From: Craspedostauros australis
Lineage: Eukaryota > Bacillariophyta > Bacillariophyceae > Mastogloiales > Achnanthaceae
Direction of reading: 5' to 3'
Assembly (NCBI GenBank): GCA_026770025.1
Contig: JAMXDE010000016.1
Span: forward strand, 1,364,001 to 1,428,000
DNA: 64,000 bases
This document shows, in pieces, positions 1-64,000 of this stretch (within the stretch, counting starts at the first letter, position 1; every line of letters begins with the position of its first letter). The position numbers were made by a program, and so were the translations under genes. The notes beneath the pieces were generated by a model that was not told the DNA's origin, did no database searches, and saw only the letters and a list, made by a program, of their open reading frames with translations.

Positions 1-3000
1 GGCCCAACGTTCGAATACACTGCCGCTTCCACCCCCCAACAGAATGGTCGCGTGGAAAGAAAATTCGCGACGTTGTACGGGAAAGTCCGCTCCATGCTCA
101 ACCAAACGCATCTACCGAGAACAGTGCGTGGGAAATTGTGGGCGGAAGCAGCCCGAACCGCAACACAGCTCGAAAATATTATTGAGACAAAGACAAGAGA
201 ACCAACATGTGTTCTCTTCAACAACCGGATCCCAACATTCGTGGATGGATTACGAAAATTCGGAGAAATAGGGATGGTATACATCGGCGGTCGTACGATA
301 AAGGCCAAGCTGGACGATAGATCCAGACCAGCCATGTTCGTTGGCTACGGCCAATCGCACGCAAAAGGAGTATATCGAATGCTGAATCTCGCAACAACCA
401 AGATCCTAATCACGAGAGACGTGACATGGATGAATCAGTCATACGGGCAATTCAGAGGTATCGAGAATGCCAACAGATCTATGCTGATAGATCTAGAAGA
501 TGACGACTCTACGTCGGGTGTGAACACCCGAGCTACAAGAACAACTTGGGAGCGACGATCGGAGACCATCAAGAGCATGGAGGCCGACGACGCGGATCGC
601 AGCAGCAGAGCCGAAGAAATAGAAGATACTGATGACGCTGCGCGAGGGCAAGATAGCTTGCTCCCTGCCCAAGGGGAAAATGAATCGAACGAAGAGAACG
701 ACGATGAATTTGGAAGGGACGACGAGGGGAATGCAGACGAAGCGGCCGAGAAAGAGCCCAAAGACACCCCTGTCGCAGAACCTGTAACACGCATGCCAAG
801 GATGCTGAGCGCTCTCGCCGGGTATAACAACGACCCAATCCCAGAGGAGGAGCGAGATCTCGGATCAAGTGATGAGTCAGAACCTAGTAACAGCGAGGGA
901 TATGTGACGCCCGAAGAGACCATCACAACTCCACCGGAAACAGGAGGACCCGACTTTCACGCAGACGGGTCAATATTCAACAGAGATATCGCAGGTACGA
1001 TGATAGACACACCTCATGGAATGACGAGACTAGATGACATCATCACTGCGGACCAGGCATTGAAAGACGAACGAAATGAGGGAGGGGCAGAACATGCGAA
1101 TGTCGCTATGCTGCTAGACCCCACCACATTCGAAGACTGCTGGGACCATGCGGATCCCAACAAAAGAAAGAAATGGCGCGAAACTATCAACAAAGAGTTC
1201 TATGATATGGCCAGAAGGAAAGTATGGGAGAAGATCAAGAAGGACCAGATGCCGAAGGATCGGCGGTGTGTGAAGACCAAATGGGTCTTCAAGGAAAAGA
1301 GAAATGGGGTATTCCGCGCCAGACTCGTGGCATGCGGATACTCGCAAATCGCAGGAGTCGACTTCTCAGCACACCACGCGCCAGTGATACATGATGCAAC
1401 ATATCGAATCATGCTCACGATGAAGATGATACTACACATGGACAGCATCATCATCGACTTTGAGACAGCATTCCTGCATGGAGACCTCGATGAAGAGATC
1501 TACATGCAATGCCCAAAGGGTATGAGGCACGAAGCCGACGAATGCCTGCTACTCAAGAAAACCATCTACGGCCTCGTGCAGAGCGCGAGACAATGGAATA
1601 AGAAGCTCGTCGACATCCTATTCAAACTAGGGTTCAGACAGAGCGAGGTGGACCCATGCCTGCTGATTCGGAATCAGGAAGGGAGACTGCTACTGATCGG
1701 CACCTATGTGGACGATTGCCTCTGCATCGGAGAGGAGCAGGAATTGAAAAAGCTTGTGAAGGATATCTGAGCGGAACGGTTCGGCGTCAAGGTGGAGGAA
1801 GATCTCGAAGACTACCTGAGTTGCAAGATCATCTTCAACCACGACAAGACGAACTGTTGGGTGAACCAACCACACATCCTAAAGAACATCATCGATACGT
1901 TCGGAAGCGATGTGGTGAAGCTGCAACGATACGGAACGCCTGGGACACCAGGGCAAGGCATCCAAAGGCAAAGCGATGCACCCAAAGTGGACAAGTAGCG
2001 ACACAGCAGATACCGAAGCGGAGTAGGTATGCTGCTATACCTGGTGAAACACTCTCGACCCGACATCGCCAATGCAGTGCGAGAACTGACCAAGGTGTTG
2101 GATGGACCAACAGCCACAGCATACAAGGAAATGCTTCGAGTCATGAAATTCGTATGGGACACAAGAGAGTATGGACTGAAGATGAAACCAAGTCCACTGA
2201 CCCAAGATGCATGGAAGATTGCAATATACACCAACAGCGAATTCGCAGGTGACAAAGACAATCGCATCAGCGTAGGAGGGCACATCGTCCTACTACAAGG
2301 AGTGCCGATCATATGGAGATCAAAGGCACAACGGAGCGTAACACTCAGCTCGACGGAGGCAGAGTACGTCGCCCTGTCGGAGGCAGGAAAAGAAATTCGC
2401 TTCGTAACACAATTGATGAGAGACATCGGACTGAGGATGCACAAGCCGGCAGACGTGATGGTTGACAATGTTGGAGCGATCTTCATCGCGTCCAACCCAT
2501 CAACATCCGCCAGGACACGGCACATCGACATCCGACATCATTTCATTCGAGAACTGATCACGAACGGAGAGGCCAGAACCAAATTTGTGCGTTCTGAAGA
2601 CAACATCGCAGATGGCTTTACGAAAAATACCAAAAAGGAGACCTATGAAAAACACAGGGATCACTACATCCAACTGCGTTCCACAATGGATCAGTGACGG
2701 AGAGGAGAGGACGCGAAATTATGAAAAATGTGAGAGTGTGAGTGATGTGTTGTCGATGCGACAATGGAAGGGTGTCAGGAATCGAGGGTACGACTCTGTC
2801 GGAAAGATACCTATGATTGCCGCAACTCCCAACATTATTTGTCACACCTTTGGATATTATTCGTCACACCTTTGAATATTATCCATTCCAACCACGACAC
2901 GAATCACACGGGAATGACCTCAGTCCTACCAAGAAAACAAGCCTGTCCTCTGTGAATCAAGAAAAGGCCACGATATCTAAATCATGTGAAGGAAGATGAT

Positions 3001-3415
3001 GACCGACACATTGATGATCACCCCATCTGGAGATCATGGCACATGTCAGCCAGGGACTAGAACAACTCAGAAAGGGTATCATCCATGACACCAATCATGA
3101 CACCAATCGTGGAGTTCGGTGTCAGGAGATCAAGAGCGAAACGCAAGACTGTGGAATCGTACCGCAGGGAATGTAGAATAAGGATATGCACGACAAGGTG
3201 CATGACAAGGATGCCTGCGGATGAGATCTCATGCATGCAAGCGTTGATTCATGATGATGAGATGCATGAATACAACAGTCTAACACGATGCTGCTGCAGG
3301 AGATGCTACATGAGAACGAAAGGCAAAGGAGCTGAAGAGAATGAGCTCACAGTTCTGAATAGTACGATCTAACAACCAATTAGTTCTTACTAACACTAAC
3401 CCCGGATTTCCAACA
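1..3415 (+). mobile_element. Ty1/copia LTR retroelement, copy 1 (left end outside window)
   Basis: The right part of a Copia-type element. Parts seen in order are the end of an integrase core (a TPQQNGRVERK-like motif at the left edge), an acidic linker at about 0.5-1.1 kb, reverse transcriptase at about 1.1-1.8 kb with a YVDD-type active site, RNase H at about 2.2-2.7 kb, and the 3' LTR. The integrase-before-RT order is diagnostic for Copia. The coding part is broken in about two places, so this is a decayed, moderately old copy. The 5' LTR, gag and protease would lie left of the window, so length and age cannot be measured. It ends exactly where a host PSxxPS-repeat gene begins, so it appears to have inserted into that gene. 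Confidence 0.93.
2773..3415 (+). repeat. 3' LTR of copia copy 1
   Basis: The repeat runs from TGTCAGGAATC to GGATTTCCAACA. These ends form an imperfect inverted repeat with TG...CA termini, about 643 bp apart. A related solo LTR lies at 51603-52418 and shares both ends and the stretch around GAGCTCACAGTTC. The partner 5' LTR is not in the window. The boundary is supported by the immediate start of host coding sequence at 3416. Confidence 0.8.
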
Positions 3416-4058
3416 CTCTCCCACCTTCCGTCCGAGGAGCCGTCAGATATCCCAAGCTCACTCCCGTCAAACACACCATCGCAACTCCCGTCTGAGGTGC
3501 CATCCACACAGCCCTCCCAACAGCCGTCCGACGAGCCGTCGCAAGCCCTGTCCGAGGTGCCATCCACGCAGCCCTCCCAACAGCCGTCCGCACTCCCATC
3601 CACCCCACCATCTGACATGCCGTCATCAAGCTCACAGCCGTCCGCACTCCCATCCACTCAACCATCTGACATGCCGTCCGCACAGCCCTCCCAACAGCCG
3701 TCCGCCATTCCGTCGGACTTGCCGTCAGATATGCCAAGCTCTGTCCCAACTCTCGCCCCAGCATCCCTCACCGTAGGATGTCTCTTAATACTGGGTGATG
3801 ACAAATCAACGTTCAATTCCATCACGGATAGTGTATTGTGCGATGGTGCAACAGGCACATGCGCGGATTTCGTCTCGATGGTTGATGCTCTCGCTGAGGG
3901 GAAGCGCAAGATGGTCAAGAGCATCTTTGGATGCAATGGTACAAGCCCTCCACAGCCTGTGACGTTGCAGGTGGCGCAGGAACGCTTTGACAAGATCAAG
4001 AACGACGAAAGTGTGACCACTGCGTTGTTGTCGATAGCGAAGGAGGACACTAAGCTCT
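3416..4058 (+). pseudogene. PSxxPS-repeat cysteine-rich surface-type protein, middle piece of a gene cut by two LTR elements
   Basis: An open frame of about 24 tandem Pro-Ser tetrapeptides (PSQQ, PSDE, PSDM, PSAL types) is followed by about 95 residues with scattered cysteines. Pro/Ser tandem repeats of this kind are common as spacers in secreted or surface proteins of diatoms. The frame is open from the first base after the copy 1 LTR, so the N-terminus should lie left of the window. The frame stays open to 4058, where copy 2 begins. Skipping that element and one copy of the 4-bp target duplication (CTCT), it continues in frame into 11253-11989. Signal peptide and start codon are not visible. 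Function is unknown; a wall or adhesion role is only inferred from composition. Confidence 0.8.
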
Positions 4059-4059
4059 G

Positions 4060-4690
4060 TATTAGCGCACGCTAAATCTCTAACAATAGCGACACCCGTC
4101 GACCAATCAGAAATCTCCACTTTTCTTACCTTTTCCGTTCCGAACGGAAATTTTGGTCGAAAATCCGTTGTGTCAGATTTGTGTCGCATTTCGCGTCGCA
4201 AGAATCGTTTTCCCTCAATCACAGATCCAAAAATGTCGTGGAAATTGATTTCTTGCCAAGATGAGCCAATCTGCCCAATCAGGACAGACTTGGATCTTGG
4301 GTGTGACACGTGCGAATCTTGCCCTGACCTTCTCAAGTGAATACGATCAATCGTGTGATCGTACTACTAGCAACATCGTGAGAAGACGTAATTTACAACA
4401 CGGGCTATCGCGGTGTTTTGTTCATTGACTTTTGCACCTCATCTTCACGCAGTAACACGCACATTTGTCGTGTTGTCTCCATGTTATTTTTACTTGCAAT
4501 TGCATGAGATCATGTCATGCCTCTCTCATGCTCACAGTTCCAAGAAGACAATCTTGTGAGCTTGACAGCATTCCTACTACCATACGAATAATACAGTAAA
4601 CAAACACTCTCCTCACCAACAACAACGACTTGATCACTCTACGTTCTTGGTGCGGTATCCTTCACACCCATCTACGATTACGTTCTAACA
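4060..4690 (+). repeat. 5' LTR of copia copy 2
   Basis: The 631-bp repeat runs from TATTAGCGC to TTCTAACA. It matches 10618-11248 with no difference that I could find. The termini are TA...CA rather than the usual TG...CA, although TATTAG still pairs with CTAACA at five of six positions. The base before it (G at 4059) is also shared by the 3' copy, so the true edge could be one base further left. Confidence 0.92.
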
Positions 4691-4707
4691 GATTAACAGT
4701 CGCAAGC
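4691..4707 (+). other. Probable primer-binding site of copia copy 2 (tRNA-Asn anticodon-arm complement)
   Basis: The 17 bases directly after the 5' LTR begin GATTAACAGTCGC. The reverse complement reads as an anticodon arm: stem TGCGA, loop CTGTTAA, then the first stem bases TC. The loop carries GTT, the anticodon of tRNA-Asn. Drosophila copia and yeast Ty5 are known to prime from an internally cut initiator tRNA. A half-tRNA primer from tRNA-Asn is my inference. Confidence 0.6.
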
Positions 4708-7700
4708 TTTCACCTACTGAATTGATTGCGTGACAATCCATCCATCCTTCATCCTTCGTCCATCCACGAGCGATCCCTTCACCTTCCATCACGTGACGAC
4801 GTGATTTTGGCTTCCCTTCGGCTTTCTCGCATCCGCAGAACGCCCTCTTTTCGGTTCCTCTGCTGAGTTCGGGCTTTCCCACTCAGCCATCCAAGACTTC
4901 CTGCAGCACCCTCCCGCACCAGAAGACGATTCAGTCAGTGCACTCCAGCCTCAGCTACCCTTTGGCCTCCAGCATCCGCATCCACTCTATCCATCCATCC
5001 ATCGCCAATCATGTCGACTCCTGAGATGGACCTCGCCACCCTGGATCACATCCTCGGTGTCATTGGCATTCCTTTGGACTCCACTCCTCGCGATATCATC
5101 GCCCATGCGGACATTGTCAGCCCTCTTGACCTTGTCTCGCTCACCGAAGATGATCTTCGCAGCTTCCAACTTCGCGATGATACCGAAGATGGCGAAACCA
5201 TTGTCGCCGTGCTTGGCGTCAACCACATTCGCAAGATCCTCAACCTTGGCAAGTGGTATCTCACCCAAGCCATCCTCGACGACAACACCTGGAACGATCT
5301 CGATCGTACCTCGTTCATGGCGTTCACAGCTGAGCAGAACAACCCTTCCCTTCCGTCTTCGCACTCGCATTTGACTGCAAGCTCTCCCATTCCGTCTCCG
5401 ATGGGCATGGGCCACCACACCACTCCAGCATCCGCATTCCGTCCGGTGCCTGAAGAACCTCCGCATGTGAACTTCGCATTCGATCCTTCGGCTTCGGTGC
5501 CTGATCCTGCCTTCCCGCAACCACCTGTGACTCCATCCATGGCAACCTCTTCCAACTTCCAAGGTGTCCATGCCATGGAGCTACCGGCTGACTACGTCAA
5601 GGAGTTCAGCAAGGCAACCAAGCGAGAGAGCCTGTCGCTCCCGACACTGAAGGACGACAAGCACTTCCTCACCTTCATGCGGACCTTCGAGACTCTTTCC
5701 TTCTCCCATGGACTCAACCACCATCTCGACATGGACTTCATGCCAGCACCCAAGGACGAGGCCTTCTTCGCGAGCCAGAATCGCTACCTCTTCGCCGTGC
5801 TCACTGAGCATGTCAAGACTTCCAAGAGTCGGCGCATCATCTGTGCCTACAAGAAGTCCTGCGATGGTCGTGCGGCCTACGCCGACCTCGTTGACAGCTA
5901 CACCAGTGGCGTTGTCGGCGAGACTCTGTCCATCAAATACAGAGACACCATCGTCGCCTTCCGTCTGGACCAGACTTGGACCAAGACCCGCGAGCAATTC
6001 CTCGATGCCTGGGAAACCAAGCTCGATGACATCGAAGAGCTCGATGATGCATGTGTCGATGAGGCGGTCAAGCAGCAATGGTTGCGCACCGCCATCGGTC
6101 CCGATGTCGACTTGACTCGGGCCTACACCAACGTGAAGTCCAACTCCCGCCAACGTCACAAGCAATCTCGCGGCTTCATCAAGGTTGGTGTCTCCTTTGA
6201 AGACCTCCTCGAGTTCGTTCGAGATGAGGCACAATCCCTTGACGCCAACCAGCCTCGCACCACATCTCGGCGCAAGGTCAACAATGCCAAGACCGGCGGC
6301 TCTACTGGCAAAGGCAATGGCAAGGACTACGCCAAGGACGACCGTCGTTCCATCCCCAATGATGAATGGCGTGAGATGTCCAAGGACCAACGCAAGGCGT
6401 TCCTCGAAGCAAAGGGAAAGTGGCGCAAGAACAAGGGCAAGGGCAAGGCTGACTCCCACCGAGCTGCCAACAACGCTGCCACATCTTCGGGCACCACCGA
6501 CACTCCTTCCGCAACCCCGTCCGCCGGCAACACGGACTCTTCCAAGGCTGGTGACCAGTCCACTGCCATCGATCGCCTTCTCGCACAGACCAAGTCCACC
6601 TCTTCGTCTGACGATACTCCTCAACTGGTCTACAAGGGCCAGACCTGGCGCCTTGCCAACTCCACGGTGGTCCGGTACAGCTTCAACAAGCTTGTCAAGG
6701 ACCACTCTGGCTCTCTCGTCGACAGCAGTGCCAATGGTGGCTTGGCTGGCGATGACGTCCTTGTTCTCTGCAAGACAGGACACACCGCCGACGTCAGTGG
6801 CATTGGCGACTCCGCCATCGCCAACCTCGACATCGGTACGGTTGCTGGTCTCATCCAGACCACCGAAGGGCCCATCATTGGTAAATTCCACCAATATGCA
6901 CTCTACGGAAAGGGCAAGACCATCCATTCATCCAACCAGCTTGGTGCCTTCGGAATGGATGTCAACGAACGCCCACGGAATCTCCCTGGAGGTCGCCAGA
7001 CCATCATCACACCAGGAGGCCACATCATCCCACTGGCTGTCCGGCAAGGCCTATCCTACATGGACATGGCCAAGCCCACCCGCTCCGAACACAACAAGTA
7101 TCCACATGTCGACTTCACCGCGGACGACGAATGGGACCCTTCTTCCCTCGACCAGGAGATGAACCTCGACGACGTCGCCGATGATGACGCCGCAGCACTC
7201 CAGCGCCGCGAGAACAACTCTACCGTTCTCACGGCCTACACTGGTGCTCGCCAAGCCGACATCGCTGACAACCCGGGCAGCATCATTGCCACTCGCAAGC
7301 CTGCCGACTACGAGGCTCTCCGACCCCACTTCGGCTGGATACCGGCTCGTCGCGTTCGCGACACTCTTCGGTGTACCTCCCAGTGGTACCGTACCGCCGA
7401 GCGCTTCTCCATGCGCAAGCATTTCAAGTCTCGGTTCCCAGCGGCCAACGTCAACCGTCTCCATGAGACGGTTGCGATGGATACGCTCTTCTCCGATACC
7501 CCTGCTCACGACGACGGGGTTCCCGGCCATGGCGGCTGCACCATGCTTCAGGTGTACGTCGCCCTCGACTCTTGGTTCACGGCCGGCTTTTCCATGCCAT
7601 CCGAGAGCCGCATCTCCGACACTCTCCGTGACTTCATCCGACGCCACGGGGCTCCTGACCTACTGATGTCCGACAACACCAAGGCGCAGATCGGTAACAA

Positions 7701-10617
7701 GGTTATGGAGATCCTCCGGCAGTATCACATCCGTGATCACCAGAGTGAGCCGGAACATCAACACCAGAACGGCGCGGAACGCCGGATCCAGGATATCAAA
7801 CGCACAACCAACGGTGTGATGGATCGCACGGGTACTCCCGACCGCTTCTGGCTGATCTGCACGCTCTATGTGGTTGATCTCTTCAATCACATCGCGCAGG
7901 TCACCGCTGGCTCCATCACCCCCCTTCAAGCCGCCTTCGGACAGCGACCGGACATCTCCAAGTTCCTGTCCTACCGATGGTGGCAACCTGTCTACTACCG
8001 GGTTGACAACCCCACCTTCCCCAGCCAGTCCAAGGAGCGCAGTGGACGCTGGGCCGGTCCCTGCCTTCACAAAGGCGATGATCTTACCTTCTGGGTCCTC
8101 GACGACGAGACCCAACGACTTCTTCCTCGGTCTGCCATCTGACCTGCCGACGACTCTGCCACCCGCAATCTTCGTGCGGACTTCCCCTTCCCCATTGTTG
8201 GGGAGGACGATGGCTCTGATGCCATGAATGTGGCGAATGGGGAGTCAGACGACGACATCTCCGTCCCTCCTGACTCCGACCCCATCGTACACTCCCTCGC
8301 CGATTCCATCCTGGCTGACCGCCGCGGCACAGACCCTGAAACAGTGGGGAATGCCAAGGTCCACATCCCGAAGTTCTCTCCCGAGGATCTCGTTGGGATG
8401 ACCTTCATCCACGAGAAGGATGGCCAGCAAGTCAAAGCGGAGGTGGTGCAAAAGGTCAATGACCTTGACGCAGCCAACCACCAACGTATCAAGATGCTAC
8501 TCGCACTGGCCGATGGGGAGACGCATGACCTCATCTCCTACGTTGAGCTCGCCGACATCATCGAACGGCAACAGGAGCACAACGACGACCCCGACGCCAA
8601 GTGGGAGTTTGATTCCATCATCGGACACGAGGGTCCCCTCTCATCTTCCTCTCCCTCCTACAAGGGATCCAGTTTCAACGTCATCGTGAAATGGGGAGAC
8701 GGCTCCACCTCCACCGAACCCCTCTCCATCATGATTCAGGATGATCCTGTCTCTTGCGCTGCCTACGGCCGCCGCCACGAGCTGCTCGACGAGCCTGGCT
8801 GGAAGCGCCTCAAGCGCCTCGCCATCCGCACCCATCGTCTCGAGCGCCAGATCCACAAATCCAAGACCTTCAACCACGCTCCCACCTTCCAGTTCGGCGT
8901 CCAAGTCCCCCGCAACCACAAAGAAGCGCTGCGACTCGACGATAAGAACGGCAACACTCTCTGGGCCGATGCCGAGAAGAAGGAGATGGACCAACTCTTC
9001 GGGTACCACACCTTCAAGTCTCTTGGCAAAGGCGCCCCTGTCCCCTCTGGCTTCCAGAAGATCCGCCTTCAATGGGTCTACGCTGTGAAGCACGACCTTC
9101 GCCACAAGGCGCGCTGCGTCGCTGGTGGTCATCTCACCGACCCCTGCAAGGATGCATCTTACGCAGATGTGGTCAGTCTTCGCTCTCTCCGCCTCTCCCT
9201 CCTCGCCGGCGAACTCAACGGCATCCCAACGTGGGTTGGAGACATCGGCAATGCGTATCTTGAGGCCTTCACTCAAGAACGCATCTGCTTCATCGCTGGT
9301 GACGAATTCGGTGACTTCGCTGGTCATACCATGCAGATAGTCAAGGCACTCTACGGCCTGCGCACATCGGGCGCCCGATTCCATGAGGCTCTCGCCGACA
9401 CCCTTCGCGACATGGGTTTCCTCCAATGCCGCTCCGATCCCGACGTCTGGATGCGTGACGCCAACTCCCATTGGGAGTACGTCTGCGTCTACGTCGATGA
9501 TCTCACCGCGACAATGGCTGACCCCAAGGCCTTCTTCGACATCCTCTCTTCGAAGTACGGGTACCAGCTCAAGGGAGTTGGTCCTATCAAGTACCACCTC
9601 GGTGCTGACTTCGGCTGTGACCCCGACGGCACTCTCAAGCTCTCCCCGCAATCCTACATCAAGCGGATGATGGAGAACTACGAGCGCATGTTCGGCGAGC
9701 TTCCCCGCAAGATCAGCTGCCCTCTCGACAAGGCCGACAGCCCGGAGCTCGACACCTCTTCCGAACTTAGCGAAACCGACAAACGCAAGTTCATGTCGCT
9801 CATTGGTGCACTCCAGTGGTGTATCTCCCTCGGACGGTTTGACATCTCTGTCGCCGTCATGACGCTGGCACGCTTCCGCTCAGCTCCTCGCCAAGGTCAT
9901 CTGGATCGCGCAAAGCGCATCTACGGATACCTTCGCAAGCATCCAGATGCTGCCATCCGCTTCCGCACCTGCGTTCCCCGCTTCGATCTTCACTACGAGG
10001 TTCCCAACCATGACTGGATCTACTCTGTCTACAGGAAGACCTCCGAGGAGATTCCGGACGACATCCCCGAGCCGAAAGGCAAACCTGTCCGAACCACCAC
10101 GTTCGTCGACGCCAACCTTCTCCACTGCCAAGTCACTGGCAGATCCGCTACCGGTGCTCTCCATCTGGTCAACCAGACACCCATCGAATGGTTCTCCAAG
10201 CGTCAAGGCACGGTTGAGACCGCCACCTACGGGTCCAAGTTCGTTGCTGCCCGTCAAGCTACGGAGCAGATCATCGCCCTCCGTCTTGCCCTTCGTGAAA
10301 TGGGCATTCCGATCGACGGCCCCAGCTGGATGCTGGGTGACAATCAGTCCGTCATCACCTCCTCCACGGTCCCCAAGAGCATGCTCTCCAAGCGCCACAA
10401 CGCACTGGCCTACCATCGCGTCCGGTCCGCTGTCGCCGCTGGCATCCTCTACTTCATCAAGATCCCCGGCACGCAGAACGTCGCCGACGTGATGACGAAG
10501 TTCCTTCCATGGGCTGTCTTCTGGCCCCTCGTGAAGCCCATCCTCTTCTGGAAAGGACACACTGAGTCCTCTTCCCCGACCTACAAGACCTGAATGTCCG
10601 GGACACGCTTTGGGGAG

Positions 10618-11248
10618 TATTAGCGCACGCTAAATCTCTAACAATAGCGACACCCGTCGACCAATCAGAAATCTCCACTTTTCTTACCTTTTCCGTTCCG
10701 AACGGAAATTTTGGTCGAAAATCCGTTGTGTCAGATTTGTGTCGCATTTCGCGTCGCAAGAATCGTTTTCCCTCAATCACAGATCCAAAAATGTCGTGGA
10801 AATTGATTTCTTGCCAAGATGAGCCAATCTGCCCAATCAGGACAGACTTGGATCTTGGGTGTGACACGTGCGAATCTTGCCCTGACCTTCTCAAGTGAAT
10901 ACGATCAATCGTGTGATCGTACTACTAGCAACATCGTGAGAAGACGTAATTTACAACACGGGCTATCGCGGTGTTTTGTTCATTGACTTTTGCACCTCAT
11001 CTTCACGCAGTAACACGCACATTTGTCGTGTTGTCTCCATGTTATTTTTACTTGCAATTGCATGAGATCATGTCATGCCTCTCTCATGCTCACAGTTCCA
11101 AGAAGACAATCTTGTGAGCTTGACAGCATTCCTACTACCATACGAATAATACAGTAAACAAACACTCTCCTCACCAACAACAACGACTTGATCACTCTAC
11201 GTTCTTGGTGCGGTATCCTTCACACCCATCTACGATTACGTTCTAACA
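10618..11248 (+). repeat. 3' LTR of copia copy 2
   Basis: The 631-bp partner of the LTR at 4060-4690, apparently identical. It is followed at 11249 by CTCT, the duplicate of host bases 4055-4058, after which the interrupted host reading frame resumes. Confidence 0.92.
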
Positions 11249-11252
11249 CTCT

Positions 11253-11989
11253 TCGCTGGGAGCGGGACTGTGGTGACGAGTGCGTGCGATGGCTCATGTT
11301 GCATCGGTGAAAGAGCTTGCACCACTGACCCTTCTGATGGCGTCATCATGACAGTGAGCTCAGGATCATGTGACGGGCGGCAAGCATGCGCCAACATGCG
11401 TCCCAACGCAATCATACTTGACAGTTGCAAGGGAATCACTTCCTGCTTTCGTGTGGGCAATATATTCGGAGGACATACAGCTGCTGGTGTCGAAGTCGGA
11501 TTCAGGGTGATCGGGCCCAGAGCTTGTGAACCAACGGGGAGTTGCAGCAGTTTTGGATTCAACACCTATGGCAACATACGATTGGAAGAAGGAGCATGCG
11601 ATGCAGAAAATGCATACATCAACGCTGTGCTTCGAAGCAAGCAAGGGTTTACAACCACACCGGTCGTGGCAAGTGTTTTTGTTGGAAAGATGGCGTGCAA
11701 AGGGGAATTCGCTTGTTCAAATTTGCATCGCCCCTGGCGGTACAAATTTGCAGGTAGCGTGATCATCGGAGCCGGTGCTTGCTCGGGCGAGAACACGTGC
11801 CGAAATGTTGGCTACAGTGACAGTGCAACCAATGACATCATCATCAGCCCAGGAGTGTGCACAGAAGACTTCCTCTGCCAAGAGTGCGGTAAAGCAAATT
11901 TGTGTACGTTTGCCAACGAGACGTATGTAATCGACAACGCAACTTTGGATTGCCCTGGACCAGAGCAATCTGCTTGCGAAGTCGTCTAA
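11253..11989 (+). pseudogene. PSxxPS-repeat cysteine-rich protein, C-terminal piece
   Basis: About 244 codons continue the host gene interrupted by copia copy 2. The piece begins FAGSGTVV when joined to the upstream codons and ends at a TAA. It holds several loosely repeated units of the form SCxGxxAC followed by 20-30 residues rich in Gly, Ile and Val, for example SCDGRQAC, ACKGEFAC and ACSGENTC, and a closing Cys-rich segment. Such repeated C-x-G-x-x-C units occur in predicted secreted diatom proteins of unknown function. No membrane segment is visible. The piece has no convincing start of its own, and read-through from the upstream piece would enter the LTR and stop. I therefore treat the gene as disrupted on this haplotype. 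Confidence 0.8.
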
Positions 11990-13018
11990 TCATCACATGA
12001 ACAGCCACACATACTAGCATGCTCTAGCTCGTACTCTACCTACTAGAGCCCAAACGTAATGGCGTATCACATTTTAGCTGTTGTTGTTGGCTGGAGAGGC
12101 TTGATTGGCAAGCGGGTCCGAACGAGTGTACTTCTGTTCCACAAGTAGTCAATTAAGAATACTGGTAGATGGTGAAGAAACGAGTAGATTATGAGAGTTA
12201 ATGCTGTGAGTTGAAGTTCATCTAAAAAACGGACTACTTTTTACTCAGTGAGTTAGGATTCGGGCGTAGTTGGCGCGAATCGGTGGAGGATGCCTCGTGA
12301 ATCTGCTGGCTTCGAGATAGCCGTGTTATGCAGTTCAAGAGAGGTGTGCTGTTTGAAGAGTTGTTACTGTAACGATGAGTAGAAGAGTGCTTTGTAGCTA
12401 ATCCTTGTCTGTTTATTATGAGTTAGCTTGTAGTGTTAGTAGGGTGAAGAAACGATGCCACACAACTTGGCGAGACCCTGCACTGATGTACTTGGTTCAG
12501 TGCTGGAGGGTAGATGATCATTACAGTTCCTTGCTCTCCACACACATAGACACACTGCAGTGTAGGTCATGACACATGATAGTGATGGTCATGAAGCAAT
12601 GGCTGTGGCTGGAGCTGACCCTCGGATTCCATTGCTTGAGTTGAAGCAGGTTGGATACATGCGTCAAGACTACGGCAGTGGTGCAGTAGTCATCAGCATG
12701 GAGGGAATCGAGGTATGTTATAGTAAAAGGATCTGAGGAGCATATAGTTCCCAAGGTGGGTTGTGAGTCAGGTCGGTCATGCTTGAGTCATGATGGATTC
12801 GTGAATGGAGGGGAGAAAGGAGGAGAAAAGATTTGGTGGTCAATCAAGTCGAAAGATTTCGCGCCAAAACAAGAATTTCTCCCAATCGGGTTGATACCGT
12901 GTCCGGTAATAGTCTGTCCCTTATTGAATTTCAATTCTCCCTCTCAGTGTTGGGTCGTGATTGAGCTGTGGTATCGATGAAAACTTCATCCTTCGTTGTT
13001 GTTTGTTGTTGTTGGTCT
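11990..13018. other. Intergenic stretch, nothing recognised
   Basis: About 1 kb between the broken host gene and the copia remains. It is AT-richer than its neighbours, with only short ORFs that lack family features. A purine-rich stretch near 12810-12830 could belong to the decayed end of the minus-strand copia relic, but no LTR ends could be set. Confidence 0.5.
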
Positions 13019-15552
13019 TTACCAACCCATGATCTTGGACCTCAAGTATTCGAAGACCACGATGGACAATCCCTTCGTGAAGATGTCGGCAAGTTGCTCC
13101 GGTGTGGAGACGTGCTGAATGCAGATGAAGCCTGCCTTCACCCAGTACCAAAAGAAGTGCCACTTGGTCAAGAAGCGTTTGGTGCGCGCAGTCGGCTGAT
13201 GATTGGTGGCAAGGGAAATGCAGGCTTGGTTGTCCTCGAAGACAGTGCACTGGAGGTTGGTGTGCAGCGGCATGTTGGTGCCTGCATTGTTAATCACCTG
13301 GCAAATGAGCTGTTGGATGGGAATCAATGTTCGCATAGCCAGAGAGAGAGAGCAGCGTACTCGGATTCCATCGTGGACAGTGCGATCTCAGTTTGGAGCT
13401 TTGATTTCCAAATGAGAGGACATCCGCCCAGCATGATCAGATATCCCGTGCGTGACTTGACAGACACAGGGTCTTTGCTGTCCTCTCGTCCGTAGAGGCC
13501 TGCAAAGTCAGCATCCATGTAGCACTTGAGATCGAGTTGCCCGGTGGGGCGAACGATGGCGCCCTTGGTTTCCGTGTGCTTGAGATAACGCATGATGCGT
13601 TTGATGGCCTTTGCGTGTGAGCGGCGAGGATCGTTCCCGAAGTGTGCAACTTGGGAGACTGCGAAAGCGAGATCTAGACGAGTGTTTGTTGTGAGGTACA
13701 GCAGCATACCAACAACGGAGCGGTAGTTTCATTTCTTGTTCATGGCTGGCTCATCCTTGCACTGTCCGAGTGTGAGCTGAGTAGTTCGTACTGGGCATGG
13801 ACTGCAGTTCGACATCTTTGTCGTCTCAAGGATCTTTTATCAATCCTGGCTGTCAAAGATGGACAGTGTCCGCCTTTGGGTCGCGGCAGAGCTCAATCCC
13901 CAGGAATTCAGTGAAACTTCCTTCTTGGGTGAGCTCGAACCCGAGTTCACGCATTGATGCAATGAAGTCGTCAGCATCCTTCTTGGTTTTGGAGGCGATT
14001 CCTGCATCGTCAACGTAGAGGACGATCATGATGTCATGCTTGATGAACAGGCATTGCTCCTGGTCGCAGGCTGTGAAGCCGACTGTGATCAGGGCTCAGA
14101 TGAGGTGCTCATACCACAGGCGTGGAGCAATTGTTAATCCGTAGAGGCTCTTGCGAAGTCTGAGACAGGTGTTGGGCCCCTTGCTTGACTTGAAACCGCA
14201 AGGGAGGTGAATATACACAGGCTTGTGGATGGAGGCCTGTACAAAGGTGTTGGTGAAGTCGATGGATGTCGTTGTCCAACCCATCACGATGGATGTGCTC
14301 AGGAAGATGCGAACGGATGACCAGGCCACGACTGGCGCGTAGGTAGATGCATCCTCATTCATGAGGTCTCCTCGGCAGCACCAGTGGCCCTTGTACTTCT
14401 TGATTGTTCCGTCCGGCATACGCTTGCGGCGGAAGACCCAGGTCCCCGGGAAGATTTGATCGTTGACGATGTCAGCCTTTGGGATCTCTTCCCACATTCC
14501 CTTTTCCGTGAGGGCCTTAATTTCCTTTTTGGCTGCTTGCATCCATTCATCCTTGTTGTCGCCACGAATTTCCTCGTCGAAGGAGAGAGTGTCGGGATTG
14601 CTGCTGGACGCCTTGTACACGGATGAGCGTTCGGAGATGTCCAAGTCACCGCCTGTTGCGAAGTAGCTCACCATGTGTCCATCAACGTAGGCTGGGAAGT
14701 TTGTTGAGTCTTGCTGCGGCTCGATGATGGAGACAGCGTAGGCGTGTTGTTCGATGTTCACCCATGCATACTCTGGAATGTATGTGGCTATGTCGAGGAT
14801 GGACGATGGATCGACTTCGAGCGTTGATCCGTTTTGGTCGGAAGCACGCGTCGCTGGAGCCACTTTCAAAGGCACGGTGTTGGTCTCAATCATCCCTTGG
14901 ACAAATTTCTCGACTTCGAATTCACTTGGGTGTGGCATGGCCCTGAACGAATAGTCGTGACCTGGCGACGAAGCAGTTTGAATGCGAAACGGTAGCGATG
15001 GTTCTCAGCAATGGCATTCCAGACGGAGCGAGTTCTTTTGAAGGTGTTTCCGCTGATGCTGATCTCAGGAGGAAGAAAACCTTTCATCATCAGGTACTCT
15101 GAATCCTGGTACGACCATGCCTCTGGAGTGGCCGATGACATGTAGTCGAAGGCATCGAAGCTGGGGTTCATGGTGCCTATGCGGATGAAGGTGCTCGGTT
15201 TTCCAACGAATTGACCGACAGCGTAGTCTGTCGCTTGTCTCCTGAAGTCGTCGCAGCGAATTTTGCAGTGGAGGTCGGTCTCGAAGTGTTTCTCCATGTC
15301 CGAGTAGAAATCCTCGTAGACGTCTTGGAATGGAGTTGGTCCCTCCTCGGTCATGTCGTCTGGATCCAGTTGCCACCAGTCGGCCATGTTGATGCTTTCT
15401 TCTTGAGTGTTCGTTGCTCTTGGCTCGAAAGTTGGCAGACGGAAGTTGGTATTGTGTGGATTCAATGTGTTGAATCGGAATCGAAGGTTCCGCAGTAAGT
15501 AATAAGTATCCACTTTTGTTGGCAAGTTCCGTGATTGAAAGCCTACGATCAT
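13019..15552 (-). mobile_element. Decayed Ty1/copia element, copy 3
   Basis: Remains of a Copia pol gene on the minus strand. RNase H is seen at about 13.0-13.7 kb (VFEDNQACISLA, and a TPEQLADIFTKGL-like end) and reverse transcriptase at about 14.0-14.7 kb (TWVFRRKR, DFTNTFVQA and LYGL motifs). An acidic linker-like segment reaches about 15.5 kb, where attribution to the element is less certain. No gag or LTR pair could be recognised. The coding part is broken in about four or more places and is clearly older than copies 2 and 4. The RT type (KSLYGL) is unlike that of copies 2 and 5. Confidence 0.85.
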
Positions 15553-16215
15553 GGAAGACAGTGTTGGTTGATAGTCATTCTGTTTGCTATTTCATTACGT
15601 TGGCACTCCAATCCTCTTGGTGTCTGTTCTCTTGCCCGATGCTCTCGGCGCTTCAATCTGTTTCGTAGATTTGGTCTCCAACTATGAGTCGGTATGCGAG
15701 ATGCTCTCTCGCTACTCTTCGTATTCTCTCTCTCTCTCAATATTGTGTACCTGTGCCACACGATACTTCGCATTCGATGCGTACTCCGCATTTGACACTC
15801 CGTTCATTCACTGCTGGTTCCTACTCCACGAGTACTTACCATTTGAACTTCACCTCCTGTATCCATGATCCTGATGTCCTTCGGTCATCGGATCTTTGCC
15901 TCCTCCTCTGACATGGAGACAGATGTTGACGTCAGTAGGCGTCCTTCTGCTCTCCAGATGTCACGTTCCATTGGTGATGCAGGAGTCTGTCAGATGATAT
16001 CGTCATCTGGGGTTTAGTTGGGAGGTACATCGAGATTCGCTCGATACCATATGTTTCCATTGATGGATGGACGGACGATGTTTCTAATTCTCTCAGAAAT
16101 CGTCGATTGTAAATTTCCTCCCGAAATTCTGCTCATTTTCGTGTGTTCCATTTGTGGTGTGATTCTGACAAATCACAGCATACTATTGACACGAGTGTAG
16201 TTTTACTGTCCGTAC
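15553..16215. other. Intergenic stretch, nothing recognised
   Basis: About 660 bp downstream of the copia relic. It has a short CT-rich run near 15725 and no coding or RNA feature that I can support. It may contain eroded 5' sequence of copy 3. Confidence 0.4.
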
Positions 16216-16560
16216 ATGAATAAGAGAATAGCGGGTGAACGATGCACATATACACGTACATCTCGACATATACTCACATGTACATCTCGACATCAGGTGG
16301 CAAGCATTGTTGGCCCAGGTCTTGGGTTCCTTCCAGCCAACATCAGCGCTCGATCCTTGTGGGCGGGTGACGCCATGGCGCTCCTTTGCGCCCGCGTCAA
16401 CACCGACATGATCTCCCTCGTGGGTCGTTGGCGCAGCGACGAGATGATGCAGTACCTGCACATCCAGGTTCAGCCTGTCATGAATGGTTTCTCCCACTGC
16501 ATGCTTGCTGATAACAAATATACTCTAGCTCCAGGCCAGGGCATCCCCTCTCCACCTTAG
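16216..16560 (+). mobile_element. Tyrosine-recombinase C-terminal remnant
   Basis: An ORF of 114 codons whose middle (GFLPANISARSL, then LVGRWRSDEMMQYLH, then QPVMNGFS) resembles the C-terminal catalytic half of tyrosine recombinases found in diatom repeats. GRWRSDEM..YLH is the segment around the catalytic Tyr. Only about 90 residues of similarity are present, and the N-terminal catalytic half is absent, so this is a scrap. The parent could be a Crypton-like DNA transposon or a DIRS/Ngaro-type retroelement. The remnant is too short to decide. Confidence 0.55.
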
Positions 16561-17255
16561 CCAATCTCACCCTCCCTCCGCCTCCCTTGTCTCCTGCGGC
16601 CTTCATGCCTCCGGCCTGTTGGAACCACGCGCGGTTTTCTGCCGGCTGCGGGACTGGCAATACACAACTTAACATATATTAGCTGCCAGTAAACCAGATG
16701 ACAGCAGCAAGCACGATGTCAGTGTAGAGACGACAAATAAGAATGGCCGTGGGAACCGTGGACAAGACAAACAGAAAATCACGATCAAGCCAATCATGTT
16801 TCGTCTGTTGAATGTAGTGAGTCACGAGCGGGAATTGTATTGGTCGATGATGATCACTTCGATCACTGTTGCGGTCGAAGTCACGTGACTTGATGAGTCG
16901 GGATTCGATCCTTGATGTCCCACACGGTTCTGTTTTGTCTCATCCGTCACGCTGGAGGACAGCATCGAACCAACACGAACACGGGCGACGACTGTGTGTG
17001 GCATGGCATCATCATCTGTTCTGTTGTGGATCGCACCAGATACGACTACAATACTCTGAGATCGTACCGCAGCAACCCTCACTCTGCGACCACTCGCGTG
17101 TTAGTAGTACACTTGCACCACCCAACGCACACTCTGGACACGGGCACACAAGACGCATACAAAGAAGTTGAATGTTACATCGAGGCCGAGCATTGCGCAA
17201 CAAGCTGCAGAAGAAGAAACGTGCGACAGAACGAGAAAAGCGGTACGAATCAAGA
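16561..17255. other. Intergenic stretch and probable promoter region of the thioredoxin-like gene
   Basis: About 700 bp without a supported gene. An ATG at 17172 is in frame with the thioredoxin-like gene, but the 28 codons it would add are Arg/Lys-rich and do not look like a leader. I treat this part as 5' untranslated sequence. Confidence 0.45.
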
Positions 17256-18014
17256 ATGGCGGGTGAAGCAGCAGCAGCAGCAGCAGCAGCGGATGACAAC
17301 CGAACTCCCATGGAGGTCATCCTGGGCCCCAAGCTCCTGACCAAGGCAGGCAAGCCGGAGCAGGACACCGCCAAGCTCTTCAAGGACAAGGAGATCCTCT
17401 GCCTCTACTTCTCGGCGTCGTGGTGCCCACCTTGCAAGGCCTTCTCTCCGATCCTCGGGGACTTCTACAATGCCATCGCCAAGCAGGGCAAGTTGGAGAT
17501 CGTCTTCGTCAGCTCCGATCGCACCATTCCAGAATTCGAGGGATACTACAAGAAGATGCCCTACCTGGCGATCCCATCGACTCCGGGATCGGCGCAAATC
17601 AAGAACAGCCTGGCGCAGCAGCTGAACATCCAGGGCATCCCCATGCTCATCGTGCTGGATGCCAAGACGGGGGATTTCATCACGGCGACAGCGAGGGAGG
17701 ATGTCACCAAGGTCGGCCGTGACAAGGAGAAGGGCCTGGCGCTCATCGCGAAGTGGAAGGAGATGGAGGCAGTGCCATTGGCGGAGGCCAATTTGGGTGG
17801 AGGCGGCCCGTCGGGGCTCAGCGCCATCCTCAACTTCTTCCTCAAGAATCCAATGTCCATCTTCGGCCTGCTGTACCTCTTCAAGACTGGCTCCAGGTAT
17901 TACCGTGAGACCATCCTGCCATCATTCTCCAGCGGCCTTCCGGATTCCAACCCAGTGGAAGTGCCGATGCCGGAACAGAATCAACAGGCCGAGGACATGG
18001 ACTCAGAGTTTTAG
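17256..18014 (+). CDS. Thioredoxin-fold protein, nucleoredoxin/tryparedoxin type
   Basis: A single-exon gene of 252 codons. The active-site motif WCPPC is at residues 56-60 after a beta strand (ILCLYFSAS), then comes KAFSPILGDFY. The family's cis-proline segment (IQGIPMLIVLDAKTG) appears further on. Nucleoredoxin and tryparedoxin proteins reduce disulphides in the cytosol or nucleus. I chose the ATG at 17256 because it follows a good context (AAGAATGGCG). A longer form from 17172 is possible. Residues 4-12 are a run of alanines encoded by a GCA repeat, likely variable in length. The C-terminal 70 residues include a weakly hydrophobic stretch (MSIFGLLYLF) and an acidic tail, so loose membrane association cannot be excluded. 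Not closer to one named subfamily by eye. Confidence 0.88.
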   Translation: MAGEAAAAAAAADDNRTPMEVILGPKLLTKAGKPEQDTAKLFKDKEILCLYFSASWCPPCKAFSPILGDFYNAIAKQGKLEIVFVSSDRTIPEFEGYYKKMPYLAIPSTPGSAQIKNSLAQQLNIQGIPMLIVLDAKTGDFITATAREDVTKVGRDKEKGLALIAKWKEMEAVPLAEANLGGGGPSGLSAILNFFLKNPMSIFGLLYLFKTGSRYYRETILPSFSSGLPDSNPVEVPMPEQNQQAEDMDSEF

Positions 18015-18945
18015 ATGATTGTCGTACTTGGATGGTGCGATAACATTGTTATATTCTTCGTTCTCTCAAGCGTATTTGTGCGAACGAGTATGCAGTTGCA
18101 CTATTATGTGGTATTATTTGCATATGCCGTCACAGCAGAGTGCAGGACAGTAGCGGCCATGCCGTTCATTTCCTTCCCATTCCGTATTTTGGTTTGAGAG
18201 GAGACATCGGCACAACGTAGTATTGGATCGCTCTGTTGACCTACGAAGTGCGTGGCATAGTCGTACCGGTACATACATTGCTGTGCAACCAGCCATCTAC
18301 CGCTGCTGTATCCGTGCTCCAACGAGAGCGACTGGCACACCGTGGCTCCAACGATTACCGTTGGTACTGCTGTTATCACAATGCGTCGTGGTGCTGTGAT
18401 GCCATTGAGTGCGCAGTGTTGCCGCGAGGTAACATGTACTCGCACACACTGCCATGGCTTGCATGTCGCAAACGAGGCGGCGTACGTAGTCGTACCTGCT
18501 GAACGATGTGAGAAGAGGAGTGCTGACTTTGCTCATGGTCGACGACGAACAGTACGACCATGTTCTACTATTCTCCGTTACAGTTGATCACCGTCTCAGA
18601 GGAATCCTACTTGCTCGGTGACGAGCATGACACCAACCCTTCGAGATGATTCGCTGATGCGTGCATTCTTTCATTCTCATTTCCATTTTCATGTTTGTGT
18701 CCATTGGCGTACCTACGTGTATCCATCTGCGCACAAGCCCATCCATCCTTCTGTTCCAATCACTTCGCATCAACCTCAAGCATTGTACTGCACCCTGGAG
18801 TACCGCCGGAGCTTGTTGCCATAGCATACTATCCATTTGGCAGCATGACATGGCACTGCATGGCGTTTGGATGACATTGGATGGAGTGGTGTTGGAACAT
18901 CGAATCGAGCAGAGCAGCTCGTATTGCGGATTGGATCACGATTCC
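18015..18945. other. Intergenic stretch between convergent genes
   Basis: About 930 bp between the 3' ends of the thioredoxin-like (plus) and EF-hand (minus) genes. Only short ORFs without family features are seen. I see no RNA gene or repeat. Confidence 0.5.
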
Positions 18946-19725
18946 TTATTCCTTCTTTGTCTCCCCATACGCCTCGTTCCACATCTTGACTTGCTCCTGC
19001 CGGCGTTGACCCGCCTTCAGCTTGGCGAGTTTCGAGAAGAGGAAGGCTTTGTATCCGTTGACGAAGGTTCCGTCTGACTGTATTTTGCCCTTGGTTTCCG
19101 ACATCCAGTAGTTGGAGTACTCCTCCCTGGAGATCTTCTTGTCCTTGTTGGTGTCCATCTTTTCTATCATGTCCACCCAGGTCGCTTTGGCGGCGTCATC
19201 CTTTGCCCCGAATGCCCACTTGGCGATGTTCTTGACCTCGGTCTCCACGAGGAAGCCGTCGCTGTTCTCATCCATCGACTCGAAGAAGGCGTCGCACATC
19301 TCGGTCGCTGTCTTGACGGAGGTGATCCGCTGTAAGCACTTGAGGAGGTATGCCGCATAGCCTTCCACGAAGACCCCGTTCGGTTTCATCTTGTCTTGGG
19401 TGTGGTTGACCCACCAGGATATGTACTCATCCCTCGATATCATCTTGTCCTTATTCTCGTCCATATCCGCGAGCATGGTCTGCCACCGTCGGATGGCCGC
19501 ATCCTCGCCTTCGTTGAACGCCACGACCGATATGATCTTGACCTCCGACTCCTCGATGAATCCGTTGCCGTCGAGGTCCATTGAGGCGAAGAAGGCAGCG
19601 CAGATGTCGGCTGCCAGCGAGTCGACGGTGAGCGTGCGATTCTGCTTCTTCTGCGGCTTCTCAGCCATGTCGGTGCTGCCATCCTGCTCTCGCTTTTTCT
19701 GATCGTTCGTTGCCATGTCTGCCAT
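18946..19725 (-). CDS. Four-EF-hand calcium-binding protein
   Basis: A single-exon gene of 259 codons. It has two pairs of EF-hand loops: residues 50-61 (DLDGNGFIEESE), 89-100 (DENKDKMISRDE), 152-163 (DENSDGFLVETE) and 191-202 (DTNKDKKISREE). Every loop has Asp at position 1, an Asp or Asn at 3, and Glu at 12, so all four should bind calcium. Positions 6 of loops 2 and 4 carry Lys instead of Gly, which usually lowers affinity. The two pairs share a similar layout, suggesting an internal duplication. The N-terminus (about 35 residues) is Lys/Gln/Glu-rich and likely disordered. No signal peptide is visible, so a cytosolic calcium sensor is most likely. The partner is unknown. Confidence 0.93.
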   Translation of the reverse strand: MADMATNDQKKREQDGSTDMAEKPQKKQNRTLTVDSLAADICAAFFASMDLDGNGFIEESEVKIISVVAFNEGEDAAIRRWQTMLADMDENKDKMISRDEYISWWVNHTQDKMKPNGVFVEGYAAYLLKCLQRITSVKTATEMCDAFFESMDENSDGFLVETEVKNIAKWAFGAKDDAAKATWVDMIEKMDTNKDKKISREEYSNYWMSETKGKIQSDGTFVNGYKAFLFSKLAKLKAGQRRQEQVKMWNEAYGETKKE

Positions 19726-20181
19726 CGTTGCTGGATTTCGACTCGCTGCCTGTTGTGAGACGCGCAGTTGAAAGTTTGGTATATTGTCTCAGTCGTATGT
19801 ATGGATTGCACGGGTACGGGCTACGAGTATAGAATAGTATGCAAGAGGGGGGAAGGAGTCTCGCTGCCGTTCCTCCGGATGGTCGACCGGGCTGCTTCTT
19901 GCCTCTCTCTCCAGAAACTTGATTGCCTGATTGCTCGCTGGTTAGTTGGATGCGTTGGATGTGTCGAATGCGTTGGATATGTTGGATATGTTGGTGTGCT
20001 GTGTGGTGTCAACACTCTTCTGCCAGACAAGTACGTGTTTGATGGGAATCAGTTTCTTGAATGCGATCGGTTGTATGTAACATGCAATAGATGGAGAGAG
20101 AGAGAGAGATCACCGAAAGGTGCGATTGTGTGCGAGTATTGGTACGAGCTACTGACGGTGATGTGGACTTTCTCTCTGCGT
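19726..20181. other. Intergenic stretch with short GA and TTGGA-type repeats
   Basis: It lies between the start of the EF-hand gene and copia copy 4. It contains a short run of GTTGGAT/TGTTGGAT units near 19945-20000 and an AGAGAGAG run near 20093-20108. No gene is supported. Confidence 0.5.
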
Positions 20182-20186
20182 GGTGT
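20182..20186. repeat. Target-site duplication of copia copy 4, left
   Basis: GGTGT, repeated exactly at 27090-27094 on the other side of the element. Confidence 0.9.
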
Positions 20187-20706
20187 TGTGATATTGGTTC
20201 CAGATGTCAGCACTGTGAGACCGGCGTGTGCAGTGGTGAGATCGTGGGCTCTGGTTTGGAGGTAAATTGGTAATCGTTAGTTGTCGATTTAGTTGGTTTG
20301 CGTTGTTGAGTTGATTGAACTCTCGGTTTATGAGATGATGACGAGATGTTGTTCTGTCAGAATGCAAGTTGCAGGGTCAGCAGCATCTCCCGTGTAATTC
20401 GTCGTGATCATCATCCTCATTCGATTTGGGTCCTCGCAATACACCGTGTTGTACTTCATTTGGTCTTGGGTTGCGATGGCACTCCGAGGTCGTGCTCGGT
20501 TGGTCGATAGTTATCCAGATCCACGATCGATCCAGAATCTTCGCCGTGTTTTGATTGAACATAACACACAAGGAACATTGTTGAAAAAATGGCGCGCATG
20601 GTTCCTGGAGTCGTGATTGATTTGAGTGAGGAACAAAATTCATTCACGACACAATTTGATCACTCTCAAGGTCACAAAGTATGCGTGTCATTGGAATATT
20701 CCCACA
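20187..20706 (-). repeat. 3' LTR of copia copy 4
   Basis: A 520-bp repeat which on the plus strand runs from TGTGATATTGG to GGAATATTCCCACA, so both strands show TG...CA ends. It reads the same as 26570-27089. A purine-rich tract (read on the minus strand as CAAGGGAG) borders its internal side at 20707. Confidence 0.94.
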
Positions 20707-23700
20707 CTCCCTTGTCAACCTTGATCCCTTTGTGTGAACTTCCATCCCATAGAGAGCTCCGTGAACTTGTGGAACTTGTCGTCTGCGAGTGGTTTCGTCC
20801 AGAGGTCTGCGAGCTGGTCGTCGGTGTCGATGGCGTAGATCTCGATGAGCTTGCGATCCACGTACGATCGGAAATGGTGGTATTTGATGTTGATGTGCTT
20901 TGTTCGGGGTCGCATCTTCGGAAACTTGGCGATCTCGTAGGCGCCTGAGTTGTCCTCGAATGCATTGCAGTACACCCTGGGCTTGTACTTCTCTGGTACG
21001 ATCTCCCTGGCGCACATTTCGTTGAGCAGGTTCATCATTGGAATCACGTCGCGCAACGCCGTTGATAGTGCGATCACTTCGGCTTCGGTTGTGCTCAATG
21101 CGATCTCCGTCTGCAAGCGCGATGCCCATGCGATGGGGCATCCTGCAAATCGAATCAGGTATCCAGTCCTTGATCTGGCTGTGGCTGAGTCTTCGGCTGC
21201 TGTGTCTCTGTTCCACAATCCCGCAAAGTCTGCATCGGCAAAGCATTCGAATGCCTTGTCGTTGGGGTTCAGGATGATGCCTTCGTCTCTGGTTGCCATC
21301 AGGTACCGCCCGATTAGGTTCACCGCTTGTGAGTGCGATTTCTTCGGATTGGCGCTGAATCTGGCTGCTTGATGCACGGCGTACCCGATCTCCCCGCGAG
21401 TGGATTTCTCCAGGAAGTTGAGCTTTCCGATGACCGATCGGTAGCTCCAGGTCGCGTTGTGCTCCTCGCCATTCTCGTCTGCATCCAGGATCTTCGTCGT
21501 CATTGCCGGCGTGTCCCTGGGTCTGGTGTTTGGACGAAAGTTCAGGTCCTTTACGATCTGATCGATGAGATGGGGCTGCGACAGTTTGATGCGTCCGTCC
21601 TCCAGGTGAGTGACATGCACACCCAGATAGTCCGTGAGGTTCCCTTCGTCGGTGATATTGAACCGCTGTTGCATTTGATTGAGAAGCTTGTCAATCTCTT
21701 CTGCGCTTGGGCCTGCGAGGATGCCGTCGTCCACATACACCAGAAACATTGTCTTACCGTGGTAGTAGACGCATTCGTCGACTTTGCTCTGTGTGAATCC
21801 GATGTCGCTCAATCCCCGGTGCAGATGCTGGTTCCAGACTCGTCCGGCCTGCTTTTGGCCGTACAGGTTCTTCACCAGCTTCAGGACATAGTCCTTCGTG
21901 TCTCCATCTCCGATGCTCACTCCAACTGGTACTTCCATGTAGATAGTTGTCTCCACTTCCGCCTGAGGGTATGCGAGCACGAAATCGATCTGCCTTGTGT
22001 GCCATTTGTGCAGGATTGAGAGGATGAGGACGAGTCTGATGGACATCCAGGTAACGACCGGGGCGTATGTCTCCCAGAAGTTCACTCCTTTGACCTGCTG
22101 GCCTCCGTGGACGTTGAGCCTTGCCTTCCACTTGTACACCTCTCTGGTCTTGATTCGGCGTTTCCGCTTCATGGACCACACCGATGCTACCACCTTGGTT
22201 CCCTCTGGCACTTCTGATCTCGGGACGACCTCCCAGTGGCCGTTCTCGTGGTGAGCGTTGAGCTCAGCTTGCATCGCCTCCTTGAACTTCATCCGATCCG
22301 GTTGCTTCATTGCTTGGTGATAGTACATGGTGTCTGGGTCGGCTGATGCGGCGAATGCGATCGGATCTGAGGTCTCGTTGGTGTCGAATCCTTTTCCGTT
22401 CTCGAATGTGCTTGCCACCTCGAATGCGCTGGGTAGTGCGACGACTTCGGTGTCTCCATTCTCTCTTACCTTTCTGGATGGTGTTCGGTGCCTGTTTGAT
22501 CGACGCAGTCCTGCTGACTGCTCCTGTTGATTCCTGGCTGGTGGCTCCGTGGTGGCGGTGTTGCTGGGCGCTTCGCCGATGTTGATGTCGTCGCCCGTTG
22601 CCGCCTGTGATGCTTCGAACTCTTCGTCTCCTTCCGGGTCATCTGCGTTCGTATGCTGATTTGTTGGCGATGTTGGCGCATCCGTGTCGGAGGACCCGCG
22701 TAACCCTTCGGTTGCGGTCACTCCCTTGGAGCGCTTGATCACTCCAGGCTTGCTGATGCCTGCCAACTGCTTCCATTGGCCATGATTGGTGCCTGTGGTA
22801 CCCACCACTGTCTCAAACATGTCATCGCACTTGACGTGAAATTGCGGCGACACCAGTCCTGTCCTTGGGTTGAGGATGAGCGCCACCGATCTTGCGTGAC
22901 GAGGAGAGAGTCCAAGGTAGATCCCGATCCTTGCCTTCGACATCCATTTTGGCTGTGATTGGCCATTGGCGAGTCGAGGGTTCAGGACGTACGTTGGGCA
23001 TCCGAACGAATGAAAATGCTTCAGCTGGGGCTTGATTGCGGACCCAGAGAATCGTTCAATAGGTGTGATGTGATTGATCACTGGATTCGGGGTTGCGTTC
23101 ATCACCTCATTTGCCATGCGCAGAGCGTACGGCCACAGTGAAATGGATGCGGCCTCCTTCCACCTGATGTGCATGTGCAGCAGCATTGTCCGAGCTGCCT
23201 CCTGCAGATCCCTGATGCGTTTCTCCGCCACTCCGTTTTGGAAGTGGGCGTATGCGGCGCAAAAGGTGATGGTCTGGCCGGAGCGATCGACATGCGAGAG
23301 GAATTTGTTCTCTGCGAATCGACCATTGTCGGCGTGATAGTGCCGAATCGTCACTCCGTAGGTCTTGGCGTATGCCTCGAATGCTTGTTTGGCATGCAGG
23401 GTTTCTTCGGCGTTGGTGCTCTTCTGAAGGTGCACGTAGCTGAATCGACTGTGATGGTCAGTGAAAATGGTGGCTGCGCGGTACCGCTGGGTAGTCAGCC
23501 TGCCTTTGATCTGTCCGATGAACCCCTGTGTTGGTGACTCCATCTGGTCCACCGACACACAGTCTCCAGGCCGATTGATTGGCACGAGTTTGCTCACTTG
23601 CTGATTGCCTCCCTTGGTCCGCCATGGCCGTCTGGTTGCCTTTCCATACTCACATGATGCGCATGCGGGCAGTTGGCAGTCTCGGAACTTCGCAGGGATC

Positions 23701-26551
23701 TCTCCCTTGGAAGCCATGGTCCTCATCTTGTTGAAGGATACATGCCCAAGCTTGTAGTGCAGTCGGAGCATGTCGGCTGTTGGAGTAGAGCTGTACTCCG
23801 AGGTAGCATCGATGGGTGCTCTGTAGGGCACATCCCTGAAGTCGATCTGCGTAGGCTCCTTGCTGAGTTGGTCCTCCGCTCCGCTGGTGGTGATTGCTTG
23901 CTCACTCTGGTTGATGCTCCCGTCATCATCGTCCATTACCACTGACTCCTCGTCGTCGCTGACCAGATTGGCTGCGTCCATTGGTTCGGTAGGAGTGATT
24001 TCCTGCACTGAATTTGTCAAGCAGTACTTCCTGAATCCATTGTAACCCGATGACGATCTGATCATGCCGATGTTGGATGACGTGAGTGGTATGGATCGTC
24101 GGTGCTTGCGACGGTCCCAAAAGATCTCCATTCTGTTGCCGAGGGTGGTACATCCGGTTCCCTCAAGATCCTTGCTGCATTGCGCCCAGTGTTGTGGGCA
24201 GAGCAGTCGGAATGGAAGGCTGGGCTCATAGATCACTTTGTCGAGCTCGATGATGTGCCGGTTTCCGCGGTCGTCCTCGATCTTCCATCTTACCTTTCCT
24301 TGCAGGTTCACCTTCCGACTCCCAACTCCCTTCACGACCTTGTCGATTTTCGTAGGTTCTCCGATGAAGTCATCCTTGCTGTTGGTGAATGACGTGGATG
24401 CACAGTTGTCAACCGCCATCTGAAACGAGTCTGAATCGAACCGGGCGAGCGGCATTGCGAATGTGTCGTCTGTCTCCGTGTCTGCGGCTGCCCAGAGATG
24501 TCGCATTGTTCTTGTGCGCCATCCGGACTTTCGTCCAATCCTGGGTGGCCTGATTCCGTTGCCGTGCGCGTAGTATCGCCGGCACTTGTGGTGGTTTGGT
24601 CGCCATCTGGTGTGTTTGCGTGGGTGTCCTTGGATTAGCGCGATGCGCCAAGCTGTCCACGTGACCAGAGCAACCACCACCATAGCCATTCCTGACTCCT
24701 CATCTCCGTGCACGAAGGCGGCAACGCAGATGGCTGTCAGTAACGCCATGATGAGTGGCCTGCAGAGGGTGAGCAACTGTGCCCACACCCTCCGGCCGAT
24801 CATTCAGTACTCCTCTTCGGCCACATGTGGCATGGCCACCGTTGGCTTGTTGCTGGAAGTACCATCTCCTCCTGATTTGTCAGGCTTCCCATCCGAATTG
24901 ACCCCTCCCTTGAGGGCCTTGCACTCCGATGGCTTGTGCCGGACCCACTTGCCGTTGGTTCCGTGGTTGGGGCACCAGTGGACATCTTTTCCACTCGGAT
25001 CCTGCTTGGTCTTGGGCTCTCCGCTGGCCGGTGGTTGATAGAACCATGGGGTGTCCCCAGATCCTCCTTTCTTTCCGTCCTTCTCTTTGCCCTTCTTGCC
25101 CTTCTTGCCCTTGCCGTCCTTGCTGTCCTTGCCCTTCTTTCCGTTGCCGCCCTTGTTGGCTTTCTTCATCTTCTCGAGTTCTGCCGTCAGCGCCACGATG
25201 TGTTTCTGGTCCTCTGTCTGGGCCTTCCACGTTCCGCGCTCCACCATGGTCTTGTATTTCTTGTCTACCAGATCCATGAGTTCGTCGGCGTCAATCGCGA
25301 TCCCTTCGTTGTGCTGGTCCTCCTTGCTTTCGATGTACCGGCGGAAGGTCTCATCGTTCACCTGCTTGTAGGCGTCGAAGAGGTAGATCAGCAGGTCGTG
25401 GGTGACTTGTCCACGTGCCGTCAATCCGTTGCGTTGCAATTTTGCATACTCGTTGAGTTCGGTGATGTTGTCCGAGAGATCGCCGATCTTGCTTGGCAGG
25501 TTGGCCAGGTTGCTTCGCAGCATGCTGATGGTTGCGTTGGTGTTGACCAATGACTTCTCCATCAGGACCTTGAACATCAACAGACCATCATGGACTTTTC
25601 CTTCGGCTGTGCTCAGGGAGTACTTCTCTGACTCCAGCTGCATGCGGGACCTTGCGTCTTGCGTGAGGGACTCCTGAATGCATTTTGCGATCTGCATTGC
25701 GTTCTGGGCGTGCCTGGTCTGTCGGCTAGAGTATCCTTCGGCGTATGCCAGAACCTCCTTGTAGCTGATTGTGCTATGTTCGAGGAACAGGTTTCGCTTT
25801 TCGCCGCGGATGTTGATGATGATGGTTTGGAGCCAGTTGAACTCCATTGCTCGGGCGTTGAGGAGATTGGTGAACTTGTGTACAAGGTTCGAGGTCATGT
25901 CGAACTCCACTGGGAGTGACTCGACGGCCTTGTAGTACAGCTTCGCCACAGATGTCTTGCTGTAGTCGAGCAGCCGATTGTGGATGCGAGCTGGCGTCAA
26001 AGCGTACTGGAATGCAGGCTGTGCATCCACTACCTCTTCATCGTCCTCTTCATCGTCCTCATCGTCGCCCCCACCGTCTCCTCCGAAGTTGTCGAAGAAG
26101 GGATCGTCCTCTTCGTACGGGTCGCCCCCGCCTCCGCCATCTCCTCCGCCGTCCCCGCCGCCGTTGCCTCCTGGGTTGGTGTTGCCCTGTGGAACGTTCT
26201 GAGCGGGTGGCTTCAGGTTGCCTTGGTTGGTTGCCATGGCGTTTGGGTTGTTGTCGCCTGGGTTGGACGGTTGGTTGCTGGCTGCGGCTTGATTGCCCGC
26301 AGTGCCTCGGCCTGCAGCTGTGTTGGGTGCGGCGCTCGTGTTGGCAGCTGTGTTGGCTGCGGTGCTGGATTGTCTCGCTCTTGAGCGAGTTGTTGCTGTG
26401 GCGACCATGATTCCGTCCAGTTGGTTTGACCAGTCGTTGAATAGGTACACTTGATTGTTTGTGGGGCCTGGAGACGAGATTGTGGATTGCAATGTGTTGT
26501 CGTGTCCTGGACCTGCAGTAGAATAGCGCTACGAGAGGTGACTTGCCTTGA

Positions 26552-26569
26552 CGTTGCGCAGAGGAAGCG
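26552..26569 (-). other. Probable primer-binding site of copia copy 4 (initiator tRNA-Met D-arm complement)
   Basis: Directly internal to the 5' LTR the plus strand reads TTGCGCAGAGGAAGCG. Its GCGCAGAGGAAGCG part resembles the D-arm of eukaryotic initiator tRNA-Met, GCGCAG.GGAAGCG. On the minus strand this would be the site where a tRNA 5' fragment pairs. Copia-type elements are known to prime from internal parts of initiator tRNA-Met, but in Drosophila copia the site is nearer the anticodon. The assignment is inference. Confidence 0.5.
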
Positions 26570-27089
26570 TGTGATATTGGTTCCAGATGTCAGCACTGTG
26601 AGACCGGCGTGTGCAGTGGTGAGATCGTGGGCTCTGGTTTGGAGGTAAATTGGTAATCGTTAGTTGTCGATTTAGTTGGTTTGCGTTGTTGAGTTGATTG
26701 AACTCTCGGTTTATGAGATGATGACGAGATGTTGTTCTGTCAGAATGCAAGTTGCAGGGTCAGCAGCATCTCCCGTGTAATTCGTCGTGATCATCATCCT
26801 CATTCGATTTGGGTCCTCGCAATACACCGTGTTGTACTTCATTTGGTCTTGGGTTGCGATGGCACTCCGAGGTCGTGCTCGGTTGGTCGATAGTTATCCA
26901 GATCCACGATCGATCCAGAATCTTCGCCGTGTTTTGATTGAACATAACACACAAGGAACATTGTTGAAAAAATGGCGCGCATGGTTCCTGGAGTCGTGAT
27001 TGATTTGAGTGAGGAACAAAATTCATTCACGACACAATTTGATCACTCTCAAGGTCACAAAGTATGCGTGTCATTGGAATATTCCCACA
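26570..27089 (-). repeat. 5' LTR of copia copy 4
   Basis: The partner of the 20187-20706 repeat, 520 bp and apparently identical. It is followed at 27090 by the GGTGT target duplication. Confidence 0.94.
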
Positions 27090-27094
27090 GGTGT

Positions 27095-27689
27095 CTGTCC
27101 CTGTTTCTCTGTCTTGTTCTTGAGGGCGAATGTCGCTGCGCTGAGACACCCCTGTCACTTTTGACGCGGTCGTGTGTGGTGGGGTGTCGATCGGCGGTAC
27201 CTTCGCCATGGGCGTTGAATTCTTATCCCCTGCTGTTGTTGAACTCCGCTCTTTTGTCTTTTGTCACGTTTCCTTCCTTCCCTTGTTCTTCGTGATGTGT
27301 TGACTGGTTGGGCAACCACACACTCCGTACACGTTTGTGCGTGAAACGTGTTCTTCATCTCACATGGTATCGCTGTCAAGTACTCTACTCAATTCTTGAT
27401 ACTTCATTTGCAGTATGTTTGTGGTTTTGCTTGTTTCAAACGCGACAAACGACTCAACCCGAGAAACGTTGATGGCGCCACCGAAACACAAGAGAAGGGA
27501 ACAAAGAAGCAACGCAAACATAGTCATCAAATCAAACCTCGGCAATGACGCAGCAACAGCAACAACAACCAACAGCGTAGCCGTTGATGTCATCACAAAT
27601 CTCCCAAGAGTGCATCCATTGCAATAGATTGATCCACAATCAAAGCCATCCTAGACACGAGACTCCTCTGAAGGATAGAGACGGGGAAC
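27095..27689. other. Intergenic stretch upstream of a small membrane-protein gene
   Basis: About 600 bp with CAACAACAACAA-type runs near 27553-27573 and no supported gene. It probably holds the promoter and 5' untranslated region of the gene at 27690. Confidence 0.4.
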
Positions 27690-28217
27690 ATGATGGGACA
27701 GCAACCACCACACGAACGTGCCGACATGGGTTGGTTCGCTCGCAAGATCGATGCCTTCAACAAGGCCCACAACCGATTGATCCACACGGTCCACACGGCA
27801 TGGCGCGTGCCGCTGCCACCATGGGGCCAGTTTGCCATGGGATGCGTGTACTTCGCGGTTCCCATCGTCATCGGATACAACACCAGCCTGTGGGCCATCG
27901 ACAAGGCCAACGCCACGAAGGAGCAACGCCTGGGCGATGGCAAGGACGTGCAGATACAAGGGTTGGGCGACAAGCGGATAGTACGCACGCAGGATCAGGA
28001 TGGTGGCGATGGCACAACGCAGGTGGAGCAGCTGGGTGCCGGTGGTTGGGGCGGTGGTGTGCATCTCGTCACCGGTGATCAGAAGACGCAGGAGACGAAT
28101 CGCGTCAACTTGGAGCGGTTCCTCAAGAAGCAGCGTCGCAAATACCGGCGGAAGCAAAAGGAGGCAGAGGGCGTGGCTGAGGAGAACAATGAGGCTGTGA
28201 GGAAGGAGGCACAGTAG
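27690..28217 (+). CDS. Hypothetical small single-pass membrane protein
   Basis: A single-exon frame of 175 codons that I do not recognise. Residues 14-45 are basic and amphipathic (WFARKIDAFNKAHNRL). Residues 45-69 form one likely membrane segment (GQFAMGCVYFAVPIVIGYN). The rest is hydrophilic and charged and ends in a Lys/Arg-rich region near residues 144-157 (RFLKKQRRKYRRKQK). Size, one membrane helix near the N-terminus and a basic tail would fit a small mitochondrial or plastid inner-membrane accessory protein, but no named family is supported. The start could also be the ATG at 27726 (MGWFARK). Coding is supported by the length of the open frame with no intron and by the even, GC-rich third positions. 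Confidence 0.6.
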   Translation: MMGQQPPHERADMGWFARKIDAFNKAHNRLIHTVHTAWRVPLPPWGQFAMGCVYFAVPIVIGYNTSLWAIDKANATKEQRLGDGKDVQIQGLGDKRIVRTQDQDGGDGTTQVEQLGAGGWGGGVHLVTGDQKTQETNRVNLERFLKKQRRKYRRKQKEAEGVAEENNEAVRKEAQ

Positions 28218-29221
28218 CCGACGTATGCGAGCTTGATCCGTTTGTCTTGGTCGGCACGACTGTGCTACATAGAGTTTGTGCATATACTCTATGGAGGTCG
28301 TGGAGCACCCCACTCGTCAGTTCTATTTGCACCGTTGTTGTAGACTCCACCAACTACAACAAGAGACAGAGAGAGAGAGGAGTGGATGATTCGTGCAATC
28401 TGAAAATGAATATGAACATGAGAATGCATGTTGCCAAGACGGAACGGAATGGAGAAGAGTGGAATACTATTCTGCTCTGCTTCACTTGCAGCATTCCAGC
28501 CGTGATGTCACGGACTCGCACGAAAGATGGTCAAATGAATGCAAGGATGATGGATGGAGAGTTGAAAGGAGGATCGAATTGAATGGTCAGCGATCAACCA
28601 GACCTCGCTGAATTGGCCCTGTGCAGGAGTGCCAGTTGAAGTACCGCATGTTTCCAGATGTCGCCCAACAAGATCGGCATTCAATCACTGTCGTCACTCA
28701 TTACTCTGACCTATGTACTCGCGTAGCAAGCATAATGACAACATCGGCACATCCCAAACAAAGCATAATAGATGAGTGAAGAAATGACACACGCCATGTT
28801 GCATCATCCATACAAGCACGAGTACCACAACGAGATTCGAGTGTCGCAATGAAAATGTGTTTGTCTAATGGTGGAGTTCTGTCTGGTTGACTACCTACTT
28901 CCTCCGTGAATTCCATTCGTTCATGATGCATTGTATTCCGCACTGTTCCGCTTCATGTCACTCGCACGCGTTGCGGCCGGATGGTCTATCGCGATGTACA
29001 AGGGTTGACAATGGCCGCGCTGTGTGAGGAGGGATGTGGCGGGACTGCTGGCGGGCGCGAAAAAACTGTCGATCGCTCCGATCTACACGCCGCATGCTGG
29101 TCGCTGGACGTCTGCATGCTTCAAAAGATGGGATGGGAGCAATCTCCATGCCTAGTTCAAGCATGTGCACTATTCACCTGCTTGAGACGTTGGACTTTGG
29201 CTGTTGGACGGCGGGGTTGGC
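28218..29221. other. Intergenic stretch between convergent genes
   Basis: About 1 kb between the 3' ends of the small membrane-protein gene and the FCP gene. Only short ORFs are present. No repeat or RNA gene was recognised. Confidence 0.5.
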
Positions 29222-30574
29222 TTAGATGCCCTCTGGGAGGAAGTATCCGGCCTTGGCGGCGTAAGCTGGGACGGTAAGTCCGGCTCCCAGCTGGTCAGTG
29301 ACGGCCTCTCCGGAGGCAAGGGCCTGGGCCCAGAGTCCGAAGACTCCGACCATGGCGAGACGGCAGTGCTTCAGCTCCTGCAGGCGCTTCTCCTCGTACT
29401 GCTCGTCGGAGTAGTTGAGGCCGAATGGGTTGTATCGGCCCTCGCCCTGTCCGATGCGAAGGTCTCCGGCGATGTAGTCGGATCCCTCCTCCTTGATGAT
29501 GTTGATGCGGCGGAATTCAAGGAAGGACATGAAGAGGAAGATCTGGAGGAGGGCGAGTCCTGGGACCTTTCCGAATGCCTCGAGTGGGTTGGTGAAGCTG
29601 TAGGCGTCGGTTCCGGTCCACTCGTTACCTGGGAGGGTTCCGAAGAGTCCTGGAGCGATGAATCCGACGACGGCGAGCTGGGCGATACGTCCGTGGATCA
29701 ATTCGGCCTCGCGGTACCAGGTGAGGTCATCTGGGACACCGTTGCGGCCCTCGATGCCCTTGAACCATGGTCCGACTGGGACGGTGGAGAAACCAAGTGG
29801 GTCGAAACCGACATCTCCCAACATGGATCCATCAAGGGTGGCTGGGGCGGTGGCGAATGGAAGGGCGACAGATGGTCCGGCGTTGGCCCAGGCGTCAGCG
29901 GAAGGGGAGGGTCCTCCGACCTGCAACAAGTTATCGTTGGCAATGGTTGCGTTTGACGGCGTTGGCGATAACAGAAAGGAGGAGAGAAAGAATGCAATCG
30001 AAAGTGAATTGAATGTCAGAGGAAGGATTCGGATGTTAGTTACGTGGCGTGAAGGCGCGTACCGGTTGAGCATGAATAGTGTTGATGTGGTCATGTCGCC
30101 TTGAGTCTGTGCAGGCATGCCGTCGCACTTTGCAAAAGCTGAGGCCGACAGGAGAAACAGCCACACTCTGTGCCTCTGGTGGCATGGTTGCGATTGCCAT
30201 GCCGCCAACTTCTGCCTATTCTCTTGGCAGATCGCCCACGCAATCACCCAAACGCTTCAAGACGCCTCCGTCCATCCGTTCCTAATCTTCATTCAACGAT
30301 GCATCGTATCGATCAATGCATCCGTCCAACTGGCATGATCAGAGCAACGGCTGTGCTGGTGACTGGTTTGCGGCCAACGCGGTCAGCAACCACCAACCGC
30401 CAGCAACACCGCCGTCACCGAATGTGCCGACCAAGCTGGACGTCCGCGATCTTGCAGCCAACTGACCTTTGCTGCGGCCTTGGCTGGTGCCTTCTTCTTT
30501 CCCAAGGAGAAGGTCATGTCCATGCTGAATCCAGCAGCGGAGGAGACGAGGAGGGCGGCAACAGCGATCTTCAT
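29222..30574 (-). CDS. Fucoxanthin-chlorophyll a/c light-harvesting protein (LHC family)
   Basis: Two exons: 30574-30467 (36 codons) and 29920-29222, with an intron from GTCAGT to TTGCAG, phase 0. The joined product is 268 residues. The N-terminus is a signal peptide (MKIAVAALLVSSAAGFS) with an AxxF-like cut, the bipartite leader used by diatoms to enter the four-membrane plastid. The mature part has the LHC hallmarks: GFDPLGF, helix 1 with the chlorophyll-binding E..H.R (REAELIHGRIAQLAVVGF), a second helix (LLQIFLFMSFLEF), and helix 3 with ELKHCRLAMVGVFG. It should bind fucoxanthin and chlorophylls a/c in thylakoid antennae. Which subfamily (Lhcf, Lhcr, Lhcq) cannot be decided by eye. The divergent neighbour is the MATE gene, about 1.1 kb away. 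Confidence 0.93.
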
Positions 30575-31684
30575 GGTTCTTGATTTGAGAATTGCGACGG
30601 TTGTGTAGTTATGTCGTTTGTTGTGCTTTGTCTGGATGGATGCGTTTGAGGTCTGTTTTCGATACACTCCTGCTCTCGCACTTGGTGTCGACTCTCTTGA
30701 CATCCACTCCCATCCTCCGCCACACAGATCAACAGCAACAGCAACATCAACGATGCGACGACCCTTTCGTGCTCGACGCGAAGCTGCGCAACACTGCACG
30801 GTCGCAAGTCCACCGTGTCGCACAGCACGCAGTACTTGCACAGCCACAACCGGCACGCCACAGAAAACGCAAGGATCCAATCACCGCTCGCATTCACGCA
30901 CTGTTGCCAGTTTCAGACAACAACATACGTGGAATCCTTGCCCGTCAAGTTGAATTTTGAGGATCGCGAGATGTCACGAAGTTGGAACATTTTGGGTCTT
31001 ACCAAGTACCTATCATCCAGAAAGAAAAGACGCAAGTTCGGCGGAATTCGGAATTCCTCTTTTCTGACTTTGTCTTCTTCGCTTCTGTTGATCAGTTCGA
31101 CCGTTAACACTGTCAACAACGAAACGACACGGACGCATGTCAGACTCGGATAAAAGTTAACCCGTTCGACAATCAATCGTGATGCGTTTGTTGAAGAGTC
31201 GATACTAGTCCCGAGTGATAAATCACGAATTGTTTGCGACCAACAAGCGTGGTGTTTTCGAAACGAATCGAAGCGAACTTCGTTTTCTGCTTCCCAACTC
31301 CGAAGAGAACGTTCTCGTGCCGACACAGCCATCTGCTCATCTGCGAAAAACATTGGAGACGGACACCGAACACCAACAGAACACAGAGCAATGACCGAGT
31401 TCCAAAGACACCACAACAACCACAACAACCACGGCACACAACACCAACTCTCCCACTTTTTCTTGCCCCAACAACCCAAAACGGACATCTTCGCTCACCT
31501 TGAGAAGCAATCGAAAACCAAGGCCAACGGCACAACTCATCGAAGAGCAACGGCATCGGCATTTCCACCACATTCCCCAGAAAGTCGAAAGCACCTTCCT
31601 GAACCTGCCAACCACCAGCAAGTCGCCATCATTCGTCCAACTCCTGCTCCTGCTGCCATCAACGTCGACATCGCCATCGACATC
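30575..31684. other. Shared upstream region of the divergent FCP and MATE genes
   Basis: About 1.1 kb between two divergent start codons. It must hold both promoters. An ATG at 31391 is in frame with the MATE gene, but the 98 codons it would add are His/Asn/Gln-rich and look like 5' untranslated CAA repeats. No TATA box or light element was assigned. Confidence 0.45.
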
Positions 31685-33767
31685 ATGAAGAACACATCGC
31701 AGGAATGCGATTTCAATCACCCCGGCCTGCGCAACTTCCATGTTCGCAAGGCTTCGCTTCTTTTCGCGATCGTGCTTGTGCTGGCTTCGAGCCACACCAA
31801 TGGATCGCGACCAGCGGCCCTTTGTGATGCATTGGTGACCCCACACCAACGCCATCGTTCGAGTCATCATCAACACCAGAATGCGAAGGTGTACGAAGTT
31901 ACGAACACGTTCAGTGCTGGTGGACAATGCCATGAACGGTTGCGCCCGCTGAAGGCATCCAGTGCAGCACCATCGCCACGAGGTGACTTCGACGATGGCT
32001 CCATCGTGCCTCCTGGACTCTCCTCTCCTCAACAGGACGAGCAACACCTGCAGCAGAAGAAACGTCAACAGCTGCGTGCCCGTCTGCAGAACTTGCTCTC
32101 CTCGAGGGTCCTGAGGCCATTGCGTCGACAGCGACAGCAACAACGCAGCGCAAAGAATGACAAGTCGTACGGATGGACGAAGCAGAACCTTTCCATCGCG
32201 ATGCCGGCTCTGCTGGGCCTTCTCGCCGATCCCATCCTCTCGCTGGTGGACACGGCCTTCGTGGGACGAATCAGCGCCGTCGATCTCGCAGCGTTGGGCG
32301 TGTGCACGTCCATCTTCCACATGACCTTCACCATCTTCCGCGCCTCGACTGTCGCCACGACATCATTGGTCGGCAGCGCAGAAACCAAGCAGGAGGCTCG
32401 GCAGATCACCAAGATCTCCCTGCAGCTCGCAGGGCTGCTCGGTTCGATGGTGCTCATGCTCCTTCGCTTCGGCGGCCCCGCTATCCTTTCGGCGATGGGT
32501 GCCCACCCGACCTCTCCGCTCTACAAGCCAGCGCAGGACTATCTCTTTGCTCGGTGCTGGGCAGCACCAGCGGTTGTCGGAAGTAAGTGCTGGGCCATCA
32601 TGTACTCTTGTCCATTCTTGTTCTGTGTTCCCACAATGGTGGTGATGATATGTACATGTATGGTTGCTCCTGATCGAGTACATGTCTACGACACGAGCAC
32701 TTTGATTCTATGGATCAGCCAGTACTCCCTGCTCGTACGTACACCATGCGCTAACTACGGCTGTTCTCCTTTGTTGCTTCTTTGCTGCATGCTCGCTTTC
32801 AACCACTACTCCCCCCACAGTCGTTGTGGCGGAAGGCGCCTTCCGCGGATCAGGAGATTCCAAGACCCCGCTTCTCGCCAGCACCGCCGCAGCACTCGTC
32901 AATCTTATTTTGGACCCTCTGTTCATGTTCCCAATGAAGATGGGCATGGTGGGTGCAGCAGCTGCCACCGCCCTATCCCAGTTCGGCGCTGCGATAGTGT
33001 ACTGGATCAGGATGCAACAGAAGAAGCTGCTGCCACAGCCAGCGGACAAGGAGGAAGGCAAGAAGGTCGACGTCGTTCGCGTCGTGAAGGCCATCCTCGG
33101 AGCGAACCTTGCCATGTTCGCCAAGTCAGGCTCCATGCTCTTCTTCTACTCCCTCGCAACAGCGCAGGCCACTCGCATGGGACCGATCCACGTTGCTGCC
33201 CACCAAGTGGCGCTGAGCTTCTGGTGGATGACGACGTTCTGGCTCGATTCAGGCTCCGTGTCTGGCCAAGTGCTCATGAGCAAGAGCATGACCGACAAGC
33301 CCAAGGCGAGGTCGTTGACGAAGTACATGGCCAAGTATAGTCTGCTGCAAGGCGTTGGCATGGGAACGCTTGTCGCATTGTGCGCCAAGATCATCCCCGC
33401 AATCTTCACCTCCGACGCCACAGTCCAGGCCTTCATTGGCGATCTCATCCCGTACATGGCTGTGCAGCAGGTGTTGGTTAGCGTCACGCTGTGCCTGGAG
33501 GGTTTGGTCCTCGGTGATTCCAAGCAATTCCGTTTCATGGGAATCGGCACTGCGATCGCAACGCTCGCCGGAATGCGTCAGCTGCTGGTGGCAAAGAGTG
33601 TGATCGATATCTGGTCTAACGCAATGAATGTGTTTTTCGCCGGACGTTTGATCAACGCGACGATCGGTCTGATCCGAGTGCACCGTGGCATCAACGCAAG
33701 CGCCGGATCATCGACGCAGACCGAAGCCGCACCGATTGTCCGAGAAGTCCAGGCGGTTCAGCAATGA
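31685..33767 (+). CDS. MATE-family transporter, plastid-type
   Basis: Two exons: 31685-32582 and 32821-33767, with an intron from GTAAGT to CCCACAG, phase 1. The product is 614 residues. The first ~160 residues hold a hydrophobic leader (ASLLFAIVLVLASS) and a Gln/Arg-rich linker, compatible with plastid or secretory targeting. The MATE core begins at NLSIAMPALLGLLADPILSLVDTAF and continues with GRISAVDLAALG, the EGAFRGSGDSKTPLLAS block and QVALSFWWMTTFWLDS. These blocks resemble the plant DETOXIFICATION 42-45 branch. MATE proteins export organic ions or metabolites using a proton or sodium gradient; the substrate is not predictable here. The splice join restores the typical order VVG-I-VVAEGAFRG. 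The start is uncertain, since an in-frame ATG lies at 31391. Confidence 0.9.
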
Positions 33768-34518
33768 TTGCGACATCGCTCACCTCTTGTTCCATCTCCG
33801 TGTCCACAACAGCAGCAACCACAACAACAACCAATCATGACAAGCCCATGCATGCAGCACGACGGCATGCGGCTCATGGCTCTGCCCCCTTCTCCTGCTC
33901 CTATCTGTCACACGCAGAGCCATCGAGGAATCACAAAGATTCTGGAGAATGCGTAACTTTTCCAAAATAACATAACAGCAATGCAGTATTACAATAGTAC
34001 GGTTGCATAGAGAGCCAAAGCAGCGTTTTGTCTGGAATTACGATGGTATGCTGTATTGCAATAGAGGAGAATGAGTACTATACTGCGTGCATTTTACTGT
34101 CGGTCTTTCTTGCTGCGGGGTATTCGGAAGATGGGGCTCGCACTGGTTCCAGGTCCGCGACGTTGCTATTCATCTCCGATGCAATACGAATAGTACGTCG
34201 TTCACTCGACATCCCTCAAACTGCTGGGACGCCATTGCTGCGCTGTGTGTGATGCATTGTAAACATCAACGCGTTGAATGGATCAGTGGAATTGGCTGTG
34301 TGCAGCTCTCGCACCATTGGATTTTACCAGTATCAATCATATTCGTACTTGTAGAGTGGAGGCATAGTTGCACCACGTGAACTCTGCCAATTCGTGTGGT
34401 GTTCATGACGTCGGCTCATGCTGGGTTCTCCCTTGAGTTGCCATCATGGTCAGTGCGATCGTCACTGACCCCTCTGAGCCTCTTCGCATAATCATAATCG
34501 CAGCATCCATTCCATAAC
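33768..34518. other. Intergenic stretch between convergent genes
   Basis: About 750 bp between the MATE gene and the lumen-protein gene. It has CAACAACAAC-type runs just after the MATE stop and no supported gene. Confidence 0.5.
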
Positions 34519-35085
34519 TCACAGCTCCTCCACGCGTCCATCGCTGCATTGCCGCGTCTTGACGTACTTTTTGCCATCGTCGACATAAATGGTCTTGCAC
34601 GTGACGTAATCTCCGCGATCCATCTTGCCAAACGCGTCGACACCGCCGGGGCGCGAGATTGGCAGACCGGCACGCACGCAGGCTTCTCCCGTCGCCTTGC
34701 TGGGCTGTCCGAATCGACACGTGGCTTCGTCCTCCGAGAGTTTGGGCTTGCACTTCTTGTCCAACGCCTCGTTGCATTTGTCGGCATCCTTGTCCAATTC
34801 GGCCTTCATGAATGCATCAAAGTCCAGGGCGTTGGCGGCATCGTGTGCTGTCGTCGTCGTTGTTGTTGCGATTGCCGTCAAGATGGATGCAGTCGCCAAC
34901 ATGCCTCTGCGTGACATGGGCTCATGCGAGATTCCTTTCGTTGGGATGCATTGCGGCGGAGGCACCGCAGATGGCTTTAATACGCCGTATGCATTGACTG
35001 TGACAATCTGCAGCGATTGAAGCAACAGCAACAGCAACACTGCCGATGACGAGCGGCAGGTGGAGGTATCGAAAGAGGATTTCAT
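34519..35085 (-). CDS. Predicted thylakoid-lumen cysteine-containing protein
   Basis: A single exon of 188 codons. Residues 1-32 are a signal peptide with a Leu run and an NAYGV cut resembling the diatom AxxF plastid motif. Residues 58-60 are a twin-arginine (SRRGML) before a second hydrophobic stretch ending in ANA, cut near residue 86, which is the layout of Tat-type lumen targeting. The mature part, about 102 residues, is hydrophilic with six cysteines (KCNEA, KKCKP, TCRFG, ACVRA, TCKTI, QCSDG), so up to three disulphides are possible. I do not recognise the family. I chose the ATG at 35085 because it gives a proper signal peptide; an in-frame ATG at 35250 would put a charged segment in front. 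The partner may be a photosystem or lumenal assembly factor, which is inference. Confidence 0.8.
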   Translation of the reverse strand: MKSSFDTSTCRSSSAVLLLLLLQSLQIVTVNAYGVLKPSAVPPPQCIPTKGISHEPMSRRGMLATASILTAIATTTTTTAHDAANALDFDAFMKAELDKDADKCNEALDKKCKPKLSEDEATCRFGQPSKATGEACVRAGLPISRPGGVDAFGKMDRGDYVTCKTIYVDDGKKYVKTRQCSDGRVEEL

Positions 35086-36592
35086 CGTGCTTGTTGTGTC
35101 TGATGGGTCTGGATTGATCTGTCGGTTTGTTGACAGTACGAGTGCGAGGACGAGTACTCGTTGTTGTAATGGTGAGGAGCGTGTGTGATCATCGGCGCTC
35201 ACACCATCCATGGCATAGTCGTCGTTGCGATCGTCACCATCGTCACTCATCCATCATCCATCACGCATCGCCGTCTTGTGTGTTGTTGACAGTTTGTGTA
35301 CCCATCAGAAGGACAGAAAGACACACCACGTACTCGTCGTGACTCACTCAGTCCCACCCATCAATCTGCGAGACGAGAGAACATTTTGCCCATCGCAGCG
35401 ATGATCGCAATTTGATTTCGATGCAACATCGCAACATCGCAAGAGCTCGACTCGACTCGGCGATGAGCCAAGCCTCCGAACATGTTGGAGACAACAACGT
35501 CGCATCGCGATGATCACCATGGTCGACGTCATCATCGAGAGCGTTGCCTCCAAGAGGGTGCAGCATCACTCCACAACAGCAACAAGAACACAACGAACCG
35601 AACAAACAGACAACGGTTCTTGTTGCCTCGCCACATTTTGGGAAGGAAAGTTCTCGTCTTCGTGGTGTCACATGAGACGAACGGTAAAAAGCGTTATCGT
35701 TGCGAATTCAATCGCAAGAGTGGAACGGGTCCGTCTGGTCGATCAATCGAACACGCGCTATGCGGGACACGAAGGCACGACCAAGAAGACGCGAAATGGG
35801 TGTTGGCGAATCCCACCACCACAGAGCAGCCGACTCGAGAAAGAGCCAAGAAAGCCCACAACACAGCAACACGACGCGCCGAAACAGCACACCACCGCAA
35901 CAAGACATCAATCAAGACAACTCGTTTTCCCACACAATTGCGAACAGCGACGAACCAAGGCAATCTCCTTTCGCGTCAAGCATCTGGTGAGAGGCCGCGT
36001 TGGGCTGTCACTTCTCTGTGCTGGACAACATCACACCAAACCAACACACGAAGACTCCATCACTCCATCATTCTATCACTCTGTCTCCATCTCTTCTTCG
36101 TCAACACCTCGTATCTTCACCGTGTTTGGCTTCGATTGCAGTTGTCTCCCATCATTCATCCGAAGACGATCGTGTCAGCGCTCAAAGATCGGATTAGCCC
36201 CTGTTCTGGAGAAACGAGAAAGGCAAGAGAAACGTCGGAAGAGATACTTTGATCTGACATCGAAAGAAAGAGACAAAGAAGCACACGCGCGAAGGCATTT
36301 GCAGCGGAAGCCTATTGTTGACACCGGAGAAGCGTAGACGCAGGCGCAGGCGCGGAGGGGCATCAGCAACAAGGACCGGTGCGTCCGTGGACTGGGAAAG
36401 TGAAGATCAGAACACTTCTTGGGAGGGACCAAATCAGATCATTTCGCGCAACCCACAGCCAAGAAGCACGACCGTCAGCACAGCCATCAGCACGAACATC
36501 AGCACCAGCAAACTGAAGCAACCAAGCGTGCGATCAAGCAAACAAGGGCAAACACCAACACCAGCATCGTCAGCATCATCACCATCATCACC
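35086..36592. other. Long upstream region between the divergent lumen-protein and TBC genes
   Basis: About 1.5 kb. Two overlapping long open frames on the plus strand (35482-36252 and 35510-36337) are rich in Thr, Asn, Gln and Arg from CAA/ACA-rich DNA, lack any family feature and have no favoured frame. I leave them out as genes. A run of CAGCATCATCACCATCATCACC lies just before the TBC start. Confidence 0.45.
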
Positions 36593-38840
36593 ATGAGCAT
36601 GATAATAAACACCACACCGTCACGATTACCCTCATCCGAGAAGGATGAAAAGGCCATCGCAATCGAACAATGCCTCAATCGTGATCCATTGGACCTGTGG
36701 CATCTGCGAGAACTTGCCCTCACCAAAGGCGGCTTGCTCAAGGGTAAGTGTAGACCCTCCTCTCTGCTTGTGTGATTGTCTGCTTGCTTGCATACGTGCA
36801 TGCACATGTGCCTACCTGCCTGCTTGCTTGTTGATCATGATTGTGAGGATGCTTGATTGTGTGGATCAGGAATTCGTTCGACTCATCTCACTCACATGAT
36901 TCAATGCAACGCATTGCAACCCAATCAAATGGAACATTATACACCACAATGCGATACTGATGCATACCTCAACGGCAAATACGCAACATCGCGCTGTGCT
37001 CCTCTCCTTGGGATCGGATTCAAATTCAAACGGACATCACCACCAAATGCAATCAACTCACACTCGATCGTACGCACTGGACAATGCCAATACACTGAAT
37101 GTACTCGCAAATAGGAAAACTACGACAGAGAGCATGGCTGAGACTAGTGGGGATACAGCAGGACGAGGCGGATGATTCGTCGGTTCGAGTCAAACTAGAT
37201 CGCTGCGAGTATCAGATCCGAAGGCTGGAGCGGAAGGTTGACAAGTCGAAGTCCAAAGTGCGCAACAAAGTGGCCAGCAAAGCAGCAGATAAGGCGGCGC
37301 TGGACAACATGCGCAAACTGGAATCCAAGGAGAGGGATCTGATCCGACGAGATGTCGGCAGATCCGTCATTTTTCGTTTCCGCGTTTCCGGCGATCTCAG
37401 CACTGTCGACAACTCCTCAATGTCAAACGAATCCGATAACACCCCGTCGGGACAATCGTCCAAGGGAGAGAGCAACTCCGTGGCGCCGGTGTACGCCAGC
37501 GACTTGTTGGCGCAGGTCTTGGAATCGGTCATATCGAGCCCGCTGAACCCAGGCAAGGACGGGAAGATCCATTACTACCAAGGTCTGCACGACATCGCCG
37601 CAGTCATCCTCCACAACATGGACTACGACACGCAGAAGAGCACGCAGATCATGCGCAGAATATGTCAATCGCATTTGAGGGACGCCCTCCGGGAGAACTT
37701 CGGAAACGTCAGCTGGTTGTTGTCGATACTGCTCATGCCGCTGGTGGAGAAGATTGATGCTAACGTCCATTACGCGCTCGCCGTTTGCGACATGGACCTC
37801 TCCAATCTCTGCCTGCCATGGATGATCACATGGTTCACACATGACATCCACAACCACGCCGTGGCGGTCCGGCTCATCGATGCTTTCATCGCCGGCCATC
37901 CAATGCTCCCGTTCTACGTCTCCGTCGCCATCCTCACCCATCCCGTTCTTAAACGAGAAATCTTATCTGTAGGAGAAAGCGAGGATACTGGCATGATGTT
38001 CATCACCATCAAGGCGCTCACCAAATCCATTGTCAGCGATGAGACGGTGGAAGGCGATAGCAACGTCACAGCGCAGGAGATCATCGAAGATGCCATTTCC
38101 ATCATGTAAGCAAGCCCGCACGCCCCCATTGTATGCGTCCTTGCACAACGTTCGCCAACTAGCATCTCCAAGTTGTGCTGCCTGCTGCGCTACTTGACTG
38201 TTGAATCCTGTGACACGATGAAGGCAATGTGGCCAGTATGGAACATACTTCGCCTTTCTTGTACTGTACGTTGGACAATCGTCGACTCGAAGCTCACACC
38301 ATCTCTTTGACCATGCATCTATTCTATCGATTGAAACCAATCATTCATTCATCCACTGTGTCAAATGGTGATGTGCTCGCTTGCTCGCATTTCCATACAT
38401 ATATACATATGCATGCGCTCTGCAACGATCTTGCGTTTGTGTGCGACAGGCACCGAGTCCCACCACGATCATTGCTGACCTTGGCTGGCGCAGACACCGC
38501 AGACAGGAAAGTCGTGCTGGAGAAAGCAGCATCGATATCCATGTTCAAAGCACCGTCATCATGGTCCATGGCTGGACTCACGTTCCTTTCAGGTAGGCTG
38601 GATGGCGACGTCATCGTGCCGACCAGCGAAACCAAACTGGTACGAGCGAAGCTGGCGAGCGGCGTGCCGTGCATAATGGGCACTGTGCAGCAGCCACGCA
38701 AGATCTGCAACGCGCCCATCTGGGGCAGCAGACGGCACGTGCACAAGAAGCAACGATCCATCTGGGAAATGTACCTGAGAATACTGTTCACGAAACTGGG
38801 CCTTCGCAGCAAAAATCAGAGGCAAGTGGCAGCCGCATGA
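36593..38840 (+). CDS. TBC-domain Rab GTPase-activating protein, TBC1D20/Gyp8-like
   Basis: Three exons: 36593-36743, 37115-38105 and 38450-38840. Introns run GTAAGT-AATAG and GTAAGC-CGACAG, both giving a smooth join, and the product is 510 residues. The N-terminus has LNRDPLDLWHLRELALTKGGLLKGKLRQRAWL, matching the opening of TBC1D20. The catalytic arginine finger lies in IRRDVGR (Arg133) and the glutamine finger in YYQG (Gln206), so both catalytic residues are kept. Further TBC blocks are WMITWFTHDI, RLIDAFIAGHPMLPFYV and ISIMHRVPPRSLL. TBC1D20 proteins stimulate GTP hydrolysis by Rab1/Ypt1 at the ER-Golgi. About 45 Ser-rich residues separate the two fingers, longer than usual. The last ~90 residues are basic and not recognised. 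Confidence 0.9.
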
Positions 38841-39106
38841 TAGCGCAGCGTAGCGTTGCACCGCGTTGAACGCCAACATCAGCCAACGCAATGCAACCAG
38901 CATTCATTCTTATTCCATCTCATTTCTATTCAATGGAAGTACTCGTAGTGTATCGTAGTCTTATCAATATCTAAATCTATAACCGTAACGTCGCGAAACG
39001 TGTCTTCCATTTGTTATTAATACCATATCCAGCTTGGCTAAGCGTCTTCTGCTCCACGTACGTGCTTCATGCCATAAATGTATGTATCACATCCTATGAA
39101 TCTGCC

Positions 39107-40618
39107 CTACGCCGACACCTTGCCCGCAGAATCAATGGTCTTTCCTTGCGAACCAAGCTTCTCCAGCAGCGTCACGTACACTCCAATGCCTTCCAGGTAG
39201 GTCGATTCGGGAATGTACTCGTCATGTTCGTGCAGCATGATCTCCGTCTTCCTCATGGGGCTGAACCCAAGCGCGCGAATTCCCAACGCCCGCAAGAACC
39301 GTGAGTCCGTGGCCGCCGGAAAGATCTGCGGCACGATCTTGCATCCCATGCCCTCGAGCGCATCGCAGAAGACAGCGTACCAGGGATTGATGGCGCGATC
39401 AGTGTTTGTGGTGGCGTGCTTCATGGCGCCATCTCCGATGAATTCCCAAGACACGGAGCTGCCGGCATCAGCATCCTTGGTACACTCCTCGCACCACGTA
39501 TCCAGCATGTCCTTCATCTCGTCCGGCCGCACGTGCGGTGAGATGCGAATGTCGAGGCTGCACTTGGCCTGCGGCGGAACGCAGTTGTAGGCGTAGGTGT
39601 TGCCCACGCGCACACCGGCTTCCAACGTGGTGATATTCAAACTGGTGACATCGCCCAAGGTCTTGCGAGCGACGGCATGCGCGCAGTTCTCGTGCTCCTT
39701 CATCCCCAATTCATCCCGTTGTCCTTGGCGGAAGGCAAGTGCTTTGTTGGCAAGTTCCACCAGCTGCTCGACTGCCGTATTGTCGATGAACCGGCTGCCA
39801 TGTCCAGTTGGTCCGGTCGCGGTGACTGCGAGAAAAGCGAGGAGGGTGCGAAGCTGAGCACACATAGAGCACATGAGAGAGATGTTGACAGAAAAATAGC
39901 GTCAAGAGCCTTCACACTGGCACAGACCAACGTTTGCACAAACAAAAACACAGGCACAGTGCCTCGGCACAAACAACTTACCATCCACCCACCATGGCAA
40001 CCTCTCCCCATAAAACACATCAAAACTGTCAGTCGTGCTCGCCAGGCCTTCATCCAACGCCAGGGCAACCCCTGCCGGCAATCCCGTGTACAGCTTCGAT
40101 TCCAGAAACGCCGCCATACCCGCACCCCCGATCTCTTCATCTGGCACGAAGGTGAAATAGATATCTCGCTGCGGCCGCCACTCGGGCTGATCGCGATGCA
40201 GCGCGCGCACGGCCTCCAGGTACTGCAGGCACACGCACTTCATGTCCTGCGTGCCTCTGCCGTAGATCCTGCCATCCTTGCGCAACCCCTCAAAGGGCGG
40301 CACCGTCCATGCCGCGACATCGGCCGGCACGACATCGTAGTGCGAATTGAGCAGCAGGATGGGCAGCGTGGAATCCTTGCCTTGCCATCGTGCCACGACG
40401 ACTGGCGAATGATCCGGCGCCTCGGGCAGCAGGTGGATGTCGGTCAGCGGTTCGATCTGACGCAGCAGCTGCAGCAAGTAGTCGGCACATGCCTTGTAGG
40501 CTCCGGTGGAGGGGGCAGTTGCGGACACCGTTTCGAATTGGATGAACGTCTGGAAACGGCCGATCACCTCATCCACGTCCTCTGGTGGAACGACAGCCGG
40601 GATGAAGGATTCCAGCAT
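39107..40618 (-). CDS. ACY1: Aminoacylase-1 (N-acyl-L-amino-acid amidohydrolase), peptidase M20 family
   Basis: Two exons: 40618-39982 and 39825-39107, with an intron from GTAAGT to CTCGCAG, phase 1. The product is 451 residues, close to the ~410 of animal ACY1. It hydrolyses N-acyl amino acids to free amino acids in the cytosol. Metal-site motifs are all present: NSHYDVVP (His93, Asp95), GRGTQDMK (Asp125) and DEEIGG (base Glu161, zinc Glu162). Later blocks TGPTGHGSRF, FPAATDSRFLRALG and HEHDEYIPES give the dimerisation-domain histidine and the last metal histidine. The splice join restores PWWVDVTATGPTGHG, the order seen in animals. I chose ATG 40618. An upstream in-frame ATG would add a Lys/Ser-rich stretch of no family likeness. 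It is divergent from the PsbP-like gene. Confidence 0.94.
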
Positions 40619-41207
40619 TCTTTGGCTGCTTGGATGACTTGCGGGGTGGTTGTTGCTGATGTTGGACCTGTTACATGGGATTGTGCTGCACTTGCTCCTT
40701 CTCTTCTTTTCTTGGGATTCAGTTTGTGACACGATACCTTCATCTTGCTTCATCTCATTTCGTTCAAGTGGTAATGAGGGAGGCACGAGTGGCGTGCGAG
40801 CATTGCGCAGAAAAATGTCTGAGTTGGTGAGATGTCTGTGTTGTTGGCGTCATCATTTGTTCTCCTTTCCAACCATTGACTCGTTCGATTAACAACAAAC
40901 AATTTGAGGGATGGAAAGATCGCGACGACAACAACAACGACTGGAAACGATGACGATGGAGTTGGTGCTGATGATGATGTGTGTGCGTGGTGTCACGACG
41001 ACCAAATCCAAACCAACTCATCGGCGTTGATACGCGTACCAAACGACCCGCTCTGGATCGAAGCAGGGAAACGCGAACAATCAAGCAGATCATCTCTCTC
41101 TCTCTCTGGCACGCAGATATCTTCCGTCAACCGCATAAAGCAACAGCAACACTGGTAGTTGCACAGAACTATCAACAGAGAATACAATACGAGGAACTTG
41201 CTTAACG
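40619..41207. other. Shared upstream region of the divergent aminoacylase and PsbP-like genes
   Basis: About 590 bp with short CAA and CT runs (CTCTCTCTCTCT near 41094-41107). It must hold two promoters. No specific element was assigned. Confidence 0.45.
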
Positions 41208-42282
41208 ATGATCTCATTCCGAATTGCCTCCATCCTGGCAGTCTGCGTCGTTGGAAACGTCGCTGCCTTCTCGGTCGATGTGTCACGCAGAGATGCCTTC
41301 AAGGCTGCCATCGGTGGTGCCATGACCGCAGCCGTCCCAGCCTTCCTCGCCACGCAACCAGCCTCGGCGCTCGTCGAAGAAGAGACGCCGCGCATCGTCA
41401 CCAGAATGGGAGGTCTCCTCGTGAGTTCATTGCGTGAAACGAAGTTACTAAATGTGGCAACAAGTCTGCGAACGCAGTATCGGATCGAACAGATGGCCGT
41501 GTTGACGAAGGTGATGATGATCACGATCACGATGGATTCCCATTTGGATTGGCCACACAACCATGAGAGTACAACTATGAGTACGACTATGAGCACGCCT
41601 GCATACTTTGCGAGTATGCTGTGGACATGCATGTTCTCATGCTCTGCTCTATTGCTTCCCTGCCCATCCCCATTTTTCTTACCGCCATCTCGATGACTCC
41701 GCTTCTGTCTCTCCACGAAACAAATATGACAACCGATCGGCATGGCATTGCATTCTCGGATGTCCATGTGACACGATCCTAATGCCATTATCATACCATG
41801 TATCATTAACACGGCTATACCATTTTACCTTCTAATGCATACAGGAACCATTCCAAGACGGACCACGCAGCATCAAAATGATGGTCCCATCCGGATGGAA
41901 CAAGTTCGAGGGTGAGGTCGGCGCCTACGACATCAAGTGGCAGGATCTCGTCGATCCCAACGAGAACATCAAGATCAGCTCCACGCCGGTCAAGTCCACC
42001 ACCGCATCCATCGGCGTCCTCGGTGACGTCAAGGCCCTTGGAGAATCTCTCGCCTCCAAGCGCAGCGCCAAGCTCATCAGCGCGGAAGAGCGACAGACTG
42101 ACGGCATCCTCTTTTACAAATTCGACTTCCTCATCAGCGACGGCACCCACCAGCTCCTGCAGCTCTGCGTCTGCAAGGGCAAGCTTTGGAGCATCGATGC
42201 CAGCGCCAAGGACAAGCGTTGGGGCAAGCGCGAAGAGCTCTACAACAACGTCTTGGGCAGCTTCATGCCAAAGCTGGCCTAA
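41208..42282 (+). CDS. PsbP-like thylakoid-lumen protein
   Basis: Two exons: 41208-41420 and 41845-42282, with an intron from GTGAGT to CATACAG, phase 0. The product is 216 residues. Residues 1-20 are a signal peptide ending VAAF (diatom plastid motif), followed by a twin-arginine leader (SRRDAFKAAIGG, residues 25-36) and a cut near ASA at residue 54. This is the tripartite route to the lumen. The mature part has the PsbP fold markers: a Trp-containing start (MVPSGWNKFEG), the central VLGDVKALGESLA block, and a C-terminal block (KGKLWSIDASAKDKRW then EELYNNVLGSF) matching the usual KLYxxxAQAxxKRW. PsbP relatives stabilise the photosystem II oxygen-evolving site or help photosystem assembly. 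Whether this is an oxygen-evolving subunit or a PPL/PPD paralog is unresolved. Confidence 0.9.
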
Positions 42283-42632
42283 ACAATCAGCCAGTCAGAT
42301 AGCCAGCCAGGCAGCCAGCACATGATAGAATGGTTCACAGTACTCGTATTCCGCTAACAAAACTAGAAACCACACAGCATCATTAGCGAAGCGCAGGAAC
42401 GGGATGCATGGGGTATTGGAGACGAACAGCCCATGAAGTGGAAAATTGCTGCTGGTCCGATTTCAGAGAGTTGTACCTATTCCTATTTGTGTTTGTTTGC
42501 GAGGAAGAGTGGACGCATCGGCATGTGGCATCCTGCGAACATTCGGCCCATTGCTCGCCATCCACTCATCTCTCTGGCCAACTGTCTCTCCCAACCATCG
42601 CAGCCATGGCAAACCCCCGGTGTTAAATTCGT
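42283..42632. other. Short 3'-to-3' intergenic stretch
   Basis: About 350 bp between the convergent PsbP-like and DDB1 genes. A short CCAGCCAG-type run follows the PsbP-like stop. Nothing else was recognised. Confidence 0.5.
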
Positions 42633-45600
42633 TTAGTGCAACATGGCGATCTCTTCCACCAACGCAAGCACATCGTCTACCGACAATGCTGGACGGACGT
42701 CCTCCATCATGTCACCGGAGGCGCTGCCGTTCTTGTCGCTGCCGTAGTCCATCATGACATCATCCATCTCCCAGCCTCCGTCCTTGTTCATGTACGTCAC
42801 GATCTTTTGCATCGTCAGTCGGTCCAGATCCATGAACGCTTCGATCATGTCGCCGTCCACGAATCCGTGGCTTGGGTACTGGCGCTTCTCGCCGCTGAAG
42901 GCACGGAACATCTGATGGCTGAAACCGCCGATGGGCTTGATAGTCCGTTGCATGGAGCGCTCCAAGCAGGCAAAGAACGCGGCGGTGGGACCGTCCAATC
43001 CCAAGATGCATCCGAGAGTCCCGTCCACCGTCCCGAAAAGGGTCTGGCTGCCCACAACGACCGAAGGCCGACGCGAGCGACTCGTGGCGGATTGCGCCCC
43101 GCCGCTCATTTGGGATGACTCCATCGTTTTCTTCGACGAGGCGATGGATCTTCGACGGTTTCGCCCATCGGTACTGCCGCTGCCGCCGCCACTTCCTTGT
43201 CCTGATGCGTTGGATGCCGACGTTTGCGGCATGACGAGGCTGCCACCCATGAACTTGTTGCACATCTCCCCCAGATGGAACTCGCCGATCGTGTCCAACC
43301 GGCAACGCATGGCATCGCTCTGAGCCGCGCGATTACGTTTCAGCACGAAGAGGTTGTTGTACGCTTCGGCGCCGAGGTACACATCGTCCGTCAACATTTC
43401 GATCGCTGTGGTGTCGTTAGCATTGAAGTCACGCGCCACCTCCTCGACGGTGTTGTGCTCTGGGTAATACTCAACCAACGAGATCGAGCGCACCAAATCG
43501 CCAACGATGGCGAGCTGCTCTGTTTGTGGCGCTTCGGCTTTGCTTTCGCCGAGCTCATCACCCGTCTTGTCTGCACCGCCAGACGCGCCGCTTCGAACCG
43601 GTGCGAGCATGTCATTCGCACGGCTTTTGACCTGCAGACTGAGCGTGTGCCCATGATGTCCGACTCCCACAATTGCAAGACGCATGCTCGCAGTCCCGTC
43701 GCTCAACAGATGGAACAGCTGCGTCTTGGAATTGATGCATGCTAAGAAGCGGCCGCCATGGAATTGCCCGATGGAATACACAGCCCCTCGAACTTGGAAC
43801 TCGGTCACAATTCGAATCTCTTTCGACACCGCATCAAGTCCGTCATCCGGACAGCACGATATGACCAGAATCCGTCCCTTCGTTGGTTCATCCTCATCAG
43901 GCAGACCGTACGCCGTGCCCAACAACAAGTACTTCCTTCTCCCCGACGTGTTGATGGATTCCATTCCTGCACCCGATGCCGCTGAAGCGTCCTTGACATC
44001 CAGCATGACATACTCCATCGACTTGATCATTTCAAATGGATCCAGATCGATCCTGTAACAAAAAGAAAACAAGAACAACAGAGTACGATACGCAAGAGGC
44101 AAGAACCAAACATGAAGGAGCAACAGCGACAACAGCAATAAATAGCAGGATATGTAAAGAGGTTGAAAACACACGAGCGCAAAAAGGCATGTTGTGAGGA
44201 TCTTGTTCAAGCATGAGCTTGGGATGAGGACAGGCCACGCAATGTAACGCCACGTCGTTGCAAGCAAGCAAGAGTCACAAACTTACTTCTCAATGTCTTC
44301 GAACGTGGTATCATCGATGAATCGGACACAGTTGGCCATGTTGACATCGGCGCCGCCAATGCCCGGGTGTTTGATTCCACTTTCGATACAGCCGACGGCG
44401 AAGAATCGTCCTTCCGCGCAGTAGGCGACTCGTCGTGGCGCCATGCCCAGGTGGCAGGTGGTGACATGGAGCTTTTGGATGTCATCGATCACGCCCAGTC
44501 GGAGGTTGGAGTCATCTGCAACGCAGAGAGAGTAGTGACCTGTGCCCATGGACTGATCGAACAACAACGGCGAGAAGAACGGCGCCGCCACGTTGACAGC
44601 GATGTTCTTGTGTCCGCGAGGCCTGCCAAGGTCGCCACCTTCGGCTCCGCCATCGTTCTCTTCCGTCGACAGATTCACATTGGAATAGCAAAGCTTCGGG
44701 TTGAAGTTATCGCTTGACGACGAAGCTGTTCCGCTGATGCCGGCCAGGTAGATCACTGTGGGACGGTCGCCGGTCGCCAGAACGCACGTGCCACCGCGTT
44801 CGGTGCGGAGGGGAATGAGATTGATGCGCTGCGAGCCCAAGCTAACCTCCTTTCGGGACTGCACTCGAACTGGTCGGCCATCCTCCGGTTGCACAAGGGC
44901 GAACGAAACCAAAGTGCCATCGCCCAGACCAACCAGGAGCATGTTCACGCCCGCGCTTTGATGATGATGGCTGGAGCTGTCCTTGCTCTTGTGTGCAACG
45001 GATGATGACGACGATGCCGAAAAGTCCAGCGTGATGAGGCAGAGGCTGCGGGCCATCATGTTGTTGCGGTTGCGCCTTTGCATGTCCGCGATGGCCTTTT
45101 GCGCCGCGTCCTCGTGATCCTCATCCTCGTCTTCGATGTCGAGATGGATGTTGACCAGTTCGTGAAGACTCGCCTCCAATGATAGCAAGCGGACGGTAAA
45201 ATCGTCCCACAGCCCCACCGCGAGGAATTCACTGCGGCAAGGCGAGTTTGATCCTTCGACCTCCATGGCGTCTCCAGCCGAATCCTTCCTCGCATACGTT
45301 GAGGCCTCTGCTGCTGCTCCCTGCTTCTTTGAGGCGAACGGGTTAAGGTTCATACAGCTGACTTCCTTGTCCATTTGCCGCTTGTGGATTTGTTGGATGG
45401 AGCGGTCCTGAACATCCAGGTAGAAGACGACGCCTCCGCGCTGTGCGATCGCCATCTGTCCATCTTCATTCGCTGCTGCGACGGTGATGGGAGATGGTTG
45501 GATCTGCTCATCTTCGTTGGGCGGGTTCCAGATATCGAGCACTTCTCCCACCTGACTTGCCAGCCGGATTTGCGACTCCGTTATCTGCAGGAAGAGGTCA

Positions 45601-48017
45601 CCGATCACATTGCCAACGTAAAGGGTGGAGGCATCGGATTCGAGGCCCGGCAGCTGCACTTCCTCCAGCGTCCCGCCAGCCTCTTCCTCCTCCTCCTCGC
45701 CTTCACCAGCATCTCCAGCGCTGTTGTCCATCTTGGATTCATTTTCGCCACCATCTTCCTCCGCGTCACCTCCGCTCACACCCAGCACTCTTGTTTCGCC
45801 GACGTACGATTGCACCAGGTAGGCATGGTGGGTGGCATCAAAGGATGGTCGCAGCGACCACATATTTTGTATCCCGCTCAACTCCACGCTGGCATATTCG
45901 TTCATGCCGATGCCATTGCGGATAACTCGCAAGCTGCCGGATTTGCTGCACCCGGACGCAGTCACGACCTGGCACTGCTGATATCCCTGACTTTGCTGCT
46001 GGTTTGGCATTGTCGATGCTGACTCCATGGACTCGGCGCCTGTCTTGCCGTCACTTCCACCAGCGCCGGCGTCTGACGCGCCCATCGCCGCATTTGCGTT
46101 CGACGACATGGAGGCCCCGGGTGTTGTGGGGAACAGATCGAAATCGACGATCGGTCCCAAATGCGTGTACTCCTCCACGACGCTGAGGTAGGTGGTCTCG
46201 CCAAGATCCAGATCGTCCTCAGGCGACGCTGTCACCGGCGGATGCATGTGCCCATCCTCATCTTCCTCGAGGGTGTCCTCCATGAGCGCGATGGGTTCAT
46301 CGTGTATCTGTATCAGTTGCGAATCGCCCACCTCTGATCCGACGAAGACCAAGCCCTGGTCGAGATACGTGAGCTGGCTGGACAGCGTGCACGAGCCCAG
46401 GGCATCGAGCTGAAGCGCGATGACCGACTGGGGCTGTTGTTCCGATGTCACCAACGTCAGCATGTGGAGGTTGCCGAATTCGTCACCGAGAAGGAACCTG
46501 GGCATACCAGACACGTCCGAAGGCAAGAAATCCCACGACAAGAGCAGCGCCGGTGGTATCGGCATGACCTTGTAATGATGATGGCCACAGTACGTGATCT
46601 GTCGCTGGCCCAGGATAACAACCCCGCCGCACGGTCCGGGAGGCTGGGATTGGTATTGCTCGTTCGATGCAGGGGGAGCTCCTGCCACCGGAGGCGGCGG
46701 AGTGGCCATCCTGGGAGGCACAGGGATGAGGAGGCTGGAACCGCCATCAATTCTGGACTTCTTGAGCCACTCGCAGGTCGGCGGTGCTGAGGAAGACGAT
46801 CCGCCTCCCTGCCCGGTGAGGAACCACATCTGATTTTTGGACAGGTCGACGCAGTGCGTCGTGATATGCTGCGCTCCCCGCGAATCCTGGTGGAGGATGC
46901 AGACGTGCGGCGGTGTCGACACGGAATCGAAATGATGCAGCATGGCGAGACTGAGCACGGTGTGTTCCTCGATTCGTGCGTGGAACGGGTATTCCAGCAC
47001 GGTACTTCCTGACGCGGACGAGGATGTACGCAATTTACCGCCATCCGACTTCGTCCGACCGTAGCTGCCACCGCCTGCTGCCCTCGACTGGGGTGGAACG
47101 TAGGTCTGCGCGATCGGAAGGACCGTCAGCAAACCATCAAAGATGTGAAGCACGATGCAACGATTGTGCGGATCCACCGCAACCAACGGTCCGCATTCGG
47201 CCGCTTTGCCCAGTATGTTCCAGGCCTCACCATGCAACGATTCTGAAAGGAGGGTGCGGATGGGATACGGATTCCCAACATCGGTGGCCGTGTAAGTGGG
47301 ATCGTAGCTGACGACGGCGTATTGGTCGTCGTCGGTGAGGATGAAGAGAAATGCCATCGGGTATGTCGGGACGTGGAATGCTTTGAGCACGGTGATTCTT
47401 CCGTTGATCGGCACCGTGAAGGTCACAGGGAAGGGCGAATGGAAGAAGTCCGGGTTGCTCTCGAAATCGGCACCGTCCACCATGGCATCCTCGGCATCGA
47501 CTGCCTTGAGCTGACGTATCTCCAAACGGCGCGATTTCGCGATGATGACATCCTGCAGAGTGTGTCGTCAAGTGCGGTTTCATCAGCCCATTGGAATTGT
47601 GGATGCATGCGTCGGCCAATTGGTTTCCACAGAGAATAGTACGCCATTGAACGAGACGAAGACATTTTGGGGAAGGAGATGAGGGTTAGAACAAGCAGAG
47701 CACGTTTGGACGAAGTATCGTATCGTGTCGCATCGTGTCGCATGCACAAATGTTCAACAGAGTACATGCAATACAAACACCAAAAATACAAGTGCAATGC
47801 AGCTCGATGCAGGACGAATCGCGTGGTGGCTGACGGTGCCACCGAATACAATGATCGGCGTACACATGTGCCATATGCGTGTGCGTGTCCGTACCTGTGA
47901 ATCGGGTGCTGTGAAGTTGCATTTCACTGAGCAATGAACGGCGCCTGGCGGATGCGATGTCACGACATAGTGGCACACCTCCTTGCGGTTGCCCTTCTTG
48001 GCCGCGTTGTTGCTCAT
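42633..48017 (-). CDS. DDB1: DNA damage-binding protein 1 homolog (CUL4 E3 ligase adaptor)
   Basis: Three exons: 48017-47895, 47552-44287 and 44052-42633. Introns run GTACGG-CTGCAG and GTAAGT-TTACAG, and the joined frame gives 1602 residues. Exon 1 holds the conserved start CHYVVTSHPPGAV and NFTAP; the join reads DVIIAKSRRLEI, matching the usual LLIAKxTRLEI. Exon 3 has GRILVISC, VRGAVYSIGQF, VGDLVRSISLVEY, FGTVDGTLG, GFVDGDMIEAFMDLD and ends DDVLALVEEIAMLH, all DDB1 hallmarks. DDB1 is the three-propeller adaptor linking substrate receptors to Cullin-4, acting in nucleotide-excision repair and protein turnover. Usual length is about 1140; the extra 450 residues are Ser/Gly/Glu-rich inserts such as the region near EEDGGENESKMDNS and a Ser/Gly-rich loop in exon 3. 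CPSF160 and SF3B3 are relatives, but the C-terminus fits DDB1. Confidence 0.9.
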
Positions 48018-48780
48018 GTTGGAAGCTCAAAGAGTGATAGATCAAGCGAAATGGCTTCGAAGAAGGCACCAGTGGTATCAGTGGGTGTCCTGCCACAATT
48101 CAAAATCGACAGCGACTATGTCAAGGGAGATGGTTCGGCGATGGATTGTCGGCCCTCTATGTCCTTGTGTTGTGAATGTATTAGAGTGTATGAGATCTCT
48201 GCGACTAGGTGCTGGTATGGTGGAACGCAAGTGCTCCTCTCTTGCTTTCAACGAGCAGGGATCTTGATGTTGTGGTCCAAACAGAGGCAGAGGCAGAGAC
48301 AGTGGCAGAGACAGCGGCGGAAGCAGATCGTTGCGCAGTGGACAAAAGATGATCCAAACAAGGCGAGCCTGGTTTCGTCAAGGAAATGTACGGCACCAAG
48401 CAGAACAGCGAAGGCGATGATGACCGAACGCGATGCCCTCATTCCAGATCCGTTCGGATGAGTCAAACAAAGTAGTTGTCGTATACGACATAACGAAGAC
48501 ATGTCTTAGGCAATCGACGTGTATAGATCAGAAAAGACATCGTTCCTACAGTGCTGTCAGGATCGCGGTGTCAACACAGAGTACTGTACTCTCCAGACAG
48601 AGACATTTTACCTGTACCTCCACATGCAAACACTTCTTGAACTGCATGTGGGAGAGTAGGAGAAAACTCCGTTGATGGAGACTTGCAGCTCTTCGATGAG
48701 AGTCTGGGCACTTTCTGCAAAGTGGAACGGACTGCAAGCAATATGACATTATCAACTTCTATATGTAGGGTAAACGTCCT
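48018..48780. other. Intergenic stretch with a doubtful plus-strand open frame
   Basis: About 760 bp upstream of DDB1 and downstream of the ABCG gene. A plus-strand frame from an ATG at 48051 to a stop at 48461 (136 codons) starts MASKKAPVVSVGVLPQFKID and ends MTERDALIPDPFG. Its middle carries a CAGAGA-type repeat read as Gln/Arg. It would start only 33 bp from the DDB1 start codon. I see no family, so I leave it as a candidate. Confidence 0.3.
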
Positions 48781-51092
48781 TTACTTGGCTACCTCGATAT
48801 TGGAGACCTTACGGGTCTTGACCATGACGGCCACGATGTACATGAGCTTGTACACACCACCGATGGCCAGCAAGATGGCGATGTCCTGTCCGACGGTATC
48901 TTCGTTCTTCACCACGGGGAAGACCAGGTTCAGCTCATCCAATGCCTGGTCAGATGTCAAGTCGCCATCGAAGTCAGTGTCTTGGAAGAGGGTGTACATA
49001 GTGCTGCGGACGTAGTATCCATACGGCATGATGTAGTAGAACAGCTTCAATGGCCAGTAGAGATCGGATTCTGGGATGAGGAATCCGGCGAACAGGAAGC
49101 TGCCAAACCAGAAATTCATGAACTGGAGCATGCCGATGATTGGATCATCAAACATTACGGAGAGAGCCTCGGCGACGCTCTCAAAGACGAACATGAGTGC
49201 GGCGTAGAGAACGATGTGGATGCCGAATGATTCCCATGGCAGATCTTGAATGAGGTATCCTGGAATCAGAAGCGAGAAGACAGCGAAGAGGATGAAGATC
49301 GGCAGCACGAGGATGGACTTGGCGAAGACGTAGGTACCGGCGGAGACCATTCCGTTCTGTGATTCACGTTGGATGGACTTGAACTCATCATTGAGCGCGT
49401 ACACGGCCACGACTCCCACTGTGATTGAGAACGAAGCAGAAGACGGTTTGTTGCGACGGTGAAAATGATAACGTTGTTGGAATGGAGACGGATATCATTG
49501 CAAGGGTGTGGGTGTGAGCATATTGATCTGAACAGTACCATGGTGTTGATGAGCATCCCAAAACGTTGCGTCTCCCGCTCCATTTCGAACTCCCCTCAGT
49601 CGCAAGCTTCATGCAATCGCAATGCCCATCCATCCATCCATCCATCCATCCATCCATCTGTCGAATGCAATGCTGTACTTACTGTTTGTTGGGACGCCTG
49701 CGTACCAGATCTGAACCCACATCTTGCTGTACAGCTGGTCGGCTTCGTTGTCGCGGGCGTTCCAGTACACGAAGCCAAAAACCATGCACGTACTGAGAAA
49801 GATCAAGCAACGTCCAAGGTAGAGGATTGGGTCGCGGGTGGTGAGCGAGAAGTGGCGCTTGAACATGATGCTCAATTGGGATGAGAAACTGGTGCCCTTG
49901 GTCTTCTCGATGCCCACAGCTTCGTCGCCATCTTCATCATCGTCGAGACGCTCGGTTCCATGCGTGGATCCGCCGTGAGACGAAGCGTTCTTGGACTTGT
50001 GCTGATCCCACAAATTGAGGATATTCTCCACATCTTCCTCGCCGGAGAAATCGGAGTTAACTAGGTCGAGGAAGTGCTCGGCCGGGTTGGTAGCATCTGG
50101 GAGAGGGTACCCGATACGGTCGAAGTACGGTGCGGCCTCGTCGGCATCACCCGAAAAGGCCTGGCGGCCGCGGCTCATGATCATGACCTGATCGAATCCG
50201 TTGTACACCTTGGTGGATGGCTGATGGATGGTACACACGATGATGAGGTTCTCCTCTCTGGCAACACGAGAGATCTCTAACATGATGTTGGATGCGGCTG
50301 CGGCATCCAATCCGCTGGTCGGTTCGTCAAGGAAGAGGAGGGTTGGTTGCTTGAGCAGGGCAGCGGCGATACTCAGACGTCTCTGCTGTCCGCCACTGAG
50401 GCGCGCACAACGCGTGTCTGCGCAGATGTTGAGACCCATCTTTTCGATGATGCGATCGACGATATTCGGGATCGTCTGTGGTGTGCCGACATCGTACAAC
50501 CCGGCAGCATAGATCAAGCTCTCACGAGCTGTGAGGTACGGCCAGTGCTTGTCCTGTTGCTTGACGACTGCAGACAATTCGTTGATTCATTTTTTGGTTG
50601 GTCGATTAGGTGGGGCGTGGCGAGCATGGTTGGCAGACAACAAATTAATATAATTACAACAAGAGTGAGAGGACGAGGAATCGAGTCGCTGGAGGGTATG
50701 ATATTGTGCCGCTGCAAATCAGTCATGCACTTACCGAAGCAATGCTTCTTGAAGATCTTGCCAGACAACGGCACGCCATTGAGGGTGACGGATCCCGACG
50801 GCTCGCCGTAGAAGGCATCCAACGTCAATGCGTTGATCAACGTGGTCTTTCCTGCTCCGGAAGGTCCCATGATGGCCAGCACACGACCGTGCTTGACCTT
50901 GCCGCTGACATTCTCGAGGATGTGCTTCTTCTTGTCGCCGCTGCCGACGACGAAGTTGACATCGCGAAACTTGAAGACGGAGGACTCCATGAGAGGAGAT
51001 TGCGTCTTGGATGGCACGATGTCAGATTTCTTGATGGAAGGAGCCATGGCAATCTCGATGTCGTTACTCGTAGTGGCGGTTGGAGTAGTCAT
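48781..51092 (-). CDS. ABCG-type half ABC transporter
   Basis: Three exons: 51092-50735, 50567-49683 and 49418-48781, with introns from GTAAGT to CAG, both phase 1. The product is 626 residues. The nucleotide-binding domain comes first, as in ABCG: Walker A GPSGAGKT (residues 76-83), signature LSGGQQRR (from 176), Walker B LLFLDE (196-201) and an H-loop in CTIHQPS. A Ser/Asp-rich linker follows, then the membrane domain with about six helices (ILYLGRCLIFLSTCMVFGFVY, ILVLPIFILFAVFSLLI, GIHIVLYAALMFVF and MNFWFGSFLFAGFLI are clear). ABCG half-transporters dimerise and export lipids, sterols or small compounds. The substrate is unknown. Splice joins give CFVVKQQDKHWPYLTARES and GVPTNMGVVAVYALNDEF, both natural for the family. 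Intron 2 carries an ATCC microsatellite. Confidence 0.94.
49625..49660. repeat. (ATCC)n microsatellite in ABCG intron 2
   Basis: About nine tandem CATC/ATCC units on the plus strand. Read in the intron's minus strand they are TGGA units close to the donor side of intron 2. It is likely length-variable. Confidence 0.9.
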
Positions 51093-51602
51093 GTTGGTGA
51101 GCTTCGGTTTGGCCTTTGTTCTTGGTTTTGTTTTGTTTTGTTTGTGAGATTGGTATGATAGATTGGTTGCTTGGACGCTTGCTCTTGGCGATGTTGTTGT
51201 TGAATTGCTTTTTCAGTTGTTGTGTTTTCGGATTTGTGAGTGGAGTCTATTGCCGAGGCTCGACCGCAGGTGCGCGTGCTTCTGTTTTCCAATACTGGCT
51301 ATCTTGAAGACTCGTGCAATCACTTGAAACTGGGGCAATGCCACCCACATTGCTCCTGTTGCTTCGCCTGCTTCGAATAGTCCTTGACCGTCTCACTGAA
51401 TACAAACAAGCATTGGCCGCATCATCGAAGCTCGTCGAGGCGCAAAAAGCTGCAAATGGATGGAGATGCATCGCAGGAACACCTTGGCGATTTGGAGGCG
51501 GATCAGGAATAGAACAAATGCGACTACCAACCGACGAAAGCTTCGGACATAACGCATTTTCCAACAAAACAGGTCAGGGGGTACAAGGGATGTGGAGTCG
51601 GT
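51093..51602. other. Upstream region of the ABCG gene, edge of a solo LTR
   Basis: About 500 bp. A plus-strand frame from 51314 reads LLLRLLRIVLDRLTEYKQALAAS before entering the LTR, but no family is recognised and no second exon could be joined. It probably holds the ABCG promoter near 51093-51200. Confidence 0.4.
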
Positions 51603-52418
51603 TGTCAGGAATCGGGTGTTCTGAAACGCCACATTGCCGCACCTCCCAAGAGTAAGGAGTAGAATGTTGAAAAACGATACATTACCGCAACTATCACCTT
51701 TGGATCTTTGTGACAGAAAATGTGAGCTACACGCTTCTTGTGGTGGAGAATGCCACGTGCCGAATGCAAACCGGACTTTGGCGTTTGTAACCTCAGTGCG
51801 GGAATTCGAATCACATGTGCATGTCGCAGGGAGCAGGGATGCTGGAATCGTGACCAACATCACGACACACGCGAGTATGGCCCCCATGTCGCAAGCAATG
51901 AGAAAAGAGTACTCGAGACAGACCGATGCCACGGAGAGTGAGATGGCCTGTGAACGGATCACTGATGACGAACTGGCGAAGGATTGGTGAAGTGTTGGTG
52001 AGGTGATCGGAGAAGCATTGGAGAGGTATCGGAGATGATCGGAGATGTGCGATGATGAGGAGCTAAGAAAGCTCCCACCCAAGCTGTTCTATGTGACGAG
52101 CGAGAGATTGCGATCTGATCGAATGGAATGAGCCAGGTGATGCCTGTGACTCAACAATGTCTAAGCCAATGAAACTATCAGAAGGAGGACAGCATGTTGA
52201 GTACATGGACATGGGGCACTCAGTGGTGCATGCATGCCCATGATGAATTCATGATGAATTGAAGATGGATGCATGCTAAACCAACAGATGGATCCATGGA
52301 GGTCTCAGAAGGAGATCGAACTTGGAAGTTGAGAGCAATGAAGAGCTCACAGTTCAGAGAAGTAGATTCTAACAAACAATTAGCTTTCTACTATCACCAC
52401 CACCCCGGATTTCCAACA
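51603..52418 (+). repeat. Solo LTR related to the LTR of copia copy 1
   Basis: The repeat starts TGTCAGGAATCG and ends CCCCGGATTTCCAACA, the same ends as the copy 1 LTR at 2773-3415. They also share GCCGCA.CTCCCA near the start, and GAGCTCACAGTTC and a CTAACAA.CAATTAG block near the end. At 816 bp it is longer and clearly diverged, so it comes from a related subfamily or an older insertion. No internal element sequence lies next to it. The flanking five bases (TCGGT and GAGGT) do not match cleanly, as expected for an old or rearranged solo LTR. Confidence 0.7.
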
Positions 52419-53190
52419 GAGGTCTGGCATCAAAGGTGACACTGGCTGAGGCATGCCCGGCTTGTTGATCACAAGGCCAGTGGCAGTTTGCGCCTTTCTT
52501 GTTGGTACTAGAACATGAGTCATGTATGCACAGAGCACACGCGACTCACACACATACGTACGTGAACAAATAGCAAACAGCAACAGCAAACAGACCATCG
52601 ACCACAGCGCCACACAAGCTCATAATACTCATGCAGAACATTCGTTTACGCACTTACGTCTTACTAATAGTTGGTTCCTCCATCCGCCCTCAAACAAAGG
52701 ATGGTGAGGTGGCGCGGCGAAGTGAATCAAAGTCATTTGCGGTTCCGCGATCACCTGTTTGGTGTCTGTCAGTTTGAAGGAGTATGTTTGATCGTCTTTC
52801 TTTGGGATATGTCTGTCTAACTTGTTGTCTGTTCGAATATTCGTTGTTCTTCGAAGCAATTTCTTCAATTGGAACTCACTAAATTGTTGTTCTTGTACTT
52901 TTATCCGATAGCTCGGATGTGGGATGTGCATCGAATCCCGCACAAACAAAAACTCTGGTGGATCCAGTGGTCGTCGTGTTCGGATTTTCGACCGAGCAAA
53001 GACAGCACAGCAACAAACAACAACAGCAACAACAGCAACAACAGCAACCACAACCACCAATACAAAGAGATCTCCCAACACGCATCTCACCACATCTCGC
53101 TGCGACGGGACGCGATCACCTCCCCTCAACCACTCGTCCGGTGCCTCACATCACCATCATCATCGTCTCCTCGTGAAAATCCCACAACCC
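52419..53190. other. Upstream region of the PLAC8-type gene with CAA repeats
   Basis: About 770 bp. It contains a CAACAACAGCAACAACAGCAA run near 53012-53056, likely in the 5' untranslated region. A minus-strand frame (52629-53129) reads FEGGWRNQLL at one end, similar to FEGGWKDRL of the PLAC8 gene. The similarity is too short to call a second copy. Confidence 0.4.
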
Positions 53191-55213
53191 ATGCACCAGA
53201 GCAATCTCATGGAACACCAACAAGGTTTGGACGATGATGAAGAAAAGCAGGAGCTGCTGAAAGACGGCAGCGATGTCTCACCAGAAACGCAGCAGCCGCA
53301 GCACACTGATGACAGTCAGGTATGCGCGAAAGGACAAACGTGATTGCTTGTCCTGGCGGATGGAGCGGGATAGCGGCATGGGTGTCGACTTTACTCCTCT
53401 CCCGTGCAAATCCCGAATTGGAGCGTTTGTGGTCTGCGATGCGCCGTCGTGTGAAGCGGCGTAGTGCACCATGTTCTCGATGATACTTGCTCAGAGATTT
53501 AGAGTGGCTGGTTCATAGGGAGGATACTAGCTATTTTCCTCCCTCAGTCGCCATGAAAACAACTTCTAATCTTCTCTCTGAGGGAACAGCATTCCATCTC
53601 AATCACCACATCGCATCGCTCCTCATCTGGTTGCAGTGAATGCCCAGAGACTTGAGAATGGCGCGGCAATTTACATGTATTCTGGAGTAGTTTGTGACAT
53701 GATTCCATGCTCCTCCTTTCAATAACTCTCCCATCGTACTAATATCGCTACCTTCTCTTTTCTCTCTTCTTGGATGATCTTCTTCCAATTCACACTTGTA
53801 CACACTCGACGCCGACTCCATCTGGTGATGCCTTTCTCATTCATACGTACATGCACTCATTCACGCATGCACCCATGCACGCACGCATGTCATAATGCCA
53901 ACAGCCGCAACGCCAGAGCCGCGATCTTGTGACAGTGGTTTCACCAGCCAATTTGCCGGAGGGATGCCAGTTCCCAGCACACGTTAATGGCACGATATTT
54001 ATGGTGAAGACCCCACCGGGTGGATGCGTCGCTGGTCAATCCTTCCAAGTTCCATTGCCAAATGATATGCAACGGGTAAAGCCGAAATTCCGCCCTTTCG
54101 AAGGCGGATGGAAGGATAGGTTGGTGTCGGACCTATTCCAGCACGGCATCTTCCATCCTTCGATATGGCTATCATTCTGCTTCCCACTCAGTGAGTTCAC
54201 AGTTTTCAGAGTATTCAGTGTCTCGACGTAGACGTGTGCACTTTGATCGCCGTGGGTGGATTCCACCACGCCACGCTTCAATCCTGACGCTGTCGAAAAA
54301 TGAGCCACTCTGGAAGTATGGCCGTTTGCACTCACACATCTCACATCACACTGATGTTGCATTTCACTGACATTGCACTCGTAATGGATGGACGCGATGC
54401 TGGCTGCGGATGCGGTTGGACTCCTCAATTGTTTTCCTGCACATATTTCCAACCACTGTGGGGGCAGTCGCTGTTGGACAAATCATCGAAAGACTCCATT
54501 TGGGGCTCGATGGCAGGCAGATTCGTCAGGCGCGATCTCAAAGACCTCCGAGCCTCCAATCGAACGGGTTCTGGGTGATGGCTTCCGCCACACTCGCCGT
54601 GAACTTGTTCAGGCTCCTGATGTATTCGCAAGTGTTTGGAATTGACCATCTGTGTCTGTTTCCGATCAACCAGCCCGCCGGTGATGACGTGATCGTTGCG
54701 CCCGATGCTGCACGGTTCTTTTGGCGACTCGATCAAGCCATTGTCGGTGTGTGCTGGGCCATCGTGGCATACGTTGTCCGCAATGTCAGGTATGAACCGT
54801 AGAAGAGAGCACCCGCATTCGTTGTCGTCTCCGCTTGCCGGCCGGCTTGGTGTCCTTGTCTGCATCACGCTTGCCAATTGGAGCGAGGAGGAATACCGCT
54901 GTACTGTGTGAAAGGCGTGGTAGTGGTAGCTACTGTTCCTCGACAATTTCACGTAACTCACAAACTTGTCTGCCTTTGAAAATGACCATGTGGTCTTTCC
55001 TCGTGTGACGACAGACGATCGGTGAGAACCAGATACCGAATACCTCCGACGATGCCAGCATTGGGACAAAGCGAAGATGCAGCATTGGCACTCTGCTGTC
55101 CTCAGCTGGTTGTTGCCCAGATCCTTCGTCACACTACCGATTACGACAGTTTTGGATCAGCCTACTGCTCTCGAACCGGAATTCCAAGCCTGGCTGGAGG
55201 AGAAATCGTGTAA
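53191..55213 (+). CDS. PLAC8-type (cysteine-rich) membrane protein
   Basis: Four exons: 53191-53319, 53905-54190, 54468-54789 and 55015-55213. Introns are GT-AG (GTATGC, GTGAGT and GTATGA donors) and all phases agree, giving 311 residues. Residues 1-50 are acidic and Gln-rich. Next is a small beta-type domain (VSPANLPEGCQFPAHVNGTIFMV, GGCVAGQSFQVPLP) that often precedes PLAC8 in stramenopile proteins. The PLAC8 core follows: GGWKDRL, then HGIFHPSIWLSFCFPLIAVGQIIERL, a middle membrane stretch, and CCPQLVVAQILRHTTDYDSFGSAYCSRTG at the end. PLAC8 proteins act in metal tolerance, calcium flux or organ size in plants; the role here is unknown. Several usual cysteines of the family are replaced (HGIFHP for HGVCHP), so metal binding may differ. 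The start could also be ATG 53209. Confidence 0.88.
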
Positions 55214-55806
55214 CAGGGTGGCCAGCCAATAGAGCACCTGGAGTCGAAGTCGTCTTCTTTTCGTCTCCCAGGGTGCAGCTCGTATGGTGTCTCTAGCTCG
55301 TAGAGAGTCCTTCTGTAGAACAATGCAAAACTATGGAGTGTCACCGACTCGAAGATGTGGCTGATCAAGTAGACCCCCGTGGGTGGTTGGCACGAACTCC
55401 ATTCGAGGTTCTTCCTCAACTTGGCCATCAGGAACTAGTTGCCCCATGGTCCATCGTGCATCGTTCGCGCAAAACTGTGGACCATCCTCCTGGAAGACCA
55501 CACTTCAGAACTTGATGAAGCAGCCCAGCATCATGATCTTTGCAGGTGCAGAGTCGCATCAATGCTCCATCATCCTTTTTGCTCTCCTGTACCTGGGAAA
55601 GTAAGATGTTCCTGATTGTGCACGAGATGGTCGAAATGCGAAGCCTCAATCGATGTGAGGCCCAAGCTCGTTACGCCGTTGTCTGGCTCCAAGAGGGGCA
55701 AGGTGTGGACAACACTGGCGAGAAAGAGAGGTGGCGTGAATCTCACTGTCTGGGGATGGTCTTCATTCTTTGGTCTCGTTCTCTCGCTCTGCGTTTCGGT
55801 TCCCGC

Positions 55807-55840
<34 letters not shown>

Positions 55841-56001
55841 GCTTCACATTTCGCAGGGCGACGACATTCTCTCATAATCCAAAACTCGGTGAAGCATCCA
55901 AGGCAAACAAACACGACAAGGACAATACGCACTGTGTCTGTGCCGCCAAGACAAAACGGCAGCTACCACATATCACTTGAGGTACGAGCGATCGTGAGAC
56001 G
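55214..56001. other. Intergenic stretch with a (CT)n run
   Basis: About 790 bp. A CT dinucleotide run lies at about 55807-55840, followed by the upstream region of the interrupted membrane-protein gene. Short ORFs on both strands cross the region but show no family feature. Confidence 0.5.
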
Positions 56002-56333
56002 ATGACAGACGAAGGCACTAGCAAGGACGAGAAGGACGGCACTGTGCCCGAGAGCACTGTGGGAAATGGTGATGACAAGGCTGCCATAGATCCCGAACAA
56101 GGCACTGTTGCCTCTGATGACATCTCCGACACCTCCAGCATGAATGGCGATGATGTAACTGAAGCAGGCGACGACAAGCCCCAAGCCGTCGAAGTCCAAC
56201 TGAAGATGAAGAATCAAGCATGCATCATGGCGTGCTTTGGCATCGCAGCGATCGCTGCGTCAGTGCTTGGTTGTGTCTTCGGCATTCGTAGCCACAAGTC
56301 CTCTTCGGCTAGCGACTGCCAACTAACCTCCTC
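56002..56333 (+). pseudogene. N-terminal part of a single-pass membrane protein, cut by copia copy 5
   Basis: About 110 codons starting at an ATG in good context (GAGACGATGACAG). Residues 1-70 are acidic (Asp/Glu/Ser/Thr-rich) and likely cytosolic. A Lys-rich boundary (QLKMKNQ) leads into one membrane segment (ACIMACFGIAAIAASVLGCVFG), and the chain then turns Ser-rich (RSHKSSSASDC). This type II layout is common in diatom surface proteins whose outer domain follows. The frame meets the start of an LTR at 56334 and runs into it. The rest of the gene should lie beyond the right end of the element, outside the window. No function can be given. Confidence 0.65.
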
Positions 56334-56887
56334 TAATAGAGCTAAACTAGCAACCAACTTAGTGAAGGAAAATACAAGTACCCTGACTCAATACCATTCC
56401 AGTTGGTCCACCCCACATCTCGACCTAACCCACGTTTGGGAACAGATGGCAGTCATTGAAGGGAATCCTTGGATCCCTGGGTCATGGAAAAACAAGGGTC
56501 CCGATGACCACAGTCACCCAAACTGTTGCCCGCCAAAATCTTGGTGGCTGAACAAGACTGAGGTTGTGAGGGACCAGCACCCAACAGGATCGTGCAACAG
56601 CACCCTTTGCCTCATCACCCCTTGACAAAAAGGATCCCCTCCCACAGTACTCAGGCTATGCGACCTGTACATCCAGTCACTTAGAGCAGCATGGGAGGCC
56701 CTCCCTGACAAGAAGAATCATAGCAATAACTCTCATAATTCGCACGTTTCTTTACCCATCAATAGTACTCTCAATCAACTACTTGTGATCAGAAGACACT
56801 CGTTCAGACCTACTTGCCAATCAAGCCTCTGCACACAGCTAACAACAAAGCCAACAAAACCTCAGCCATTATGTTTGGGCTCTGTTA
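56334..56887 (+). repeat. 5' LTR of copia copy 5
   Basis: The ends TAATAGAGCT and GGCTCTGTTA form an inverted repeat with non-canonical TA...TA termini. The right edge is fixed by the GATTAACAGT primer-site-like sequence at 56888, the same as at the edge of the copy 2 LTR. The left edge is fixed by the inverted repeat and by loss of the host frame's character. Confidence 0.65.
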
Positions 56888-56905
56888 GATTAACAGTTGC
56901 AAAAG
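56888..56905 (+). other. Probable primer-binding site of copia copy 5
   Basis: The sequence after the LTR begins GATTAACAGTTGC, matching the copy 2 site (GATTAACAGTCGC) except for one base. As in copy 2, the complement carries the loop CTGTTAA with the GTT anticodon of tRNA-Asn. Sharing this site in two diverged copies supports it as a functional primer site of the lineage. Confidence 0.55.
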
Positions 56906-59900
56906 ATTGTCAAGCTCTTAGACCATTGCAAAATGACTCTTTCCAACCATGTCAAACTCTCCAACCAGCCACCTCCCAAGAGGAAGCCAGGAGACCCGAC
57001 CCAAGCCTTCAAGACCATCCCCAAGGACCTGAAGGATCCCAGCCTCTCTGCCATCCTCAATGGCACACCAAGTACCCCAACAGATGGATCCTCATTGCTC
57101 TCCTTCATGGAGATTGGGAAGGACTTCATCGAAGTCATCTTCCGACACCCCATCATTGTCAATGCATGGGACTGAAAGGAAAAGACCTACGACTCCAAAA
57201 TGGTGTGCCACATCCACAGGACTACCTGGGATGCATTCACCAACCTCCAGGAAGAATTTGGGATCAGCATCGAAACTGCTACAATCTTCGACCTCTTCCA
57301 ACCTAAGACCCTCGTGGAAGAGAAAACCCTCTCCGACCTGGTGAGTATCATCCATGAAGGAACCCCAAGAATGGCCCCAGGATCAATCATGATCAACCTC
57401 GCTGATCCAGACAACGTCGCAAGAAACATTGACATGGGACTTTTCATCTACCATATCGCCAAATGGGTAGGGTCCATCAAAGTCAATAAGGATTCTTCTC
57501 TGAAGCAAACCCTCGACAGGATGTTCATCGACACAGATACCACCAAGAAGACAATGAGAGACTTCGACCAATTCGAAAGGCATGACAAACACTACCACAA
57601 TGACAAGTGGTTGACTGCCATTGTGGTATACAAGAAGCTACTTTCCAATGCCACAACACCCAGCACCTCTACTGGATCAGAGGCATCGACCCCAAGGGGA
57701 GGACAAGACAATGACAGCCACCCAGGGAACACCCCTTCTGGGTTCTCATTCCTGATCAACGGAGCCACCCCGGAACGTACCCTGATCAGCTTCCCCAACG
57801 AAACCCAACTATCCAGCATTGCCAAACAGGGATCCCCAACTGTCTCCCCACCGGCCACTAGCACTCGGGCACCTACCCGACCAGTGAGAGTACTGGCCAA
57901 GGAACCGGCATTCACCAATACCTTGGTACCATCAATACTACTGGAACAGCTACCGACCGTGGACCTGAAGGAAGGAACAAATTGTTCCCCAACATGAACC
58001 CGGAAACGATCGGTAGATACGACCGTAACCTACATGGTACCAAGGCAGCAACCTTCGCTCCCAAAGAAACCACCAGGACCCCAAGAGGTGCAGGCACACC
58101 CAGGATGGACCGACCAGACGGCTATGGGAACCGGCCACCACACAACTGAAACCCACAGGACTGCCACGGCACCATGGGCAACCCTACCCTGCGCGATACG
58201 AGCAACTACCGCAACGACGATGGACGCGAACCCATGAACCGGAACCCGACCGCCAACCCAGGCACAAGCCATGGGACAGGCCACTCGTACCCAGAGAACC
58301 ACGGACCACCAGGATACCAGGGATACAAGGAAAATGGCACCATGGGTAACCCAACCCCACACGACATGGGCAACTTCCGCAACGACGACAGACATGAACA
58401 GATGACCCATGGCCCGACTACCAACAGAGGCACCAACCACGGAACAGGACACCCGTACCCAGGGAACCACGAACCACCAGGTAACCAGGGATACTACGGC
58501 AACGGCCCCTATGGCTACCCTCCCCACGTAGAGAACCACTATGCGCACGGTCCACCGCACTTTGCCTTCCAATATCCCCACACAGGAGGATTTCCACCTA
58601 TCGGTATCCCCGTCCCCATGGAACACTTTCCCCATGGAAATGGAGGATTTCCCTCAGCCCAAGGAGCATTCGTTACCATCGGAAATCCCCTTCCTGGATA
58701 CCCACCAGGACCAGCAGGGCATGGCCAGCATCCAGAGAACCCTCACGGGTGTCAATAAGACGAAGTGTGTGAATCAATGTTGTTCGCTAATATGATGAAA
58801 GATTGCATTGATTAGGTGTGGAGTTGCGGTCTGAACCCCTGCTGGTGTCTTGCTATGCTCTAGAAGAAAAGTGGGCGCGAGGTGCGCGCTTTGCGTACGC
58901 AGGGTAGGCGAGTCATGAGCGGGACTAGAATCAATAACGGGAACCTCGGGGAACCCGACCCACGCACCATGGGCCCCGGTAATCAACGCGGACAACACGC
59001 GACCGGATATGCACCCCATCGAGGACCCACCCACGATGAGCCACCACCAGCCCAAGCCAAGTTGATGAAACGTCGTCCCATCCCAGACTCCATCGATTTT
59101 ACCAGCGACGCGGCATCCTTCCAGATGGTGAAACACAAAATCCATGCCCACCTCCTTGGGAACGACATGTCCTACCTCATCAATCACCAGTTCCGCAGCC
59201 AGTGCCTTTCCAAAGGAATCCACTCGATCAGGGAATACATCAACCCGGTCACAGGGGCACCAACGACTACTTCTCCAGAACAGGTCGCAAGCAACATCAG
59301 GACCCTATTCGCGGGACTGTACTCCATCATTGCTGGCAGCCCCGCACATGATCTAGCCACAAGAGGACTGCTCACTGAAGATGGTTTCATATTCTGGAAC
59401 AAACTGCTGAATACCTACAAACACAACTGGATCAGAGGCATGGAGGTCGACTCCCTCATGAAGAGAGTCCAAGAATTCAACCCTGGAAGACAGGACATGG
59501 GATCCTACGTCAAGGAAATCCAGGACATCTTCGCCAACATGAACTTCCTGGCTACCAACCCTGACCAGCGAGTATCTGACACACAACAACGCCGCAAGCT
59601 CCTCAATTGTCTCATTGGCTGCGATGACATCAATGTCCACACTATGGTGAGAAGCATTGAGCATAGCCCCGACATGCAGTCAATGGGCGCCACCTGCATG
59701 TACCTCATCTCCGAATCCGCCAGGGACACTGCAGTCGCCAACAACCAATGAGGCACAAGATCCGGTAAGCGGAGGATCTACAAGGCAAACACCAAGACCG
59801 GCCGTGACCACAACGAAACCAACACAGAGATGCTAATCAACGCTATCTCTAAAAAGCTTCAAGAGGACCTCGCCTTCATCTCGCAGGAGGTATTCGACGG

Positions 59901-62900
59901 GCTACCCAAGAAGATATGCCAAGTCATCATGAAGCTCTGTAGTTCACTCCGATGGGCCAGACACGGAAATAATCGGAATGGTTCCGGGTTCACCCGTGTC
60001 GAAGGGAAGAAAGAACAGGACAACAACCCTCCGTCCGCTGACAAGAAGATCTCTGAGAAAGGGGAGGGCACCGCAGCCCACAAGCAGTACGGCGTCATTG
60101 CACAAGCCAACCTGGCCAAGTACACCTCAGGGTTTGAAGATCAACCCGACAATCAGGATGATGACGAATCCGACCTATCTTCGATCGACGCGACGGAACT
60201 GGCCAAGTTCCTGGTCGACTATGGTGGATACGACGACGAGGGCGACGATCGACTCATGAAAATAATCACGATGAGCGACTCGTCTGACACGAAGGACACC
60301 ACTGACCTACCCGCCGACTGGCCACGCCAATCGGTACCGGAGCAATTAGTCCACCTCGCGGCATTCTCGCCACAGGCATACGCGGTATGCGACGGCAGCG
60401 CGCAGTGCTGCGTCATTGGGAACCAAGACAAAGTCTGGAAAATTGACTATGTCTATCCACACCAGACATACAACATCATTGGCGCCATGGCAAACACAAT
60501 GAGGAAAAACAACCTCGCAGTGGTAGACACGAGCGTCAAGGTCAGAACCAAGGAAGCTGTCTGGTACCCCACAAGGGCGGATGACCAGGATCCCACCGGC
60601 AAAACGGCGCAAGGACACAGCCAAAACAACTCACCCACTGACATGAAAGAACAAAGCCAATGGAACGACACAGCACACCGGAATCCTGGACACAGGGGAG
60701 ACATGGCGCGCAGGACCTGTCACCCAATCCCAAACACTAACCAAGCGGACAGCCAAGGCACCCATGACACGCGTCGCCGAGAAAGCCAAATCGTGAACGA
60801 CCCGCGATACGCCAGACGAGGAAGACTCTGGCCCAGGGTCTTCGTATCTTCCATGTTCGTCGGGACCACCATCATACCAACGCATGGATGACGGCCCCAA
60901 AAGAAAGGGGAGGGAATAAGAGGACCAAGCAAAAAAAACGATCCGTTTTGTCCGCAGGCACCAGGAGAGGCATCCCATGGAAGAACATCATCCATGGAAC
61001 AATCAGATCCATAGTCCAGACCATCACAGCGAATCCAGTCGCGACAGGCGTGAACACCAAACCACCGCAAAGGGTACCCACCCTAACAAACCACCCAGGG
61101 AACCCGAGACAGAACCCACCAGGATGCAACACGAACATCCCATGGGACACGACATCCATCTCTTTCGCCTGCAACCTCATGGCATCAGAGGTCAACCAAC
61201 TCGCGTACCTGGCTCAATGCGACCAGTACACCGAAAGAGACAACTTCATCCTCGACGGAAGGAACCTCAACTGGAACGCAAAGGGAATCACACACCACCA
61301 CTACGAGACACGAGAGGACGGAACCACTGAAGCAATCCTGGAGATCCTATGGATGAACGGGATGCGATCATGGTGCAGGATGGGAGACCTAAGGGCCCAA
61401 CAACCAGACATCATCATCGAATACACCGAACAGAACCACCTACAGGACCAGAAGGGCTTCAAATGGGTGGAACCCCACAGAGCAAGGAACCAACACATGT
61501 GATCAATGCTAGCCACAAGACTGGCAAACCATCATCCAGGAAACAAGTACAAGTTCGGCACCCTTGTCCCCAACAGCCTGAGACACGCCATGGCTATCAA
61601 CAGACTCAACGGGAACGAACTTTTGGAGCAAGGCCATCAACAAGGAACTGGACCAGATCAAGCGGTTGGGAACCTTCAGACAACCAAGACCGAACGAAAC
61701 ACTCGATGGATACACCAAGATCCCATACCACATCGTTTACGATGTGAAGTTCGACCTACGTCGAAAGGCAAGACTGGTGGCAAACGGAAACAAGACATCC
61801 CCACCAACAGAAGACGTATACTCAGGGGTGGTAGCATCAGACACCATCCGAATCGCCTTCGCCATTGCAGCAGCCAACGGACTGAGAGCATACGCCGGCG
61901 ACGTAGGGAACGCGTTCCTATACGCAGACACCCTCGAGAAATGCTACATTCGAGCAGGCCCTGAATTTGGCAACCTCGAAGGCAAACCCCTCATCATCCA
62001 AAAGGGACTCTACGGCCTAAGGACATCAAATGCGAGGTTCCACGAACATTTCGCCGACACCCTCCGAACCATGGGATTCCTACCCTCCAAGGCCGACAAC
62101 GACATCTACACCAGAGAAGCCGACGACCACTACGAGATGATCACCACATACGTGGATGACGTACTGGTTTTCAGTAAGGACCCCATCCCAATCATCGACG
62201 ACCTCAAGAAACGGTACACCATGAAGCAATGCGGTGACCCAGAATACTACCTTGGCGGAAACATTGTCGACCTTCCCAAGAACTGGAAGGACAGGGGAGT
62301 CAACATCGGACTCTCGGCCCAGACATACATCGGAAACGTCATCAAACGAGTGGAGCAACTAGTAGGGAAAACAATCCCGAAGGCATCCACTCCCATGGTA
62401 GAGGCCTGTCACCCAGAAAGCGACACCTCGGACTTCACAAGCACTGAAGACGCCAGGACCTACCAATCAATACTGGGTTGCCTCAATTGGGTCGTGGCCC
62501 TCGGGAGGTTGGACATCCAATACGCCACGACGACGATGGCACGGTTCGCCATGGCACCAAGGGAGGGGCACCTCCTGACCATCCAACGCATCATTGGGTA
62601 CCTCAAGGGTCGAGAAAGGGGAGCCATCCTTTGCAACCCCAACCCAGTGGACCACACAGACATTGACACTACTCTCTCAAGCCACTGGAGAGAATTCTAC
62701 CCAACTGTCATGGAAGTCATCCCTACTTCGGTACCGACACCAAAAGGAAAACCGGTTCAGATCACGTACTATGTGGATGCCAACCACAGGCATGACCAGA
62801 TCACAAGGAAATTCATGACAGGCATGGTGTGAATGATCAACAATACCATCGTCAAGACCATTTGCAAACAGCAGAACACAGTGGAAACATCCACCTACGG

Positions 62901-64000
62901 ATCCGAATTGGTGGCTGCCAGAATCGCCACCGAAGCGGTCACCGGACCACGCTACATGCTCAGGAACCTCGGGGTACCCATCGACGGACCAGCAATCATG
63001 CTCGGAGACCACAAGGCAGTGGTACTCAACACCACAGTTCCATCATCAATCTTGAAGAAGAAACACTGCTCCCTGGCATTCCACCAGATCCGCGAATGCA
63101 CTGCTGCTGGGATCAGCATGTTTGCCCACATTGCGTCAACCGAGAATATCGCCAACATACTCACCAAGCCGCTCTCCAAGACCCCCTTCCACCACATCAC
63201 ATCAAGAACAGTATTCAGGAACTCGATCCATGAGTCAGGGTACCACAGCAAAATCATATCCCCTGCAATCACACAAGCCAGGGCAACCAGAGCAGAGGAC
63301 GATCCTGACCCAACACCCACGCAGACACCAACACGACCACACCACGAGAACGAACGCACCGACAGAATGAACATAAATGTCATCCGGTACCAACAAACAT
63401 CCATGAGATTCAGCCCAACACCGAAACCATCCGGCTGACCAGGACCCAACGAGAACCGACCCCCCTCGAAATGACACGGAGGAGAGCGCCGAGACCCATC
63501 AAGCCTACCATGAATGCACTGGCCACACCCAACCGACAACGCACACGAAATTCCAATGTCTCATGCGACATGGTGGACACATGTATCATGACTCAGAATT
63601 GTGAACAAACTGAAACCCCGATCGACAATTTCTTGCACGCGCGCGTTGGCACACCGCCTTCAAACCTCACGGATGAATTCAGCCCACTGTCGAGTATCAA
63701 TCCTTCCACGACATCAGGTAGAAAAAAGCTGCATTCTATCCGAGGGACATGATGGAGACAGCACCGAGCATGCCTGCCGGCCAATCACATGTTGCCACAT
63801 CGACATTGTACTGAAAGAAGCCACGAAGCACCACCAACCCAGCTGCCAACGAAGGAGTCATGGAGACTTCCCACCACACAGGCCTGGCACACCGTGTCAT
63901 CATCACACCGGAACACGAAAACTTCAGATGTGACATGTTGATCACTGACCTCCAAGAAGACTTGGCACAGAACGCAGCTTCGGCCTCTTTCGCGTTTCGC

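Follow-up and report, generated by a model that had tools for sequence, protein, structure and literature searches.

How a gene for a protein rich in Pro-Ser repeats and cysteines has come to lie in pieces around two retrotransposons is the question raised by the locus described here. The window, i.e. the whole 64,000-nucleotide stretch of DNA that was analysed, corresponds to positions 1364001-1428000 of its contig (C14) in a genome of 74.8 Mb and 90 contigs, and a sequence-only reading of it had proposed a single host gene hit by two copia elements of different lineages. The explanation preferred here, with a probability of about 0.93, is a simple double insertion, in which one member of a gene family was hit by two independent LTR retrotransposons, both in sense orientation; the argument proceeds from gene order and reading frame through the gene family to the ends and target duplications of the elements, all of which are observed directly. 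Elsewhere, the window contains a light-harvesting gene (29225-30256, minus strand), which finds its PDB matches among the fucoxanthin chlorophyll a/c-binding proteins (423 bits for the best) and so bears out the diatom origin that had been assumed, the best-matching structures being presumably those from the diatom Chaetoceros gracilis; a DDB1/CPSF-like gene (42636-47567) with β-propeller and CPSF_A domains and a stop between its two long frames; and a repeat (15515-16292), which is approximately 83% identical to C14:1353369-1354161, found in opposite orientation 5′ of the host gene.

The host gene lies in three pieces on the same strand of C14, in the order N-terminal half, linker and C-terminal half. 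The first piece (C14:1357721-1359364, equal to L021:1721-3364) is the N-terminal part that had been expected to the left of the window, and its 3′ end abuts exactly the 5′ LTR of the first element, copy 1. The second (window 3422..4058, plus strand) carries the Pro-Ser linker and the start of the C-terminal domain, and is recognized by its PT repeat, by matches to paralogs and by the frame across the empty site, while the third (11253..11989, plus strand), comprising the Cys-rich C-terminal domain through the stop codon, is recognized by matches in the genome and by its likeness to DUF7640. When the pieces are joined, with each target duplication counted once, they give 1005 codons free of stops and frameshifts, so that the order, common strand and open frame of the pieces bear out one host gene with two insertions. 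As had been noticed, the Pro-Ser frame is open up to the second element, copy 2, and is resumed in frame beyond it, the joined codons reading KLFAGSGTVV. This continuity goes beyond chance because all of the 23 paralogs that were fetched are unbroken at the point equivalent to 4058|11253, and 47 of 50 bases at the joined site are matched by three of them. The frame is also open after the 3′ LTR of copy 1, but the bases 3416-3421, from which it had been taken to start, are target duplication.

By Pfam, the Cys-rich domains of the protein are DUF7640-like and its linker is a PT repeat. The linker (3416-4057) matches the PT repeat (PF04886) with 44.4 bits, above the cut-off of 26.2, whereas the C-half in the window falls just below the cut-off for DUF7640 (PF24646; 26.5 versus 28.1 bits) and the N-half scores 17.7; in the four paralogs scanned with the same model, L023 (30.3) and L031 (36.9) are above the cut-off, L029 (26.4) and L036 (14.6) below it. 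In having a Cys-rich domain and a disordered linker, DUF7640 and PT repeat resemble the host family, although the host chain carries two divergent copies of the domain. The family architecture comprises a signal-peptide-like start (hydrophobic, as judged by eye), a Pro-Thr stretch, a Cys-rich N-domain, a Pro-Ser/Thr linker and a homologous Cys-rich C-domain, and the host protein is, from these features, probably secreted. When its 1005 codons are aligned with 17 paralogs, the N-half of the host is found to retain 24 of 24 conserved cysteines and the C-half 22 of 23. The C-half gave no match to solved structures at E values up to 1, and a single-sequence AlphaFold2 model of the C-domain (mean pLDDT 32) was useless for structure.

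The family has at least 43 members, host included, which were collected by DNA searches of the genome with the linker (best 40 of 68 candidates scored) and with the C-half (best 40 of 62); 40 of them come from the C-half search and three (on C75, at C5:152524 and at C4:2076663) from the linker search only. The paralogs fetched with their flanks are 20 (L023-L042) plus three (L043-L045), and in 20 of the 23 (17 of the first 20) the copy 2 site is spanned by an open frame of 881 codons or more, the exceptions being L038 (543 codons, with an element upstream), L039 (793 codons, with the frame shifted later) and L041 (265 codons). For the 19 members not fetched whole, the matches to linker and C-half lie at most 26 bp apart in 14; they are 120 bp apart, with partly unmatched DNA in between, at C5:35877, and 9.6 kb apart in a member on C36, while the C-half matches on C3, at C33:82000 and at C10:1064066 are without a linker match among those listed. 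The PSxxPS and SCxGxxAC segments, which had been assigned to one chain, are therefore at home together, since paralogs of the same genome have the linker and the Cys-rich segment joined. No second allele of the host gene was found among the scored genome matches; the closest other matches reach 84% for the N-half when the whole query is counted (parts of it up to 88%), 76-86% for the linker and 76% for the C-half.

Both elements are of the Ty1/copia type. Copy 1 occupies C14:1359365-1367415 (plus strand; its 3′ part is window 1..3415) and is bounded by LTRs at C14:1359365-1360045 (681 bp) and window 2773-3415 (643 bp), which are recognized by their mutual match and differ by 17 mismatches in 643 positions and by 38 gap columns. 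Window 1-1767 matches the reverse transcriptase model RVT_2 with 131.9 bits (cut-off 31.6) and SH3_retrovirus with 42.4 bits, the latter domain lying upstream of the former. Copy 2 occupies 4060..11248 (plus strand) between LTRs of 631 bp (4060-4690 and 10618-11248) that are 100% identical, and its reverse transcriptase (8143-10590) scores 76.5 bits against the same cut-off. An in-frame TGA (8140-8142) divides its two long frames (4867-8142 and 8143-10593) despite the identity of the LTRs. No integrase model matched, at E values up to 1, those parts of the two elements that lie inside the window. The reverse transcriptases of copies 1 and 2 are 24% identical over 189 amino acids, in agreement with the assignment to different copia lineages. 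A further copia-type element is found in window 20187-27089 (minus strand), with identical 520-bp LTRs, two consecutive long frames and an RVT_2 score of 151.9 bits.

Target duplications are of one length within each lineage in the copies examined. They are perfect and 6 bp long in all of the nine other complete copies of the copy 1 lineage (read by eye from the flanks; the count does not include single flanks on C78, C17 and C13, for which a partner LTR was not listed), and perfect and 5 bp long in all of the 10 other copies of the copy 2 lineage, with LTRs that start with TATTAG (one pair, on C24, was split by eye, its LTR ending in CTGACA). By the standard of these 10 copies, the LTR of copy 2 starts at 4060 and not at 4059, and what had been described as a 4-bp CTCT duplication becomes one of 5 bp with one mismatch, CTCTG on the left (4055..4059, plus strand, its first four bases being the end of the host middle piece) and CTCTT on the right (11249..11253, plus strand). 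The changed base is the left one, because all 23 fetched paralogs have T at the position equivalent to 11253. At copy 1, the right duplication is CTCTCC (3416..3421, plus strand) and the left CCCTCC, with five of six bases in common, and the empty site, RVPSETPSALPS-HLPSEEPSDIPS, is in phase with the repeat. Each duplication in the host gene has thus one mismatch, versus none in 19 of 19 other copies, although the latter are not a fair sample, having been picked from the best-scoring LTR pairs (the best 40 of 545 and the best 40 of 234 candidates). Against a simple double insertion it has to be counted that the mismatch of copy 2 is odd next to 631 identical LTR positions, and that a match of five bases in six at copy 1 may arise by chance in a repeat so rich in C and T.

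A chimera formed via copy 1 was, indeed, favoured at first, as the site lacked a clean duplication of 4 or 5 bp and the LTRs differ, and was dropped once the lineage showed 6-bp duplications. According to this explanation, copy 1 is a recombinant between elements residing in two paralogs, the host flanks on its two sides derive from separate genes, and copy 2 alone arose by simple insertion. The unlike length and sequence of the copy 1 LTRs (681 versus 643 bp), its mismatched duplication and the different nearest paralogs of the left and right host pieces are in its favour, and recombination adjoining a gene family is described for a diatom by Maumus et al. (2009; PMC2806351). However, the flanks of copy 1 share a duplication that agrees at five of six bases and has the length characteristic of the lineage, the reading frame and the phase of the repeat both being kept, and the LTR difference is mostly common to an inverted sister element, so that a recombinant is not needed to account for it. 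That the two halves differ in their nearest relatives is general among the 10 genes compared (rank correlation between N-half and C-half relatedness -0.11 over 45 pairs, after 8 of 18 sequences had been dropped for a missing text anchor), which makes the nearest-paralog comparison uninformative as a test for a chimera. A recombinant origin of copy 1 is, on balance, very improbable. Still less credence is due to an assembly artefact, by which loci would have been misjoined via repeats: repeats do surround the host gene, but its pieces stand in the right order, strand and frame, and each element is flanked by a target duplication of the right length, with one mismatch each.

The sister of copy 1 lies inverted at C14:1344373-1352461 (L046, L022), 6.9 kb away, with a perfect GACATC duplication. 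Outside the LTRs, the two elements show two differences over approximately 6.7 kb, and both carry the stops that interrupt the frame at window 1768 and 1996. In the LTRs, 13 columns pair 5′ with 5′ and 3′ with 3′, and none groups the sequences by element; the sister has 11 private changes in its 5′ LTR and four in its 3′ LTR, and copy 1 has two in each, with the 38 gap columns of its 3′ LTR in addition. Retrotransposition normally yields two alike LTRs in a new copy, and the sharing of 5′/3′ differences between the two elements suggests, for this reason, DNA-level gene conversion of one by the other. For the 11 private changes of the sister 5′ LTR, which stand beside a near-unchanged interior, exchange with the LTRs of other copies can be offered as a guess. 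Because of the likely conversion, the LTR divergence of copy 1 is not a safe clock, and the pair provides a case in which such divergence cannot safely give the age of an insertion.

Returning to the simple double insertion, copy 1 sits in the Pro-Ser linker with a 6-bp duplication, and copy 2 sits 637 bp further on, at the start of the C-domain, with a 5-bp duplication. Copy 2 is young because its 631-bp LTRs are identical, and copy 1 would be the earlier of the two in that its LTRs have diverged and those of copy 2 have not; the order is thus deduced from how far the LTRs have diverged, and in copy 1 this may have been changed by gene conversion. The first insertion would already have abolished the function of the gene, and the redundancy of the family would have allowed both to persist.

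Whether these elements prefer the site, or the gene family as a whole, as a target is a separate matter, as an insertion-prone site had also been suggested. Other members have indeed been interrupted. On C9, an element of the copy 1 lineage sits in the N-domain with a clean GCGTCG duplication (C9:1868178-1875687; L038, L070, L048, L049); on C36, the C-domain is split approximately 45 codons from its start by an insert of approximately 9.5 kb (about 423.1-432.6 kb; L068, L069), and the unconditional chance of a double hit in any of 43 genes is 0.07. However, four insertions in 43 genes compare with approximately 2.6 expected (P of four or more, 0.26), an expectation that takes 3 kb per gene and all of the 1493 first-look RVT_2 candidates in 74.8 Mb as real and evenly scattered (the best 150 were scored, and 150 of 150 exceeded the cut-off). 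The count of four is a lower bound, because members not fetched whole could hide insertions in the N-half, and it would come to three comparable cases if the C36 insert, which is of unclassified type, were not copia-type. Given four insertions, the chance of a double hit is 0.13. All four insertion points are different; those in the host gene are about 212 codons apart, and the copy 2 site is uninterrupted in each of the 23 fetched paralogs. An insertion-prone site is not supported by these figures, the number of insertions fitting random scatter; a preferred site is not called for by the insertion counts, and a preference for the family is, likewise, improbable. The presence of two lineages in one gene, which had been called unusual, is so only mildly, with chances of 0.07 or, given four insertions, 0.13.

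The gene had also been described as dispensable or decaying, and the two parts of this suggestion fare differently. Dispensability is probable because the host belongs to a family with no fewer than 43 members, whereas decay is no more than hinted at. That the host gene was decaying before the insertions is rather unlikely. Such decay would be in line with the number of conserved positions from which its C-half deviates (11 of 131, the most of the 18 sequences, the 17 paralogs having 1-8), with the loss of one of the 23 conserved C-half cysteines (paralog L033 also lacks one), with the highest mean C-half dN (0.280 versus 0.223-0.260) and with an N-half dN/dS that is the highest by a small margin (0.236 versus 0.166-0.227). 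On the other hand, the 1005 codons are intact, all 24 conserved N-half cysteines are kept, C-half dN/dS (0.707) is within the paralog range of 0.592-0.838, and N-half departures (9 of 205) are matched by those of paralogs (2-10).

A less ordinary feature, of the family rather than of the insertions, is the unequal evolution of its two homologous domains. In a set of 16 paralogs, i.e. the 17 long-frame ones among L023-L042 minus L027, a near-copy of L026 (the alignment leaving out L038, L039, L041 and L043-L045), pooled dN/dS by the Nei-Gojobori method amounts to 0.20 in the N-half against 0.69 in the C-half, the C-half value being the larger in every one of the 120 pairs. With the conserved cysteine columns removed, it becomes 0.23 for the N-half (codon bootstrap 0.19-0.27) and 0.79 for the C-half (0.65-0.93), the upper bound of which places the C-half as a whole below 1. 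Its centre (alignment columns 75-240, picked after a sliding-window profile) reaches 1.04 (0.83-1.26). L026 and L027 differ by seven synonymous and six nonsynonymous codons in the N-half and by three and 11, respectively, in the C-half, numbers too few alone. Gene conversion among members could distort these dN/dS figures, and positive selection is not proven by the pattern; at the same time, the C-domain is hardly free of constraint, as a domain of that kind would not retain 23 cysteines. A possible, though decidedly tentative, interpretation is that the family is a diversifying system of recognition or surface variants, with a fixed cysteine scaffold and the residues in between driven to change.

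The elements share LTRs, an RVT_2-type reverse transcriptase and target duplication with the diatom Ty1/copia elements of the CoDi groups described in PMC2806351. According to that paper, none of the insertion sites cloned there from other accessions falls within a gene, in contrast to copies 1 and 2, which are inside one. For the host family, literature searches found nothing on DUF7640 or on PSxxPS in diatoms, and among the titles and beginnings of abstracts that they listed none could be recognized as dealing with it. A lead may be provided by a different group of proteins. The sexually induced SIG proteins of centric diatoms are extracellular, Cys-rich and fast-evolving, and in these features they resemble the host family.

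The double insertion, by which transposons entered a redundant gene, is in itself an ordinary event, here in an unusual family. It amounts to the natural knock-out of a single gene in a large family whose proteins are probably secreted, and the identical LTRs of copy 2 point to a copia lineage that was recently mobile. The family is perhaps more important than the insertions, since homologous domains in one chain with dN/dS of approximately 0.2 and 0.7 are what would be expected of recognition or variant surface proteins. If it is indeed a diversifying system, the conserved N-domain would bear the C-domain on a flexible Pro-Ser/Thr arm, and single members could be lost at little cost.
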